Part shown: piece by piece, positions 1-64,000 of the stretch | Position numbering within the stretch: the first letter of the stretch is position 1 | Layout: each line of letters starts with the position of its first letter | Assembly (NCBI GenBank): GCA_007833815.1 | Contig: CP033464.1 | Span: 4,520,001-4,584,000 of the forward strand | Direction of reading: 5' to 3' | DNA from: Brevibacillus laterosporus | GTDB lineage: Bacteria; Bacillota; Bacilli; Brevibacillales; Brevibacillaceae | Length of the DNA stretch: 64,000 bases | Notes under the pieces: model-generated | What the model was told of the DNA's origin: nothing | Database searches by the model: none | Seen by the model: the letters and a program-made list of their open reading frames with translations, nothing else | Position numbers and translations under genes: made by a program

Positions 1-1
1 T

Positions 2-310
2 CATATTAAAGATCAGGTTGTTAACAATCCCAAGTTACGTGATGCGGATATCTCATTGGGTACTGTTTCAGATGGAACAAAAGCTGGAAAGCTAAATGCA
101 GAGTATCGTTCATTTACCATTGGAAAATATGAATCCAATTATTATGAAGAGGAAGTTCCCCATGAACTCAATCGAATTCCTAAAGGATATATTATTGTGC
201 GAAGCGATAAACCTGTACGGATATATGATGGCTATTCTCTATGGACTGATAAAAAGATTTTCATACGTGGGGATAATCCAAACACCAAAGTTACAATTAT
301 GATTTTCTAA
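2..310 (+). CDS. Phage structural protein, 3' part only
   Basis: The reading frame is open from the first full codon of the window to a TAA at 308-310, so the gene begins upstream. The visible 102 residues are hydrophilic and beta-rich and end in KVTIMIF. A TTG at 56 is only an internal codon. It lies 12 bases before the next tail gene on the same strand, and everything downstream is tail or baseplate, so a tail or neck protein is inferred from position. I do not recognise the family. Confidence 0.6.
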   Translation, partial: HIKDQVVNNPKLRDADISLGTVSDGTKAGKLNAEYRSFTIGKYESNYYEEEVPHELNRIPKGYIIVRSDKPVRIYDGYSLWTDKKIFIRGDNPNTKVTIMIF

Positions 311-322
311 GGGGGATGTTGA

Positions 323-964
323 GTGAAATGGAATGATTTACGTTTAATTCGTGGCAGTCGCACCTCCCCTATTTTTAGCATTGCAAAAGATACTGGTAGT
401 GGGTACTCCTTGATTAATTGGAATGAAACATCTCCAATTGGCTCAAAAACCTATATTGAAACTAATGTTTCTTATGATGGTGGTCTTAATTGGCAAGGAT
501 GGAGAAAGGTAAAAGGTAACTCTCCTCTACCAAATTTTAAAATCGATACTAATTCAAAGTCTACTGTTTTTCAATATCGTTATGTAGCTATTTCTGAAAC
601 AAGTGCATCCCTCCCCCTCCTCCATGATTTCACTTTAACTGTTACTCCCACCTATCTTTTTCTAAGCAATGGCGATATTCCTTGTAAACCAGAAATATGG
701 ATTGAAAAGATTGGTGATGGAGATTTTAGCATCATTAACAAATCAAATAAGAATCTTGAGTTTTCCTTTAAAGATATTAAAGATAAGGAAAAGCTATATA
801 TTGATTGTGAAAGAGAACATATCGAGACAGATATCTACAATGTTTACCGTTACGATAACTTTAATAATCAGTATTTAGAGCTTGTTCGTGGACGAAACAT
901 TCTAGAATTTAAAGGAAGTTTCAAAGTAAGGTTCAGATATGAATTTAAAACTAGTCAGGGATAA
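323..964 (+). CDS. Phage tail protein, possibly distal-tail (Dit) related
   Basis: A GTG start at 323 sits 7 bases after a GGGGG ribosome site at 311-315. The 213 residues are beta-rich, with a central stretch describing displacement-type motifs (YIETNVSYDGGLNWQGW) often seen in phage tail and baseplate proteins. It lies directly before the long tail-tip gene, where siphophages carry the distal tail protein. The role is inferred from position and composition; no catalytic motif is visible. Confidence 0.5.
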   Translation: MKWNDLRLIRGSRTSPIFSIAKDTGSGYSLINWNETSPIGSKTYIETNVSYDGGLNWQGWRKVKGNSPLPNFKIDTNSKSTVFQYRYVAISETSASLPLLHDFTLTVTPTYLFLSNGDIPCKPEIWIEKIGDGDFSIINKSNKNLEFSFKDIKDKEKLYIDCEREHIETDIYNVYRYDNFNNQYLELVRGRNILEFKGSFKVRFRYEFKTSQG

Positions 965-991
965 GGAGGCACCTATCTGTCTATTGATATC

Positions 992-3900
992 ATGCAAATG
1001 GGGAAAATCGATTTCGATAAAAAACCTGTTCAACCTGAGATTTTTCTCGCTAAACCAAATCGCAAAATAATTGCAAAGTTAACAGAAGCTCACAACATCG
1101 TTTTTACCTCTCGCCTTGGCTCTCTTAATGAGTTAACCTTTGATATCCCCTATGAACGTGAAATTCACCATCAAAACAAGCGTAATCCCAATATAGATCA
1201 ATTACGACATCGTTTTTTGCTTAAGTTCGTAAAAGGTAATTATGAAGAATGGTTTATTATTGATGTTCCAACTGGAACAATGAATGAAAAAGGTGATGTG
1301 AAACAAATCCATGCTTTTTCTTTGGGATATGAACTTACAGACAAAAATGTACGGGAATACAAGGAAATTTCTGTATCCGCATCTGCTGTGCTATTAGACG
1401 CATTAAGAGGAACTATTTGGAATATTGGATATGTTGATGCAGAGTTCGATTTAAAGTTCCGCTCCTTTGAAATAACCTCCACTACTGTTTTAGATTTTGT
1501 CTATGAGATTGCTAAAACTTTTAATGCACTTATTGTATGGGACACAAAGAAAAGGCAAATTAATCTTTACAAACACGAGAATCTTGGTAATAACAAAGGC
1601 TTAAAGTTTTCTTATGGTCGTTATTTAAAAACTTTAGAGAAAGAAATACAGCCAGATGAAATGGTTACTCGCCTAAAAGTATTTGGGAAAGATAATCTTT
1701 CAATTCAAAGAGTAAATCCGACTGGTAGTAACTACATAGAAAACTTTGGCTATTTCATGTTCCCCTTTTACCGTGATGAAAAAAGAAACGTCATTTCGCA
1801 TAGTTATTATATGTCAGATGAATTATGTCATGCCATTCTTGATTATGTGAAATTGATAGAAGATCATAAAGATGAATTTAAAAAATACCTAACTGAAAAA
1901 GAAGGATATCAAAAAATATTACTTGCTGAGAAAGCCACATTGGTAAAGTTAGAAAATGAATTGCAGGTAATTTTGGACAACTTATTTGTTGCACAAACTA
2001 CCTTACAACCTGATGAATTTTATCAAGCCCAAAAAGCCAGTAAACTTCAAGATATCACCAACCAAAAAGCAGTACTTAGAAGAATAGAAAGTTTGATTGC
2101 AACTGTAGATTCTAAGATTAACACTCTTAAAGACAAGATTTCTGTTGAAAAAAACTTTACTTCAGAGCTAATTAAAGAGCGCAATCAATATATCATTGAA
2201 AAAGAATGGGTCAATGAACAAATTATCGATGATAAAGATTTGTACGATGCTGGTATTAAAGTATTTGAGGAATTTGCAAAGCCAAAGACTGTAATAAACA
2301 TGGACATTGTAAACTTCTTCGAAATCATTGAGGAGCAACGCAACTGGGATAAGCTCAATATTGGTGATACAGTGACGATTCAATATGAAAAGCTTGATGT
2401 TAATGTAACTGCAAAAATCACTGAAATGGAATTTAATTTTGAAGATGCTAATATTAAACTTACTATCGCAAATGTGAATGACATCGAAACAAATGAAGAT
2501 AAGTTCATTAAGTCCCTTTATAAATCTATTTCTACCTCTACTAAAGTAGATATGAGCAAATACAAATGGGACAAGTATGAACACGATCTTGGCGATGTAA
2601 GTAAAATCATTCAGAACATGTATGACTATGTGAAAGAACAGCTTACAATGGCTTTTAATGAGACTGTGATTATTGACCGATCTGGGATTACAATTATTGA
2701 TCCTAATGACCCTCTCACCTTTCTTCGTGCCACACACGGTTGTTTAGCGATCACTAATGACGGTGGTAATACATATAAACATGCTATTACAGGTATTGGA
2801 ATTGTTGGTGAACGGATTTACGGACGTATCATCACTGGTGAGCGTGTTGTTGTCGGTGATCCTGATGGCATACTTGAAATCCGCGGAAACAAAATGGTTA
2901 TTACTGATCGAAACAAACGTGAGGTTATGTGGTTTGGGCTTTATGATACTAAGCCTGATCGCTTTGGTGTTAAGCTTGAAAATGATATTAATCAAGTCAT
3001 CATGGATAGAGATGACGGATTTACCATCACACGCAAAAAGGGAACAGAATGGCATAAGATTTTATGGTTAGACACGAATGGCATTATCCACTCTGAAGGT
3101 CTTGTTACCAAAAACATCAAGATATTCTCTGATAAAAACGAAATTCTATTGGATGCAGAAGCAGGTATTATCGACCTTCGACCTATTAATGGTCACTTAG
3201 GACAAAATATTACCCTTAGTACTAAAGATGGTATTTGTGTTACTCGTGGAAATGAATTGAATCGTATTTGGCTGAACGCTGATTTAGGCATTGCCATTGA
3301 AAAGAAAAAGGAAGGTCGCTGGTTCAAAACCTTCTATGTAGATTTAGATGGAAGGTTGGTTGCTGAGGAATTAGTTGCCAAGAAACTAACGATTGTTAAC
3401 GCCAGAGGGGAAATCCTCTTAGATGAGGATGCGCTCAACTTTGATTTTACGACTCTTGATTCTATTATCTTAGATGATGTTATTATATCCTCTGAAAAAG
3501 TAACTCTCCTTAATCAAGTTCGCTCCTTACAACAAACATATCAAACTCTACTTTCCCAAATTGACACCTACCTTGGTAAAGTATTTACAGATAGAGAAAA
3601 AAGTTATCCCGAATTGGACAAAGCAAAACGTGCATTGGAAACTGCAAAAAGCAATCTTGTAGCCAAATATAATCGATTAATCTCTTATGTAACTCCTGTC
3701 TTTATCGATATGAATAAATCTACGAGTATCACAAAAGACTTGCATTCAAATCGTACCGAATTTTATCAAGTCTTTAAGGATTATCATGATGCAGCAACGT
3801 CCGCAAGGAATTCTCTTGAGAACTTTTTAGAAAAAAGCTCTCTTCAGCTTGGGCGAGATTATAATAACGTTGTTATTGATGCTGAAAATGGCATCACTGT

Positions 3901-4828
3901 CACTCGTGGAGACAATCTAGTAAAAACCACCCTAAATGCTACAGAAGGTATTAAAATTGAACGTAAAGAAGGTGGCTCATGGGAAAAGAAATTCTACGTA
4001 GATACGAATGGGATTTTATATGCAGAAGACTTGGTTGCCAAACGTCTCATACTTCTTGGTGGTGAATCTGGGGAGGATTTAATTCTTGATGCAAATACAA
4101 AGTTTCTAGACTTAAACCAATTTGATAAAATCGTAGGTAATATACAGGCAGAAAACATTACAGCTAAGGTAATCACAGCAGATCAAGGTTTTATAGCTGA
4201 TCTATGTGTTAATCAACTAAAAACAATCAATCCTTCTGCTGAAACAGGTACACGCAACTACATCCACATCCACGATCAATATATTAAATGGATAACAGGT
4301 CAAGCTACAGGAAGCACACAAGCCACCAACAGAAATGGTGATTTACTCTACTGGCTTGACTCTGATCGCTCTTCTACTACAATAGAGGATACTGGTTATC
4401 CAGTTGAAGCCTACACCTATGATGAATTAATAAAAATGCAGATTTATTTTAATGGTGACGATCCTTCTGCTTATCCAATTATTGAAATGGGTGCTGGTTC
4501 GGGTAAGGGTCAAGCAGAGAAAGCTTGGATTTATAAAGACACAGATAAATTCGCTATTGACTACTACACATCCTCTTCATCAGGACAAGGGAAACGCAGT
4601 ATAGTATTAAGCAATGATGAAATCAACATTTCTTCAAATGTTGGAGCAGCACAAACATCATTAAAAATGACAAACAATGAAATCGAAATTAAATTACAAG
4701 GATCAGGAATGAGTTCTATTAAAATGGAGTCTAATGGCAATATAAAATTACAATCTCTATCTGGAAGTTACATTGAACTTGGTCGTGATGTTCGCATTGT
4801 ATCTGCTGGTAATCTGTACCTAAATTAA
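992..4828 (+). CDS. Phage tail-tip / minor structural protein (Tal-like)
   Basis: A 1278-residue protein. The N-terminal 350 or so residues resemble the phage minor structural protein N-terminal region (prophage endopeptidase tail family), which forms the tail tip and reaches the cell wall. A coiled coil lies around residues 290-410. After it come three similar blocks with the pattern GIxIExKxxxxWxKxFYVDxxGxLxAExLVAKxL (around residues 690, 770 and 990), then a beta-rich C-terminus. The ATG at 992 is 22 bases from the AAGGAGG at 963-969, so a CTG at 977 or ATT at 983 may be the true start. It is followed by the lipoprotein gene. Confidence 0.75.
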   Translation: MQMGKIDFDKKPVQPEIFLAKPNRKIIAKLTEAHNIVFTSRLGSLNELTFDIPYEREIHHQNKRNPNIDQLRHRFLLKFVKGNYEEWFIIDVPTGTMNEKGDVKQIHAFSLGYELTDKNVREYKEISVSASAVLLDALRGTIWNIGYVDAEFDLKFRSFEITSTTVLDFVYEIAKTFNALIVWDTKKRQINLYKHENLGNNKGLKFSYGRYLKTLEKEIQPDEMVTRLKVFGKDNLSIQRVNPTGSNYIENFGYFMFPFYRDEKRNVISHSYYMSDELCHAILDYVKLIEDHKDEFKKYLTEKEGYQKILLAEKATLVKLENELQVILDNLFVAQTTLQPDEFYQAQKASKLQDITNQKAVLRRIESLIATVDSKINTLKDKISVEKNFTSELIKERNQYIIEKEWVNEQIIDDKDLYDAGIKVFEEFAKPKTVINMDIVNFFEIIEEQRNWDKLNIGDTVTIQYEKLDVNVTAKITEMEFNFEDANIKLTIANVNDIETNEDKFIKSLYKSISTSTKVDMSKYKWDKYEHDLGDVSKIIQNMYDYVKEQLTMAFNETVIIDRSGITIIDPNDPLTFLRATHGCLAITNDGGNTYKHAITGIGIVGERIYGRIITGERVVVGDPDGILEIRGNKMVITDRNKREVMWFGLYDTKPDRFGVKLENDINQVIMDRDDGFTITRKKGTEWHKILWLDTNGIIHSEGLVTKNIKIFSDKNEILLDAEAGIIDLRPINGHLGQNITLSTKDGICVTRGNELNRIWLNADLGIAIEKKKEGRWFKTFYVDLDGRLVAEELVAKKLTIVNARGEILLDEDALNFDFTTLDSIILDDVIISSEKVTLLNQVRSLQQTYQTLLSQIDTYLGKVFTDREKSYPELDKAKRALETAKSNLVAKYNRLISYVTPVFIDMNKSTSITKDLHSNRTEFYQVFKDYHDAATSARNSLENFLEKSSLQLGRDYNNVVIDAENGITVTRGDNLVKTTLNATEGIKIERKEGGSWEKKFYVDTNGILYAEDLVAKRLILLGGESGEDLILDANTKFLDLNQFDKIVGNIQAENITAKVITADQGFIADLCVNQLKTINPSAETGTRNYIHIHDQYIKWITGQATGSTQATNRNGDLLYWLDSDRSSTTIEDTGYPVEAYTYDELIKMQIYFNGDDPSAYPIIEMGAGSGKGQAEKAWIYKDTDKFAIDYYTSSSSGQGKRSIVLSNDEINISSNVGAAQTSLKMTNNEIEIKLQGSGMSSIKMESNGNIKLQSLSGSYIELGRDVRIVSAGNLYLN

Positions 4829-4907
4829 AAATCTTTAGTAATCTAACCGATATAGATACTAACAAATATTTACACAAAGTTTATTTACAATGTAAAGGAG
4901 CTATCAT

Positions 4908-5759
4908 ATGAAAAAATATTTGTTAGCCCTCTTTTTGATACTAAGTTTGAGCGCCTGTAGCAACACGCAATCAGAACCTCTTTTGATTAATGAAAGTAGC
5001 ACTGATAACCCAATTTCTCAAATTAATGAGAAAGAAGAAGCTAATAAAGAACTTGAGAATATATATCAACTAATATCTGATAAAGATTATTTGCAAGCTG
5101 AAAAACTTTTAAACAACTCTAAGTTCTATGAATATAGAGGTGAGTATAAAACACTTTCTAACTTTAAGAATGCAATGCGTGCTAAAGACAATTTTGAGGA
5201 AGAATCAAAAAGGTTTAAATATATGGGAGTCCCTCTAGCTTTAATACCAAATAGCTATTCGGATTTCCATAAAGATGAAATTCTGAAAGAAAAAAAATCT
5301 TTTCAAAACGAGATGAACACACTAATAAAAAATGGGAAGATTGATATTTTGATTGAAGCCTTCCGTGAAACAAAGGATAAAATACCAAATTCAATCTACC
5401 ATTATTTAAGTTTCGTTAAAAAAGAAAAAAGTAACATCGTGGAAGCTACACAGCATTTATATGAGATTCCTGAAGAATATGATAGTTATTATATAGATGA
5501 GATAAAACTTGCATGGAAGAAGTATAAAATCGTACCCTCATCAATTACTCAAAGTAAAAATACGGTATCTTCTTCCCTATCAACTATTCTAACACCCACT
5601 ATCGGAATGACTAAAGAAGAGGTGCTAAATTCTACATGGGGAAAACCAAATAACATTAATAAAACAACTACCGCTAATGGAGTACATGAACAATGGGTTT
5701 ATTCCATTAAAAAGTACATTTATTTCGATAATGGCTATGTGACAACTATTCAAGAATGA
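4908..5759 (+). CDS. Prophage-encoded lipoprotein with SmpA/OmlA-like C-terminus
   Basis: ATG preceded by AAAGGAG. The N-terminus has a short positive region, a hydrophobic stretch and a lipobox LSAC near residue 17, so a lipidated surface protein is predicted. The middle is charged and helical. The last 55 residues (IGMTKEEVLNSTWGKP to YIYFDNGYVTTIQ) resemble the SmpA/OmlA/BLIP-like fold. It sits inside the tail operon in the same direction. Phage lipoproteins expressed from such positions can block infection by related phages, but that role here is inference. Confidence 0.6.
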   Translation: MKKYLLALFLILSLSACSNTQSEPLLINESSTDNPISQINEKEEANKELENIYQLISDKDYLQAEKLLNNSKFYEYRGEYKTLSNFKNAMRAKDNFEEESKRFKYMGVPLALIPNSYSDFHKDEILKEKKSFQNEMNTLIKNGKIDILIEAFRETKDKIPNSIYHYLSFVKKEKSNIVEATQHLYEIPEEYDSYYIDEIKLAWKKYKIVPSSITQSKNTVSSSLSTILTPTIGMTKEEVLNSTWGKPNNINKTTTANGVHEQWVYSIKKYIYFDNGYVTTIQE

Positions 5760-5766
5760 TATCAGT

Positions 5767-5790
5767 CCTTCACTTGAGGGGCTTTTTTAT
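5767..5790 (+). terminator. Weak terminator after lipoprotein gene
   Basis: CCTTC and GAGGG pair around a 4-base loop and are followed by GCTTTTTTAT. The stem is short, so partial read-through into the PAAR-like gene is likely. Confidence 0.45.
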
Positions 5791-5795
5791 TAGGA

Positions 5796-6242
5796 GTGAT
5801 TATTATTCCCCTATTAGCATTTGAAGGTAGTAAAACAAGAGATGTTACAGCTAACGACATTCGATATCAAATATGGAATCCTTGTATTACACAAATTTGT
5901 AACGATGCGGGCTGTGTATGTGTCGGTGGTTATGAAAATCATACTGGTTCATCCACTGTCAAAGGTGTCGTTCAAGCTTCAAGCAATAAAGTATATGTAA
6001 ATGGTCAAAAGGTTGCTAAACTAAATGATTCTGTTAAAGAAACCGAGCAGACACACATTCCAAGCAATGCAGTTAATGTAAGCAATCATGAGGGTGGCAC
6101 AGGCAAAATTATCGTTGGCAATAGTAATCGTGTTTATGTTGAAGGTGTACTAGCAGCTATCGTTGGAAGTCAAGTAAAAACCCACACCTCTCCTTCTACC
6201 GTTATAGAAACTGGTTGCAAAAATGTATATGTCGGCTCCTAA
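5796..6242 (+). CDS. PAAR-like tail-spike tip protein
   Basis: About 148 residues with two Gly/Val-rich hairpin units (SSNKVYVNGQKVAKLND and NSNRVYVEGVLAAIVGS) and a final cKNVYVGS strand, the pattern of PAAR-like domains that cap spikes of contractile injection machines. Four cysteines cluster at NPCITQICNDAGCVC and may bind metal. The GTG at 5796 overlaps the AGGAG ribosome site at 5792-5796 and cannot use it. An ATT at 5802 or 5805 is correctly spaced, so the true start is probably non-canonical. It precedes the baseplate/fibre gene. Confidence 0.6.
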   Translation: MIIIPLLAFEGSKTRDVTANDIRYQIWNPCITQICNDAGCVCVGGYENHTGSSTVKGVVQASSNKVYVNGQKVAKLNDSVKETEQTHIPSNAVNVSNHEGGTGKIIVGNSNRVYVEGVLAAIVGSQVKTHTSPSTVIETGCKNVYVGS

Positions 6243-6259
6243 AGAAAGGAGGTAATTAA

Positions 6260-7462
6260 TTGCCCTTTCAGTTTGATTACAATGACCCCATTCTTATTAC
6301 ATGGAGAGAGGGGAATGAATTAGATCCCTATGTTGATAGGACAGAGATACTAAAGATTATCAATAATCGTGTAGTATTAACAGAAATTCCTGCTGAGTTT
6401 CATCGTGTACAAATTCCCAATTATGCGGAGCTTGATCAACGTAAGCCAGACTCCAAACCTATTCCGTTAGAAGATGAGTTTATTGTCACCTATTACAATG
6501 GTATTGTTACTTTTCATCCTTCTCAAGAAGGTAAAACTGTTGCTGTTACCTATAAAGGAAGAGGGATGATTCAATATCCTGCCTGTCGAATCTACTCACA
6601 TAATCCCAATAGTGATGTTGTGGAAAATTTACAGCATATCATTGATACAGCTCTAATTAGAATAATTGAAGTGGAAGATTCTATAGACAAAGCTCTTGAA
6701 GCTGCCAAAAATGCTAACATGGCTGCCGAAGGGGCTTTTTTTGCTGCCAATCGAGCGAATCAAGCAACTGAAATGGCTCTATCAGCCTCAGATAAGGCAA
6801 TCAAAGCTGGTGATAATGCAGATGAAAAAGCTGATTTAGCTTATAAGGCTGCTATGACTACTCGCCTAATCTGGTTAAAGCCAGTTGATAAATATGAGGA
6901 TATTTCCTTAGTCTACCCCAATCCTGAAATCGGTTCTACCACAATGGTTTTAAGTACGGGTAGTCGATATCGATATGAAGGTGATGGCAATTGGAAAGAA
7001 ATTGACAACTACACTAGAGGCTCAATCCCATTAGTAAATGAAAAGATAGATGGTCTTATGTCTTCAGATGATTTTAACTTGATGCATGATAAACTACAAA
7101 ACAGATCCATTCATTTTGTCATTCCCACAATCATAACGGATGGAGTGCAAAAAATTATTACCTCTATTCCTTTCGATTGTAAGATTAAATCTATAAAGGC
7201 AATATGCAATAAGCCTTCCAGTGCCTCCCCTACTCATATATTTATTGAAAAAATATCAGGTAGTGACTTTGGTACTCATAGTGAATGGGAGAAAATAACC
7301 GATCTACCTATTCAATTCAAAACAGACCATTATTCAGCCTTTATTCCTCCCCTGTTAATTAGTGAGATAAAAAAGGATGATGTATTGCGTTTATTTGTAG
7401 AAGCTGACAAATTCGATCCTCTACAAGAAGGGATTTCAATACAAATTGATGTTGTTTTATAA
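6260..7462 (+). CDS. Phage baseplate/tail-fibre protein with coiled coil
   Basis: TTG start 8 bases after a GGAGG site. Residues 1-120 form a compact beta domain. Residues about 130-200 are an Ala-rich heptad region (EAAKNANMAAEGAFFAANRA) typical of trimeric phage fibres or upper-baseplate proteins. A short domain around residues 205-250 (TRLIWLKPVDKYEDI, GSRYRYEGDGNWKEID) resembles fibre connector modules. The C-terminal 120 residues are beta-rich and may be a receptor-binding head. Position after the tail tip supports a receptor-binding role; no enzyme motif is visible. Confidence 0.6.
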   Translation: MPFQFDYNDPILITWREGNELDPYVDRTEILKIINNRVVLTEIPAEFHRVQIPNYAELDQRKPDSKPIPLEDEFIVTYYNGIVTFHPSQEGKTVAVTYKGRGMIQYPACRIYSHNPNSDVVENLQHIIDTALIRIIEVEDSIDKALEAAKNANMAAEGAFFAANRANQATEMALSASDKAIKAGDNADEKADLAYKAAMTTRLIWLKPVDKYEDISLVYPNPEIGSTTMVLSTGSRYRYEGDGNWKEIDNYTRGSIPLVNEKIDGLMSSDDFNLMHDKLQNRSIHFVIPTIITDGVQKIITSIPFDCKIKSIKAICNKPSSASPTHIFIEKISGSDFGTHSEWEKITDLPIQFKTDHYSAFIPPLLISEIKKDDVLRLFVEADKFDPLQEGISIQIDVVL

Positions 7463-7486
7463 AATAATTTTAATGGAGGTTTACAT

Positions 7487-7960
7487 ATGGCAGAACCATT
7501 AATTAGCTGGTATTCACAGGACAATACATTAGATTTAGCTGCTAATGGCGGTTGGAAAATAGGAACTATTAATGCAGGAGATACTTCTCCACAATTAGGG
7601 GTACTACTTTGGAATAACAGGGGTGGCACATCGGCTGTATCAGATATGAACGACTGCACTCTCACTACAGTAGATACTCAGGGTGGCTCTAATAGTCCTG
7701 TTGTTACAGGTAAATGGGTTTCCACTAAAGTGGTATCTATGTCTGAAGTTAATTTCACTGCAATTGGTGGCAATCAATCAACTAAAAAGATCAAGGCTAG
7801 TGGTCAAGAAGACGGTACTATTGCTGGAGCTGTAAATGATGCAGTTAAAGAAAACTCAAAGGCAAACTTTGCTGAATTTATTCTCCAAGCCACTCCCCCA
7901 CTAAATGCCCCTGCTGGCACTTTTAATTTTAACGTGCGAGTTTCTTATACGTTCACCTAA
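7487..7960 (+). CDS. Phage tail-associated beta-sandwich protein
   Basis: ATG with an ideal GGAGG ribosome site. The 157 residues are Gly/Thr/Ser-rich with alternating hydrophobic residues, ending NFNVRVSYTFT, consistent with an Ig- or jelly-roll-like domain. It has no signal peptide. It lies between the fibre protein and further adhesin-like genes, and a terminator follows at 7998. The high Gly/Thr content suggests abundant expression as a structural or decoration protein, which is inference. Confidence 0.5.
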   Translation: MAEPLISWYSQDNTLDLAANGGWKIGTINAGDTSPQLGVLLWNNRGGTSAVSDMNDCTLTTVDTQGGSNSPVVTGKWVSTKVVSMSEVNFTAIGGNQSTKKIKASGQEDGTIAGAVNDAVKENSKANFAEFILQATPPLNAPAGTFNFNVRVSYTFT

Positions 7961-7997
7961 TAAAAAAGATATTTCATTATATATAAAATAACCTATG

Positions 7998-8030
7998 GGC
8001 TGTTTCTCAATTTGAGTGACAGCCTTTTTA
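7998..8030 (+). terminator. Intra-operon terminator
   Basis: GGCTGT (7998-8003) pairs with ACAGCC, followed by TTTTTAT. It separates the 7487-7960 gene from the next three genes. A TTG inside this hairpin is not a credible start for the next gene. Confidence 0.7.
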
Positions 8031-8047
8031 TATCGGAGGTCAATACA

Positions 8048-8647
8048 ATGTTATCTCACATTATCCCCTACTCTCCTGTGTCACAAAGGGAATTCATCTG
8101 GTTGGCAGAATACACAGATGGCACTCATCTATCAGAATTTGATTTTAATACAAAACAAGAAAATGATTTTTACTCTATAGATAAAAAGGCTGCTGTTCGT
8201 TTTGGATTAATCGGTCATGGACATAAGCTTTACTATGAAACATTTGGTGGTCATTTTAAATTAGGAAATGGACAAATTGATCTGGTCTATAAGTCTGGAG
8301 AAAAAGAATATCCACTAACAGGACACAATGAGTTTTATCAGGATTTGATTACTTTTAAGAGAGCTGAGGCAGAAATAGACTTGTTAAATAGCTCTGGAGA
8401 ATTAAGCCCTGTTATCACAGAATATGTGTTTGGGTATAAGCATAAATTACAATTCGAAGATATTTCTTTTCATATAAAAGTTTTAGTTGGATTATCTGAA
8501 AAATCCCCTGCCCTCACTCTTCGATTAGTTTCAAATAGAGATGTGGAAGGTAGTGTTGGAATTAAGCTTAATGGGAAAATCGTAAGTGAATCGGTTTCAA
8601 ACCTCACCAAAGAAGCTAGTCAAGAATTTAACTGGGAGATGAATTAA
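8048..8647 (+). CDS. Phage protein of unknown function
   Basis: The ATG at 8048 follows CGGAGG, which fixes the start; an upstream TTG lies inside a terminator hairpin. The 199 residues are mostly beta, with motifs such as WLAEYTDGTHLSEFD and AAVRFGLIGHGHKLYYETFGG. The first resembles openings of small phage accessory tail proteins. The stop codon abuts the ATG of the next gene, so the two are likely translationally coupled. I do not recognise a family. Confidence 0.55.
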   Translation: MLSHIIPYSPVSQREFIWLAEYTDGTHLSEFDFNTKQENDFYSIDKKAAVRFGLIGHGHKLYYETFGGHFKLGNGQIDLVYKSGEKEYPLTGHNEFYQDLITFKRAEAEIDLLNSSGELSPVITEYVFGYKHKLQFEDISFHIKVLVGLSEKSPALTLRLVSNRDVEGSVGIKLNGKIVSESVSNLTKEASQEFNWEMN

Positions 8648-9310
8648 ATGCCAAAGATTGGAGAACAACTTTTAAAACCTGAAGATGGTTGGAAAAGAAT
8701 TGATGATACTAATCCGAATATCCATTATCTACCTGATTCTGGCTACTGGAACTCTAATAACATCGAAGAACATTATAATTCAACATGTAGGTATTCTTCT
8801 AATAATGGTGTATCTTATGCTTTTATACTTAGAGGAGATAGATTCCGTATAATTTCTGGAATCGGCAACGACTACTCTGAAGAGTGTCTAGTAAAGATAA
8901 ATGGAAAATTTATAGACTCTTTTTCTATGTATAGTTCTGTAACCCAGTTTCAGACTCTTGTATATGAAAAAAATAATTTAAGATCGGGAGTTTATGTAGT
9001 TGAAATTTTCAACAACACATCTTCAAAAATTGGTCTAGATGCAATTGATGTAGGCTTTGATGGAGATATTATACTTCCTAATTCTACTGTTAAAGCATCT
9101 GCAAATTTTAAAGAAAAAGATTTATTGATGCCAAGAAATACTAAATATGATTACGAATTTAAAATTTTACCATCTCAGTCAATTCAAATATCTCATAAAA
9201 GAAAGTTAGTTCCCTCTGATAAAAGTCAAGTAAAAACTGGGATTGTTTACAAATCAACAATTGACTTGGAAAATTGGGAAAATATTAATGCAATCAATTT
9301 TAGCTATTGA
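8648..9310 (+). CDS. Phage tail protein with carbohydrate-binding-like jelly roll
   Basis: Starts directly after the previous stop, with its ribosome site GGGAG inside the upstream gene. Residues about 15-140 (WKRIDDTNPNIHYLPDSGYW, then RGDRFRIISG and LRSGVYVVEIFNNTSSKIGL) resemble the jelly-roll modules found in glycan-binding tail proteins. The C-terminus is another small beta segment. Together with the RCC1 and DNRLRE genes it looks like part of an adhesion set. The match is by pattern only. Confidence 0.5.
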   Translation: MPKIGEQLLKPEDGWKRIDDTNPNIHYLPDSGYWNSNNIEEHYNSTCRYSSNNGVSYAFILRGDRFRIISGIGNDYSEECLVKINGKFIDSFSMYSSVTQFQTLVYEKNNLRSGVYVVEIFNNTSSKIGLDAIDVGFDGDIILPNSTVKASANFKEKDLLMPRNTKYDYEFKILPSQSIQISHKRKLVPSDKSQVKTGIVYKSTIDLENWENINAINFSY

Positions 9311-9321
9311 GGTGAAACAAT

Positions 9322-11478
9322 ATGAGTCTTCATTCTGGTAGTTTTACAATAAAAAATGATAATACACTATGGTGCTATGGTGCATTTTTAGGTTATGGAT
9401 ATGATTCTCCTATTAAGATAATGAATGATGTTAAATATTTTAATTCTAGTAACTATGGAATCTCAGTCGCTATTAAAACCGATGACTCTCTTTGGGTACA
9501 AGGATATAATAACTATGGACAATTAGGAATACCCAATGAAACTTTTATTAGTCACCATAGGAAGATAATGGACGGTGTTAAACAAGCTTCAGCTCTTGAA
9601 TACCATACAATGGTCATAAAGAAAGACAATACACTTTGGGGGTTTGGTAGAAATGCACATGGAGAATTAGGGCATTATGCAAACTTAAAGACAGATAATG
9701 CAAATGCAACTCCCACAAAGATCATGGACGATGTACGATATGTATCTTGTGGTCTTGGTGGATACACAATGGTTATTAAAATGGATAATTCATTATGGAG
9801 TTTTGGTAATAATAGAAATGGACAATTAGGGCATTCTACAAATATTGGTTCATATACTCCTAATCCAATTCCTCAAAAAATAATGGATGATGTTAAATAT
9901 GTAACTTGTTCAGACAATTTCACTATGGTTATCAAAATGGACAATACTCTTTGGAGTTTCGGTAATAATCAACGTGGGCAATTAGGGCATTCGAGTAATA
10001 TTGACACTTCAAATCCAAATCCCACCCCAAGGCTTATTCTGAATAACGTAAAGTATGTGTCTTGTGGTGGGAAATTTACTATGGCAATTACAATCGACAA
10101 TTCTCTTTACGGATGGGGTCTTAATTATAGAGGGCAATTAGGGTTTTCAACAAATTTTGGTGGAGTACGTGCCAATCCATACCCCACAGAGGTCATGAAA
10201 GATGTAAGATATGTATCGTGTGGCTCAGAGCATACAAATGTTATCAAGAAAGATGGGATTCTTTGGGGTTTTGGGAGCAACAGTTCAGGGCAGCTAGGTA
10301 ACCCCCGAAATGATAAAGGCATACCTTACCCTGTTAAACTTTTTGATGACGCTCTATTTTTGGCAGAACAACCTCCTCTTCAAGAAAAAATACTACTTAT
10401 AGATCAGGATAATATCTTAGCCTTTAACGGAGATAAATGGGTTGTTGCTAGTAAAACACCTTATTCTGAACAAGATTTTATCCAGTATGGGGTTGAATAT
10501 TTAAATGTTTATATGATAGAAGCTTTAAAGTCCTTTTCAAATATTGATATAGCTTGTTGGGTACAAGATTCTACTAATGATGAAGATTTAAATATCGTTT
10601 TATGTGGAGATTATACAGCACCATATCGTTATAAAATCGAAATGCTTGAGCCATATGTTTTATTAAAAGAATGGACTCCTATTTTAACGGAGGAAACTCA
10701 TAGTACGGTATCACTAACTTCTGATATGTTTCAACAAGCAACTAATCCATATACAATAAAAATAACTGTTGAACAACCAGATGGGACTGTAATAACTGAG
10801 GAAGGTAATATTTTACTATATGATACTGAACCAAAGTTGTTAGTAAAATTAGAAGGAAAGAATTTAAAAATAGAAATTGGAGACGACGAGCAAGATAAAA
10901 TTAAGTTTAAAGTTAATTTAAATGGTAAGCAAATTTATCCTTCTGATGGATTTACAGATTTTCTCCCAACTCCTCACGTTCAAACAATCTATCTTAATAC
11001 AAAAGATATTAATATCGATTCCTCAAATACTATTGAGACAATTGCCTTTGATTCATACGGGAAAGAAAGTAAAGATATCACAAGTTTTATTGGTGATTAT
11101 ATCGGATTGATATTTTCTGATGAAAAAGGAAAATACTACTCAACTGATGCTGGTGAAGTACTTCAATATCTTAGCTTTGGCTCTATCATTGCAGGACAAA
11201 CAACCCTTCCTGTTAAAGTTAACTTAACAAACAAAGAAGGAATGGATATTAAGAATCTAAAAGTTGAGTTGCATGCTCCTACATATTATCAAACTCAAAT
11301 TCAAATATCCAAAACGGAAAATCCTTTTATTCCTGAACAAGTGCTAACCTTCACAGATATTCAAAAGAGAGATGAGAACGTATCTTTTTATGTGCGGATT
11401 GTAACTAATGCAGATGATGTAGCTCACTCTGGTGAATTTGATATTTATGCAGAAGCTGAACCTGCCTCTGAAAGTTAA
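9322..11478 (+). CDS. RCC1-repeat (beta-propeller) phage tail protein
   Basis: Residues 1-350 hold about seven RCC1-type repeats with the core DNTLWxxGxNxxGQLG followed by KIMDDVKYVSCG; clear examples are at DNSLWSFGNNRNGQLG and DNTLWSFGNNQRGQLG. RCC1 repeats fold as a seven-bladed propeller. Residues 350-718 are a set of beta-sandwich domains with Ig-like strands (PYTIKITVEQPDGTVITEEG). No signal peptide is present, so it acts as part of the virion. The ATG at 9322 follows GAGGTG. A receptor or glycan-binding role is inferred from its place among adhesin genes. Confidence 0.75.
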   Translation: MSLHSGSFTIKNDNTLWCYGAFLGYGYDSPIKIMNDVKYFNSSNYGISVAIKTDDSLWVQGYNNYGQLGIPNETFISHHRKIMDGVKQASALEYHTMVIKKDNTLWGFGRNAHGELGHYANLKTDNANATPTKIMDDVRYVSCGLGGYTMVIKMDNSLWSFGNNRNGQLGHSTNIGSYTPNPIPQKIMDDVKYVTCSDNFTMVIKMDNTLWSFGNNQRGQLGHSSNIDTSNPNPTPRLILNNVKYVSCGGKFTMAITIDNSLYGWGLNYRGQLGFSTNFGGVRANPYPTEVMKDVRYVSCGSEHTNVIKKDGILWGFGSNSSGQLGNPRNDKGIPYPVKLFDDALFLAEQPPLQEKILLIDQDNILAFNGDKWVVASKTPYSEQDFIQYGVEYLNVYMIEALKSFSNIDIACWVQDSTNDEDLNIVLCGDYTAPYRYKIEMLEPYVLLKEWTPILTEETHSTVSLTSDMFQQATNPYTIKITVEQPDGTVITEEGNILLYDTEPKLLVKLEGKNLKIEIGDDEQDKIKFKVNLNGKQIYPSDGFTDFLPTPHVQTIYLNTKDINIDSSNTIETIAFDSYGKESKDITSFIGDYIGLIFSDEKGKYYSTDAGEVLQYLSFGSIIAGQTTLPVKVNLTNKEGMDIKNLKVELHAPTYYQTQIQISKTENPFIPEQVLTFTDIQKRDENVSFYVRIVTNADDVAHSGEFDIYAEAEPASES

Positions 11479-11509
11479 TTCTCAATACAATGAGAAGGTG
11501 TGATTATAT

Positions 11510-12964
11510 TTGAACAATACTATGAAGGGGAAGTTTTCTGTATGGGGGTTTAGGCAGCCTACCATTCCTGCTTCTATAAGTATCCCCTTTTTAAATCATT
11601 TTCCAGCCTCTATTACAATTACTCCAAAAAACAAAATGACAGGTCGTTTCGAAACTATTGAGCGACCATTAGAGATTCACGAATTAACTTCAATAAAAGA
11701 TAGTACAATCCGTGAGGGTATCCCTACTCTTAGCTATGGATCAGATCCAAGCATGCTAATTGGTAAGACTAATTCAGAACGTTTTCGTGGATTGGTTGAG
11801 TTTGATTTATCTAAGTTACCAAAAGAAAAAGAGTTAAAACGAGCTAAGTTAAAGCTATATTGTGGATATTTAGAATCACCCATTAATCTTGCTTTATTTG
11901 AAATTCTCGATGATTGGCGAGAACATGATGTAACATGGAGTAATCAACCACCTCAAGGCAGAAAGATAACTGAGAAGTACATTACTCATGCTGATGGATA
12001 TATTGAGATTGATGTCTTTACTTTAGTTAAAGAATGGTATGAAGGTAAAACACCTAACCATGGTGTTTTTTTATTTGCAGAAGAACAAAATGAGCAATCA
12101 ACTATTCAGCTACAGACTAGGGAATCGTTCACTCCCCCTATATTAGAAGTAGGGTTTTATAAGCTAATTTCCAGTTTAGCTTTGGGCAAATTACCAGCAA
12201 CTTTATCTATACGTGCTAACGGTGAGGACAGCCTAGCTGCTTCCATTAATGTAAACAGTAAATACAAAACAAAAGACTTAGCTGCACAACTATCTATTTT
12301 AAGGAAATCAGTAGATACTGAATTAAGTTGCTCGATGGATGTAGTAGGCAAACGAAACAGCTCAATGTCAGCTTTCATGTCTATTGAGAAAAAACCTAAA
12401 GAAACTGTAATTCCTGCTCAACTTACTGTAAGACGGTTAGAAGACTCATCCTTACTAAGCTCTATGGCAATTGAGAAAAAGCCACGTATGGGGCAACTAG
12501 ATACTTCATTGACTGTACGTGTAGCAAAGTATCAACAGTTATTTTCCAATCTGACTATTGAGAAAAAAGAACGCTTCAAACAGCTACGTGCCAATATTAA
12601 AGTTGCTTATGTAAAGAATTTGCCATCTACCTTCAGTATTGAGAAAAAGGAAAGAAATCGTGATCTTACAAGTTCATTAACTGTTCGACAACGAGAAAAT
12701 AATAAACTCAGTAGCTCAATTGTTATTTCATCAAGGAAGTTTTTCTCTAGTCAAATGTTTGTTCGACATGCTAGAGATTTCCCTTGTAGCATTCAGGTCA
12801 ACTCAGGATTCTTAAATGCAGAAATTAAGGTTAGAGGATATCGGGATGTAAAAATTCCAGCTAGGATTACAGTAAGAGTAAGAAGGATTAGTGACATACA
12901 TGCGAGGATTACTGTGAGAAATATAAAATATGATGCAGATGCTGGCTATGTATTTATCTTATAA
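11510..12964 (+). CDS. DNRLRE-domain phage protein with short beta-repeat array
   Basis: TTG start 9 bases after AAGGTG. Residues about 61-218 match the DNRLRE (CBM96-like) domain: STIREGIPTL, RGLVEFDLSKLP, WREHDVTWSNQPP and TIQLQTRES are its usual landmarks. Residues 219-484 are tandem short repeats of about 17 residues alternating LxSSLTVRxRE and SSIxIEKKxR types, predicting a regular beta stack or solenoid. It is the last gene of the tail operon, followed by three hairpins. Likely a surface-binding fibre; function inferred. Confidence 0.65.
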   Translation: MNNTMKGKFSVWGFRQPTIPASISIPFLNHFPASITITPKNKMTGRFETIERPLEIHELTSIKDSTIREGIPTLSYGSDPSMLIGKTNSERFRGLVEFDLSKLPKEKELKRAKLKLYCGYLESPINLALFEILDDWREHDVTWSNQPPQGRKITEKYITHADGYIEIDVFTLVKEWYEGKTPNHGVFLFAEEQNEQSTIQLQTRESFTPPILEVGFYKLISSLALGKLPATLSIRANGEDSLAASINVNSKYKTKDLAAQLSILRKSVDTELSCSMDVVGKRNSSMSAFMSIEKKPKETVIPAQLTVRRLEDSSLLSSMAIEKKPRMGQLDTSLTVRVAKYQQLFSNLTIEKKERFKQLRANIKVAYVKNLPSTFSIEKKERNRDLTSSLTVRQRENNKLSSSIVISSRKFFSSQMFVRHARDFPCSIQVNSGFLNAEIKVRGYRDVKIPARITVRVRRISDIHARITVRNIKYDADAGYVFIL

Positions 12965-12988
12965 GAGGTAGTATAAATGACAAAAAAG

Positions 12989-13029
12989 AAGTAGATCACC
13001 CTTGAGCATCGCAGCTTAGTGATCTACTT
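12989..13029 (+). repeat. Perfect 11-bp inverted repeat after tail operon
   Basis: AAGTAGATCAC at 12989-12999 is exactly complementary to GTGATCTACTT at 13019-13029. No T-run follows, so it is not a classic terminator. A smaller CCCTTTGAAGGG palindrome follows near 13040. Confidence 0.6.
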
Positions 13030-13078
13030 CATCCGACAAAAATGAGCCACCCCTTTGAAGGGACAGTCTTTTGTACAA

Positions 13079-13111
13079 ACCGTAGGTGTTACCAGCACCT
13101 ACGGTCTTTTT
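13079..13111 (+). terminator. Strong terminator of the tail operon
   Basis: ACCGTAGGTG (13079-13088) pairs perfectly with CACCTACGGT (13096-13105), followed by a T-run. It closes the rightward tail transcription unit before the opposite-strand cargo genes. Confidence 0.85.
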
Positions 13112-13224
13112 GAACCCATGTCAGTATATTAACTATAGCATAACACATATTGGTAAAAATGCAATCATAACATTTTGTTTATTTGTAGTGGTTTAAGTTT
13201 AAGCAAGTAAGCTTTGATTAAAGC

Positions 13225-13857
13225 TCAATCTAGGTCAATCATATCGTCAATGAGATAATGATTCTTGTTTTTGACAAGATTGAATTGTACCTTTGTTGTA
13301 CGTTTTAATATCTCTTTAAAGTTTAAGGAGTCATATCCAATGCCTTCGAATAAAACAATTGTATTTGTCGCATTCTTCTTTTGAATAGTTACTTTTAGAC
13401 CTTCCACAATACCTTGCATACTTGATGAGAATCCTTCTGTCTCTATGCATTCATAAGTACCGTTGTCTCTCTTTTTAAAGTAAAAGGCAAAGATTTCTTC
13501 TGCTTTAGAGGAGGTATAGTATTTTTTTAATGTTGAAATGATAACTTCTTTCGAGTTGCCATCAATAAACCGTTTTGCCCTTGAGAGAGATATAAAATCC
13601 CCCGTCCATGTTTGTAATTTATCAAACCATAATAATTTAGGTATATCACCTTTACTGGTTAGTACTTTATCAGTCAGTACATCAGGAGCAGAGTTTTCTA
13701 AAAGAGATGCTATGAAAGTTATATTTTCTTTTGTTAGTTTGTCATTTTTTTTGGCGGCAACACTGGCTTTTGCTGCTTCAGCTTTGGTTGGATTCCAAGA
13801 TGAAATTGAAGTGATAGCTAGGATGGAAATCAGCAAGAAAAGATAAACTTTTTTCAT
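13225..13857 (-). CDS. Secreted protein of unknown function (prophage cargo)
   Basis: The start is the ATG at 13857, preceded by GGAG; the frame is open further upstream but without a ribosome site. Residues 1-29 are a signal peptide (MKKVYLFLLISILAITSISS) with a probable AEA cleavage site. The mature 180 residues are Lys-rich and mixed alpha/beta, with LLWFDKLQTWTGDF and ECIETEGFSSSMQGIVEGLK. No known motif is seen. It lies on the opposite strand to the tail genes, next to another secreted protein, as lysogenic-conversion genes often do. Confidence 0.6.
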   Translation of the reverse strand: MKKVYLFLLISILAITSISSWNPTKAEAAKASVAAKKNDKLTKENITFIASLLENSAPDVLTDKVLTSKGDIPKLLWFDKLQTWTGDFISLSRAKRFIDGNSKEVIISTLKKYYTSSKAEEIFAFYFKKRDNGTYECIETEGFSSSMQGIVEGLKVTIQKKNATNTIVLFEGIGYDSLNFKEILKRTTKVQFNLVKNKNHYLIDDMIDLD

Positions 13858-13902
13858 CACCAAACTCTCCATTCTGTGTTCATTTTTTATTTGAAAAGCA
13901 CA

Positions 13903-13928
13903 ATCCCCCCTCATTATAAAGGGGGGAT
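13903..13928 (-). terminator. C/G hairpin between two secreted-protein genes
   Basis: ATCCCCCC and GGGGGGAT form an 8-bp perfect stem with a 10-base loop. It lies between the 14014-14811 gene and the 13225-13857 gene on the minus strand. Only a short T-rich stretch follows, so it may attenuate rather than stop transcription. Confidence 0.5.
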
Positions 13929-14013
13929 AAGTATTTGTCATTTTATTCCAAATGTATACCTAATTCTGTACGTTTCTCATCTGACATTGTTTGAAGTTTT
14001 CTTTTTTCTAATG

Positions 14014-14811
14014 CTACGGAGTATATTCTCCCTTTTTCTCTTTTAATACAAAGATACCGTCTGCCTCACCATATCTAGTCTCTAGTGGAAAGTAGTAATC
14101 AATTTCATCAACAGTATCCAAAGACTTATCTGGAGTGCCATTAGAAATGTCAGTTATTTTATATACCCAGTCATACATTGTACCCCATGTGTTGTATTTT
14201 ATAGGCACAAATTCTATCCACGCACTATAGCCCGGACTAACAGTTTCTTTAATAGAGTCCTCAAATGAAGCTGATTCTACGGCAGATGATGATATAGATG
14301 CTTTTAAAATTTTGAAAGCATCAGAATTAAGTGTGACATTTTTAGTTAGTTGTGTGCTTCCTGAAACCTTAAAACTACGTTCTACAGGTGTTGATTTAGT
14401 GTTGTACCAAACGCTTGAAGCACGCTTTCGCTCTTTCTCATAAGTAACTTCTTTCCCACCTCTTTTTTTGTACTCATATTCATGCCATTGGCGAATTATA
14501 ATCCAAAGAGGATTTACTTCATCTTCCTTATTAAGATGATTTATACTCTCAAAGGACTTTTTCTTATCTAGATCGTTCTGTTCGGTGGTATCGGAAAGTG
14601 CTTTTACATCTTCAATTGATAATTTCTTTAAACCATTTGCTGTGTTACGATACACAGAAACAATAGTTTCATCGTCTTCAATACTATTAGTGAAATACTC
14701 ATCATACGATTCGGAAGACTGTGCGTTGACTTTAGTGGCAAAACCTCCTCCAGTAAATAACGCACTTCCCACTAAAAGCGCACTAAGACCTGACAAGAAT
14801 GTTTTTTTCAT
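14014..14811 (-). CDS. Secreted protein, possible beta-pore-like fold
   Basis: 265 residues with a clear signal peptide (MKKTFLSGLSALLVGSALFT, cleavage near VNA). The mature part is acidic and helical to about residue 130. Then comes a long Ser/Thr-rich amphipathic region (ERSFKVSGSTQLTKNVTL, then ILKASISSSAVESASFED) of alternating polarity, followed by YSAWIEFVPIKYNTWGTMYD. Such regions recall the insertion strands of aerolysin-type toxins, but the resemblance is weak and no family is claimed. It is a prophage cargo gene on the strand opposite to the tail genes. Confidence 0.55.
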   Translation of the reverse strand: MKKTFLSGLSALLVGSALFTGGGFATKVNAQSSESYDEYFTNSIEDDETIVSVYRNTANGLKKLSIEDVKALSDTTEQNDLDKKKSFESINHLNKEDEVNPLWIIIRQWHEYEYKKRGGKEVTYEKERKRASSVWYNTKSTPVERSFKVSGSTQLTKNVTLNSDAFKILKASISSSAVESASFEDSIKETVSPGYSAWIEFVPIKYNTWGTMYDWVYKITDISNGTPDKSLDTVDEIDYYFPLETRYGEADGIFVLKEKKGEYTP

Positions 14812-14903
14812 TAGTTAATCAATCCTCTCATGTAATTTTTTGTAAAAATATATTGACTGAAATTTGTGTGTAAGTTAGGGTGTTAATAAAAAGGAGGGTG
14901 GAT

Positions 14904-15128
14904 ATGAACAGAAGAGCCGCAGGTGTTTATTTTTGTGCCATTGGAGCATTTTTAATAGCGGTACAGTTCCTAACATCAGCTATATATAGCCTAAGTGATA
15001 AGTGGGGAGAATTTTCATTTGAAAAAATAATGGTGTTTGTAGGAAGCATCCCCCTCTACTTAGGTTACTTCTTTATAGCTTTTGGACTCCTTTATATTTT
15101 GTGGAACGAATTGAACAAAAGAGACTGA
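14904..15128 (+). CDS. Small two-helix membrane protein
   Basis: The ATG at 14904 follows AAGGAGGG at 14891, so the longer frame from 14880 is discarded. The 74 residues hold two hydrophobic segments (about residues 6-28 and 42-66) joined by a short polar loop, ending NELNKRD. It is divergent from the secreted-protein gene at 14811. A holin-like or immunity role is possible but nothing in the sequence decides it. Confidence 0.6.
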   Translation: MNRRAAGVYFCAIGAFLIAVQFLTSAIYSLSDKWGEFSFEKIMVFVGSIPLYLGYFFIAFGLLYILWNELNKRD

Positions 15129-15144
15129 TATACTAATTTTACAA

Positions 15145-15321
15145 TCAAATGTATTGTATTTTTTGAAGTGCAACAATGTACTCATCTAGCTGTTGACTTA
15201 GTTGCAATACTATTGGACTTGAAAATGAGCCTTCTTTGAAATACAACATCTCTAATTCTTTGCGGAGGAGTTCAATATTTTTTTGTAAATCATTTCCTAG
15301 TTGAGAATTTTCTGTTTTCAT
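15145..15321 (-). CDS. Spo0E-like aspartyl-phosphate phosphatase
   Basis: A 58-residue protein: two helices, the second carrying the family signature SQQLDEYIV (S42, D46), preceded by DLQKNIELLRKELEML and a short turn. Spo0E proteins dephosphorylate Spo0A~P and delay sporulation; family members are commonly 50-85 residues. The ribosome site is weak. The gene is directly downstream (minus strand) of the peptide/regulator pair, but a terminator lies between. In a prophage this would let the phage affect the sporulation decision, which is inference. Confidence 0.65.
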   Translation of the reverse strand: MKTENSQLGNDLQKNIELLRKELEMLYFKEGSFSSPIVLQLSQQLDEYIVALQKIQYI

Positions 15322-15347
15322 ATTCTGTAAGTGAGTGGTAAAATGAA

Positions 15348-15420
15348 CTTGAGAAACATTTTTTGTTTCTCAAGGTGGGGGCGTTCCGCTGGTCTTCAAA
15401 CTAACGGGAACGCTCCTTTT
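15348..15420 (+). ncRNA. Candidate small structured RNA
   Basis: Two consecutive hairpins: CTTGAGAAAC (15348-15357) pairs perfectly with GTTTCTCAAG (15365-15374), then GCGTTCC (15381-15387) pairs with GGAACGC (15407-15413), followed by TCCTTTTAG. A possible -10 TAAAAT lies at 15339-15344, just upstream. It is divergent from the Spo0E-like gene and contains no open reading frame. It could instead be an operator plus a terminator. Confidence 0.4.
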
Positions 15421-15562
15421 AGTTGATAAGTCATCTAGATTGAAGTTAACACCTCCTTTATTCCTCCTGAGTATTATTTTCCATTATGTTCTATTTTTTA
15501 CTTAAAAAGCTATTTTCTTGAAACGTTTTACAAATTACGACAAAATATCATTGAAAAAACAT

Positions 15563-15590
15563 AAAAAAAGAACGCTATTTAAAAGCGTTC
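15563..15590 (-). terminator. Terminator of the regulator-peptide operon
   Basis: On the minus strand GAACGC, an 9-base loop, GCGTTC, then TTTTTTT. It sits 17 bases after the stop of the peptide gene. Confidence 0.85.
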
Positions 15591-15606
15591 GAAAGTAACA
15601 AAAATA

Positions 15607-15744
15607 TCAATAGCCCGGATCAGCATTATTGGCACGCATACTGAACTCGTTCAGATTATTTACTTCTTCTGTTTCAACCGAAACAAAACCAATATTTGTA
15701 ATTAAACCTAAAGTTAATAACATTAGAACAATTTTTTTCTTCAT
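15607..15744 (-). CDS. Phr-like signalling pro-peptide
   Basis: A 45-residue gene with an ideal AGGAGG 6 bases before ATG. The N-terminus (MKKKIVLMLLTLGLITNIGF) is a Sec signal, followed by an acidic linker and a C-terminus SMRANNADPGY. This is the layout of Phr, NprX and related quorum peptides, where the last 5-10 residues are released, re-imported and bound by a TPR receptor. The gene lies 13 bases after the XRE-TPR gene on the same strand, and its ribosome site overlaps that gene's stop region. Which C-terminal residues form the active peptide cannot be told from sequence. Confidence 0.75.
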   Translation of the reverse strand: MKKKIVLMLLTLGLITNIGFVSVETEEVNNLNEFSMRANNADPGY

Positions 15745-15757
15745 TGGAATCCTCCTT

Positions 15758-17041
15758 TTACATACTCTTTTTTCCATTTATCTCATTATATGCTTCTTCT
15801 AACTGTTTTACATAGTGCAAATCAATTGGCTTTGAATTTTTTGAGAAATATTTGAAAATTTCCTGCAAACATTTTGCTATTTCGATGTGATCATTTATTT
15901 TCCCGTATGTTGTTATGCTGTTAATGTAGCTTTCCATACCTTCTTCTAGAAGTTCCTTGCTTATTTGGAAATCGGCTTTTTGACGGTAGTACCTTGCAAG
16001 CGAGGTTAATTTATAAGGTGTGTATGCATTGTCTGGAAGTAATTCCCTTTCTCTGCTTATTATTTCATTTATTGACTGTACAATGTTGAAATGAACATAT
16101 ATCCCAAGCAGTTCATTTACTACGTGTACTTTATTATCCTTACTTAATTCATCCATATATTTTTTTAACATAGGAATCGCTATCTCATATTCTTTCTTCT
16201 TAGCTTTAGTTATAGCTCGTGTAATCATGGATGATTCCAGAACAAACTTATGTTCAAATTTTTCAAAAATATCAAGCAAGTTTTCAACAGAGTCATAATT
16301 ATGTAAGTCAGAATATGAATTAATCATAGCTAAATATGCTCTAGCTTTCAGCTCAGTATCATTTTTTTCTAATGCAATCCCTGCTTCGCATAGTTCAATA
16401 CATGTTTCGTATTTTTTTATAGCATAAGCCTGAAGTCCCATTCTAAAGTATAAAATTATCCGCTCCTCTTCAGTTAAAAAATCTGCATAATGAACAACCT
16501 CTTCACCAATTTTAAATGATTCCTCCATATTTTTAAAATCTTGTCTTTCAATCAAATATTTCTGTAAGGAGGATTTAGCAATGAAGTGTGGTATCCCATG
16601 CACTCTTGAATATGAAATTATAGTATTAAAAAGTGCTAACTTCATTTCATTGTTCGTACTACTATTGGCAAGCCTATATATGTGCTCTAATAGTATATGT
16701 GTTTCTTCTTTGGAGTTTTCAAGGAATTTCATTGCCACTTTTGTCATCAAAGAAGCATTTGAGGTTTCAATGCATAACGATAAAAAATCGTCAAATACTT
16801 CGATCCGATGCTCTACTTCGATATACCATTCAATTATGCCTTCATAGGGAATTGCCAAAACATCCGCAATTGGCTTTAAAGTTCTTAACTCTGGACGTTT
16901 CGTATCTCCAGATTCAATCTTCGATAAAACCCCTTTACTAATCCCTGTCATTCTGGACACTTCTGACAGACTGACACCTAACTCTTCTCTTTTTTCCTTT
17001 ATAAGTTCCCCCAATGTTGTGAAAGTCAGATTTACACTCAT
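15758..17041 (-). CDS. RRNPP-type XRE-TPR peptide-responsive regulator
   Basis: The start at 17041 follows GGAAGGGG; an upstream ATG at 17074 has no ribosome site. 427 residues: an N-terminal helix-turn-helix (residues about 8-62, with LGVSLSEVSRMTGISKGVLS and KIESGD) and a TPR array from residue 75 to the end (repeated A..Y......C....I.... helices). This is the architecture of PlcR, NprR and AimR-like receptors. The adjacent peptide gene makes a matched pair. Its promoter region carries a tandem 11-bp repeat that could be its operator. In a prophage it may control lysis-lysogeny, cargo genes or host sporulation. Confidence 0.8.
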   Translation of the reverse strand: MSVNLTFTTLGELIKEKREELGVSLSEVSRMTGISKGVLSKIESGDTKRPELRTLKPIADVLAIPYEGIIEWYIEVEHRIEVFDDFLSLCIETSNASLMTKVAMKFLENSKEETHILLEHIYRLANSSTNNEMKLALFNTIISYSRVHGIPHFIAKSSLQKYLIERQDFKNMEESFKIGEEVVHYADFLTEEERIILYFRMGLQAYAIKKYETCIELCEAGIALEKNDTELKARAYLAMINSYSDLHNYDSVENLLDIFEKFEHKFVLESSMITRAITKAKKKEYEIAIPMLKKYMDELSKDNKVHVVNELLGIYVHFNIVQSINEIISRERELLPDNAYTPYKLTSLARYYRQKADFQISKELLEEGMESYINSITTYGKINDHIEIAKCLQEIFKYFSKNSKPIDLHYVKQLEEAYNEINGKKSM

Positions 17042-17089
17042 GTTAATCCCCTTCCATAATTTATAAGTAATCACATTGATTCCTTTATC

Positions 17090-17111
17090 AATCTTAACTT
17101 AATTCTAACTT
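17090..17111. promoter_or_regulatory. Tandem 11-bp repeat upstream of the regulator
   Basis: AATCTTAACTT and AATTCTAACTT are adjacent, 9 of 11 positions identical, in the AT-rich divergent region between the regulator (minus) and the lysis genes (plus). Spacing of one helical turn suits binding by a dimeric XRE protein. Confidence 0.4.
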
Positions 17112-17298
17112 TATTGTATTTTTTTGTAAATAACAATAAAAAATATTGGATTAAATAATTTTTTTATTTTTTTAAACAGGAAAGGCGGTCTTTTAAATTT
17201 TTACTTCAAAGCCTTGTAAATCTATCCCTATTCGTTGGAAAGGAGGTTAGAAATATATACATGTTTCATATAACTCTACGTTGAAAGGAACTGCTATC

Positions 17299-17685
17299 AT
17301 GTCCAGTAATCAAGTTTTAGAAGTGAAAATTGAGAATCTACACAGAGAACTCAATTCTTTCAAAGAGGAGACAAAAGAAGATATTCGAGATATTAATTTG
17401 AGTATTAAACAAAGCGAGAAGCTTTTTAATGATGCTATTGTGACTATGACCGAAAACATTACCAAGCTAACTACTATTGCTGACCAGCAACGTGAAGAGA
17501 TGCGTCAACAACGTGAGGAAATCAGGCTAATTCGAGAATCTAAGTCTTCTGAGATAAAAGTTTCTCAAGGTAATGATGAAAAGAAATGGTATCAAGAAAC
17601 CACTAATAAGTTGATTATGCTGATTGGCTTAATCCTCTGTGTATTACTCGGTTTGAATGCATCTGCTGTGAATTTTTTGCAATAA
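17299..17685 (+). CDS. XhlA-like lysis accessory protein
   Basis: The ATG at 17299 lies 8 bases after AAAGGAA; the TTG at 17281 precedes that site and is rejected. 128 residues: a long coiled coil (residues 5-95, with REEMRQQREEIRLIRES) then one C-terminal membrane segment (LIMLIGLILCVLLGLNASAV). This matches the hemolysin XhlA family, small membrane proteins that work with holin and amidase in phage lysis. The amidase gene follows 16 bases later. Confidence 0.75.
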   Translation: MSSNQVLEVKIENLHRELNSFKEETKEDIRDINLSIKQSEKLFNDAIVTMTENITKLTTIADQQREEMRQQREEIRLIRESKSSEIKVSQGNDEKKWYQETTNKLIMLIGLILCVLLGLNASAVNFLQ

Positions 17686-17701
17686 CTGGAGGCGATTATA
17701 T

Positions 17702-18478
17702 TTGAAAATGATTGAAAAACTACTTACCCCTAACGACTACTCCAGACCTCGTTTAAAAGTTAAAACGATCAAAGGAATTGTCATACATTGGGTAGCTGCA
17801 CCCATGCAAAAGGCAATTAATACATGGGGATTTTTTGAGAATCGTAAATTTGGAAAAACAAACTATGGATCAGCTCACTACATTATAGATTTAAATGGTG
17901 ATATTTTAAGATGCGTTCCTGAAAATGAAATGGCTTATCACGTAGGTTCAACTACATACACTACTTCTGCTTTGAAACGTTTAAGTACATATCCTAACAA
18001 CTGCACGATTGGCATTGAATGTAATCATATAGATATGAGTGGGAAGATGACTTCTGAAACTTATCAATCTCTTTTAGATTTCTGTGTACAGCTATTAAAG
18101 CGATATAACCTAACTGAAAATGATCTTTGGCTACATAAGGAAGTTGTTGGCTGGAAGGATTGTCACCGATGGTTTGTAAATAATCCTGATGAGTGGGCTT
18201 TGTTTAAAGAGAAAGTTGGACAAGAATTACACGGTGACACTTCTAAAAATACAGAAAATATTACAAAAGAAAAGGTGCTATATATCATGTCAAAATACTT
18301 TAAAGACATTCCTGAAAAGATGAAATGGGTTTCTGATCCTGCTGATCGTTTGTATGAGAAAGGCATTGTACTAGGAGATGAGAAAGGTAATTTACATCCA
18401 GATCAACCTGCTACTCGTGCAGAAGTAATCACTTTTATTGATCGGGCAGTTGAATATGTCCTGAAAGAAGTTAAATAA
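17702..18478 (+). CDS. Phage endolysin: amidase_2 with C-terminal SLH domain
   Basis: TTG start 9 bases after GGAGG. Residues 15-165 are an N-acetylmuramoyl-L-alanine amidase (T7 lysozyme/PGRP fold): zinc ligands H29 (GIVIHWVAAP), H145 (WLHKEVVGW) and C154 (KDCHRWF). Residues about 195-255 (FKDIPEKMKWVSDPADRLYE, then NLHPDQPATRAEVITFIDRA) form one S-layer homology domain, which binds secondary cell-wall polymer. The enzyme cuts host peptidoglycan at the end of the phage cycle. The SLH anchor suits an S-layer host such as Brevibacillus. Confidence 0.9.
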   Translation: MKMIEKLLTPNDYSRPRLKVKTIKGIVIHWVAAPMQKAINTWGFFENRKFGKTNYGSAHYIIDLNGDILRCVPENEMAYHVGSTTYTTSALKRLSTYPNNCTIGIECNHIDMSGKMTSETYQSLLDFCVQLLKRYNLTENDLWLHKEVVGWKDCHRWFVNNPDEWALFKEKVGQELHGDTSKNTENITKEKVLYIMSKYFKDIPEKMKWVSDPADRLYEKGIVLGDEKGNLHPDQPATRAEVITFIDRAVEYVLKEVK

Positions 18479-18509
18479 GAAGCAATTATTTAAAAAGGAG
18501 TATGATGAA

Positions 18510-18824
18510 ATGAGTATTTTATTAGGTCAAATCGTATTAGATGTAGCTCATCTTCTACTGTTAGCAGTAGGAACATGGGCTATTTTTTATTTAGTTACGT
18601 TTCTCAAAGGTAAAATCAAAAAAGAGCATGCACTACGTGCTGTGCAATATGTTGAACAAGCTTTTGTTCATTTGAAAGGTTCAGAGAAATACAATGAAGC
18701 TGTTACGTACTTTGTCGCTAGTATGGCTCGGAATAAAATTAAAGTAACTGATGAAGAAGTTAAAGGATTGATTGAATCTACCCTTTGCGAATGGAAAGAT
18801 GAATTGAACAAACAAATGAAGTAG
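18510..18824 (+). CDS. Phage holin, LLH family
   Basis: ATG after AAAAGGAG. 104 residues: one N-terminal membrane segment (HLLLLAVGTWAIFYLVTFL), then a charged helical region with AVQYVEQAFVHLKG and a C-terminal tail, matching the LLH holin family. It completes the XhlA-amidase-holin lysis cassette. A strong terminator follows. Confidence 0.8.
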   Translation: MSILLGQIVLDVAHLLLLAVGTWAIFYLVTFLKGKIKKEHALRAVQYVEQAFVHLKGSEKYNEAVTYFVASMARNKIKVTDEEVKGLIESTLCEWKDELNKQMK

Positions 18825-18833
18825 AGTAATTTA

Positions 18834-18868
18834 CCCCTTCTGGCTATATGCTGGAAGGGGATTTTTTT
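18834..18868 (+). terminator. Terminator of lysis cassette
   Basis: CCCCTTC pairs with GAAGGGG, followed by ATTTTTTT. It ends the rightward prophage transcription. Confidence 0.9.
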
Positions 18869-18890
18869 GTTTTTATAGGAATCTCCTATC

Positions 18891-19148
18891 CTATAAGTTG
18901 TACTTCATTATTACCTCAATGACTTCCTCGTAAATCTTTTTCCGATTCTCTTCTCTACGACAATTGATGCAGTATGGGTCTTTACAGAATTTCTTTAGAC
19001 GCTGAAATGTATTGTGCATTTCTTTTCCGCATTTGCATGAGTATACTAATTCACTTTTTTGATTCACATAGGAGCTTAACAGCCTACATTGATAACTCTC
19101 AAACCAACTTTTAACTTCGTCTTGTGTATATTGACCTTTAGCCACCAT
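18891..19148 (-). CDS. Small treble-clef zinc-finger-like protein
   Basis: 85 residues with AGAGGTG before the ATG. After a helical N-terminus with ESYQCRLLSSYVNQKSELV, the pattern CKCG, then CKDPYCINCR gives paired cysteine knuckles. The same module occurs at the N-terminus of, or repeated in, phage-associated homing-type nucleases. No nuclease domain is attached, so it is a stand-alone module or a remnant. It is the last gene before the conserved host genes and may mark the prophage edge. Confidence 0.55.
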   Translation of the reverse strand: MVAKGQYTQDEVKSWFESYQCRLLSSYVNQKSELVYSCKCGKEMHNTFQRLKKFCKDPYCINCRREENRKKIYEEVIEVIMKYNL

Positions 19149-19205
19149 AATTTCACCTCTTCATAGGTTGTCTGTTACAATAAAGAAAAAATGAGGAGGG
19201 ACATC

Positions 19206-19919
19206 ATGAAACGTCTACCGATTGCACTATTATTGGGCTTCACTCTTGTCGTAACAGGGTGTGGGACAAAAACAGCTCCAGCTACTGATCAGCAACAAAA
19301 TAACGCTACTTCTGGTCAAACCACCCCTACAGACAAAAAGGATGAAACTACTAAGCAGCCTAGTAAACAATATGATAAGGCTCCTGAGATGAAGATTGAT
19401 CCAAACAAAAATTATGAAGCCGTTGTGGAAACGAACAAAGGCTCATTTACCATCCAATTGTTTGCCAAAGACGCTCCTAAAACCGTCAATAGCTTTGTTT
19501 TTCTCGCAAACGATCATTTTTACGATGGGATAAAATTTCACCGCATCATCCAGAGCTTCATGATTCAGACTGGTGATCCAACTAGTCGGGGCGATAACAA
19601 TACCGTAGCAGATGGCACGGGTGGTCCAGGTTACTCTTTTGAAGATGAATTAAAAAATGGTCACTCCTATGATAAGGGTGTTGTAGCAATGGCTAATGCA
19701 GGTCCAAATACGAATGGTAGTCAGTTCTTCATTGGTTCTGGTGAAGATGTAAAAAATTTGGATAGCCAACCAAACTACACGATTTTCGGAAAAATAACAG
19801 CAGGTATCGATACCATAGACAAGATTGCAGCTACACCTGTAAAAGCAGGTGGATTCGGTGAAAATAGTACCCCAACCGAAACCATCACCATTCAAAAGAT
19901 TACAGTTACAGAAAAATAA
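19206..19919 (+). CDS. Cyclophilin-type peptidyl-prolyl isomerase lipoprotein
   Basis: The ATG at 19206 follows GAGGAGGG. The N-terminus is a lipoprotein signal with lipobox VTGC; a Thr/Gln-rich linker follows to about residue 60. Residues 70-235 are a cyclophilin domain with FHRIIQSFMIQTGDP, FEDELKN, VVAMANAGPNTNGSQFFI and YTIFGKI. It should catalyse proline isomerisation of exported proteins at the outer face of the membrane. Its terminator has been split by the IS3 element downstream. Confidence 0.9.
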   Translation: MKRLPIALLLGFTLVVTGCGTKTAPATDQQQNNATSGQTTPTDKKDETTKQPSKQYDKAPEMKIDPNKNYEAVVETNKGSFTIQLFAKDAPKTVNSFVFLANDHFYDGIKFHRIIQSFMIQTGDPTSRGDNNTVADGTGGPGYSFEDELKNGHSYDKGVVAMANAGPNTNGSQFFIGSGEDVKNLDSQPNYTIFGKITAGIDTIDKIAATPVKAGGFGENSTPTETITIQKITVTEK

Positions 19920-19931
19920 ACGTATCAAAAT

Positions 19932-19950
19932 AGAAAGCCCTTGGATTGCC
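19932..19950 (+). terminator. Left arm of cyclophilin-gene hairpin, interrupted
   Basis: AGAAAGCCCTTGGATTGCC here is complementary (one bulge) to the arm at 21677-21696. The two arms lie immediately outside the IS, separated only by the TACT loop and its 3-bp duplication. Confidence 0.75.
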
Positions 19951-20031
19951 TACTTGAACTGCCCCCCGTCAAGTAGACAATGGAAAAATAAAAGATCAGA
20001 CACCAACTATTCACTTAGGTTGGTGTCTTTC

Positions 20032-20835
20032 TTATGATGCTGAACTTTGAAGGTATTGCCTGTATTCCAAAGGTGTCATACAGTTTAGTCTTTTCTGGTA
20101 TCGATGGTTATTGTAGTAATTTATGTATTCCATAATTGCTACTTCCAGCTCTTTGTATGTATTGAATTTATTGAGATCATACATTTCGGATTTTATCATT
20201 CCCCAAAACGATTCCATCGGGCCATTGTCTATGCACCTAGATACCCTCGACATGCTTTGTATCATTCCTGCATCGTCCAGTTTTTTCTTGAATTTTTTGC
20301 TCGTATATTGGAACCCTCGGTCACTATGAAAGATAGGTTTAGCATTAGGATATGACTGATGTGCAATATCAAAAGTTCTAAAAACAAGTTCATTGTTGTT
20401 GGAATGCCCGATCACAAAAGAAACAATACTTTTATCTGACAAATCCAGGATTGCACTCAAATAAGCCTTGCTTTGAAGGCCATACTTCATTTCCGTCACG
20501 TCAGTGAGCCATTTTGTACCGAATCCATCGGATTCGAAATCTCTGTTCAAGACATTTTCCGTCGTAATTTCAGGCGTTGAAGGAATGTAATTCTTTTTCT
20601 TTCTGCGGCATACCGATTTTATTTGTAAGATACACATGAGTCTGTATATCCGTTTATGGTTAACAGTAAGATTGTGTTGTCGGTTTAGTTTGATTGTCAT
20701 CTGACGATATCCAAGGATTCCATCTCTTTCTTCATAGGCATCCTTAATCATGAGAAGCAACTCTTTGTTGAATTTCTCGTTATTACTTTCTTTCCTGTTT
20801 AGCCATTTATAATACGAAGAACGTTGAATCCCCAT
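20032..20835 (-). CDS. IS3-family transposase OrfB (DDE integrase core)
   Basis: 267 residues as written from ATG. It has an N-terminal HTH_21-like part (GYRQMTIKLNRQHNLTVNHK) and the rve integrase core with D (WLTDVTEMKYG), D (IFHSDRGFQYTS) and E (NGPMESFWGMIKSEMY). The frame is open upstream to the slippery site in orfA, so the active enzyme is probably an OrfAB fusion made by -1 frameshifting. It moves the IS by copy-out-paste-in transposition. Confidence 0.95.
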   Translation of the reverse strand: MGIQRSSYYKWLNRKESNNEKFNKELLLMIKDAYEERDGILGYRQMTIKLNRQHNLTVNHKRIYRLMCILQIKSVCRRKKKNYIPSTPEITTENVLNRDFESDGFGTKWLTDVTEMKYGLQSKAYLSAILDLSDKSIVSFVIGHSNNNELVFRTFDIAHQSYPNAKPIFHSDRGFQYTSKKFKKKLDDAGMIQSMSRVSRCIDNGPMESFWGMIKSEMYDLNKFNTYKELEVAIMEYINYYNNHRYQKRLNCMTPLEYRQYLQSSAS

Positions 20836-20921
20836 GTTTTCACAGAGTTGACTAATGGGATATAATTTACTGTCATGAAGATCGCGTATGGCAAAATATA
20901 CAGGTTCATATCGGACTTGGC

Positions 20922-21605
20922 TTAGAATCGCCCCCTTTGGATTTCGTCCAGCTTTTTTAGTAAGTCAATCTCCATTTGCTTTCTTCTGTTCTCAGCTTGA
21001 AGCAGCTTATTATGTGCCCTCAGTTTCTCCACTTCGGACATCTCATCTTCAGATTTTCGCTTTCCACGTTTATCCTGAAGTGCATCTACACCAGATTTAA
21101 TGTATTTATTTGTCCAAGAATAAACTTGCTGATAGGATACCTGAAATTTCTGTGCGGTTTGGGCATAATTGTGTTGATGTTCTATACAGAATCTTACGAT
21201 TTCAATTCTTTCCTTGTAAGTAGTTGCTCGTCCTTTTGTCATGATTGGCGTTCCTCCTGAGCCGGAAGCTTTCGGCTTCTCATGACCATTATACTTCAGG
21301 ATCCAGTTACGCAGTTGGCGGGTTGATTTGATGCCATATCTTTTACATATATCCATGTGAGAACCACGACTAGCCAGATAATCCTCGACAGCTGTTTTCT
21401 TTAATTCTGTGGAATAGGAGGAGTTCTTGGATGTATTGAGCAATCCGTTTGGACCTAATGATTGATAAGTTTGAAGCCATTGTTTAATAGATGGAAAGGA
21501 AACATCTAGAAGATTTGCTAAATGATTAAGCGAATCTTCCCCACGAAGATATTTTTCAATAGCTGCAATCTTTTCTGACCCAGATATTTTTGCTTTATGG
21601 GACAT
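20922..21605 (-). CDS. IS3-family OrfA (HTH DNA-binding, leucine zipper)
   Basis: 227 residues with two helix-turn-helix units (LANLLDVSFPSIKQWLQTYQ and FQVSYQQVYSWTNKYIKSG) and a C-terminal leucine zipper (KLRAHNKLLQAENRRKQMEI). An A AAA AAG slippery heptamer at 20958-20952 lies in the LLKK codons near the 3' end; a -1 shift there leads into OrfB without a stop. OrfA alone binds the IS ends and regulates transposition in this family. Confidence 0.92.
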   Translation of the reverse strand: MSHKAKISGSEKIAAIEKYLRGEDSLNHLANLLDVSFPSIKQWLQTYQSLGPNGLLNTSKNSSYSTELKKTAVEDYLASRGSHMDICKRYGIKSTRQLRNWILKYNGHEKPKASGSGGTPIMTKGRATTYKERIEIVRFCIEHQHNYAQTAQKFQVSYQQVYSWTNKYIKSGVDALQDKRGKRKSEDEMSEVEKLRAHNKLLQAENRRKQMEIDLLKKLDEIQRGRF

Positions 21606-21676
21606 AAAAATGCTCCTCCTTGTAAGGAAACAGTTATATTATTTCAACTGTCTACCACAAGGGGAGCATATCAACT

Positions 21677-21696
21677 GGCACATCCAAGGGCTTTCT
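21677..21696 (+). terminator. Right arm of the split cyclophilin-gene hairpin
   Basis: GGCACATCCAAGGGCTTTCT pairs with the arm at 19932-19950. Before insertion the two formed a stem of about 18 bp with the loop TACT. Confidence 0.75.
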
Positions 21697-22271
21697 GCAT
21701 AATGGTCCATAAATTCATAAAAAGTAGGATTCGTTCAATTTTTTTCAATATGATTTCATACGTTTTCCATGGGAATTAGAGGTACACCCGCCAATCTTCG
21801 GGATATTTCTTTGCAGGATAAACCACCTATTACCTTTCTATCTGCTCATTTTCTTCTTTATTCTGTTGTATTCGACCTTTCATTTCACATCATTTCCCCG
21901 TATCAATGTAAAGACATCCTCAGCCTCTATCCCTGTCCCATTCCTATTTTTTTGACCAACGAGTATAACAAATCTCCCCTTTTTTCTTTGTTCGTCGCTT
22001 ATTTTAAAAGGAAAACTTTTTCATTTACATGCCGATCCTCAATTTTTCAGCGTATCTCCTCTCGAAATTGTTTCCAATATCCTACTATTGTCCTAGGCTT
22101 TTCCCTATGACTAGAATGATTGAAGATAAAAAGACTCAACGGCATAAATTGAGGACAAAAATAAAAGGGCGTTTACCTCTACGTCCTTTTCTATTACATG
22201 AATAAATTGCCAAATTTGAAGTGTGGTGAAGCTGTGTAGGCTCCCGCCCGAACTATAAAGGAGGCACTCCC
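21697..22271. other. Long AT/pyrimidine-rich intergenic region
   Basis: About 575 bases without a supported gene. A 113-codon frame at 21769-22110 has no ribosome site and a pyrimidine-driven Ser/Phe/Ile composition, so I do not call it. The last 20 bases carry the ribosome site of the hydrolase gene. No riboswitch or tRNA is recognised. Confidence 0.5.
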
Positions 22272-23036
22272 TTGATATCAATAAGGACTTTACCCTTGAT
22301 CCGTATGACATTGCACGTTGGCCTGTTAGCCGGCGTTAGTTCTATTGCTTTTTTCTTTACGCCAGCAGGTGTTGCTGCACCTGCCATCCAACCTGTATCT
22401 GCTAACAAGGCAAAGGAACAACCCTCTTCCTATGCTTCCGCTCCTCAACAGCGTACAGCAAATTCGGAGTCTGTAGAGGAACCACCAGCAGAAGGCAGTT
22501 GGGAAAATATTCGGAAAGCCCAAGCCAAACTAAAAAAAGTGGGCTTCTATGATGGACCAATTGATGGGCGTTCCAGTGAAGAGCTAGGACAAGCAGTAGC
22601 TGCCTTTCAGCGTTTAAAGGGCATACCAGCAGATGGTTTGCTTACTGAAGAAACTTTTTCCTGGTTACAACAAAGCTCTAATATTCCCGGGGAAATTGAT
22701 ATGTTAGAGCGTCTGGTTTATGCGGAAAGTCGTGGTGAATCCTATGAAGGTAAGGTCGCTGTAGCAGCGGTTGTTTTAAATCGAGTCAAATCTGAGCAAT
22801 TTCCTTCTACTATAAAAGGGGTCATTTTTGCCCGAAATGCGTTTAGTGTTATTCAAAACGGTCGGTTGTCTTCAGCTAAAAACAAAGAAACCCAATTAGC
22901 TGTACGTGATGCTTTATTTGGAGAAGATCCCTCTCATGGGGCACTCTATTTTTACAATCCTGACATCTCTACCTCACGATGGATTTTCAGTCGGACAACA
23001 ACAGTTGTGATTGATAACCACGTGTTCGCTATTTAA
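22272..23036 (+). CDS. SleB/CwlJ-type cell-wall hydrolase with peptidoglycan-binding domain
   Basis: TTG start 7 bases after AAAGGAGG. Residues 1-36 are a signal or anchor. Residues about 75-140 are a peptidoglycan-binding repeat (AQAKLKKVGFYDGPIDGRSS, then RLKGIPADGLLTEETFSWL). Residues 148-254 are the Hydrolase_2 domain (RLVYAESRGESYEGKVAVAA, then ALYFYNPD, the latter carrying the conserved YNP). Such lytic transglycosylases degrade spore cortex during germination. No ypeB neighbour is present, so a SleB paralogue rather than SleB itself is possible. Confidence 0.85.
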   Translation: MISIRTLPLIRMTLHVGLLAGVSSIAFFFTPAGVAAPAIQPVSANKAKEQPSSYASAPQQRTANSESVEEPPAEGSWENIRKAQAKLKKVGFYDGPIDGRSSEELGQAVAAFQRLKGIPADGLLTEETFSWLQQSSNIPGEIDMLERLVYAESRGESYEGKVAVAAVVLNRVKSEQFPSTIKGVIFARNAFSVIQNGRLSSAKNKETQLAVRDALFGEDPSHGALYFYNPDISTSRWIFSRTTTVVIDNHVFAI

Positions 23037-23151
23037 TAAAAACAAGCTTACATGTGATTTCACACTCTTTTATTTTTCCTTTATTTTCAATTTATTTTTA
23101 TTTGCTATAGTAATTGCTAATCAGTCGTTTCAAATTTTGAGTATAATCTGG

Positions 23152-23288
23152 AGAACTGTTCTTCAGAGGTCTTATCACAAGTCCGGTTATTCGGGTGAGA
23201 GCGAATAAATTGATTTGTGAGTATACCTTCTCAAAACCCCCATATCCTCTGCACCCATTCAACGCCGGATGAGTGCTTTTTTTTTTTC
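23152..23288 (+). ncRNA. Candidate structured non-coding RNA, class unknown
   Basis: A TATAAT lies at 23142-23147. Downstream are nested stems: CAGAGG (23164) with CCTCTG (23246), TCACAA (23175) with TTGTGA (23215), TTATTCG (23187) with CGAATAA (23202). An excellent terminator follows: GCACCCAT with ATGAGTGC and a run of ten or more T. No reading frame fits. It ends 93 bases before the next gene, so it is either a stand-alone RNA or a leader that terminates early. Confidence 0.55.
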
Positions 23289-23380
23289 CATTTTTGCTCA
23301 CGCTTTTCCTTTTTTCTTGTTACAATAAAGAGTTAGAAAGATAAGATTGAACTAGGAGTCAAGCATAGAGGAGGCAGAAC

Positions 23381-23689
23381 ATGCGTTTATACAGCCAGTT
23401 TACCTTAGCCGAACTACAAGAAGAAATGGAAATGCTCCGTAAACAGATTGATGAAAAAAAGAAACAAGATGATCAAGTGAGCATTGGTATTCTTGAACAA
23501 AAATTTTTTATGGCTAAATCTTATTATGTGGGGACCCAAGAATTCCGTATTGGGAAATGCTATCAGGTACATGGACAACAAGAGCCCTTTGTCATCGAAT
23601 ATTTTAACGGTGTCTTTGCATGGGGAACCTTTCAACATAACAGAGAGGCGGAAGCTGTAGGTTTTCCAGTCGGTATGCTAGAGGAATAA
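23381..23689 (+). CDS. YfhH-like protein (DUF1811)
   Basis: ATG after GAGGAGG. 102 residues: an N-terminal helical hairpin (LAELQEEMEMLRKQIDEKKK) followed by a small beta domain (FRIGKCYQVHGQQEPFVIEY, GVFAWG), matching the YfhH family of Bacillales, whose role is unknown. A promoter-like TTACAAT lies about 60 bases upstream, so it probably does not depend on the RNA before it. Confidence 0.7.
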   Translation: MRLYSQFTLAELQEEMEMLRKQIDEKKKQDDQVSIGILEQKFFMAKSYYVGTQEFRIGKCYQVHGQQEPFVIEYFNGVFAWGTFQHNREAEAVGFPVGMLEE

Positions 23690-23717
23690 CTTTATGAGCA
23701 GAAAGTGAGACAAAATC

Positions 23718-24167
23718 ATGGATATCACCAGCTTACTTCTATTATTATTGCTAGGCTTGGCAATTGTAGGTAGTAATAATGCCGTAGCGATTGCGGTTTC
23801 TTTTTTACTATTTGTACGATTATTACAATTGGAGCGTGTTTTTCCGTTTTTAGAGCAAAACGGTTTGCATATTGGAATTATTATTTTAACCATTGGCGTC
23901 ATGACCCCTCTTGCTAGTGGCAAAATTACACCGCAGATGATTTGGGGCACGTTTACGAACTGGCAGTCGTTGCTAGCTGTAGTTATAGGAATTTTTGTTG
24001 CTTATTTAGGAGGAAGAGGCGCTGGACTCATGACGACTAACCCTGTTATTGTGACAGGGCTATTAGTTGGAACGATTGTCGGGGTATCACTGTTTAAGGG
24101 TGTTCCTGTTGGACCTTTAATCGCTGCTGGTATCGTATCATTGTTACTGCAAGTTTTACCGAAATAA
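23718..24167 (+). CDS. UPF0756 (DUF441) membrane protein
   Basis: 149 residues with four or five hydrophobic segments; GLHIGIIILTIGVMTPLASG and VAYLGGRGAGLMTTNPVIVT are typical of the DUF441/YtwI family of integral membrane proteins of unknown function. It lies 28 bases after the YfhH-like gene and may share its transcript. A strong terminator follows. Confidence 0.85.
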   Translation: MDITSLLLLLLLGLAIVGSNNAVAIAVSFLLFVRLLQLERVFPFLEQNGLHIGIIILTIGVMTPLASGKITPQMIWGTFTNWQSLLAVVIGIFVAYLGGRGAGLMTTNPVIVTGLLVGTIVGVSLFKGVPVGPLIAAGIVSLLLQVLPK

Positions 24168-24171
24168 AAAG

Positions 24172-24213
24172 AAAACAGGCTTCTGCCCTTTTTGGCGAGA
24201 AGCCTGTTTTCTT
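24172..24213. terminator. Terminator
   Basis: AAAACAGGCTTCT and AGAAGCCTGTTTT form a 13-bp perfect stem, with A-run and T-run on the two sides, so it can work in both directions. Confidence 0.9.
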
Positions 24214-24297
24214 TGCTTTTCTCTACTGATGTTGAATGTTCTTCTTGTAACAGGAGAAGCTAGCATTATCTGTAAAAGAAAGGATGTTCATGCCGTC

Positions 24298-25374
24298 ATG
24301 CCTACTTTTACAAAAAAACAAATTCTAAATAACATTCGCCATGAAGTAAAAGAAGCAAATGCAAATAATATTACTCGTACGAATGCCTATTACTCTTTTT
24401 ATCAAGCTTATCCTGAAATAGATTGGGCCTTGCTAGCTCATTTGGTCTCGCGTAACGGCGGATGGCAAATGACCGACTTACAAGGAGAATGGTTACCAAA
24501 ACTGTTACCACAACAAGAAATAGAAGATTTTTTTGCCTTTTTGGAGCGATGTAATTGGCTCATATTCCAGGATGCATACCCACAGTTATTGCTATATGCA
24601 GCCATGAAATCACATACACAGGATTTTTCCTCATGGTTACCTGAACTTGGTGTTTCTCAATTTATGATTCCTATTTGGTCTAGATTTTGGCACGCTTTTG
24701 GCCAACCTGAAAGGAAAGTATGGGAGCCTTTTGGTACCTTCATGAGAAATGAGCGTAATCTTTTAACCTGGGGACTCATTATTAACGAGCAAAATTACAT
24801 ACACCAGCGTGTCATTACTCATCCTTACTTTGTCACACATGTATTAGAACGACTCGACTTTACCTTACCTGCGATGTTTTCCTTAGAACAAGTACTATTC
24901 CCTTATCGAATGTCATGTAGCAATACCTATGACAAAATGTTAGGGCTTAGTGTCACGAATTTTGAGGAGCTATCCATTCGTATTCAGATCGGAAAAACCC
25001 TATATCATCACCTATTTGCTGATTTTGAGCGTTTGAAAGCTATCTGTCAGTTTTGTCGAGAGATTCCACATACAGGCTCAAGGGCTGATTACTGGCCTGA
25101 TAGATTTACTCCTAATAAAGCTGTAACATCTTCTAGTAACTATTCCCCCTCTCTCTCCTACAGCCCTGCATTGGAACAAGTGTGGCCACCAGTGCAGCAT
25201 ATGACTGCTGGAGGAATGGACTGGTTTTGTGACGTGTCTTGGTACGCTCAATTAGTGCAGGAAACGCTTTTACCAGTTATAGGGGAATCTGAATACAAAA
25301 CATCATTGGATATTATCAAAACAGGGACTCATTGGTTTTCTCCCTTTTTAAAAACAGGTCAGTGGTTTCATTAA
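24298..25374 (+). CDS. DUF2515 (YppC-like) protein
   Basis: The frame is open from an ATG at 24229, but that ATG has no ribosome site; AGAAAGG at 24277-24283 favours the ATG at 24298. About 358 residues, with NITRTNAYYSFYQAYPEIDW, LAHLVSRNGGWQMTDLQGEW and PFRxxxWEPFGTF-like landmarks of the DUF2515 family of spore formers (unknown role). It has no signal peptide and no catalytic motif that I can name. It stands alone between terminators. Confidence 0.75.
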   Translation: MPTFTKKQILNNIRHEVKEANANNITRTNAYYSFYQAYPEIDWALLAHLVSRNGGWQMTDLQGEWLPKLLPQQEIEDFFAFLERCNWLIFQDAYPQLLLYAAMKSHTQDFSSWLPELGVSQFMIPIWSRFWHAFGQPERKVWEPFGTFMRNERNLLTWGLIINEQNYIHQRVITHPYFVTHVLERLDFTLPAMFSLEQVLFPYRMSCSNTYDKMLGLSVTNFEELSIRIQIGKTLYHHLFADFERLKAICQFCREIPHTGSRADYWPDRFTPNKAVTSSSNYSPSLSYSPALEQVWPPVQHMTAGGMDWFCDVSWYAQLVQETLLPVIGESEYKTSLDIIKTGTHWFSPFLKTGQWFH

Positions 25375-25449
25375 AGACAACGAACATAACCATTATCTGA
25401 AATAGGATAACCGTTATCTTCCTATAGACTACGTGGAGTTATTATACGT

Positions 25450-25482
25450 AAAAAAGGAAAGCATCCGTACTAGGTTGCTTTC
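25450..25482 (-). terminator. Terminator of the minus-strand DUF1444 unit
   Basis: GGAAAGCA and TGCTTTCC pair; on the minus strand the stem is followed by TTTTTT. Confidence 0.8.
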
Positions 25483-25561
25483 CTCTGGAGTCTTTGCAAA
25501 CTTTTGCTAAAGATGAAGGCTGATAAACCTTCTACCTGTAGCAGTGATGTTATTTCTATGC

Positions 25562-25729
25562 TTACTTAGGCTGACTCAACCCCAACTTTTTCGTGATGCT
25601 TACAAACGTCTTATACGTTGCATTCATTTCTTCACCGGGCTTCAAGCTTTTTTTGTAATCGCTAAAATCAGCATACAGATCATCCATACATTCTTCTAGT
25701 AATTCTTTTTCAATTTTCGTTAACATCAT
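25562..25729 (-). CDS. Small acidic protein, unknown
   Basis: The ATG at 25729 (or 25726) follows AAAGGA, and its ribosome site overlaps the end of the upstream gene. The 55 residues are acidic and helical (IEKELLEECMDDLYADFSDY, KKLGLSQ). The longer frame runs antisense-like through the upstream gene and is discarded. It is translationally coupled to the DUF1444 gene. Family not recognised. Confidence 0.55.
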   Translation of the reverse strand: MMLTKIEKELLEECMDDLYADFSDYKKSLKPGEEMNATYKTFVSITKKLGLSQPK

Positions 25730-25731
25730 TC

Positions 25732-26583
25732 TTATCCTTTCTGATTGGGACTGACGACCAAATAGGTCTCCAGCTCCCCTTGTTGATAGATGAAGGGCAA
25801 CGGGCATATAGGCACGTCACCTTTACTTGCAAAATGGTGTGTCACTTGAGCTAACAATTGTGCCCCTTTATCATTTGCCAGATCACCAATAATCATGACG
25901 TCCTGATGAGGAATCGCCGTTCCCAGCAACTTACCTTTCTTTTTCCCCTCAAATTCATGTAGGATACTCGGTATTAAAATACGACTTGCAGCATATCCAT
26001 CTTGGGAATTGAGAAAATAAAGAACATGCTCCCCTACCTGATCGGCTTTGATCGTGTAGGGAGATGCCTCAAGATTGTCCATAGCTAGGTCATGCAACTG
26101 TTCTTTGCTCCACTCCGCCTCTTGCAACATTTTTTCATCAAGTAAAACATAACCATCCTCTCGATCCAATGCATAGGCAATTTTCGTTTCTGCTGTATGG
26201 GGATGAGTTAATAGTGTTTTAGCTTTAGGATGATCAAAAAATGATGAATGACGTAACACTGGGTACACATGTTGTTCGTTGCCAGCCAATGTAGGCGTAT
26301 CAGTAGCCCCTTTAACTGCCGCCATAATATGCTGTATGTAGCGATATAAGAGTTCACGACGGTTGTCAGGTGAGTCTTCAACTTGCTTGTATAGAGACTG
26401 TAGCGGAATGGACCGCTCATGAATTTCGCCTTCAATGGCAACTTGTAACGTAATCTGCTCTCCATCTACAAGACAGCTCCAGCCTACAGGTAATTCTCGC
26501 TCCAATAGTTCTTTTACACGCTTCTGGATGGATTCACGACCCTTTTCATCGTGACTTTGTTCCTGATCATGATTGTAGCTCAT
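25732..26583 (-). CDS. DUF1444 (YtpQ-like) protein
   Basis: 283 residues, ATG after GAGGGGTGAG. The layout matches the DUF1444 family: a helical N-terminus (ESIQKRVKELLERELPVGWS), YPVLRHSSFFDHPK near residue 108, and a C-terminal alpha/beta part with DVMIIGDLANDKGAQLLAQV. The family is widespread in Bacillales and cytoplasmic; its function is unknown. Upstream on the same strand is the DUF3900-like gene. Confidence 0.8.
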   Translation of the reverse strand: MSYNHDQEQSHDEKGRESIQKRVKELLERELPVGWSCLVDGEQITLQVAIEGEIHERSIPLQSLYKQVEDSPDNRRELLYRYIQHIMAAVKGATDTPTLAGNEQHVYPVLRHSSFFDHPKAKTLLTHPHTAETKIAYALDREDGYVLLDEKMLQEAEWSKEQLHDLAMDNLEASPYTIKADQVGEHVLYFLNSQDGYAASRILIPSILHEFEGKKKGKLLGTAIPHQDVMIIGDLANDKGAQLLAQVTHHFASKGDVPICPLPFIYQQGELETYLVVSPNQKG

Positions 26584-26652
26584 CTGCTCACCCCTCGCTT
26601 TGTCTGATAGCTATATTTTCTTTCTATTTGACGCGTTCTAGGATATGTGATT

Positions 26653-27810
26653 CTACCAAGGTGGAGTATCATCTGTAGGCGCTGATGCTGGTACTGCTTC
26701 CATACTAGGAGTTTTTTCAATGTTATCCTCTGGGTACCCAGGATGAGTAGTAGCTTCATTAGCCCTTTTCTCAATATCGTCTACTAGTTCATGAAGAGTT
26801 TTGGGTTTTAAAAATTCCACAGGAGAAAAACCTTTTTCAAATTGCAAGATGTCTCCTTCCAACAGGACAACATAACGACCAGCCACCTTGGCAATATGCA
26901 TTTGTGTGCCGTAATCGGACAGCATTGCTCTTACTTGCAAGTGATCCAGCTTAAATTTCAGTTCAATTTCGGGCTGGTGATCGGTAATGATATGCATAGC
27001 TTCCATAACCGTCTCATGTTCCCATTTCTCTGCAAGCTCACGTTTCGGACTAGCAGCGATCAGCTCAATTTCTTCTTCCTCTTGCTGACGTTGCGGTGAG
27101 TCATCCGGATAGGTGTATTCAATATGCTGCTTTGCAAGCGAGATTACTTCTTGGGAGACAATTTCCGTGATGGTTCTAGGATACTCAATAAACTTGAGAA
27201 ACTCTTCGAAATAGCGAGCATGCGAGAATTGGTGAATTTTAACATGATAGATGTCTACCATACCCTCTTCTTCCATGAAAGGATACATGATTGATTTCAT
27301 ATTTTTCGCATTAATCGCCATTTCTACATTGGATATCAAGCTGTTTTCATCCGTAATCACTGCTGTTTTTTGTTCAAAATCACATTTTAACAAAAATAAG
27401 AAATGATCATCCAGCTTGTCCAACTTGGCTTTGACTATTAAAAGCACGCCACCACGAACTTGCGGAGTTTTTAAATAGGATTGGAGCAGGTCCAGAGAAT
27501 TTGCTTTGATATCTTCTTTTGATGTAGAATGCAACAAACGTTTAAACAATCCATAATTGGGATTAGAGTCTAACGGATGTCCAGGCTCTAAAATAAATTG
27601 CCCTAATTTGGTTGCAGCCGCATCATGTAAGGGATTTTTCTCTACTTTTCGTTTAGCAATCTTTGTAAATTCGCCATCAAGGAACGTTTTTAGTTCGCTA
27701 CGCTCATACTCATCATGCGAGAGAATTTTTGACATGCGTACCTGCTTCGTTCCCTCATCATCTATTTGCTCCAATACAAAAAAGGAAATCCAGTCGATAC
27801 TAAAATTCAT
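26653..27810 (-). CDS. DUF3900-like conserved protein
   Basis: The ATG at 27810 follows AGAAGGGG; the frame extends 45 codons upstream without a ribosome site. 385 residues beginning MNFSIDWISFFVLEQIDDEG, with MSKILSHDEYERSELKTFLD and a Pro/Thr-rich tail (PASAPTDDTPPW). This resembles the DUF3900 family of Bacillales, whose role is unknown. No membrane segment or enzyme motif is visible. It is 69 bases upstream of the DUF1444 gene. Confidence 0.6.
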   Translation of the reverse strand: MNFSIDWISFFVLEQIDDEGTKQVRMSKILSHDEYERSELKTFLDGEFTKIAKRKVEKNPLHDAAATKLGQFILEPGHPLDSNPNYGLFKRLLHSTSKEDIKANSLDLLQSYLKTPQVRGGVLLIVKAKLDKLDDHFLFLLKCDFEQKTAVITDENSLISNVEMAINAKNMKSIMYPFMEEEGMVDIYHVKIHQFSHARYFEEFLKFIEYPRTITEIVSQEVISLAKQHIEYTYPDDSPQRQQEEEEIELIAASPKRELAEKWEHETVMEAMHIITDHQPEIELKFKLDHLQVRAMLSDYGTQMHIAKVAGRYVVLLEGDILQFEKGFSPVEFLKPKTLHELVDDIEKRANEATTHPGYPEDNIEKTPSMEAVPASAPTDDTPPW

Positions 27811-27944
27811 AAAAATGTTTCCCCTTCTCTCTATTTCCCACGTTCTAGCTATCAGAACTTGATTATAACAGATGATTTGCTTACATTGGAGATACGGAGC
27901 AATTTTGCATAAACAGGTTAGGCATATTAGGAGGAGAGAATACA

Positions 27945-28040
27945 TTGAGCAATTTGCCTTTTACTAGCATTATCTGGATGATCATTCTTGGCATCAGTTT
28001 TTGCTTTTTATTTTATCTGCTATCCAAACGCCCTAAATAA
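27945..28040 (+). CDS. 31-residue single-span membrane miniprotein
   Basis: TTG start 8 bases after TAGGAGGAG. The product is one hydrophobic helix (IIWMIILGISFCFLFYLL) with a positive tail SKRPK, so C-terminus inside or N-out orientation is possible. It is divergent from the DUF3900-like gene and followed by a strong terminator. Too short to assign to a family. Confidence 0.55.
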   Translation: MSNLPFTSIIWMIILGISFCFLFYLLSKRPK

Positions 28041-28071
28041 ACCATCCATCAGGATATCACTGTATCAAGGT

Positions 28072-28101
28072 AAAAGAGCGGCTTAAGCAGCCGCTCTTTT
28101 T
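28072..28101. terminator. Bidirectional terminator
   Basis: AAGAGCGGC and GCCGCTCTT pair perfectly, with A-run before and T-run after. It serves the plus-strand miniprotein and the minus-strand small gene. Confidence 0.9.
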
Positions 28102-28112
28102 AGCGTGGAACC

Positions 28113-28268
28113 CTATTCGACAATCTCTTCCTGTTTTGCTTGTTCCATACGCTCTTTTAATTCTTCTGCTTCGTTTTGCAAGGTTTGGCGCTCCTGACTG
28201 GACAACTTTTCGCCACCAATCGGCCCATTTACCAATAGCTTCTCTTCATACAACCGATTTCTACGCAC
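28113..28268 (-). CDS. Small charged helical protein, unknown
   Basis: GTG start with GGAAGG 4 bases upstream. 51 residues (RNRLYEEKLLVNGPIGGEKL, then a coiled helix QTLQNEAEELKERMEQAKQE). It lies 98 bases downstream of the DEAD-box helicase on the same strand and before a shared terminator, so it may be cotranscribed. Family not recognised. Confidence 0.5.
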   Translation of the reverse strand: MRRNRLYEEKLLVNGPIGGEKLSSQERQTLQNEAEELKERMEQAKQEEIVE

Positions 28269-28366
28269 AAGCCCTTCCACCTTCCGTTAACAAGGAATGT
28301 TTGTACCCTACTAATGTGTCACAGTTAGGGGAGGCTTATGTACTTTCTCGGCAAATGAACAATGTT

Positions 28367-29599
28367 TTAGGAACGACCTTTCGAAGGATCGCGCTTACCT
28401 TGTGTGCGATCTCCATTTGAAGACTCGCGACGTGGTGTCATTTTCTGCCCGGAATAAGGCTTTCGCTCCCCACTCGGATCAACTAATGCGCCATGAGACA
28501 TCGTTTTTTCCTGGATAAGAATTTGTTTTTGTTTAGAGAATTTTTGGATGATAAAACGCTGGTTTGGCAACACAATTGAAAACACCAACCCAGCCTTGCC
28601 CATACGTCCCGTTCTACCACTCCGGTGAACATAGGTATCCGCATCTGTAGCTGGATCGTAGTGAATGACCAGCTCAACGTCAGAGATATCAATACCACGG
28701 GCGGCCACGTCTGTCACGATCAGTACAGGGAGTTTTCCATCACGGAAATGTTGCAGAGCTTTGGCTCGATCCACTTTAGGCGTATCACGGTGTAAAAGCT
28801 CGCACTCTAAATGATGGTAAGTTAACTTATCTGTGATTTCGTCAACTCGTTCAATGGTATTCAAAAAAACAAGTGTTTTTTTGGCATCTACCAAACGAAT
28901 TAGACGACGAAGCGCATCTGCTTTTTTACGTCCCTCTTCCACTAAGTAAAAATGTAGCACCTCGTATTTGCTATCTGGAGCCTCAGTCGCAATGACTATC
29001 GGTTCACGAGCCATACCGTTTATCATGGTTTGTGTTTGTTTAGATAATGTCGCTGAGAAAAACAAACGTTGCGTGTCACGCATTAAACGGCGCAGTACGT
29101 CCTGTACTGGATTAGCAAATCCACGGTCCAGCATGCGGTCGGCCTCATCGATTACTACACTTTGCACTGTGTGAACTTTTAATTTACGTAATTCCAGTAG
29201 TTCTTTTACACGGCCTGGCGTTCCAATTACAATAGCTGGATGGGTTTTTAGCTTTTCCACCTGGCGCTTCGTATCGACACCACCAATAAGTGCAGCGGCA
29301 TGCATACCTATAGAAGCTAATAATTGCGTTGCCTCGCGATAGATTTGCATAACTAACTCTTGAGTAGGTGCCAAAACTAACACTTGTAATTCTTTTTTTG
29401 TTTCATCTAATTTTTGGACAAGAGGTAATAGATATGCCATCGTTTTGCCCGATCCAGTAGGGGATTCGGCTATGACATCTTTTCCCTCTAGAATGACAGG
29501 TAAGGTTTGTGCTTGAATAGGAGTTAGCTTTTCATAGCCACGTTCCCTTAGAAATGTTACAATGGGGCCTCGTGTAATTTGCATAAAATCGTTAGACAC
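28367..29599 (-). CDS. DEAD-box ATP-dependent RNA helicase
   Basis: GTG start 9 bases after AGGAGG. 410 residues with all core motifs: Q motif (KLTPIQAQ), I (SPTGSGKT), Ia (PTQEL), II (VIDEAD), III (FFSAT), IV/V (TDVAARGIDI) and VI (HRSGRTGR). The C-terminus is a short basic Ser/Arg tail. Size fits the YfmL/CshC-type helicases that act in ribosome assembly and RNA remodelling in the cold; which one it is cannot be told without comparison. Confidence 0.95.
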   Translation of the reverse strand: MSNDFMQITRGPIVTFLRERGYEKLTPIQAQTLPVILEGKDVIAESPTGSGKTMAYLLPLVQKLDETKKELQVLVLAPTQELVMQIYREATQLLASIGMHAAALIGGVDTKRQVEKLKTHPAIVIGTPGRVKELLELRKLKVHTVQSVVIDEADRMLDRGFANPVQDVLRRLMRDTQRLFFSATLSKQTQTMINGMAREPIVIATEAPDSKYEVLHFYLVEEGRKKADALRRLIRLVDAKKTLVFLNTIERVDEITDKLTYHHLECELLHRDTPKVDRAKALQHFRDGKLPVLIVTDVAARGIDISDVELVIHYDPATDADTYVHRSGRTGRMGKAGLVFSIVLPNQRFIIQKFSKQKQILIQEKTMSHGALVDPSGERKPYSGQKMTPRRESSNGDRTQGKRDPSKGRS

Positions 29600-29718
29600 T
29601 GAAGAAATCCTCCTACAACCAAATAGTTCGTACAGACTAGCTTACCATTTTCTTGGCAAGAAGAAAACCCAAGGTATGAAAATCGATCCTTACTTCTATT
29701 AATTATATGTATTTACTA

Positions 29719-29753
29719 AAAAGGCGATTTCTCATAGAGAGTCATCGCCTTTA
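29719..29753 (-). terminator. Terminator after small minus-strand gene
   Basis: AAAGGCGAT and ATCGCCTTT pair; on the minus strand TTTTTAG follows. Confidence 0.8.
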
Positions 29754-29762
29754 CGTATCAGG

Positions 29763-29903
29763 TTAGGAGTTAGAGTCCACTCGCGTCTCCCGTTTTTCCA
29801 TTTTGTCATGACGGTCTTTCTCACTATGCTGGTTAAGAGTACCCGGTGGATTTTTCCTGTACTCTTCTACTTGGTCTTGGAACTCTTTATCAAATTCACG
29901 CAT
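29763..29903 (-). CDS. Small highly charged protein, unknown
   Basis: The ATG at 29903 follows GGAGGTGAGG. 46 residues, rich in Glu, Lys, Asp and Arg (EFDKEFQDQVEEYRKNPPGT, EKDRHDKMEKRETRVDS), probably disordered. The composition recalls small spore-associated hydrophilic proteins, but no family is claimed. It stands alone with its own terminator. Confidence 0.5.
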   Translation of the reverse strand: MREFDKEFQDQVEEYRKNPPGTLNQHSEKDRHDKMEKRETRVDSNS

Positions 29904-30080
29904 GAACCTCACCTCCACAAGTAGTTTGCCCAGATCCAGATAAAGCATGCTGATGGCACGACAAAAGGCTATGCTAGATCTAGGTGAAAAAGGTCGTAAC
30001 CTTTTATTCAGATGTGCGTCATATAAATGGAACTACTTGCACGTTCGAATATCATATTAAGCTAGATAGGAATGAGATAC

Positions 30081-31154
30081 ATGTCAGAGGCACCTTTAAC
30101 CCGTTCTCGCAGCTCTAAAGATCAACCGCCTATGCGAAGATCAAAAAAGAGGAAAGCGAAACGCAGAATGAAAGTAATGATCGCAAGTATTGTAACCTTC
30201 GTTGTACTAGTCGCTGGCTTTTACCTGACACATGACTTGCGGCTATGGCTTGCTGGAACGTTGCTAACCACACAACACTCCAGTTGGGCTAAATATACAC
30301 TGGTAGGGGAAGACGCGCTTAATTCCCTACGTGCTGAGATTAATAATCCAGAAGCGATTAATTCAGTTTCGCCCGCAGAGATTAGTACAACTCCTGCTAA
30401 AGTAGATAAACCAGAAGAAAATCCTGTTCAAAAAGAACTGACTGAAGTTATTCCCGTTGAGAAAAACTTTAATCCTGCTCATTACTTTAAAGGATACGTC
30501 ATGAAAGTGTCAGATCCAAATCGCGTTCATTTAATTCAAACCACTGGGAACAAGCAGAACCGCGGAAAACCACGTGGTGAATGGATTAGTGAGTTTTCAG
30601 AGCGCACAAATGCAATAGGTGGGGTAAATGCAAGTGGCTTTTATGATCCCAATTTTATGGGGTACGGCAGTCAAGCTGCTGGATTAGTCATTGTAGATGG
30701 TAAACTGCTACAAGATTACAATCCATCTAATGGGGACACCGTGCTTGGGATTGATTACAACGGGAAATTAATCACAGGACGTTATACCTCCAAAGAACTT
30801 CTGAAAATGAATATCAGAGATGCTATGTCATTCCGTCCACAATTGATGGTAAATGGTAAGAATCTCTTCGCTGGGAAAGACCCCATTAGCTGGGGAATCG
30901 CCCCACGTACAGCTGTTGGACAGACAGCTGATGGCACCATTTTGTTCATTGTAATTGATGGTCGCCAAAAGCATTCTATCGGGGCAAGTATGAAAGATAT
31001 GGCTGATCTGCTAGAAGAATACGGTGCCGTAAATGGAATGGCAATGGACGGCGGTACCTCTTCTATGATGGTTGATAAAGGTAACGTTCTCACTAAATCC
31101 GCAAATGACGACCCACGTGGTCGTTGGTTACCAAATGCATGGATGGTATACTAA
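30081..31154 (+). CDS. Phosphodiester glycosidase (NAGPA/DUF2233) membrane protein
   Basis: The ATG at 30081 is better spaced from AGGAA than the one at 30072. A basic N-terminus and one membrane segment (residues about 33-55) anchor the protein outside the cell. Residues 150-357 form the NAGPA domain: NAIGGVNASGFYDP, GIAPRTAVGQTADGT, MADLLEEYGAVNGMAMDGG and SSMMV. The family cleaves phosphodiester-linked sugars in cell-wall polymers or related substrates. A terminator follows. Confidence 0.85.
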   Translation: MSEAPLTRSRSSKDQPPMRRSKKRKAKRRMKVMIASIVTFVVLVAGFYLTHDLRLWLAGTLLTTQHSSWAKYTLVGEDALNSLRAEINNPEAINSVSPAEISTTPAKVDKPEENPVQKELTEVIPVEKNFNPAHYFKGYVMKVSDPNRVHLIQTTGNKQNRGKPRGEWISEFSERTNAIGGVNASGFYDPNFMGYGSQAAGLVIVDGKLLQDYNPSNGDTVLGIDYNGKLITGRYTSKELLKMNIRDAMSFRPQLMVNGKNLFAGKDPISWGIAPRTAVGQTADGTILFIVIDGRQKHSIGASMKDMADLLEEYGAVNGMAMDGGTSSMMVDKGNVLTKSANDDPRGRWLPNAWMVY

Positions 31155-31182
31155 TAAAAGGTATGTGAGCAGGTTAACAAAT

Positions 31183-31212
31183 AACCTCGGCGATTTGATG
31201 GCCGAGGTTTTT
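31183..31212 (+). terminator. Terminator of glycosidase gene
   Basis: AACCTCGGC and GCCGAGGTT with a 9-base loop, then TTTT. Confidence 0.9.
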
Positions 31213-31244
31213 GTTTTGTACAGATGAAGGTTAGGGGGTTTCAC

Positions 31245-31464
31245 ATGGTTCGTGTTTTATTTGTCTGCGGACAATTCAAACGTAGAAAAACTACGCACAT
31301 TGGCTCCAGATGCTAAAAATGTTACTATGCTAATGGATTACGCTCCAGCTTATAAAGAAACAGAAGTAGAAGACCCATACTTTACAGGCAGATTTGATTA
31401 TGTGTATGAGTTAGTCGAAGCAGGTTCAATAGGTTTAATCAAGCATATTCGTAATCTTGCTTAA
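31245..31464 (+). pseudogene. Broken low-molecular-weight protein tyrosine phosphatase
   Basis: From the ATG at 31245 (after TTAGGGGG) the frame reads MVRVLFVC, the usual start of this family, then shifts and stops. In another frame from about 31264 comes the family's C-terminus: DNSNVEKLRTLAPDAKNVTM, EVEDPYFTGRFDYVYELVEA. About 60 codons including most of the CX5R loop and the middle of the protein are missing at the junction near 31266. The DPYF acid loop survives but the enzyme cannot be made. Confidence 0.8.
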
Positions 31465-31510
31465 AAACAAAAGGTTTGAGCGTTCTTAAGCATTTGTTTG
31501 CGTGCAAAAA

Positions 31511-31545
31511 AAAGCAGCTACTCATAGAAAAAGTAGCTGCTTTTT
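31511..31545. terminator. Bidirectional terminator
   Basis: AAAGCAGCTAC and GTAGCTGCTTT form an 11-bp stem with flanking A and T runs. It ends both the pseudogene and the minus-strand HEPN gene. Confidence 0.9.
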
Positions 31546-31600
31546 TGTTTACTTTTTACATAACCCGTTTACTATTCCACTTCATTTACCGTCGTCGTTC

Positions 31601-32467
31601 CTATGGCAAGACGATTTTCTCAAAATAGGCTGGTGAATACTGCTCTTTATAAGTTTTACCGGTTAGCACCAAATTATCCAGTTGTTCCCTCAATTTTTGT
31701 AAATTCGTTTTTTCCAATGCTAAATTAATGAGGGTTGCTCTGGCAATCTGGCGTAGTATTTGTATTTCTTCTTTAATCGTATTTCCCAAATCCTTACCAC
31801 TGTGAACCACTTCAGAACGATGATTGTAAGAGGTTTTAATAAAATTGGAAATTCTAATACGTTCTTCCGGTGTTTGCCCCAGATAATAAGCAATTCTGGC
31901 ACGCACCTTGTACGTAATTTCTCCCTTTTTTCCATCTGGAACAAACAAAGATTCCAAAGCAATCCATAAATCCAACAACTCATCCTCTAACGATTTCTTT
32001 TCCAAGGCTAATAAATACCTGCGATACGGGACGGTCGGAAACGAGATATCCTCATTCATCAAGCGTTTGAACAATCCCTCTGTTTGATCGGTATACATAA
32101 ACTTTGGTCCATCTAATGATCGTTTTAAATAATTTATCCCATACCGATTTTCCTCCATAGTTAATAGGTAAGGAATGGAACAGACCCCCTCTCCATTTGC
32201 CATATTTAATCGATTTTCTATCTCAGTTATAAAGGGGCGATCCTCTTTTACTTTTAAGGTAGGATACTCCGCATAAAGAAAAAGGGAATTTGGTTTCACT
32301 TTCTCTTCAAAATGGAGCCTATTCTCGTTCATCTGTGGACGCAAGCGTTCATGACAAATCTTGTATAGGGGCTCAAAGCCAGATACCAAATAGAAATCCT
32401 CATTAAGCTGTATACGAAGTGGTTCATCTGTTTCGGTATTAAACACTGGTGCAATCAAGGTAGGCAT
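31601..32467 (-). CDS. Apea-like HEPN-domain protein
   Basis: The ATG at 32467 follows GGAGGG. 288 residues. The C-terminal half is helical with LLDLWIALESLFVPDG, YKVRARIAYYLGQTPEE and the HEPN RX4H motif at R217-H222 (NHRSEVVHSG). HEPN domains of the Apea type are often RNases of defence or toxin systems; single-gene examples also exist. The N-terminal half is an unassigned alpha/beta region. No toxin-antitoxin partner overlaps it. Confidence 0.7.
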   Translation of the reverse strand: MPTLIAPVFNTETDEPLRIQLNEDFYLVSGFEPLYKICHERLRPQMNENRLHFEEKVKPNSLFLYAEYPTLKVKEDRPFITEIENRLNMANGEGVCSIPYLLTMEENRYGINYLKRSLDGPKFMYTDQTEGLFKRLMNEDISFPTVPYRRYLLALEKKSLEDELLDLWIALESLFVPDGKKGEITYKVRARIAYYLGQTPEERIRISNFIKTSYNHRSEVVHSGKDLGNTIKEEIQILRQIARATLINLALEKTNLQKLREQLDNLVLTGKTYKEQYSPAYFEKIVLP

Positions 32468-32535
32468 GATGTGTCCCTCCATTCGTTACGGCTAATTAAT
32501 AGGTCAAGTGAGTCATTTAATGACTGATTCCTGTT

Positions 32536-33216
32536 TTATTTTGAAGTTGATCCTTTTTCTTGACTCAAACGTTTAATAATATTTTCATTTTCAATTCTAT
32601 CTTCAGGCTTGTCCGCATACAAAAGCCCGTAATGGGTCAACATGGTAGAAATCTGATTATCCTCCGTTACAATTACATGCAAGACTGCTTTATTTTTGAA
32701 ATCATAATACTCCAGAACTCTTCCTAAATCGCGAGTTGGTGCTCCATAAACCTTTTTAACATCTTCTATACTTAGCTTGCCACCCTCTAGTTTTTTCATC
32801 AAATCTCCTCGTTTTAACATCACTTGGGCAGCTACCAATGTAGGATCAGCGGTTTTGGTGAAATATAAGGGATAAGCCTTGTCCCACTTTGCTCCTGTTA
32901 ACGGATTAATCTTGATAAAAGCTACTTCTTGCTCCACTTCTGGATTTGGTCCATTCTCTGCTTTTAAATTGCTTCGAAAATTACTTTTAATTGTCTTTTT
33001 TTCTACAGCAGGTCCATATGTTTTTTCCAGCTGAGCCAGTGTAGTTTGTCCAATAACTGCTTTCTCTGTGAGTTTCAGTTCAGCTGTGAGATCTACCTGA
33101 TTTACCTTTATATCTTGGGCTTGTTCAGTTGGTGTAGTATCCGATTGGTTTCCACCACAACCTGTCACAAGTAATAAGCTAGCCATCGCTGCCATAAACA
33201 TTCTTCTTTTTTTCAT
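32536..33216 (-). CDS. Lipoprotein of unknown function
   Basis: 226 residues with a lipoprotein signal and lipobox VTGC near residue 20. The mature part contains two SmpA/OmlA-like segments (AVIGQTTLAQLEKTYGPAVE and LSIEDVKKVYGAPTRDLGRV), each ending in a strand, which suggests a duplicated BLIP-like fold. It should sit on the outer face of the membrane. It is transcribed toward, but separate from, the HEPN gene. Confidence 0.7.
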   Translation of the reverse strand: MKKRRMFMAAMASLLLVTGCGGNQSDTTPTEQAQDIKVNQVDLTAELKLTEKAVIGQTTLAQLEKTYGPAVEKKTIKSNFRSNLKAENGPNPEVEQEVAFIKINPLTGAKWDKAYPLYFTKTADPTLVAAQVMLKRGDLMKKLEGGKLSIEDVKKVYGAPTRDLGRVLEYYDFKNKAVLHVIVTEDNQISTMLTHYGLLYADKPEDRIENENIIKRLSQEKGSTSK

Positions 33217-33324
33217 GGAAATCTGTCCTCTCCTATTTAACTAAAATTCACAGGTCTGCAAACACTTCCCTGTGCATGTGATACCATTTTCCCTCCCATA
33301 CTAATCACGAAGGAGTTGATAAGG

Positions 33325-33474
33325 ATGGCTAAAGATGATTTCTTAGTAGAAAATCCGCATCAAACTTATAATAACCAATTTCGTGGTTTAGAACAAACAG
33401 GGGAACCGCAACCAGGTACGAAAAAGGTAAAACAACAGAATCATACCCATCAAATCAAGACTCGCAAAGGTTAA
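33325..33474 (+). CDS. Small hydrophilic protein, possibly spore-associated
   Basis: ATG with AAGGAG 9 bases upstream. 49 residues, Gln/Asn/Lys-rich and without hydrophobic segments (NPHQTYNNQFRGLEQTGEPQ, KQQNHTHQIKTRKG). This composition is like minor small acid-soluble spore proteins, but no family signature is certain. A hairpin terminator follows. Confidence 0.55.
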   Translation: MAKDDFLVENPHQTYNNQFRGLEQTGEPQPGTKKVKQQNHTHQIKTRKG

Positions 33475-33485
33475 TCTTCTGATAG

Positions 33486-33524
33486 AAAAATCGCCTTTTC
33501 CATTTGGTTGGAGCGGCGGTTTTT
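33486..33524 (+). terminator. Terminator
   Basis: AAAAATCGCC and GGCGGTTTTT pair with one wobble, ending in a T-run. Confidence 0.75.
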
Positions 33525-33581
33525 CTAATTTTGTCCATCTCCTCTTGTTTATGATAAACATAAGTGGGAAAGGGGGATTAT

Positions 33582-34349
33582 ATGATTTCAATTGATATGA
33601 ATATACCTGAGGAAGCTTTAGTATTTCTTGAAATATCTCCTATGCTTGAAGTAGCGGGTAGCTTGCATATGCTTACGCAAAGATTTGTTCATTTTTTACA
33701 TCACCCTGAGTATGTAGAAATGATACAAATGATGAAACACGAACACTTATTTAATGAACTACTTTACTTTACCCCGCTGTTTGTTGATCAAATACCCCTA
33801 TTATTTACCCCTATTCTGACATGTGGCATACAAGAGTTAGAAGAGCAATTTGAATTTGTGACTACTTTACCCCTTCGTACCTTTATGCACTCCTTCGAAC
33901 AAAATATGCGCATATACAAAGAACGAAGACCTTCACATACACCTCCAATTGAACAAGATTACAATGATGATCCCGAGCTTCTATTCCACCGATTTATATT
34001 ATTCTTAACCTCTTATATACGACTCATTTTTCACTCTACCTGGAACAATCAGTATCCCGTACTCACTATCATGCAACAACAATTACTTACTCATTTTCAT
34101 TCTTCACGTGAACATATTAGTCATTTTTTATTATCGATGTTTCCCAGCGCAAGAAATGGAGATCGCATAGGGACAATCCTTCTTTTTGAAAATAGAATCA
34201 AAGGTGTTGAGTTAACACTAAACAGCCTTCACTTATACATTAGTTGGTATTTACGCCATCCTGTATATACATATCGACCTGAAGCATTCGGACAACCCCC
34301 TCTTTTACTGATGGCATTTCCATCGTTAATGTTGCGCCAATCCTATTGA
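33582..34349 (+). CDS. Conserved protein, resembles the sensor part of DUF5937 ArsR-like regulators
   Basis: The ATG at 33582 follows AAAGGGGG. 255 residues, beginning MISIDMNIPEEALVFLEISP and rich in amphipathic helices (LEVAGSLHMLTQRFVHFLHH). This N-terminus resembles proteins that carry a C-terminal winged helix, but none is present here; the protein ends LMAFPSLMLRQSY. It may be a truncated regulator or a separate subfamily. It stands just before the TPP riboswitch. Confidence 0.4.
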   Translation: MISIDMNIPEEALVFLEISPMLEVAGSLHMLTQRFVHFLHHPEYVEMIQMMKHEHLFNELLYFTPLFVDQIPLLFTPILTCGIQELEEQFEFVTTLPLRTFMHSFEQNMRIYKERRPSHTPPIEQDYNDDPELLFHRFILFLTSYIRLIFHSTWNNQYPVLTIMQQQLLTHFHSSREHISHFLLSMFPSARNGDRIGTILLFENRIKGVELTLNSLHLYISWYLRHPVYTYRPEAFGQPPLLLMAFPSLMLRQSY

Positions 34350-34392
34350 CCCACATTTTTCCATATGATAAGGTATAAGAGCAACTACATAT

Positions 34393-34495
34393 GGATACGG
34401 GAGCTTGGATTAAGCCAGGCTGAGAGGGTGGAGTACTCTGCTACCGACCGTGAAACCTGATCTGGATAATGCCAGCGTAGGAAACGATCCCATAC
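34393..34495 (+). promoter_or_regulatory. TPP (THI-box) riboswitch
   Basis: The aptamer landmarks are present in order: ACGGGAGC, GGCTGAGAGGGTGG, the ACCGACCGTGAAACCTGATC segment, CTGGATAATGCCAGCGTAG and GAAACGATCCC. CCATAC (34490) can pair with GTATGG (34529), giving an alternative fold before the terminator at 34539. Thiamine pyrophosphate binding should favour termination and shut off thiC. Confidence 0.95.
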
Positions 34496-34537
34496 GAATC
34501 TTTCGTTTATTTCAGCATGTTTGTTTTGTATGGATAA

Positions 34538-36397
<1,860 letters not shown>

Positions 36398-36446
36398 TCT
36401 AAATATAAAAGACATAGTAGTTATGAATTCTTATACGTGTAAAAAG

Positions 36447-36479
36447 AAAAAGGCTGCCGGATATTCCAGCAACCTTTTT
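36447..36479. terminator. Bidirectional terminator between thiC and pdhD
   Basis: AAAAAGGCTGCCGG and CCAGCAACCTTTTT pair with one mismatch, with A and T runs on both sides. Confidence 0.85.
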
Positions 36480-36500
36480 CTATATAGCCATTATATATTT

Positions 36501-37913
36501 TTACTTTACTACCACGTGAATCGGACGACCAAGCGCCAATTCTGCGGCTTCCAATGTTACTTCTCCCAAGGTTGGGTGAGCATGGATAGTTAGTTCGATA
36601 TCTTCTAATGTAGCACCCATTTCAATAGCCAAAGCTACTTCAGATACGATGTTAGAAGCATCTTCACCAACAAATTGTGCACCTAGAACTACACCTGTTT
36701 CTTTGTCAGCGATGATTTTTGCAAATCCTTCGCCTGCATTAACAGATAGAGCACGTCCGTTAGCAGCATAAGGGAAACGACCCACAACTACATCTAGACC
36801 TTGTTCTTTTGCTTCTTTTTCGGAGATACCAACGCTGGACATTTCTGGATCAGAGAATACAACGGAAGGAATGCACTTGTAATCCACTTCTGCCGCGTGT
36901 CCTGCGATTGCTTCAGCCGCCACTTTACCTTCATAAGAAGCTTTGTGAGCTAGAGCAAGACCTGGAACAATGTCACCAATCGCATAGATGCTTGGTACGC
37001 TTGTACGACCTTGTTTATCAACTTCGATCAGTCCGCGATCGTTCATTTTCACGCCGATTGCTTCAAGACCGATATCATTTGTGTTAGGCTTACGGCCAAC
37101 AGTAACTAGTACATAATCAGCTTCAAAGGACATTTCTTCGCCTTTTACTTCTGCTTTCACTACTACACCGTTTTCTGTTTCTTCCACACCTTTTGCAAGA
37201 GCTTTGGTATGAATTTTGACGTTATGCTTTTTCAGACGACGTTCTACTAGACGAGTCATGTCTTGTTCGAAACCTGGTAAAATATGGTCAGCACCTTCAA
37301 GGATTGTAAGTTCTGTACCAAATTTAGCAAGAACCGTACCTAGCTCAACACCAATGTATCCACCACCGATAACTACCATACGTTTAGGAAGTTCGCTAAG
37401 GCCTAATACCTCAGTAGAGGACAATACCCGCTTGCTCCATTTAAACGCTGGAAGTTCGAACGGACGGGAACCAGTTGCGATAATCGCATTGTTGAACTTA
37501 AATTTATGAGATTCATTTTCGTCATAAACGCTAATCTCATTTTCAGACAAGAAGAACGCTTCTCCAGAAACTAGACGTATTTTATTGCCTTTGAACAAAG
37601 AAGCAACGCCGCCAGTTAATTGTTTCACGATGCCACTTTTCCACTCTTGCACTTTAGCATAGTCAACTTTAACGTTATCCATGGTAATACCCATGGCCTC
37701 ACCATGTTGTGCATTTTCATAAACGTGAGAAGCATGGATAAGTGCTTTTGATGGGATACAACCCACGTTCAAGCATACGCCACCTACGTTACCACGTTCT
37801 ACTACAACCACGCTTTTCCCCATTTGAGCTGCGCGGATTGCTGCGACATAACCACCAGGACCTGCCCCAATGACTACTACATCAATTTCTTCTACGAATT
37901 CTCCTACTACCAT
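36501..37913 (-). CDS. pdhD: Dihydrolipoyl dehydrogenase (E3)
   Basis: 470 residues with the FAD site [20 protein letters not shown], the redox disulfide C47/C52 (GGVCLNVGC), the NAD site [13 protein letters not shown] and the C-terminal HAHPTLGE with the catalytic His-Glu. It reoxidises the lipoyl groups of E2, passing electrons to NAD. Last gene of the pdhABCD operon, four bases after pdhC. Confidence 0.97.
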
Positions 37914-37917
37914 CTTG

Positions 37918-39237
37918 TTATCCCTCCATGACCAATAGTGTTGGGTTCTCCAGAAGCTTCTTGATAAAGTTCATAAAACGTTGCGCTGGATCTCCATCGA
38001 TTAGACGGTGATCAAAGCTTAGAGACAACGCTAAAACTGGTGCAATAACAATCTCGCCGTTTTTCACTACTGGTTTTTCTTCAATGCGACCTACACCCAA
38101 AATGGCAACTTCAGGATGGTTGATCACTGGAGTGAAGAACATTCCACCAGCGGAACCGATGTTTGTGATGCTGAAAGTAGAACCTTTCATTTCATCGGCA
38201 GTTGCTTTACGATCACGAGCTTTACCAGCTAATTCGTTAATCTCAGCTGAGATTTCGAAGATGGATTTGCGATCTGCGCTTTTAACTACAGGTACGAGTA
38301 AGCCGTCTTCTGTAGATGTTGCAATACCAATGTTGTAGTACTTCTTGAAGATGATTTCTTGTGCTTCATCATCCATAGAAGTATTAAGGATTGGGAATTT
38401 TTTCAGACCAGCTACCACTGCTTTAACAATAAATGGAAGGTAAGTCAATTTAATTCCTTGTTCCATAGCTAGTGGTTTACCTTCTTTACGTAGGTTCACC
38501 AAGCCAGTAACGTCTACTTCGTCAAACAATGTAACATGTGGAGCTGTATATTTAGATTTAACCATTGCTTTAGAAATGGCTTTACGGATACCTTTCAAAG
38601 GTACGCGCTCTTCCAATTCGAAAGCTTGTGCTGCATAGTGTTGTGTAGGTGTAGCTGCTGCAGCTTGGGAAGTTTGAGCCACTTGAGGAGCTGCAGTTTC
38701 TTGAGCAGGTGCAGTAGCGCCTCCAGCAAGATAAGCATCTACATCAGCTTTTGTAATGCGACCAACTTTACCACCTGTACCTGGTACAAATGTCAAGTCG
38801 ATTTCTTTTTCACGAGCATATTTACGCACGGAAGGAGTAGCAAGCACATGCTTGCGATCAATTGATGCACCACCTTGAGCAACTGCTTGTGGAGCAGGAG
38901 CTGCCGCAGGTGCTTTAGTAGCTTCTTGAGTAGCAGGAGCTGGTGCTGCATGACTTTCGCCACCATGACCATGATCTTGACCTTCAGGTAATGCGCCTTC
39001 CACTTCAATAACACAAAGTGTGTCACCTAGCATGGAAACAGTGCCTTCGCTAACTGTAATCTCAAGAACTTTACCTGCTACAGGAGACGGTAGTTCTACC
39101 ATGGATTTATCGTTTTGTACTTCTAGGATAACTTGATCCTCTTCAATTGTATCTCCTACAGCAATATGCCACTTTGCAATTTCGCCTTCGTGGATACCTT
39201 CACCGGTTTCTGGCAGTTTAAATTCAAATCGTGCCAC
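37918..39237 (-). CDS. pdhC: Pyruvate dehydrogenase E2, dihydrolipoyl acetyltransferase
   Basis: GTG start after GGAGGG. 439 residues: one lipoyl domain (lipoylation site K44 in NDKSMVE), an Ala/Pro-rich linker, a peripheral subunit-binding domain ([20 protein letters not shown]), a second linker and the catalytic domain with [10 protein letters not shown]. It forms the core of the complex. One lipoyl domain is usual for Firmicutes E2. Confidence 0.97.
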
Positions 39238-39269
39238 TATAATTCCCTCCTATCGGTTTCGAGAAAGAA

Positions 39270-39291
39270 GGCGGAAAGCTTACTTTCCGCC
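39270..39291 (-). promoter_or_regulatory. Hairpin between pdhB and pdhC
   Basis: GGCGGAAAG and CTTTCCGCC form a 9-bp perfect stem with a CTTA loop in the 70-base gap between pdhB and pdhC. On the minus strand TTCTTTCTC follows, too weak for full termination. It could protect an mRNA end or tune E1:E2 ratio. Confidence 0.55.
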
Positions 39292-39307
39292 GTTGATTAT
39301 ACGAATC

Positions 39308-40285
39308 TTAGAACTCCAATACGCGGTTCACGCCGTCAACAATACCTTTTACGTCAGGCAACCAAGCATCTTCTACTTGTGCAAAAGGGAACACGGAATC
39401 TGGAGGTGCGATACGAAGAACAGGCGCTTCTAGATGTAAGATAGCTTTTTCGTTGATTTGCGCGATGATTTCAGCAGCAACACCAGCGGTACGTTGAGCT
39501 TCTTGTACAACAATTGCACGATTTGTTTTTTGGACGGAAGCCAGAATAGTTTCCATATCTAATGGAGAAATCGTACGCAAGTCGATAACTTCAACGCTTT
39601 TCCCCTGTTTTTCCAATTCTTCAGCAGCCTTCATGCTAGTTTGTACCATTGCACCGTATGTGATGATGGTAACATCAGTACCTTCACGAACGATATTGGC
39701 TTTACCCAATGGAATAGTGTACTCGCCTTCTGGTACTTCTTGACGGAAAGAACGATATAGTTTCATATGCTCAAGGAAGATAACCGGATCGTTATCACGG
39801 ATCGCGGAAATCAAAAGGCCTTTTGCATCGTAAGGGTTAGAAGGAATTACTACTTTCACACCTGGTGTTTGAAGGAAAATACCTTCTAGAGAGTCAGAGT
39901 GCAACTCAGGTGTTTTTACGCCACCACCAAAAGGAGAGCGGAATACGATCGGGCTAGTGAATTTTCCACCAGAACGGAAACGCATACGAGCAGCTTGAGT
40001 TGTAATCGCATCAATTGTTTCAAAAACGAAACCAAAGAACTGGATCTCAACAACTGGACGGAATCCGTTTACCCCAAGACCTACTGCCAATCCACCAAAA
40101 CCAGATTCAGCTAGAGGCGTATCAAATACGCGATCTTCGCCAAACTCTTTTTGCAGATTTTCTGTTGCACGGAATACACCACCATTGTTACCCACGTCTT
40201 CCCCAAATACTAGAACTTGAGGGTCGCGTGCCAATTCAATACGCATTGCATCTGTAATGGCTTGAATCATTGTCAAATTTGCCAT
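39308..40285 (-). CDS. pdhB: Pyruvate dehydrogenase E1 beta subunit
   Basis: 325 residues with the transketolase-like core: [17 protein letters not shown]-type start (here [17 protein letters not shown]), [32 protein letters not shown] and [11 protein letters not shown]. With E1 alpha it decarboxylates pyruvate using thiamine diphosphate. It lies three bases after pdhA, so the two are probably translationally coupled. Confidence 0.97.
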
Positions 40286-40288
40286 GGC

Positions 40289-41374
<1,086 letters not shown>

Positions 41375-41638
41375 TTAGCTCACCTCATTAACGGAGTTTT
41401 TGTTTGGAGTAAAATTACATTTTTTAGAAGATACAGAAGCCCTGTATACGCGAACTATATAAAAGTTATTTTAACTGTTATATTTCAGTTCATGACTCTG
41501 TTTTTTGTGTTATAATATAGTCATTACAGGGTTTTACTTGTTCCTGTTATTATCAATGATAAGTTCTGTATCATTTTTTTGCAAGTCTTTAATTAAATTT
41601 TTTTAAACTGAGAACAATTGTCGGGAGGTCTCCATTCG

Positions 41639-42373
41639 ATGTCAGACATTCTAAAACGAACCATCATCAAAGAAGAACTTACCAGTAGCTACCTAGATGC
41701 TCCGCGTCAAGTGAAAGTGTATTTACCACCGGGCTACAACGACATGCTCTCCTACCCGGTCATCTACTGTCAGGATGGAAACGAGTTCTTTACAATGGGT
41801 CGAATTGCTACAATCGCTAATCGCCTTATTCTTGAAGAAGGCATGGAGCCTATGATTATTGTCGGTGTCTCGAACGAGCGTAGTAAACGCACCAGCGAAT
41901 ACTCACATGTAGGTGAAAGAAACCCTGGGTACAAACGATTCTTCGCAGAGGAACTTGTCCCTTATATTGAAGAAAAATATCCAATCCGCCAAGATACGGA
42001 TAGCCGGATTCTAGCTGGTGACTCTTTAGGTGGTACAGTCTCTTTCCATTTAGCCCTTGATTACCCTCATCTGTTCCATAAAATAATTTCTTTATCAGGT
42101 GCGTTCTTTGATGCCTCCATTGTTGAAGCAGAAAAGACAACTGATTTATCCTGGATGCATATGTGGATGATTGTTGGTTTGGAAGAGTTGCAAGTAGAAA
42201 CCAGTACAGGTACTTACGATTTCTTGGATTACAACCAGCGAATGAAGACTGTTCTTGAACAAAAGCAAGCACGTATTGCCTACATTGAAGATCATGGTGA
42301 TCATGTCTGGGGATTCTGGCAACGTGTATTACCCGATGCATTAAAATATTTCTTCCCCATCACAGGTCTGTAA
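41639..42373 (+). CDS. Alpha/beta-hydrolase esterase (esterase D / Fes-like family)
   Basis: The ATG at 41639 follows GGGAGG; the TTG at 41618 precedes that site. 244 residues with VYLPPGYNDMLSYPVIYCQD, the nucleophile elbow GDSLGG, and a late His (EDHGDHVWGFW), matching the putative esterase family that includes enterobactin and S-formylglutathione esterases. Cytoplasmic, no signal peptide. Substrate cannot be told. Divergent from pdhA. Confidence 0.85.
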   Translation: MSDILKRTIIKEELTSSYLDAPRQVKVYLPPGYNDMLSYPVIYCQDGNEFFTMGRIATIANRLILEEGMEPMIIVGVSNERSKRTSEYSHVGERNPGYKRFFAEELVPYIEEKYPIRQDTDSRILAGDSLGGTVSFHLALDYPHLFHKIISLSGAFFDASIVEAEKTTDLSWMHMWMIVGLEELQVETSTGTYDFLDYNQRMKTVLEQKQARIAYIEDHGDHVWGFWQRVLPDALKYFFPITGL

Positions 42374-42381
42374 ACTACGTC

Positions 42382-42401
42382 AGGGGGTGTCTTAGCCCCC
42401 T
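42382..42401 (+). terminator. Terminator of esterase gene
   Basis: AGGGGG and CCCCCT pair around an 8-base loop; only a short T-rich stretch follows. Confidence 0.6.
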
Positions 42402-42480
42402 ATTCCTTCAAAAAAGAAGATGTATTTATCGTATAATAGCTTGATACGTGATGGTTTTTAGGTCCCTTTTAGCACAATTG

Positions 42481-42517
42481 AAAACAGAACTAACAAGATA
42501 GCGATAGTTCTGTTTTT
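42481..42517. terminator. Bidirectional terminator
   Basis: AAAACAGAACTA and TAGTTCTGTTTT pair perfectly; T-run on the plus strand, A-run on the left. It probably ends the small minus-strand gene at 42547. Confidence 0.85.
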
Positions 42518-42546
42518 CAGGTTTCTGATTGTTACCGCTTTCATTT

Positions 42547-42738
42547 TTACAATCCGTTAATCTCCTTGATATTTTCATACATGTATGTTCGCCCATCAGA
42601 TAAAAGAATCCCCTCATGCGTCACTTCAGAAATTTCACCGGCCACTTGTTGACTGTCTAATAATACAATATTGACAAGTTTACTTACTTCCCGATTCATT
42701 TGTTCTTGAACCTTCATAATATCTTCTCGTGAAATCAC
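42547..42738 (-). CDS. Small conserved-looking protein, Sm-like fold possible
   Basis: GTG start 4 bases after GAGGTGG. 63 residues: a short helix (EDIMKVQEQMNREVSKLVNI) then strands VLLDSQQVAGEISEVTHEGI, LLSDGRTYMYENIKEI, an order seen in small Sm-like beta barrels. No known signature is certain. Stands alone with its own terminator. Confidence 0.5.
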   Translation of the reverse strand: MISREDIMKVQEQMNREVSKLVNIVLLDSQQVAGEISEVTHEGILLSDGRTYMYENIKEINGL

Positions 42739-43110
42739 GTAACCACCTCAGTTTATAATTTCCTATCTTCTAGTATGACAAACAGAGCTACCATTTAATC
42801 GCATGACAAAGAACTACTTCCACCATATTTTCGCTTAGAGAACTCTCCTATTACTTTACCTCAACAACAGACAAATTGACCCCTCTTATTTTATTCAGAC
42901 GCGAGAAATATCAAAAGAATACACAATTTAGACAAGGTGAAATTTAATTTATTTTCAATAAAAATGTGATTATGGTACTTCTTGGCTCTACCAGATAATT
43001 TTGGCTGTTGATTATATTTACAAAGTCAGCTTTCTCATGTCCTAACATAAACAAAGTCTTAGTTTTACCCTATTCATCTCAACCAAATATTTTACATGTT
43101 ATGATGGTAT
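42739..43110. other. Intergenic region without recognisable features
   Basis: About 370 AT-rich bases between the small gene and the tRNA terminator. All frames are closed or lack ribosome sites, and no hairpin with a T-run is seen. Confidence 0.5.
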
Positions 43111-43144
43111 AAAAAAAGCACCGTGACCAACAGTCAAGGTGCTT
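43111..43144 (-). terminator. Terminator of tRNA operon
   Basis: On the minus strand AAGCACCTTGAC pairs with GTCACGGTGCTT, followed by TTTTTTT. Confidence 0.85.
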
Positions 43145-43156
43145 ACCTAACAAATA

Positions 43157-43241
43157 TGGTGGGGAGAGACGGATTCGAACCGCCGAACCCGGAGGGAGCA
43201 GATTTACAGTCTGCCGTGTTTAGCCACTTCACTATCTCCCC
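43157..43241 (-). tRNA. tRNA-Tyr (anticodon GTA)
   Basis: 85 bases including an encoded CCA. Acceptor stem GGGGAGA/TCTCCCC, anticodon arm CAGACTGTAAATCTG, a long variable arm as usual for tRNA-Tyr, and the T arm GGTTCGAATCC. Second gene of a two-tRNA unit. Confidence 0.97.
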
Positions 43242-43246
43242 ATAAA

Positions 43247-43322
43247 TGGTGCCGGCGATAGGACTTGAACCCACAACCCCCTGATTACAAGTCAGGTGCT
43301 CTACCAATTGAGCTACACCGGC
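43247..43322 (-). tRNA. tRNA-Thr (anticodon TGT)
   Basis: 76 bases including an encoded CCA. Acceptor GCCGGTG/CGCCGGC (one G-U), anticodon arm CTGACTTGTAATCAG, T arm GGTTCAAGTCC. Five bases upstream of tRNA-Tyr on the minus strand. Confidence 0.97.
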
Positions 43323-43472
43323 ATGTCTAGTAGCAACTACTCATTTGCTTGACAACAAGAATGAGTATATCATGAACCTTTTTGATATTCAATACCCTTT
43401 TGCAAAAAATTTCAAAGTCGTATTTCTTCTCAAAACGGGACAAACTATTTGTTGTAAAGGGGGCTTTTCTCC

Positions 43473-43625
43473 ATGAATTATGATCCACATCGACATGTAG
43501 AACCTAGTGAATTATTTTTTGTTGATGAGCATGAATTGTCTTATCCTTCTCGTGAAGAAGATGCATTTACTGATGCATATTTATCTTCGCTTGGATGGTA
43601 CGATTGGCCTGGAGCATTTTATTAG
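43473..43625 (+). CDS. Small acidic protein, unknown
   Basis: ATG after AAAGGGGG. 50 residues, strongly acidic and aromatic (HVEPSELFFVDEHELSYPSR, SSLGWYDWPGAFY). No membrane segment. A GGGTTGCCA/TGGCAACCC hairpin follows at 43639. Family not recognised; convergent context with tRNAs on the other strand upstream. Confidence 0.5.
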   Translation: MNYDPHRHVEPSELFFVDEHELSYPSREEDAFTDAYLSSLGWYDWPGAFY

Positions 43626-43638
43626 GGATAGCTAGTTT

Positions 43639-43667
43639 GGGTTGCCAGTTTCGTTTCTTGGCAACCC
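43639..43667 (+). terminator. Hairpin after small acidic gene
   Basis: GGGTTGCCA and TGGCAACCC form a 9-bp perfect stem; no T-run follows, so termination may be weak. Confidence 0.5.
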
Positions 43668-43834
43668 ACTATCCACATCTACCTTGTAAGACGACCCTAA
43701 GCTTCTTTCTCCTATCTATTTTCGCTTTTCTTCCTTTTTTATTATTATGTTTACTTATAAGTGCGTAAGAGGTTTGCCACAAGGAAGGGAAGTTTGTTAT
43801 GATGAACTCATCCTAACAAGGTAAGGAGTCTTCG

Positions 43835-44140
43835 ATGATGAAAGCAAAAATTACTCGTAATGCCGCAAAAAAAATTAATGAAATTATGGCTCAAGAAACA
43901 GATAAAGACTTAAAACTTCGTGTATATATCACGCACAAACATGGTACACACGCTCATTATGGCATGACATTGGACAAACCTTCAGAGCAGGATACCGTTG
44001 TTTCTACTGATAAAGAAATTGATGTCCTCTTGCAAACGTCCGAAGAACTACTGGATGGAGTCGTAGTAGATTATCTGTATGTTCCAGAAGAAGGTTTTGT
44101 GGTGACCAATCCAAGCAAAGGCAACACAGGGGATCACTAA
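43835..44140 (+). CDS. HesB/IscA-like protein without cysteines
   Basis: 101 residues with the HesB-like fold pattern: ITRNAAKKINEIMAQE, LKLRVYITHKHGTHAHYGMT and a C-terminal GVVVDYLYVPEEGFVVTNP. True IscA/SufA proteins carry three conserved cysteines that hold iron-sulfur clusters; none is present here, while His residues cluster at HKHGTHAH. It belongs to the cysteine-poor HesB-like group of Firmicutes with unknown role. Possible metal binding by histidines is inference. Confidence 0.75.
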   Translation: MMKAKITRNAAKKINEIMAQETDKDLKLRVYITHKHGTHAHYGMTLDKPSEQDTVVSTDKEIDVLLQTSEELLDGVVVDYLYVPEEGFVVTNPSKGNTGDH

Positions 44141-44205
44141 TCTCTATTGCTTAGCTTACCTTGATTGTACATGTAACACTCTACATAAGGCTTTGCATTT
44201 AAAAG

Positions 44206-44236
44206 AAACCACGAAGAACATCACTCTTCGTGGTTT
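44206..44236 (+). terminator. Terminator of HesB-like gene
   Basis: AAACCACGAAGA and TCTTCGTGGTTT form a 12-bp perfect stem followed by TCTATT. It lies 28 bases before the OsmC gene start. Confidence 0.8.
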
Positions 44237-44264
44237 TCTATTACCCAGAATAGGAGGAATCATC

Positions 44265-44651
44265 GTGCAATTTAACCAAATCAATCAAACATTGCAAACA
44301 ACATTCCCCTTTGGAACTCTAACCATCTCTAGTAACCGTCATGAAGGCTTTAAACCTATCGATTTGCTAGTTTCTGCAATTGCAGGATGTAGCCAAATTG
44401 TCTTTACCCGAATATTAGAAAAACAACGTATCCAATATGATTCGCTTACTCTTCAAATAGATGCGGTTCAAAGCGAAGATGGTGCTAATCCCTTGACTAA
44501 GGTGAGCCTATTATACACCATTACAGGCTCTGATCTTGTATTGGAAAAGCTAGAAAAGGCGTTGCGCTTGGTACCATCTAACTGCACCATTATGCAGTCG
44601 CTTCATCCAAATATCGAAGTAATAGAACAAGTGGTAATTACGAGGACATAG
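44265..44651 (+). CDS. OsmC-family protein
   Basis: The GTG at 44265 follows AGGAGG; the frame from 44193 runs through a terminator and is shortened. 128 residues with GFKPIDLLVSAIAGCSQIVF and a late SNCTIMQ: the two cysteines of OsmC/Ohr peroxidases are in place. It may reduce organic hydroperoxides or belong to the YhfA-like branch. Confidence 0.8.
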   Translation: MQFNQINQTLQTTFPFGTLTISSNRHEGFKPIDLLVSAIAGCSQIVFTRILEKQRIQYDSLTLQIDAVQSEDGANPLTKVSLLYTITGSDLVLEKLEKALRLVPSNCTIMQSLHPNIEVIEQVVITRT

Positions 44652-44667
44652 GCAGATATGACCAAAA

Positions 44668-44746
44668 CAAAAACCATGATCGCTTTTATCCAGAAACTGA
44701 TTGACTCAAACAACTGTTCCAAACTGGATAGCGCTCATGGTTTTTT
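44668..44746 (-). terminator. Long terminator hairpin between osmC-like and helD
   Basis: AAAAACCATGA and TCATGGTTTTT are reinforced by inner pairs (CGC/GCG, ATCCAG/CTGGAT) around a loop of about 30 bases. T-runs on both strands make it bidirectional. Confidence 0.75.
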
Positions 44747-44801
44747 CATGTATGTTTACAACATTTTTATAAACGACTGTATTAATCCTGTACTATTTTT
44801 A

Positions 44802-47045
44802 TCAAATCGCTTGTATAACATGATCTTTTGCACGTAACCATGAGGACACCTTAGCTTCCCCTTGAATATACAACAAAAGTTGATGCACAGGACGTGACAT
44901 GGTTACATACAGTAGCTTGGCATCCATAACATTATCTCTGTAATGTTCATTATCTACGTCTAGCACAATTACTACGTCAAATTGCAATCCTTTAGTCAAA
45001 TAAGCAGGAAGAACTGTTACACCACCAGGAAATTCCTTATCTTTCACGCCTAAAAGATGAAGTTCAAGCCCTTTTTCCTTTAGCGCCTTGGCAACTTTTT
45101 TGCTCTCTTGAATTGTTTTGGTCACAATGGCCACCGTTTGATGACCAAAGTCCAGAGACTTTTCAATGCGTGTCTTTATATCATCTAGCATATTACTCCG
45201 TTTATTTGCCCGCAAAAACAAAGGCTCGTCACCATGACGCAAGACTGGTTTTGCCTCAGTAATCTCAGGTAAATGAGTTCCTTCCAGGACAACGTTGGAC
45301 CAATTCATAATTTCAATGGTCGAACGATAGCTTTGCTCTAATGTAAAAAAGTCCGTTTTCTTTTTAAAGATATTCCTAATAACTGGTTGCCAGCTATCCA
45401 ACCCTCGGTAGGCATGAATACCTTGAGCCAAATCCCCTACAATAGTCATTGACTCATTTTTGGTGTGCAAAGATAGTACAAAAATCTCTAAATAACTCAA
45501 ATCTTGCGCTTCATCAATAACCGTATGATCGAAAGGCGCTTCCTTACCGCTTCCTTCTAGTAGATGACGCATATATAAAATAGGCGCAAGGTCTTCTGCT
45601 TCTATACGTTCTTCGTCCAAAAATGATTTTGATGTATCCACAACATCTTGCAACACTTCATCCGAAATTTGTTCACTTGTAAGGTTGCGCAATAGTTCCC
45701 AATCTCCAAATAGCTGCGTGTACACAGTAAAAGGATCTATATTTGGCCACTTCCCCAAATACAAGACAAGCAATTCATCGATCTTTTTCTCAAAACGCAG
45801 TAAACTTGGCTTATCTAAATCAATTTTTGCTTCACGTAAATGGGTAAATAATTGTTGAGTCATGTGTTGTTTTACATACTTAGTTAACGCTTCTAATCGA
45901 CGGCGATATGGTAAATGAGCAAACTCATCTATAAACAACTGGCGGATTTCTTCTTTTTTCATTTCAAAAACATGCTTTGTCTTATTATAAATAAATCGCA
46001 AATCCTTATATGCAATCAGTTCATTTAACAAATAATCCATATACTGATCTAGCATATTACGACAGTGAAGTGAACCTTTAAATGACATCCGATGCCAAGT
46101 TTTGCGTTGTTCTGTTTGTTTGTTAGCATCATCTTCAAAGAAGAGTAATAAGGGCTTGCTTGGGTCAAGTATACGCCATCCTTTTGGCAAGAGTACCTTT
46201 ACCTGTTTAGCTGCCCACTCCGTGAAGGTTGCTTGTTGTACATCTTCCACGCCTAATTCGGGCAATACATCGGCAATATACGTTAAGAACAGCTTATTTG
46301 GTGCAAATACCATAAATTTCCTAGAAGCAATCAAATGCTGATAGTTATAGATCAAATATGAGAGTCGATGTAAGGCAATCGTAGTCTTTCCGCTTCCCGC
46401 TACCCCTTGTACAACAATGGCCCTATCTTTTTCTGCACGAATGATATCATTCTGTTCGGTTTGAATTGTGGCAACGATATCTTTTAATCGACTATCGTTA
46501 TTTTGATTCAGACTAGAAGCTAAAAATTCGTCAATATATCCTTCTTCCAGAAAGTCTTCTGGAGTTCCAATTTCGCGGTGAATGGTCTCTTTTAAGGCAC
46601 CGTCATATATTCCTGTAATTTGAGCGTCTTCTATTGCAAAATTACGTTTTAGCTTTACTTCTCCCCGTACAATCCCCTGTAGTGTTCGGTAAAAAGCCTC
46701 CTTGCTCTCACCACTGTAGTAAAGACTAGCAATGGGTGCACGCCAATCTACTACAACACTGTCCATCGTGTCGCGTTCTACGACCCCACGTTTTCCAATG
46801 TATACGGAATCCAATTCATATGTTTCCTCTTTCATGAAATCTACCCGACCAAAATAAGGCTTTTTCACAGTGCTTTCTAGATGAAAGAGGTCCCTTGCTT
46901 TCGAAGAATTCACTACTTGTTTGACATAATCGTCAGTCGCCTCTCGCAAATCTTCCCGGAGTTGTCCGATCTCTTTTTCAATGGTATGTACCGTTTTATC
47001 TAGTCGGCCTTGTTCTTCCTCATATGCAGGATGATGAATGGTCAC
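44802..47045 (-). CDS. helD: HelD-type ATPase, RNA polymerase recycling factor
   Basis: 747 residues. The N-terminus is a long coiled coil (YEEEQGRLDKTVHTIEKEIG) as in B. subtilis HelD, followed by VDWRAPIASLYYSG, a Walker A (GVAGSGKTTIALHRLSYL), DEAQDLSYLE (motif II) and late UvrD-like motifs (LTKGLQFDVVIVLD, LYVTMSRPVHQLLLY). HelD releases stalled RNA polymerase from DNA using ATP. Stands alone. Confidence 0.92.
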   Translation of the reverse strand: MTIHHPAYEEEQGRLDKTVHTIEKEIGQLREDLREATDDYVKQVVNSSKARDLFHLESTVKKPYFGRVDFMKEETYELDSVYIGKRGVVERDTMDSVVVDWRAPIASLYYSGESKEAFYRTLQGIVRGEVKLKRNFAIEDAQITGIYDGALKETIHREIGTPEDFLEEGYIDEFLASSLNQNNDSRLKDIVATIQTEQNDIIRAEKDRAIVVQGVAGSGKTTIALHRLSYLIYNYQHLIASRKFMVFAPNKLFLTYIADVLPELGVEDVQQATFTEWAAKQVKVLLPKGWRILDPSKPLLLFFEDDANKQTEQRKTWHRMSFKGSLHCRNMLDQYMDYLLNELIAYKDLRFIYNKTKHVFEMKKEEIRQLFIDEFAHLPYRRRLEALTKYVKQHMTQQLFTHLREAKIDLDKPSLLRFEKKIDELLVLYLGKWPNIDPFTVYTQLFGDWELLRNLTSEQISDEVLQDVVDTSKSFLDEERIEAEDLAPILYMRHLLEGSGKEAPFDHTVIDEAQDLSYLEIFVLSLHTKNESMTIVGDLAQGIHAYRGLDSWQPVIRNIFKKKTDFFTLEQSYRSTIEIMNWSNVVLEGTHLPEITEAKPVLRHGDEPLFLRANKRSNMLDDIKTRIEKSLDFGHQTVAIVTKTIQESKKVAKALKEKGLELHLLGVKDKEFPGGVTVLPAYLTKGLQFDVVIVLDVDNEHYRDNVMDAKLLYVTMSRPVHQLLLYIQGEAKVSSWLRAKDHVIQAI

Positions 47046-47122
47046 ATGTCCAACCTCCTTTTCATCAAACGAATATTTATCTTATCAAAACTAATTGGTA
47101 AATCCAAGGGAAATGTTGAGCG

Positions 47123-47491
47123 TCATAGATGTACCCCAACAAACATTCCTAATGCGGCAGATGAAATTCCCAAAGAATAACTGACAAATAGGTATACTAC
47201 TCCTAACTGGTTACGCTTTTTTGTGAATAACGTATAGCTTTCCCATTTGCATGTAGAAAAGGTAGTGAAGGCTCCCATAAAACCTGTTCCCGCCACTACT
47301 AAAAAAAATGGAGCAAAAGAAGCACCTGTAATAACTCCCAATAAAAAAGATCCAAGAATATTGATGCAACAGGTTGCCAGCGGAAACATCCCTTGAAAAC
47401 GACCATTTATTAAATGACTCATTCCAAAACGCGCCATCGCCCCAAGGCACCCACCCAATGCTACTCCTATACTATTCAACAGCATCAGCAT
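47123..47491 (-). CDS. crcB: Fluoride channel subunit CrcB (second copy)
   Basis: 122 residues, four membrane helices, with GGCLGAMARFGM, NILGSFLLGV and GTGFMGAFTTFSTCKWE, the core of CrcB/Fluc. Its start overlaps the end of the first copy by 20 bases, the usual arrangement of paired subunits. Fluoride export protects enolase and other enzymes. Confidence 0.95.
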   Translation of the reverse strand: MLMLLNSIGVALGGCLGAMARFGMSHLINGRFQGMFPLATCCINILGSFLLGVITGASFAPFFLVVAGTGFMGAFTTFSTCKWESYTLFTKKRNQLGVVYLFVSYSLGISSAALGMFVGVHL

Positions 47492-47876
47492 CGCTCCCTT
47501 TCCCTGCTATACGAGTCCCTATCACAGAACCAAGCTTTATCATTAGTAGCCCACCCCATAAACTGGCTAACACATAACAAATAGCGAGCAAATATTGGTG
47601 CTGCTGCCATAGCGCGACCGTCTCCACACTAAAAGTAGAAAAGGTAGTAAAAGAACCAATAAACCCAGTCCCTACTCCTAAGGTAAACCATGTAGGGAGC
47701 TGATTTCGAGTCAGGATATACTGATTCAGAACTCCCAATCCAATACAGCCCATGAAATTAATCAATAGGGTACCTAACGGAAAAGATAGCCCCCACCAGC
47801 CCAATGTCCATGTTCCCAGTAAGTAGCGCAAAACAGCCCCCATCATTCCAGCCAATCCAACAATCAGAAATGGCAT
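47472..47876 (-). CDS. crcB: Fluoride channel subunit CrcB (first copy)
   Basis: 134 residues with GMMGAVLRYLLG, NFMGCIGLGVLNQYIL and GTGFIGSFTTFSTFSVE. It is the promoter-proximal member of the pair, directly after the fluoride riboswitch. The two copies are clearly different in sequence, so a heterodimeric dual-topology channel is likely. Confidence 0.95.
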   Translation of the reverse strand: MPFLIVGLAGMMGAVLRYLLGTWTLGWWGLSFPLGTLLINFMGCIGLGVLNQYILTRNQLPTWFTLGVGTGFIGSFTTFSTFSVETVALWQQHQYLLAICYVLASLWGGLLMIKLGSVIGTRIAGKGSDADAVE

Positions 47877-47921
47877 GTGTTTTCCCCTTTCTCATACATT
47901 TCTCTTTACATACACAAACAA

Positions 47922-47990
47922 ACTCCTACCAGCAATATAACTGGTAGGAGTCATTAGCCTATCGGCGCTTAGGGCGAACTCCATCGCCTC
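47922..47990 (-). promoter_or_regulatory. Fluoride (crcB) riboswitch with terminator
   Basis: On the minus strand: GGCGATGGAGTTCGCC (47988-47973), then AAGCGCCGATAGGCTAATGA and CTCCTACC, which are the fluoride aptamer landmarks. The 3' part overlaps a perfect 11-bp stem ACTCCTACCAG/CTGGTAGGAGT (47922-47951) followed by TTTGTTTG. Fluoride binding should prevent this terminator and allow crcB expression. Confidence 0.92.
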
Positions 47991-48055
47991 TGTTAACTTG
48001 TGGATAAATCTGTGTAGTCGCTCTTCCTAGGAAACATTAGAAGAAATCACGTATG

Positions 48056-48250
48056 TTAGTGCTTATGCTTAGGTTCCTCATCCTCTACATAACGGATAGA
48101 ATCTAGATTTGCCTTCATGGAAGCCTTCATAGCATCAATGTATTTTTGACGAAGAACTTGTTGCTCCGCTTTTTCTTCTGGAGTTAAGCCAACACCCTTC
48201 GATTTCTTGGCTAATTCATTAATACGTTTTACTTCTGCATCAGTAACCAA
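48056..48250 (-). CDS. ynzC: YnzC-like protein (DUF896)
   Basis: The TTG at 48250 follows GAGGAGG with 8 bases spacing; the longer frame runs into yneA and is rejected. 64 residues: VTDAEVKRINELAKKSKGVG, LTPEEKAEQQVLRQKYIDAM, the two-helix DUF896 fold. In Bacillus it sits in the SOS-regulated yneA operon; function unknown. Confidence 0.9.
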   Translation of the reverse strand: MVTDAEVKRINELAKKSKGVGLTPEEKAEQQVLRQKYIDAMKASMKANLDSIRYVEDEEPKHKH

Positions 48251-48329
48251 TGGTGATACCTCCTCAACTAACTTCCTTTTATTATAACACAAGACAAAAG
48301 GAGAAGAGAGATAAATTATGGTTATGGAC

Positions 48330-48716
48330 TCAGCGATATGTTGGAATAATGAGATCATTTCCTGCATAAATCATCGGGTTATCTAAATGATTTTGTTTCA
48401 TGATTTCTTCAATCAATTCTCTAGCTGTTAAACCAGATTTTTCTTTATAAGCTTCTGCTATACTCCATAGCGTATCTCCCGACTGAATTGTAATCACCAG
48501 AGAATCTTGCTGAGCATGAGGAGCTGCAATTGCTACTTTTTCCTTTCCAAAAATCATACTGCTCACTACAAAGGATAAAACGACAATAAGCAATATGGAT
48601 AATAAAGCTTGCCCTCGTGTTATCCCTCTTTTATGGTGTACCCAAGTAGCCTTATTCGTCGTTGTTTTTGTTTTATCCTTGTATAGATTCTGACAATTGC
48701 TAGATTGTACTGTCAT
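48330..48716 (-). CDS. yneA: Cell-division suppressor YneA (LysM)
   Basis: The ATG at 48716 follows GAGGGTGATG. About 128 residues: a basic N-terminus, one membrane segment (ALLSILLIVVLSFVVSSMIF) and a C-terminal LysM domain (VITIQSGDTLWSIAEAYKEK, YAGNDLIIP). YneA blocks septation during the SOS response. Divergent from lexA with LexA boxes between. Confidence 0.93.
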   Translation of the reverse strand: MTVQSSNCQNLYKDKTKTTTNKATWVHHKRGITRGQALLSILLIVVLSFVVSSMIFGKEKVAIAAPHAQQDSLVITIQSGDTLWSIAEAYKEKSGLTARELIEEIMKQNHLDNPMIYAGNDLIIPTYR

Positions 48717-48730
48717 TATCATCACCCTCA

Positions 48731-48828
48731 CAAACGTTTGTTCTCATTTTATTATCTTAATCATAATGCGAACAAATATTCCTGTCAAGCGGTAAAAATC
48801 GAACTAATGTTTGTCGAACGCAAATTCT
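48731..48828. promoter_or_regulatory. Four candidate LexA (SOS) boxes
   Basis: Matches to the Gram-positive box CGAACRNRYGTTCG: CAAACGTTTGTTCT (48731), CGAACAAATATTCC (48769), CGAACTAATGTTTG (48800) and CGAACGCAAATTCT (48815). The last two overlap the lexA -35 region. Confidence 0.75.
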
Positions 48829-48838
48829 CATGGTATAA
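48811..48838 (+). promoter_or_regulatory. lexA promoter
   Basis: TTGTCG at 48811-48816 and TATAAT at 48833-48838 with 16-17 bases between. Two SOS boxes cover the -35, which explains autorepression. Confidence 0.75.
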
Positions 48839-48877
48839 TGTAGAAAATATCTGGATCGAGAGAATGAGGTGTTCGAA

Positions 48878-49498
48878 ATGTCCAAACTCTCCAATCGCCA
48901 ACAAGCGATCATTGATTTTATTCGTAAGGAAGTAAAAGATAAAGGATATCCCCCGTCTGTCCGAGAAATCGGTGAAGCGGTGGGACTAGCTTCCAGCTCC
49001 ACTGTTCACGGTCATCTCGCACGACTTGAAAAGAAAGGCCTAATCCGCCGCGATCCTACTAAACCACGTGCCATTGAATTATTGGATGAAAGTCGTTTAC
49101 AGGATGATTATGAAAGTTCCATTGTTCGCGTCCCAGTTGTCGGAAAGGTAACAGCAGGTCAACCTATTACAGCAATTGAACAAGTGGAAGAATATTTTCC
49201 GTTGCCAGAAAACATCGTTACATCTGACAATGTATTCATGTTGCGCGTAATGGGAGAGAGTATGATTGAAGCAGGAATTTTAGATGGCGACTACGTAATT
49301 GTCCGCCAGCAAAATGTAGCCAATAACGGAGATATCGTAGTGGCTATGACAGAAGAAGATGAAGCAACTGTTAAACGTTTCTTTAAGGAAAAGACCCACT
49401 TCCGTCTACAACCAGAAAATTCTCAATTAGAACCGATCATTTTAGATAATGTTAGTATTCTAGGCAAAGTGATTGGTGTTTATCGCCTTTTCCACTAG
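48878..49498 (+). CDS. lexA: LexA repressor
   Basis: The ATG at 48878 follows GAGGTG. 206 residues: winged helix ([20 protein letters not shown]), the cleavage site A93-G94 (VTAGQP), catalytic S128 (VMGESM) and K166 (TVKRFF). It represses SOS genes until RecA triggers self-cleavage. Confidence 0.98.
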
Positions 49499-49546
49499 AA
49501 CATTTACTTTAATCCCCAAAGATGCTTCTAATTTGATTGAACTCAA

Positions 49547-49583
49547 AAAACTCTTGGTGAAGATAATACTCACCAAGAGTTTT
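49547..49583 (+). terminator. lexA terminator
   Basis: AAAACTCTTGGTGA and TCACCAAGAGTTTT form a 14-bp perfect stem followed by TT. Confidence 0.9.
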
Positions 49584-49744
49584 TTGTTTGTGATCCTTTA
49601 TTTATGTAGCTTATTTTTTTGTAACTCACTACTCTTTTCTGCAATACGTTTCTGTTAGATGTTCGTCGTTTTTCTTCTTCTATTTGTTTATTCTTAGATG
49701 TAAGATTACTAGATAACGTTCTTACCAATAAAGGAGTGTTTTAT

Positions 49745-50314
49745 TTGGATCAAGACTTCAAACAAGCCTTACTCATCATTGACGCTCAACAAGAACTACT
49801 TGATGGAAACGAAACCAATAAACCCGTTTATCAAAGGGAAAATTTATTACTTTCTATTAATGCAGTCATACAACAAGCAGTAGATACAGATTCTTTCATC
49901 ATTTTCATTCGAGATAAAGATGTTGCTAATGGAAATGGGCGAGGTTTTGGTATTCATCAGAACATTCATGTCCCCTTTACCTCGAAAATATTCGATAAAA
50001 CAGCAACTAATGTGTTTTATGGAACACCTTTATTATCTTTCTTACAAGAACATCAAATTAAGCATCTTATTATGATGGGTTGCAAAACAGAACACTGCAT
50101 AGACACAGCCGTAAGAACAGCTACCATATCTGGCTTTGATGTGACTCTTGTTGGAGACGGACATTCTACAACGGATTCGACCATTTTAACTGCCGAACAA
50201 ATGATTAATCACCATAATGAAATTTTGCATGGGCATTACAATGTAGACCATTTTTCTCTTGTTAGAAATGCACATGAAGATTTGTTTACTCCTCCTCATA
50301 ATAGTTACCGATAG
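49745..50314 (+). CDS. Isochorismatase-like cysteine hydrolase
   Basis: TTG at 49745 is 9 bases after AAAGGAG; the upstream GTG overlaps that site. 189 residues with the catalytic Asp (LLIIDAQQELL), the Lys/cis-peptide region and the nucleophile Cys (MMGCKTEHCIDTAVRTA). The family cuts amides such as nicotinamide or N-carbamoyl compounds. Substrate unknown. A terminator follows. Confidence 0.88.
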   Translation: MDQDFKQALLIIDAQQELLDGNETNKPVYQRENLLLSINAVIQQAVDTDSFIIFIRDKDVANGNGRGFGIHQNIHVPFTSKIFDKTATNVFYGTPLLSFLQEHQIKHLIMMGCKTEHCIDTAVRTATISGFDVTLVGDGHSTTDSTILTAEQMINHHNEILHGHYNVDHFSLVRNAHEDLFTPPHNSYR

Positions 50315-50358
50315 AAGTAAGCTTATTTTTTAATGATCGAAATTTTTACAAATAAAAC

Positions 50359-50424
50359 AAACCGAGATTGTCAACATAACTCCACTATTCGTAGAGAAAA
50401 TGTGATCGACAGTCTCGGTTTTGT
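50359..50424 (+). terminator. Terminator
   Basis: AAACCGAGATTGTC and GACAGTCTCGGTTT pair with one mismatch around a loop of about 35 bases, followed by TGTT. Confidence 0.65.
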
Positions 50425-50482
50425 TATATGTAACAAGCTTTGTGATCTGATCTATTTTGATCTATTCTATTCAAACAAAGTT

Positions 50483-50971
50483 CTACAGGGCCACAATAAA
50501 GAACCAGATGATCATAATCAATTGAATAAAGATTTTCACGACAGCACTACTAAAGAAACCAATTAGGCTCCCTACTGCTATCTTAAAAGCACGTTCGGCC
50601 GGTTGTTTTTGCATCAGCATTTCAATTAACAATACAAATATAAATGGTACAATAATCATACCAAATGGTGGAAACAAAAATACACCGATGATAATACCCA
50701 CTATAGAGCCAATTGCTGATGCCTTTGATCCCCCATACTTTTTAACAAAGTACATGTTGGTCAATAAATCGGCACCGAATAACAAGACACTTAAAATTCC
50801 CATTCCCCACCAAAAGGAAACTGGTAATCCTGCCCCCGGTCCTGCTATAGCAAACTGATATAACAAGAAACCGCCCCATAACAAAATGGTATCAGGTAAC
50901 ACAGGAAAAAAGATGCCAGCGATGCTAAGACCGAATAAGAGAATGACGATCAACCACAATAAGACATCCAT
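50483..50971 (-). CDS. DUF456 membrane protein
   Basis: 162 residues, four to five membrane helices, with GIFFPVLPDTILLWGGFLLY, KKYGGSKASAIGSIVGIIIG and FPPFGMIIVPFIFVLLIEML, the usual DUF456 (YqgC-like) landmarks. Function unknown. Confidence 0.88.
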   Translation of the reverse strand: MDVLLWLIVILLFGLSIAGIFFPVLPDTILLWGGFLLYQFAIAGPGAGLPVSFWWGMGILSVLLFGADLLTNMYFVKKYGGSKASAIGSIVGIIIGVFLFPPFGMIIVPFIFVLLIEMLMQKQPAERAFKIAVGSLIGFFSSAVVKIFIQLIMIIWFFIVAL

Positions 50972-51266
50972 GTTAAAACCCCCTCTTTGTTGCTTCCTAC
51001 CCGTTTTCTATATGTACGTATCAATACTCCCCTGCGTTTCATTTTTGCTCATGTATTTTTCTTCTCTTGTTTGCTATACGTGTCTTCTTTCCAGAATATA
51101 CATGAATTCTCTCTATTAGATCGAGAAGTTTACATAGCCTAATATAGGTAAGAAAAGAGGTCTAAGAAACAAAAAGGTAAAATATAACATTTATAGAATT
51201 TTACATTAAGGGACTTAATTCGTTCCAATCAACGATCTATATATCTGATTAAGGAAAGAAGGTTAT

Positions 51267-51683
51267 ATGATGAAAAAAATATTTTATTCTTTATTAGCTG
51301 TACCTTTTGTTTTCTCAATCTCATCAACTAGTTTTGCCGCTCCAGAAAAGGATAACACTACCACAGTAAGTACAAGTGATAATGCTTACCTTCAGTCTTC
51401 TATTCCATTTTCGTTAACCGTGAAGGAATGGGACAGAGGATATGGAGAGGCTGGGGTCACGGGACCTTTTTTTCTATCTAAAGGTGGCACAGTAACAGTT
51501 ACATTCGACAAACCTGTAGATACACTGGGATGGTATCTACTCAATGCAAATAGATATGGAGCTGAAAAAGTCTATCCGAAAAGCTCTACTGTAACTGTCC
51601 CTCGTAGTTCTCATTGGATTGTAATTTTACAAAACTCTGGAATTAAGCCCGTACCCATATCAGGAACTGTGATTATTAATTGA
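51267..51683 (+). CDS. Secreted beta-sandwich protein, unknown
   Basis: ATG (51267 or the next at 51270) after GAAAGAAGG. 138 residues with a signal peptide ending SFAA. The mature part is beta-rich with Thr/Val alternation (GGTVTVTFDKPVDTLGWYLL and SSTVTVPRSSHWIVILQNSG). Similar in style, not sequence, to the secreted protein at 54919-55335. No family claimed. Confidence 0.6.
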   Translation: MMKKIFYSLLAVPFVFSISSTSFAAPEKDNTTTVSTSDNAYLQSSIPFSLTVKEWDRGYGEAGVTGPFFLSKGGTVTVTFDKPVDTLGWYLLNANRYGAEKVYPKSSTVTVPRSSHWIVILQNSGIKPVPISGTVIIN

Positions 51684-51737
51684 TCTTTTTGTAGATATAC
51701 GAAAGTACTTCTTCTATAGGATTATGATGGACATCCA

Positions 51738-51770
51738 GTAAAAAAAGCATCCGAGTGGTGCTTTTTTTAC
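51738..51770. terminator. Bidirectional terminator
   Basis: GTAAAAAAAGCA and TGCTTTTTTTAC pair perfectly. Confidence 0.8.
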
Positions 51771-51819
51771 TCTATTTTTATTTGCTTAAGGCTTATGCGC
51801 TCACAACATTTGGTACCTA

Positions 51820-52284
51820 TTATTTTCTTACTCGAACATTCTTTCCTCTATTTAACTTCAATAAGTCTTCTACCTTCATTTTAACTAAGGAATGAGGCGA
51901 ACCTCCACCCGTAAAAACGTAATTCAATTCCATTACTCTAGGATCAATTAAAAAGGTTGCATCAAAACCAAAAGAGGGGACTCCACCTGCGGGGTATCCA
52001 GTGCCTTCTAACACTTCTTTTTCATCTGCCAAACGAGGTCTTTCAATATGGAGTGCCTTACTTACTCTCGATGTACTGGCTCTATCTTCTCCTCTTACAA
52101 TGGCAACAATTACATTTCCATTTTGGTCAATCATACAAATATTTTTTACGACATCGTTTATAGAAACGTTAACGGCTTTGGCTGCATCTTGGACCGTATG
52201 ACAAGATTGATTTAAAATAAAGTGTTCGGCATCGGCATTAGTGGAATGTAAATATTCTTTTATCTTCAACTCATAAGCATTCAT
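51820..52284 (-). CDS. YbaK/EbsC-type aminoacyl-tRNA deacylase
   Basis: The ATG at 52284 follows AGGAGGAGAGG; the longer frame runs through a palindrome and lacks a site. 154 residues with AAKAVNVSINDVVKNICMID, VAIVRGEDRASTSRVSKAL and PSFGFDATFLIDPRVMELNY, the YbaK fold. Enzymes of this family clear mischarged tRNA. Which tRNA is edited cannot be told. Confidence 0.85.
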   Translation of the reverse strand: MNAYELKIKEYLHSTNADAEHFILNQSCHTVQDAAKAVNVSINDVVKNICMIDQNGNVIVAIVRGEDRASTSRVSKALHIERPRLADEKEVLEGTGYPAGGVPSFGFDATFLIDPRVMELNYVFTGGGSPHSLVKMKVEDLLKLNRGKNVRVRK

Positions 52285-52300
52285 GTGACCCTCTCCTCCT

Positions 52301-52320
52301 AAAATGATTTCCATCATTTT
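52301..52320 (-). promoter_or_regulatory. Palindrome just upstream of ybaK-like gene
   Basis: AAAATGAT and ATCATTTT with a 4-base spacer, ending a few bases before the AGGAGG ribosome site. It may be an operator or a translation-control hairpin. Confidence 0.4.
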
Positions 52321-52367
52321 AGCTAAGCTCCCATTTTTAATCAATTATAGAGGGGAACTCCCGATGA

Positions 52368-53246
52368 TTATACACTTATTTTATTTTCATGTTTTGGTTT
52401 TTTTAATGTATAGAGCATTCCAATGAAAATAAATAAGATGCCTACTGTTTGAATGGTACTTGGTCGAAATCCGATTATGAGCACATCTAATAAAATAGCA
52501 ACTGCTGGATCTAAAAATACCATTCCTGAAATCGTTCTAGTGGATAGCTTTCGAACACTATCGAAAAACAGAAGATAAACAACACCAGTGTGGATAATAC
52601 CAGTTATTATTGCATAGGCCCAATTTAGAGTAGTTAAATCCCCAAATACATGATATTGAATAAATGGAAGTAAGCAAATTGCGCCAAAAGCCGTTTGTAT
52701 GAACGTGGTAGCATATACACTTGTTTTTTGAATGCTTTTCCCTAGAATCATCGTCAACGCATAAAAGAGCGCTGCTAAAATAGCGTACAAAAATCCGGTC
52801 ATTTGGAATGGAGCATGTGATACCTCACCACCAACTCCAATAATGAATATGGTTCCTACAAAACATACAGATATAGCCAGGATTGATAGTATTGTTAATT
52901 TTTCTCTAAAGATAAAGCTGCCTACAAGTAAGACAATCATCGGAGCAAGATGATAGAGTGATATCGCTACTGTAATAGATATTAGTTCAAAGGATTTAAA
53001 TAAGAAAATCCAATTTAAAAGATTTGCTAAACCACAGAAACTGATTCTAATCAACTCTCCTTTGCTCCATTTTTCTTTTTTATATGTTCCTGTAATAACC
53101 CATGTCAGCCCTAGAAAAATGGTTGCGCAAATACATCTAATAAAAACTAATTCCAATGCCGGAAGACCAGTTAAAACAGAAAAAAATCCAACTGATCCAA
53201 AAATCGTCATAGCGATAAACATATGTAATAAAGCTCTTACATTCAC
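52368..53246 (-). CDS. EamA/DMT-family transporter
   Basis: 292 residues, ten predicted membrane helices, with two EamA repeats (FGSVGFFSVLTGLPALELVF and FYALTMILGKSIQKTSVYAT) and the ending FIFIGMLYTLKKPKHENK. Exporter of small metabolites such as amino acids; substrate unknown. A leader hairpin lies upstream. Confidence 0.88.
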   Translation of the reverse strand: MNVRALLHMFIAMTIFGSVGFFSVLTGLPALELVFIRCICATIFLGLTWVITGTYKKEKWSKGELIRISFCGLANLLNWIFLFKSFELISITVAISLYHLAPMIVLLVGSFIFREKLTILSILAISVCFVGTIFIIGVGGEVSHAPFQMTGFLYAILAALFYALTMILGKSIQKTSVYATTFIQTAFGAICLLPFIQYHVFGDLTTLNWAYAIITGIIHTGVVYLLFFDSVRKLSTRTISGMVFLDPAVAILLDVLIIGFRPSTIQTVGILFIFIGMLYTLKKPKHENKISV

Positions 53247-53309
53247 TATTTACTCCTCATTTCCTTTTTAGAAGTTATTATTCTAACTACTATAGGTTGG
53301 TCTAAAAAT

Positions 53310-53344
53310 AAAACGGCTTCCTTTATAAGCTGAAACCGTTTTTC
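53310..53344 (-). terminator. Attenuator-like hairpin upstream of DMT gene
   Basis: AAAACGG and CCGTTTT pair with an inner AGCTT/AAGC part. On the minus strand the stem is followed by TTTTATTTTTAG, so it looks like a terminator placed in the leader of the 52368-53246 gene. Confidence 0.45.
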
Positions 53345-53557
53345 ATTCTACTAACGAATGGAATCATCTCTTTAGACACTACCTACAAATGAGACCATAA
53401 AACTACGTCAACTCGTTTTATGAGAAATCTTCACGTTATAATAATATTATTCACAATTTTTATGTCATTGCAAGTATTCAGCTTTACTGCCAGCATCGTT
53501 GTTGAAGATGATAATATAAAATAAGAGGGAGATTTCAATGAAAGGAGAGTTATTATC

Positions 53558-54544
53558 TTGTTAGCCACATGTATTACATACCATGAATTTGGAAGACCGC
53601 AGGATGTTTTACAAGTTGAAAGTAAAAAAATCCAACGTCCTATGAGTGGAGAAATTCTTGTTCGTATGAGCGTTCGTCCTATAAATCCTTCTGACTTAAT
53701 ACCCATTAGAGGCGCATACTCTCATCGTATTTCTTTACCTTCGATTCCAGGATATGAAGGGGTAGGTATTGTAGAAGAAGTTGGTCCTTCCGTTTCTCAA
53801 GAGCTACTTGGTAGACGTGTTCTTCCTTTACGAGGAGAAGGTACCTGGCAGGAATTTGTGAAAACATCAGCGGAATTGGCAATTCCCATACCTAATTCTA
53901 TTGAAGATTATACAGCCGCACAGTTATATATAAACCCTATAACAGCATGGATTACTTGTACAGAAGTATTAAAATTAAGAGAAGATGATATATTACTCGT
54001 CAACGCTTGCGGCTCTTCTATTGGACGTATCTTTTGCCAGTTATCTACTATTCTCGGTTTTCGATTAATTGCTGTCACTAGGAACAATACCTATACAGAA
54101 GAACTGCTCCAGCTTGGTGCGTCCCATGTAATAAATACCTCAGAGACTTCATTACATCATACTGTTATGGAATTGACCAATGGGCTTGGAGCAAATGCTG
54201 CTATTGATTCCATAGGGGGATCAGCTGGATCAGAGTTAGCTTTTTGCGTCCGACCTAACGGTATTTTATTAACGCTTGGTCTTTTATCAGGGATACCTGT
54301 TAATTGGGCAGATATTTCGCGTATGGCAAAAGTGAATATTAAGCTGTTCCATCTAAGGCATTGGAATCAGCAGGTATCTGTACAAACTTGGCAAGAAACC
54401 TTTACTCTTTTGATAACATTAATAAGCGAAAAAAAATTGGGACTAATGCTGCCATACTCTCATTACCACCTACTGGAGGTACAGGAAGCTGTTCGCATTG
54501 CTGAATCCTCTAGGAATCGAGGTAAAATTTTTTTATGCAATTAA
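53558..54544 (+). CDS. MDR-family oxidoreductase (quinone/enoyl reductase like)
   Basis: TTG start 9 bases after AAAGGAGA. 328 residues: GroES-like N-domain (INPSDLIPIRGAYSHR, PSIPGYEGVGIVEEVG) and a Rossmann domain (VNACGSSIGRIFCQLSTILG, then GANAAIDSIGGSAG). No zinc-binding cysteines, so it belongs to the zinc-free quinone reductase / mitochondrial enoyl-reductase-like group and uses NADPH. Substrate unknown. Confidence 0.85.
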   Translation: MLATCITYHEFGRPQDVLQVESKKIQRPMSGEILVRMSVRPINPSDLIPIRGAYSHRISLPSIPGYEGVGIVEEVGPSVSQELLGRRVLPLRGEGTWQEFVKTSAELAIPIPNSIEDYTAAQLYINPITAWITCTEVLKLREDDILLVNACGSSIGRIFCQLSTILGFRLIAVTRNNTYTEELLQLGASHVINTSETSLHHTVMELTNGLGANAAIDSIGGSAGSELAFCVRPNGILLTLGLLSGIPVNWADISRMAKVNIKLFHLRHWNQQVSVQTWQETFTLLITLISEKKLGLMLPYSHYHLLEVQEAVRIAESSRNRGKIFLCN

Positions 54545-54918
54545 TCACAGCACTTAATTTACAAACTCCTCTTAACTCAGTGAATAAAAATCGTGCCAGA
54601 GGTTTTACTATCTACGAAATAATGGCTGGCTGGGATAAATGCAAGAGATAAAGCATGGGATTTGAAGCAATCCTGTTGAAAATAAGAAGAAATGTACTCG
54701 GTTGCTAAATAAACAGGTCCTTCAGTTTGAGAAGGACCTGTTTACAAGCATCGGTGGTAGTACTCGTCACTATAAAGGTAAGATAACCCCGTCTCCAAAA
54801 CCTAAACACTTCTGTTCTATTGAACTAAGGCAAAAATGAGTTATCGGTTTTGGTTTCAAAAACATTCTTCCTCGCCTACTAGCTTCCGAATACTGTTGTT
54901 CTCTACAAAATGTAGAAC
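54545..54918. other. Intergenic region with one strong hairpin
   Basis: No gene is supported. AAACAGGTCCTTC (54711-54723) and GAAGGACCTGTTT (54731-54743) form a 13-bp perfect stem, probably the terminator for the MDR gene. The rest is unremarkable. Confidence 0.6.
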
Positions 54919-55335
54919 TTATTCTGCAAACTTATAAAATGAAAATTTAGCTGTAAAGCTCATTTTTTTTGTAAAAGAAGAATTTACTCCTGATTTAAAT
55001 TGAACAGAGATGTTCCCATCTTTTGCTGCTTTAAAGATACGCCCATAATTTGAGTACGTATCATATGTACCTATCACTTTATTGTCTGCATCATAGACTG
55101 TGTAAGTAATAGGATACCCCGAATTATTTACTGTAACGCTAAGCTCCTCCCCTTTTTTTAAGTAAAAGGATTCTTTTTGAGTAACTTCATTGGAACTTAA
55201 AGAGTAATATTTTACAACATCTTGTGCTTGCGTACTCGCAGCAGCACTCACTTTTGTTGCTTCTAATCCTGTCAGACTTGCTCCAGTCAATCCCGCTACT
55301 CCTAATACGCCAGCTAAAATAATTTTTTTAAACAT
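54919..55335 (-). CDS. Small secreted beta protein, unknown
   Basis: ATG at 55335 (or 55338) after GGGAGG. 138 residues with a signal peptide (MFKKIILAGVLGVAGLTGAS, cleavage near VSA). The mature part is one beta-sandwich-like domain (ESFYLKKGEELSVTVNNSGY, GNISVQFKSGVNSSFTKKMS). No cysteines after the signal. Family not recognised. Confidence 0.6.
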   Translation of the reverse strand: MFKKIILAGVLGVAGLTGASLTGLEATKVSAAASTQAQDVVKYYSLSSNEVTQKESFYLKKGEELSVTVNNSGYPITYTVYDADNKVIGTYDTYSNYGRIFKAAKDGNISVQFKSGVNSSFTKKMSFTAKFSFYKFAE

Positions 55336-55806
55336 CATAATTCCTCCCATAGATTATTGTTAAAATGTAAAAACTATGAATATTATTAAAATTCCTTTTA
55401 CCCACTTTCTTCTAATTTGTTCACCTCCTGTTGTAATCATTATAGTTACATTGAGAATTATTATCAAGAACTTTTTTCTTTTTTTTACAAAATTCCTAAA
55501 TATATATTCAAATAGCAATTTATAGGCATTGTCTAGAATAGTCTCTGCCATGTAAAAATTCAAATATCATCCACAAAAACAAAAAACCCTCAACCCTAGA
55601 GGCGTAAGGGTTATGACGACTTTAATACGTATTTATGTATTGGTTGACTAGACCCCTGATAACAAAAATGCAGCCGACCCCTGGGGAGCTTTGGCTGCAT
55701 GTTGTGATTACTATGACTCTTTTGAAAACCCCAATAGTGCCTTTTTCGAAAGTGACAATCATTTTGTAAAGTTCTCCTTATAGACACTCCTTTTTGATAA
55801 AATGCA
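55336..55806. other. Intergenic region, with qox terminator
   Basis: An AT-rich leader of the secreted-protein gene, then a small AACCCT/AGGGTT hairpin near 55600, then the qox terminator at 55662-55700. A 67-codon frame at 55360-55563 has no ribosome site. Confidence 0.5.
55662..55700 (-). terminator. qox operon terminator
   Basis: ATGCAGCC and GGCTGCAT pair; on the minus strand TTTTTG follows. It lies 107 bases after qoxD. Confidence 0.8.
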
Positions 55807-56091
55807 TTATTGGTAACCCCAGATCATACATAGCAAGGTTCCAAACACTGTAACAAGAGCTATAACTAATGCGTAAAATAGGTTCGTATAAATTGATTTT
55901 TGATCACCAGTTTCACCAGCATGCATAAACACAACTAGCTGAACACCAGCTTGTATGAATGCTGTTACAAGAAGAACCGTCATACCTATTGCAAATGAAA
56001 TGTCAAAGAAATAGACAGTAAGCGCAATTGCAGTAAGAATCATGGACATTGCAAAGCCCATTACTTGTTTTTGCGGGAATAGCTCTTTCAT
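55807..56091 (-). CDS. qoxD: Cytochrome aa3 quinol oxidase subunit IV
   Basis: 94 residues with three membrane helices and LVTAFIQAGVQLVVFMHAGE, the usual subunit IV pattern. Three bases after qoxC. It stabilises the oxidase during assembly. Confidence 0.93.
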   Translation of the reverse strand: MKELFPQKQVMGFAMSMILTAIALTVYFFDISFAIGMTVLLVTAFIQAGVQLVVFMHAGETGDQKSIYTNLFYALVIALVTVFGTLLCMIWGYQ

Positions 56092-56094
56092 CTT

Positions 56095-56691
56095 TTACAT
56101 CATTCCTTTCAGGTAGACGAAGCTGAAGATGAAGATCCAAACTACGTCTAAGAAATGCCAGTACAGAGAGAAAATGAATGATTTATTGGCTGTTTGAGGA
56201 GTCAAACCTCGCTTTTTAACTTGCATGATGATATATAATCCCCAGAATATTCCAAATGAAACGTGCGCACCATGTGTTCCTAATGTTGTTAGTAGGATAG
56301 CTGTAAACGCACTTGTTTGTAATCCTGCTCCAATGTGAACATAGTGAACGAATTCATAAATTTCAACTCCTAAGAATCCTAGACCAAGAAGCAATGTGAT
56401 AGTAAAGAATGTCATCATTGCTTTCTTGTTACCGATACGCATGGCGTGAATTCCAAGACCGATGATAAAACTACTTACTAAAAGCAAGATTGTTTCAATT
56501 AGTACTGGAGTGATCTCGAAAATCTCTCTCCCAGCTGGACCGTTACCAATCCGATCTACTAATGTGAAATATGATGCGAAAAGCGTTCCAAAAAGAACAA
56601 TTTCGGCTCCAAGGAAAATCCAGAAGCCTAGGATATTTAACGAATTTTGTTCTGTACTATATTCGAGTGGTAGCGAGTGATTTATTTTCAT
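56095..56691 (-). CDS. qoxC: Cytochrome aa3 quinol oxidase subunit III
   Basis: 198 residues with five membrane helices; NILGFWIFLGAEIVLFGTLF, TLGTHGAHVSFGIFWGLYII and LYWHFLDVVWIFIFSFVYL are subunit III landmarks. Three bases after qoxB. Confidence 0.95.
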   Translation of the reverse strand: MKINHSLPLEYSTEQNSLNILGFWIFLGAEIVLFGTLFASYFTLVDRIGNGPAGREIFEITPVLIETILLLVSSFIIGLGIHAMRIGNKKAMMTFFTITLLLGLGFLGVEIYEFVHYVHIGAGLQTSAFTAILLTTLGTHGAHVSFGIFWGLYIIMQVKKRGLTPQTANKSFIFSLYWHFLDVVWIFIFSFVYLKGMM

Positions 56692-56694
56692 AGA

Positions 56695-58638
56695 TTAAGC
56701 ACCTCGCAATCTTTTTTCTGTCTCTTCAATTTCTTTAACAGAGATGTAATAGCCGTCATCTTTCTCAAATGAACGGTAAGTCAAACAAGCAAAGATACTG
56801 ATTGTTGCAAGTATGGCAACAATCCACATCCCGAAAACAAATGCAAAGCCCCACAGGAAGAAAATACAACTCATGAGGAACGGAGCACCGCTGTTATTTG
56901 GCATATGAATTTTTTTCATTTCACCTTTGAATAATTTATGACCTTTTTTCTTAGAATCCCAGAATGCTTCAATTGAATTAGCTTGTGGTGTAACAGCAAA
57001 GTTATATGCTGGTACTGGACTATGTGTAGCCCATTCAAGAGAACGTGCGTCCCACGGATCCGTACTAATATTTCTTGACGCATAACGAACACTCCAGTAA
57101 ATATTGTAAACAAGTAGAACAAAACCAATTAACATTCCGATTGCTCCAATGAAAGAAATGAAGTTCAACGGTCCAAAGCCAGTTGATTCAGAGTAAGTGT
57201 ACATACGACGCGCTTGACCATCTAAACCCGAGAGGAACATTGGGAAAAATGTGACGTTAAAGCTGATTGCAATAAACCAAAACGCCCATTTCCCGATTCT
57301 TTCATTCAGCATGAAACCAAACATTTTTGGCCACCAGTAAGTGAGACCAGCAATCATAGCGAATACAACACCAGGAATAATTACGTAGTGGAAGTGTGCT
57401 ACTAAGAACATCGTATTATGGTATTGGTAGTCAGCTGCTGACATTCCAAGCATAACTCCAGTTACCCCACCAATTAAGAAAATAGGAATAAATCCTAATG
57501 AATAGAGCATCGGAACTGTAAAAACAATTTTTCCTTTCCAAAGCGTGAACAACCAGTTAAATATCTTAATCCCAGTTGGAACAGCAATCGCCATTGTTGT
57601 TATAGAGAATATACTGTTAGTAAGTGCTCCCTGTCCCATTGTAAAGAAATGGTGTGTCCATACTAAGAATGAAAGAAGAGATATTATAACCATTGACGCC
57701 ACCATTGATTTATAACCATATAAGTTACGGCGTGCAAAGGTTGAAATAATCTCACTATATACACCAAATGCCGGCAGGACTAAAATGTAAACCTCAGGAT
57801 GGCCCCAAACCCAGAACAAGTTCGCCCAAAGCATGTCCATGCCGCCATTAGTCGACGCAAAGAAGTGTGTTCCAAATAGTCGGTCCATTGTCATCATAAT
57901 AAGCGCCACTGTTAATACAGGGAAAGCGAAAACCACGATAACATTAGTGACAAAGGCAGACCATGTGAACATCGGCATTTTCATTAATGTTATACCAGGT
58001 GCTCTCATTTTTAGAATGGTAGTAATAAAGTTAATACCAGATATTAATGTACCAAGCCCAGAAATCTGAAGTGCTAACGCATAATAGTTCGTTCCTACAG
58101 ATGGACTAAATTCATTACCTGCCAATGGAAAATAAGCAGACCAACCTGCATCAGGAGAACCACCAACTACGAAAGAGATGTTGAATAACATCGCACCCAT
58201 GAAAAATAGCCAGAAGCCTAGTGCATTTAAACGTGGGAACGCCACATCACGAGCTCCAATTTGTAATGGAACAACGAAGTTCATTAGGGCATAAATGAAC
58301 GGCATTGCCATAAAGATGAGCATGACAGTCCCATGTGTTGTGAAAATTTCATTATAGTGCTGAGCATCTAGCAAGGTATTTTCAGGCACGGCTGTTTGAG
58401 CACGCATCATAATAGCGTCAGCACCACCACGGAATAGCATCAGCAAAGCAGATAGTAGATACATAATGCCGATACGTTTATGGTCTACTGTAGTTAACCA
58501 TTCGCGCCATAAATAACCCCATTTTTTGAAATAGGTTAAGCCAGCCATTATCGCGACAACAGTAAGAACAATGGCAACCATCGATGCGTAAATCGCAGGA
58601 CTTGGATGGGGTACGGCAAATCTATTAAAGTAATCCAT
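56695..58638 (-). CDS. qoxB: Cytochrome aa3 quinol oxidase subunit I
   Basis: 647 residues, about 14 membrane helices. Haem and copper ligands are in [15 protein letters not shown] (haem a), [15 protein letters not shown] (CuB His and cross-linked Tyr), [10 protein letters not shown] and [11 protein letters not shown]. It reduces oxygen to water and pumps protons. ATG after AAAGGAG. Confidence 0.98.
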
Positions 58639-58749
58639 GCTATTGTGACTCCTTTCGGGAAGTGAATTTTTGTCATGTAAACTAGCTGTTAATTTATAAA
58701 AATAGTAATAGTATTGATTGTATTCTGAGCATTCATTAGAATTTCTAGA

Positions 58750-59598
58750 TCAATGATGATGTCCACCATGCTCACCTTCTGGAGCTGGCCTAAATTCTAA
58801 ATGGGTTCCATTGAACGTGGATTGCCCAACGTGACCTGGTACTAATAATTCATCGAATTTTTCTTCGGTAAGAGGTTCAGCAGTTTCTTTAACTTCCTTT
58901 ACCCATTTATCATATTTTGCTTCAGGCATAGCCTGGACGTTGAAAGTATTTTCAGCAAATCCTTTTCCACTAAAGTTTGCATTTCGTCCCATGTATTCAC
59001 CTGAAACATCAGCTGCTAAGTGTAATGTGGTAACCATGTCAGCCATTGCGTATTTTTGTCCCCCTAATTGCGGAATCCAAAAACTAGTAATAGGTCCGTA
59101 TGAATAAAGTTTAAATTCAATTGCTCGGTCTGTTGGTATACGTAGGTAGTTAACTGTTTCGATATCTTCCTCCGGATAACTAAAATGCCATTTCCAGTTT
59201 GAGGATGAAGCATAAATAATTAAAGGTTTTTTATCTTCGTATCCTTTCGGGGTTGATTCAACTATATAGTTGCTTTTGACCGAAATAATTGAAAGTACAA
59301 CTACGATTAAAACTGGTATCCCTACACAAACCAATTCAACAATCATATTGCCTTCAATGTAAGGAGGTTCATAATTTTCCCTTTGTTTAGACGCATTGTA
59401 TTTTACTATCATATATACAAAAAGAGCGACAACGACAATAACAATGAATGCCATCGTCCAAATCGATATCATAATGACATCCGCTTGCGTTTGGGCCTGA
59501 GGTCCTTTAGGATCTAAGACCATTAACTTGTTACTACAACCTGTAAGTATTGTAATAGTGGCAAAAATGAAAGTAATGAAAGCCCATTTAAATTTCAT
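58750..59598 (-). CDS. qoxA: Cytochrome aa3 quinol oxidase subunit II
   Basis: The ATG at 59598 follows AAAGGGG. 282 residues: lipoprotein signal with LTGC, two membrane helices and a cupredoxin domain (SSNWKWHFSYPEEDIETVNY, FWIPQLGGQKYAMADM) lacking the CuA cysteines, as expected for a menaquinol rather than cytochrome c oxidase. His-rich C-terminus. First gene of qoxABCD. Confidence 0.96.
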   Translation of the reverse strand: MKFKWAFITFIFATITILTGCSNKLMVLDPKGPQAQTQADVIMISIWTMAFIVIVVVALFVYMIVKYNASKQRENYEPPYIEGNMIVELVCVGIPVLIVVVLSIISVKSNYIVESTPKGYEDKKPLIIYASSSNWKWHFSYPEEDIETVNYLRIPTDRAIEFKLYSYGPITSFWIPQLGGQKYAMADMVTTLHLAADVSGEYMGRNANFSGKGFAENTFNVQAMPEAKYDKWVKEVKETAEPLTEEKFDELLVPGHVGQSTFNGTHLEFRPAPEGEHGGHHH

Positions 59599-59995
59599 GG
59601 AGGTACCCCTTTCTTGATGTATTTTCAGATTAGTAGACACGATCATTTGGTCGAGTTGTGTATAACGGATACCGATTATTTACGCGCGCTAGTAACCAAA
59701 TCCATTCAAACAGTAAGTTTAGAAGAAAACCACAGATACACGACCCTATCCTACTGAATTATTGAAAGAATGTCGCCATCCAGTCTGCCATCGTTTCACC
59801 CATCCATGTTCAACATATCGAAACAATTACGACAAGAATTAGCCACAAAGAATGAACACCACATCAAGTAAGGTAGACAACATAAATAAAGCCCCAAAGA
59901 TGGACAAAGCATCACTTACGTCCAATTTTGGGGCTTACTATGTTAAGAATTACCAAGGAATCCGAGGAATCCTATGAATGAGATTGATTACGCAA
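59599..59995. other. Intergenic region between reductase and qoxA
   Basis: Contains the minus-strand terminator of the aldo/keto reductase (AAGCCCCAAA 59889-59898 with TTTGGGGCTT 59927-59936, extended by GGAC/GTCC, followed on the minus strand by TTTATTTATG) and the qox promoter region. Around 59750-59870 short minus-strand fragments code for a hydrophobic stretch but are broken by stops. Confidence 0.6.
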
Positions 59996-61030
59996 TTACT
60001 GATGTACAGGAGTAGGTTTGCTACTTGAATCGGATAACGGTTGTTTTAAACGCTCATTGTACCCGTTTACCCACAGTAACTCCATTTGCTCATGCTCTTC
60101 CTTAGAAAGCGGAACAGTCTCAGAAGTTAGTGCAAATTCTTCCAAATTTTCTTCACTCGTAATATTAGGTATTACGGAGAGAACAGAGGGATGGTAAAGG
60201 GAAAACTGAATCGCTAGTTGAGCCAATGTTCGATTTGAACCGTCGAATAGCCCTTTATTCTTCATTTCATTTACCACCTCATTACCTGCTCTCATCCAAT
60301 CGACTGGACGATGCGCTCTATGGTCTGACTTACCAAAATGCTTGTCAGGATCATAAGTGCCGTCCAGTAATCCAGAGGCATGAGGGATTCTTATAATTAA
60401 TGTTTTTGCCTGTTCTTCTGCAACCTGTAATAGGTCCCTAGCTGGTTCCTGTTCCAGTATATTATTGATTACTTGTACAGCCTCATATCCCTTGTTCCAT
60501 GCTTCTAAGGATTCATTTCTCCACCCGAGATCAGGCCCCATCGCTACTCCATAATGGCGAATCTTTCCTTGAGATTTTAACTGCTCAAGAGATTCCAATA
60601 TCTCATCATTTTGAATTGCATCCATTCGTGGATTGTGAAGCTGATAATAATCGATATAATCTGTTCCAAGACGTTTCAAGCTTTGTTCACAGGCTGTCAC
60701 AATATGCTTCTTCGACCAGTTTTGAGGAAGCTCTGTATGTCCTTTTCGCTCACCGGGATGTTGGTAGATGTCATATCCAAATTTTGTTGCTATGAAAATC
60801 TTGTCTCGAACACTACCTAATGTTTCTGCAATGATTTTCTCCCCATAGCCATCACCATACACGTCTGCCGTGTCAAAAAAGGTAATTCCGAAATCCTCGT
60901 ATGCAGACTGCAAAAGCTTTTTGCCTAAACTTCGATCCGTTATCCCCCACCAGTGGGTTGCTACTGTCCAAACGCCAAAGCCAATTTCAGATACCAGAGA
61001 ATCTGTGCCTGGAAACTTTCGATACTTCAT
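59996..61030 (-). CDS. Aldo/keto reductase
   Basis: The ATG at 61030 follows AAAGGAGAG; the frame extends 46 codons upstream into the divergent promoter without a site. 344 residues with the catalytic set D/Y ([15 protein letters not shown]), K ([10 protein letters not shown]) and H ([10 protein letters not shown]), and an NADPH-binding C-terminus. Divergent from the MocR regulator, which may control it. Confidence 0.93.
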
Positions 61031-61206
61031 ACTCTTCTCTCCTTTCACTGAACCCCTTAATTGCAATAATAGGTCACTATATGTTTTAGTAACATTAAGT
61101 ACTATTAAAATTATATATTTTATAAGTTGAAATGAACCCTCCAGTTCCATAAAATTATGACCATCCACTAAGCTTTAAAGTGAATAGTAAGGAAGTGAAA
61201 TCTTGT

Positions 61207-62640
61207 ATGGATTGGCAACCCAATCGTGAAAGTAGAATCCCTTTATATAAGCAAATTGCCCAATATCTTGAACAACGTATCTCCAATGGAGAATATCCTG
61301 CTGGAACAGTGCTTCCTTCCGAACGCTTGCTTTCAAAAGAATTAGATGTAAACCGTTCGACAGTCGTATCTGCCTATGAAGAATTACGTGCTGCTGGTAT
61401 TGTGGAAAGCTTGCAGGGGAAGGGGACAATCGTAAGCAGAAACATATGGGGTACATCTCGCAACCGCATTCCCAACTGGGAGAAATTGATCGAAACAGGA
61501 TCATTCCTTCCTAACACCACTATGACGCGTTCCATACGCAAAGAGGCATTCTCTCTTGATCTCATAGATCTAGCAAGCGGGGAACTTTCACCCGATTTAT
61601 CTGCTTCCCAATACTTTCGCAACATCATGTCGAATGAGGCTTTTACCTATCACGTTGGCTATGATCACCCTCAAGGTAACCTGAAACTGCGTGAAACCAT
61701 CTCCTTACATCTAAAGGAATCTAGAAATATTACTGCGACGCCTTCATCTGTATTGATTACTTCTGGGGCACAGCAGGCTCTTTACTTGATTGTCCAGTGC
61801 TTACTTCAATCAGGGGATGCCGTTGCGATTGAAGACCCCTCATATAGCTATTCTTTACCTTTATTTAAATCAGCCGGACTAAGACCCTTCTTGTTACCTG
61901 TTGATAATCATGGGATTAATCCGGATGATATCGTGGAATTCTATAAGCAGCATCGCATTAAAATGGTATTTCTTAATCCCAATTTTCAAAATCCTAATGG
62001 GTCATTTCTCAACTTAGAACGTAGAAAAAGAGTTCTAGAAATTTCCTCCCACTTCGGAATACCTATCATTGAGGATGATCCATACAGTTTAACTGCTTTT
62101 GATAAAACACAAGTTCCAACCTTAAAATCTTTGGATCAAAATGGTACCGTTCTCTATGTTAGTTCCTTAAGCAAAATTGTCGCGTCTGGTTTACGGATCG
62201 GATGGATATCTGGCCCCCAGACAGTAATTGAACGTTTAGCGGATGCAAAACAACAAATCGATTTTGGACATAGCATTATACCTGAATGGATCGCAACCCA
62301 GTTTTTATCGTCTGAGGACTTCCCGATTCATTTGGACAAGCTTCGTAACTCACTCGCAATTAATAGAGACAAAATGGTTTTTTCATTATATGACCAGCTA
62401 GGTGAACAGGTAGAGTTTCTAGTACCCGAGGGTGGTATTCATATGTGGTGTAAGGTGAAGGCAGACGTTAGTGAACAACAATTGTTAAAAGAGGCAATCA
62501 AAAGAGGAGTTGTTTATGTTCCCGGAAGTGTCTTCGGGACACAGAAAGGATATGCTCGATTTACATTCGGCCGAGTTAAGGAAGAACATATTTATGAGGC
62601 AATTTCACGCTTTTCAGACGCTTTACATAGTTTCGAGTAA
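61207..62640 (+). CDS. MocR-type regulator (GntR + aminotransferase domain)
   Basis: The ATG at 61207 is about 11 bases after AAGGAAG; the GTG at 61180 precedes it. 477 residues: GntR winged helix (YKQIAQYLEQRISNGEYPAG, SERLLSKELDVNRSTVVSAY) and a fold-type I aminotransferase domain with PLP Lys in YVSSLSKIVASGLRIGW and the N and D residues NPNFQNPNGS and EDDPYS. Such proteins sense PLP or an amino compound. Likely regulates the divergent aldo/keto reductase. Confidence 0.92.
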   Translation: MDWQPNRESRIPLYKQIAQYLEQRISNGEYPAGTVLPSERLLSKELDVNRSTVVSAYEELRAAGIVESLQGKGTIVSRNIWGTSRNRIPNWEKLIETGSFLPNTTMTRSIRKEAFSLDLIDLASGELSPDLSASQYFRNIMSNEAFTYHVGYDHPQGNLKLRETISLHLKESRNITATPSSVLITSGAQQALYLIVQCLLQSGDAVAIEDPSYSYSLPLFKSAGLRPFLLPVDNHGINPDDIVEFYKQHRIKMVFLNPNFQNPNGSFLNLERRKRVLEISSHFGIPIIEDDPYSLTAFDKTQVPTLKSLDQNGTVLYVSSLSKIVASGLRIGWISGPQTVIERLADAKQQIDFGHSIIPEWIATQFLSSEDFPIHLDKLRNSLAINRDKMVFSLYDQLGEQVEFLVPEGGIHMWCKVKADVSEQQLLKEAIKRGVVYVPGSVFGTQKGYARFTFGRVKEEHIYEAISRFSDALHSFE

Positions 62641-62694
62641 GGCAAGTAATTAATATGGTAGGGTCTGTCTCATTCACCATCAAGATTTGGTCTT

Positions 62695-62720
62695 ACCCTT
62701 GTCAAGTAGACAGTTACAAA
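62695..62720. repeat. Fossil end of an IS150-like element
   Basis: ACCCTTGTCAAGTAGACAGT followed by TACAAA matches the ends of the intact IS at 19955-21673 (CCCCCGTCAAGTAGACAATG and CCCCTTGTGGTAGACAGTTG). No transposase remains nearby. Confidence 0.55.
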
Positions 62721-62725
62721 CAAGC

Positions 62726-62767
62726 GTAAGCGTAAAATAGTATCTATCCTTTCTATTTTACGCTTAC
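62726..62767. repeat. Perfect 15-bp inverted repeat
   Basis: GTAAGCGTAAAATAG and CTATTTTACGCTTAC with a 12-base loop, 85 bases after the MocR gene. Probably its terminator, although no T-run follows. Confidence 0.65.
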
Positions 62768-62802
62768 CTTCTTCTGGATAAGAAACTCTTGTCCCCATAT
62801 AG

Positions 62803-62851
62803 AAACACCTCCTAAGAATCATATCTTTGAATACGATTCAAGAGGTGCTTT
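62803..62851 (-). terminator. Terminator of the P47-like gene
   Basis: On the minus strand AAAGCACCTCTTGAATC pairs with GATTCTTAGGAGGTGTTT (bulges), followed by TTCTAT. It lies 38 bases after the stop at 62890. Confidence 0.7.
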
Positions 62852-62889
62852 TCAAGCTATTTTCAGCAGCTTATACATTGAATGGTATT

Positions 62890-64000
62890 TCAGTTACGTA
62901 ATGCAACTTGAAATCTCAGATTATCGTATTGATCATCGACAGCAAGTACCTGTACTCTACTTCCGATTGGAATGCCCCTGCCAGCATTGAAATCTAAGAA
63001 ATTTACATATCGTCGTCCTTGAAAATCTAATGGATAAGCATCCTTAATAGCTGTCTCTACTCTATCAATACTCAATTGATAGCGGACTTTTCTACTTGGA
63101 ACTTTATTAAAATACAGACCATCTACATATTGAGTATGATTAAAATTAACGATATTCCAACTACCAAATTCATGACCTGTAAGCAGTGATTTATACTCTG
63201 CAACTTTTACTTTCAGATTATCGTTTTTTTCGTCTACAGCGTACAATTCTAAATTATTGCCTGGAGTCTCTAGGCAAGGTACAGTTCGCTTTCCATCACT
63301 TCCCGTTGGAGGAGATTGTATTATCTCTCGAAAATAGTCATTAATCTTCCATTGATATCTCACTTTTGTCTCTGGAAAACGCGAAAACGTTGCACCCCTT
63401 ACCCATCCATTACCCTCCGTCCATTTTTCAAATACATGCGCTTTTTGAAGTTCTTCGGTTGTCCCTTTTATACAAAAAGCTACATCAAGCACACAATCTG
63501 TAATCTCTTCCTCATCCATACCACTCCATCTCACCACATTACTTGATAAGTTACCAATATAAGTATTTGTGTTGATTCTGAGATTGTTAGCAATAGAACT
63601 AGCAAGTGCAGATGCAACACCATAAATAATTCCCATTGCTATAGGGTTAATCCACATCCACACTGGAATATCTAAATCAGTATCTACCTTTGGAGTATTC
63701 TCCATTCTGAATTCAATTTTCTTGTTATTTCGACTATAATAAAAAGTACTTTTTGCTTCGTAATTAAAATTTATATAGGAATCTGATAGACCTTCAATCT
63801 TACAATTTCCTGATGCCTTCATGTGAAGTTTGTTACTTTCAATTTTTAAATGTAAGCTCGTCATTACTGGATAATAATATATTAACCCCGATTTTATTGT
63901 GTCACAGCTTATATTCCTATTATTCTTAATGACTCCACTTGTAGGTGATGTACTTTCAAATCGAAAGTGATTGATGGTTGCTCCATGACCAAATGAATTG
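62890..64000 (-). CDS. Possible P47/TULIP-like protein with tandem C-terminal repeats, 5' end outside window
   Basis: The frame is open to the window edge (about 370 codons); an internal ATG at 63864 is not the start because the coding pattern (NSFGHGATINHFRFESTS) continues before it. The first 190 visible residues (LHLKIESNKLHMKASGNCKI, PVWMWINPIAMGIIYGVASA) resemble the C-terminal half of P47/OrfX-type TULIP proteins. Two repeats of about 85 residues follow, each with KVRYQ, GxRxV and AVDxxxDNLxxxVA. P47 proteins accompany protein toxins in Clostridia and relatives; the match here is by pattern only. Confidence 0.5.
   Translation of the reverse strand, partial: NSFGHGATINHFRFESTSPTSGVIKNNRNISCDTIKSGLIYYYPVMTSLHLKIESNKLHMKASGNCKIEGLSDSYINFNYEAKSTFYYSRNNKKIEFRMENTPKVDTDLDIPVWMWINPIAMGIIYGVASALASSIANNLRINTNTYIGNLSSNVVRWSGMDEEEITDCVLDVAFCIKGTTEELQKAHVFEKWTEGNGWVRGATFSRFPETKVRYQWKINDYFREIIQSPPTGSDGKRTVPCLETPGNNLELYAVDEKNDNLKVKVAEYKSLLTGHEFGSWNIVNFNHTQYVDGLYFNKVPSRKVRYQLSIDRVETAIKDAYPLDFQGRRYVNFLDFNAGRGIPIGSRVQVLAVDDQYDNLRFQVALRN

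Follow-up and report, generated by a model that had tools for sequence, protein, structure and literature searches.

A receptor-propeptide pair in a Brevibacillus laterosporus prophage, its paralogous family and its putative Spo0E-like and secreted outputs

Introduction

In the 64,000-nucleotide stretch of Brevibacillus laterosporus DNA analysed here (the window), a gene for a helix-turn-helix (HTH) regulator is followed by a gene for a short secreted-type propeptide, both located inside a prophage. The question raised by this locus is whether such a pair serves the life cycle of the phage that carries it or the behaviour of the host. The original prediction, made from the sequence, was an RRNPP-type quorum-sensing (QS) pair with lysis, cargo expression or host sporulation as possible outputs.

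Several known systems share this architecture. PlcR-PapR and NprR-NprX of the Bacillus cereus group combine, as does the window model, an HTH with a TPR receptor, whereas their peptide ends differ from the D-P-G-Y end encoded in the window. AimR-AimP is likewise a phage-borne TPR receptor with its peptide, from which the window system differs by its D-P-G-Y end, its non-phage copies and its Pfam-matched HTH. Arbitrium pheromones are short and GA-ending, and the window end ADPGY does not fit them. AloR-AloP also consists of an XRE-TPR receptor followed by a secreted propeptide, with many paralogues per genome according to the accessible part of Voichek et al. 2020 (PMC7425212), but its pheromone end is different, as seen in the propeptide of Paenibacillus polymyxa ATCC 842 (...GYIGGA). 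For the Alo13 system of P. polymyxa, the same accessible text reports activation of a downstream spo0E-like gene by the receptor and its repression by the peptide (PMC7425212), and the occurrence of phage QS systems beside spo0E is called a "sporulation-hijacking signature" in the available text of PMC10075063.

The receptor and propeptide genes

The receptor-propeptide pair in the prophage is real. The receptor gene (15758..17041, minus strand, ATG start, TAA stop) encodes 427 aa, with an XRE HTH at about residues 10-70 and a predicted helical superhelix of TPR type, and the propeptide (pheromone) gene (15607..15744, minus strand, ATG start) encodes 45 aa with a basic and hydrophobic N-terminus and the C-terminus ...SMRANNADPGY. 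The two are separated by exactly 13 bases (15745-15757), and AAAAGGAGGATTCCA precedes the propeptide as a good ribosome site. The initial description of a 427-residue HTH-TPR gene, a 13-base gap and a 45-residue propeptide ending in ANNADPGY proved exact in its ORF coordinates, and the common terminator it had proposed was found by a terminator scan behind the propeptide gene (15570..15590, minus strand), as a terminator-like hairpin at 15590-15570 and then T7.

The receptor promoter (17102..17139, minus strand) comprises a -35 TTTACA (from 17130), a 17-nt spacer and a -10 TAGAAT (ending at 17102), with the conserved TTATTGTTATTTACA-NAANNATACA at 17139-17115. With up to two mismatches allowed, its pattern is found 12 times in the genome, in every case immediately ahead of a receptor gene or receptor fragment, and not once in the reversed control. 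At the DNA level, the two genes are established as one predicted operon with its own conserved promoter and terminator.

Tail genes, among them one for a minor tail protein (992-4828), lie to the left of the pair and genes for an amidase (17702-18478) and a holin (18510-18824) lie to its right. Because all of these are on the plus strand, the pair is antiparallel to the late genes, and its proposed position between tail and lysis genes is borne out, on the opposite strand. The receptor gene is also divergent from the gene at 17281. A megablast search of window positions 1-19100 against phages returned only one 72-base match.

The receptor matches HTH_3 (PF01381, E 2.5e-12) in Pfam, its TPR matches being weak and below the Pfam cut-off, and phrog_32768 covers its residues 1-423 (E 3.8e-138). 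The AlphaFold model consists of the HTH and an all-helical superhelix (mean pLDDT 82.7, pTM 0.58). When this model was compared by Foldseek, the PlcR-PapR7-DNA complex (3u3w) came third with E 4.8e-4 and a TM-score of only 0.26. NprR, Rap and AimR chains are among the structure matches listed, entries 3u3w, 4gpk and 5dbk being matched, but the TPR matches are generic, as eukaryotic TPR proteins score as well as NprR among those listed and unrelated TPR proteins also appear. PDB sequence searches with the receptor gave HTH-only proteins and a few TPR proteins, with no PlcR or NprR, and no AimR chain at E 0.1 or 1.

RRNPP systems are defined, in the accessible portion of PMC10075063, by a receptor of 250-500 aa with TPR repeats and an adjoining gene for a propeptide of 10-100 aa with Sec-dependent secretion, whose mature form modulates the receptor by binding to it. 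In size and adjacency the window pair falls within this definition, with a 45-aa propeptide 13 bases downstream of a 427-aa receptor. The proposal that the prophage contains a receptor-propeptide pair of RRNPP type, with a signal other than arbitrium, is supported, the propeptide ending in ADPGY.

Relationship to described families

According to the available text of the RRNPP_detector study (Bernard et al. 2023, PMC10075063), AloR-AloP and "cluster 8" are represented by one system each on a plasmid of B. laterosporus LMG 15441, and cluster 8 occurs on chromosomes, plasmids and phages of Paenibacillaceae. On pBRLA33 of this strain, one AloR-type receptor and one receptor of the window family (43% identical, propeptide ...SDYDPGY) were found. 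A second LMG 15441 plasmid also carries an AloR-type gene, which limits the inference; by elimination on pBRLA33, the window family is most likely the uncharacterised cluster 8 of that study. The DPG motif, the leader and the cargo presented below do not figure in the accessible part of that account (PMC10075063).

Membership of the AloR family was considered and rejected. The window receptor matches AloR-type receptors of P. polymyxa by blastp with E 1.3 (ATCC 842) and 1.4e-6 over 97 residues (YT9), these proteins being called AloR from organism, copy number and propeptide, with no published accession used. Against the same two receptors, the AloR-type protein of pBRLA33 gives E 1.6e-78 and 4.3e-69, respectively. 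Only a distant profile match links the window receptor to the AloR type (hhalign 96%, 16% identity). Plasmid matches in Paenibacillus are limited to two records for the window receptor (P. larvae and P. thiaminolyticus), versus 26, many of them from P. polymyxa, for the AloR-type query.

The Brevibacillus phages Jenst, SecTim467 and Sundance carry the same receptor family together with Spo0E, in a segment published as a "putative transposable region", and a SecTim467 protein was reported to match PlcR/PapR by HHpred (PMC4909266, accessible text). Unlike the present reading, that account describes the HTH-Spo0E region as a transposon, and roles for a propeptide or a cargo are unmentioned in its accessible part (PMC4909266). 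In the open-licence literature, Spo0E beside phage RRNPP pairs was known beforehand, whereas no account of the pheromone motif or of cargo exchange was found there.

Size and distribution of the receptor family

A six-frame search of the genome that contains the window (5.76 Mb, four contigs) yielded 29 receptor matches. Thirteen are near full length and 42-100% identical, 12 of them without internal stop, and the others include broken copies and two distant relatives. The family is present in all six Brevibacillus genomes examined, this one included, and at 33 loci in named genomes of several Brevibacillus species and of Paenibacillus, among them P. elgii, P. tyrfis, P. ehimensis, P. tianmuensis and P. 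oleatilyticus. It is also found on plasmids, and a viral collection holds seven loci; phages Sundance and SecTim467 carry the family and Jenst does so in part, with a truncated receptor.

A quick tree of 65 rows groups the window receptor with a copy from the same genome (C4:4.386 Mb) and one from genome G003. The seven phage rows are scattered, at least five changes being needed, and phage and own-genome labels cluster no more than shuffled labels. The idea that the C4:4.386 Mb copy belongs to a second prophage was not adopted, as its three scanned neighbours gave one DnaD-like phage match and no structural phage gene. Judged from these homologues, the pair is not phage-specific and belongs to a large paralogous family. 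The special link to lysis or lysogeny suggested at the outset is not upheld by the many chromosomal and plasmid copies and the scattered phage ones.

A conserved D-P-G end of the propeptides

Candidate propeptides, i.e., short secreted-type ORFs, stand behind 72 of the 81 receptor ends of relatives that have at least 250 bases behind them. They were chosen by start, ribosome site and hydropathy, the motif described here not being used for the choice, and their secretion was judged solely by a basic and hydrophobic N-terminus (hydropathy rule). Of the nine ends without a candidate, five are duplicates or fragments and four belong to receptors (L023, L096, L106 and L108). Removal of a phage contig end and of a non-propeptide ORF reduced 69 distinct candidates to 67.

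A loose C-terminal motif centred on D-P-G is carried by 65 of these 67 propeptides, compared with 3 of 651 signal-like short ORFs found elsewhere in this DNA, and the strict form D-P-G-[YHFWL] by 44 of 67 versus 1 of 651. A conserved C-terminus among homologues, whose absence had been named as a refutation of the pair, is thus present. Over the 67 sequences, G occupies position -2 in 59, P position -3 in 60 and D position -4 in 54, and the final residue is H, Y or F in 53. The last eight residues of the window propeptide recur in those of the two closest receptors (83-84% identical). The conserved end points to a mature peptide of about 7-8 residues, a length inferred from that conservation, which suggests (A)NNADPGY as the pheromone of the window copy. 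The one control ORF with the strict motif was seen to resemble another propeptide.

Peptide-specific co-evolution of the receptors was also considered, and was dropped on the outcome of a Mantel test (n=54), in which receptor divergence is correlated as closely with the signal region of the propeptide (r 0.621) as with its C-terminus (r 0.618).

Control region behind the pair

Behind the propeptide terminator lies a conserved 26-bp element, TTTTGTCGTAATTTGTAAAACGTTTC (15520..15545, minus strand; sequence TTTTGTCGNNATTTNNNNAACGTTTC), a candidate regulator site of a downstream promoter termed P2, with a putative Spo0A-box-like sequence inside the element. The element has seven matches in 5.76 Mb at up to two mismatches, against one in the reversed control, and each of the seven is flanked by a receptor or receptor fragment on one side and the accompanying Spo0E-like gene on the other. 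As both this pattern and that of the receptor promoter were drawn from receptor loci, the informative result is their absence elsewhere.

The element is followed by the -10-like TGGAAAAT, which reads TGGTAAAAT in most paralogues, and by a presumed transcribed leader with two conserved hairpins, the second at 15374-15348 (-10-like sequence and leader, 15334..15482, minus strand). A covariance model built from 22 leaders, which scored 150 of 2,753 first-look candidates, gave at least 15 confident genomic matches, 11 of which had gone into the model itself, and all 15 are at receptor or Spo0E modules. One leader (C1:42047-42186) stands directly ahead of a cargo gene (from C1:42271) with no Spo0E between them. 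The second hairpin is also listed as terminator-like by the scan, so that the leader may limit rather than permit readthrough. Compensatory changes are few, affecting 5 of 18 pairs in at least one sequence, which makes the RNA-structure evidence for the leader modest.

A conserved in-frame TGA had raised the idea of readthrough from a possible 27-aa leader ORF (...GTPPP) into Spo0E. This idea was abandoned, as the ORF has no consistent start codon, and the conservation is accordingly taken as RNA or DNA structure. A search of the module against Rfam gave only a sub-threshold BsrG-like match outside the module and two chance-level snoRNA matches. Two weak matches of the leader model (E 0.013 and 0.061) were set aside, the first of which adjoins a Spo0E-like gene.

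The Spo0E-like gene

The leader precedes a gene for a Spo0E-like aspartyl-phosphate phosphatase of 58 aa (15145..15321, minus strand, ATG start, no evident Shine-Dalgarno sequence), whose product matches PF09388 with E 2.8e-12 and 46.9 bits for a cut-off of 23. By reading of coordinates, a receptor or receptor fragment of the family is situated no more than about 0.7 kb upstream of 12 of the 24 Spo0E-like genes of the genome. Both Brevibacillus and the P. elgii group have Spo0E behind receptors. What comes next differs: in the B. laterosporus group a secreted-protein gene, and in the P. elgii group, in place of the cargo, an AbrB-like gene, with a MazE/AbrB domain above cut-off in one of three proteins scanned and just below it in the other two.

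For a count over 54 receptor ends, 55 stretches were used from the own genome, G001, G003-G005 and the seven phage loci, the 33 named-genome loci being left out. The Spo0E pattern occurs within 1.3 kb of 27 ends and is absent there from the other 27, and several ends have other stable neighbours such as a HAD phosphatase or a response regulator, so that Spo0E and cargo are not universal outputs of the family. The Spo0E frame of six paralogues lacks a start codon close to where it begins, and hence some copies may be dead.

The secreted cargo and its small membrane partner

Two further genes follow in the window. A cargo protein of 265 aa (14014..14811, minus strand) has a signal-like N-terminus and matches no family of Pfam or NCBIfam, and a small membrane protein of 82 aa (14880..15128, plus strand, GTG start, or 74 aa from the ATG at 14904) has two hydrophobic segments and is a candidate immunity protein, its opposite-strand gene separating Spo0E and cargo. 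A secreted protein and an adjoining small membrane protein, as in bacteriocin or toxin-immunity pairs, are thus both present (14811-14014 and 14880-15128). A second secreted-type protein (13225..13872, minus strand, 215 aa, or 238 aa from an upstream ATG) is a less certain member of the module; proteins that resemble it by eye lie behind other receptors.

Among the 54 ends, a signal-bearing ORF of at least 140 aa lies within 1.4 kb of the receptor stop at 25 of the 27 ends with Spo0E versus 13 of the 27 without; as an imperfect control, 51 of 208 other ORFs in receptor loci are signal-like by a similar rule. Twenty secreted proteins were scanned, of which two are M23 peptidases, one has an Ntox44 domain and 17, including the two of the window, have no family above cut-off.

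When secreted proteins were grouped by BLAST (E 1e-5) and tabulated against pheromones, in whose choice the motif helped for this table, receptors with ANNADPGY were found beside three unrelated secreted proteins at three loci. Conversely, one cargo family accompanies AYVDNPQG, VYTGDPGH and QNHDDPGH, and further families are shared by ANNADPGY and QYAYDPGY, by ANNADPGY and PYVVDPGY, and by AYLDDPGY and QNHYDPGY. Comparison of these loci demonstrates an apparent exchange, in which the cargo changes while the pheromone stays, and the reverse.

After removal of duplicates and of four non-cargo types (transposase-like, a kinase-like family and two others), 35 cargo genes were left. Of these, 18 have a gene for a small membrane protein no more than 400 bases away (two of the 18, L065 and L128, being doubtful), compared with 8 of 146 other ORFs in these loci; the recurrence of cargo families inflates the significance of the difference (Fisher p 1.1e-9). 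The other 17 cargo genes have no such neighbour. Five cargo families found with different pheromones have related membrane partners, with 50/57 residues identical in family 3, 50/54 in family 7, 76/78 in family 8, 59/88 between two members of family 5, whose third member (L115) is weakly related, and 19/47 or more in family 0. The membrane protein thus appears to travel with its secreted partner.

The full-length window cargo was found nowhere else in the six Brevibacillus genomes, and no match to it was found in phage records. At a second place in the same genome, its last 75 residues lie beside an intact copy of the 82-aa membrane gene, which differs from the window copy by five synonymous and five amino-acid-changing codons (dN/dS ~0.18). 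A membrane gene kept beside a truncated cargo is the pattern expected of an immunity gene.

A proposed circuit and its alternatives

These features suggest that the signal governs sporulation timing and weapon-like cargo rather than the phage life cycle. The reading that we consider probable is pheromone-gated control of Spo0E, and probably also of a toxin/immunity-like cargo, by a self-contained QS module carried as a prophage "moron". By analogy with PlcR, NprR and AloR and from its conserved end, the propeptide would be exported, trimmed to its C-terminal 7-8 residues or so and re-imported, and would then be bound by the TPR superhelix of the receptor, altering its DNA binding. The main target would be P2 just downstream, where the location of the 26-bp element and structured leader is observed and the binding is postulated. 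P2 would drive the Spo0E-like gene, lowering Spo0A~P and delaying sporulation, and probably, through a presumed shared transcript, the secreted cargo behind it, from which the product of the opposite-strand membrane gene may protect producers. Through the module, sporulation timing and the release of a toxin- or bacteriocin-like protein would thereby depend on how dense a population the carriers of one pheromone type form, the peptide either activating P2 or shutting it off as in Alo13.

Other explanations bear on the same observations. If the pair were an arbitrium-like lysis/lysogeny switch, the pheromone would report prophage density and the receptor would control the nearby amidase, holin and tail genes. 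Such a switch agrees poorly with a pheromone end unlike those of arbitrium, with a family that is also chromosomal and plasmid-borne and whose seven phage copies are scattered in the quick tree, and with matches of the downstream element (7/7) and of the receptor promoter (12/12) that all lie at receptor loci and at no other promoters. Its appeal comes from the place of the pair, which has tail genes on one side and lysis genes on the other and diverges from the gene at 17281, and from the phage Spo0E/QS link published in the accessible text of PMC10075063, and we rate it as quite improbable. Sporulation hijacking alone, in which receptor and pheromone control Spo0E and the secreted and membrane proteins are unrelated neighbours, is less remote than that switch and still unlikely. 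It accounts for Spo0E behind receptors in Brevibacillus and in the P. elgii group, the latter with an AbrB-like gene and no cargo, for the gene that separates Spo0E from cargo on the opposite strand of the window, and it has a precedent in Alo13 (PMC7425212, accessible text), but it leaves aside the signal-bearing ORF close to 25 of 27 Spo0E-bearing ends, the joint movement of cargo and membrane protein between modules and the leader placed directly before a cargo gene.

The locus might also be debris of a selfish genomic island, a mobile segment duplicated repeatedly in which receptor, Spo0E and cargo are decaying and no circuit works. Several broken receptors, Spo0E copies without start codons and the "putative transposable region" of phages Jenst, SecTim467 and Sundance (PMC4909266, accessible text) would be in keeping with decay; with 12 open near-full-length receptor copies in one genome, strongly conserved peptide ends, conserved locus-specific promoter elements and an intact window copy, such decay is scarcely credible here. 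Among the outputs proposed at the start, sporulation and cargo are those favoured, by the Spo0E-like and secreted-protein genes behind the pair and by the 12 of 24 Spo0E-like genes near receptors, and a special link to lysis finds no support. The pair itself had been recognized correctly, whereas the large paralogous family, the 26-bp element, the leader, Spo0E, the cargo and the membrane protein had been missed.

Pheromone-gated control of Spo0E and cargo can be extended to a more general and tentative scheme, which we hold to be somewhat doubtful as a whole. Modular cassettes would each combine a D-P-G-Y/H pheromone and its receptor with one promoter shared by a Spo0E brake and a swappable toxin, accompanied by a membrane immunity protein; types would reassort among chromosome, plasmid and prophage copies, and carriers would delay their own sporulation while attacking non-carriers. 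If true, kin discrimination would be gated by quorum and linked to a developmental decision, and prophages would take part in it for the benefit of their hosts. If the control of Spo0E and cargo is right, one bacterium would run some twelve peptide signals in parallel, many of which would be coupled to a sporulation brake and to a secreted protein that can be exchanged, and a prophage could carry a host-directed social module and not a switch of phage lifestyle. A cluster known in silico would be turned into a concrete candidate circuit, in which the pheromones share a motif, the candidate operator is specific to these loci, and a leader and outputs can be named. The last 11 residues of the phage Sundance propeptide are those of a chromosomal copy in the present genome, which makes cross-talk between phage and host signals conceivable.

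Receptor families and their genomic neighbourhoods

Besides receptors related to the 427-residue one of the prophage module, the genome of this strain encodes five near-full-length AloR-type receptors, sharing 54-83% identity with the AloR-type receptor of pBRLA33, a plasmid of B. laterosporus LMG 15441, together with partial copies. Thus, two RRNPP-like families, both multi-copy, coexist in one genome. Members of the two families can also be neighbours, as in the Brevibacillus phage SecTim467 (locus L068, gp71-gp67), where a single block encodes a receptor of our family and Spo0E and, after these, a receptor of the AloR type together with a secreted protein. An AloR-type gene likewise follows a receptor of our type on pBRLA33 and at 5.17 Mb of C4, a contig of the strain studied here.

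The receptor-pheromone pairs at 869 kb and 2093 kb of C4 lack Spo0E and have matching loci in other genomes of the genus. Across the matching loci, the pheromone is unchanged and the neighbours are stable (a HAD phosphatase, and a response regulator in relatives); these pairs are probably core, non-mobile members of the family. Upstream of the receptor at 343 kb of C4 lies a gene for a radical SAM/SPASM protein (L012:3665-4957, minus strand), a kind of protein able to mature ribosomal peptides.

In six paralogous loci (L014, L017, L103, L091, L013, and L063), the Spo0E-like frame downstream of the receptor lacks a start codon (ATG, GTG, or TTG) close to where it begins, and a conserved in-frame TGA bounds it on the upstream side. 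These frames may be dead copies or may use an unusual translation start.

Elements next to the module and the prophage

A candidate BsrG-like type I toxin-antitoxin RNA with a strong terminator adjoins the module (12981-13103, plus strand), its match to Rfam RF01412 (39.2 bits) being below the gathering score of 55. SecTim467 matches 72 bases around this RNA, near the phage's own module. Immediately right of the prophage, an IS3-type transposase gene pair (20032-21605, minus strand) adjoins a peptidyl-prolyl isomerase-like lipoprotein gene, as recognized by eye.
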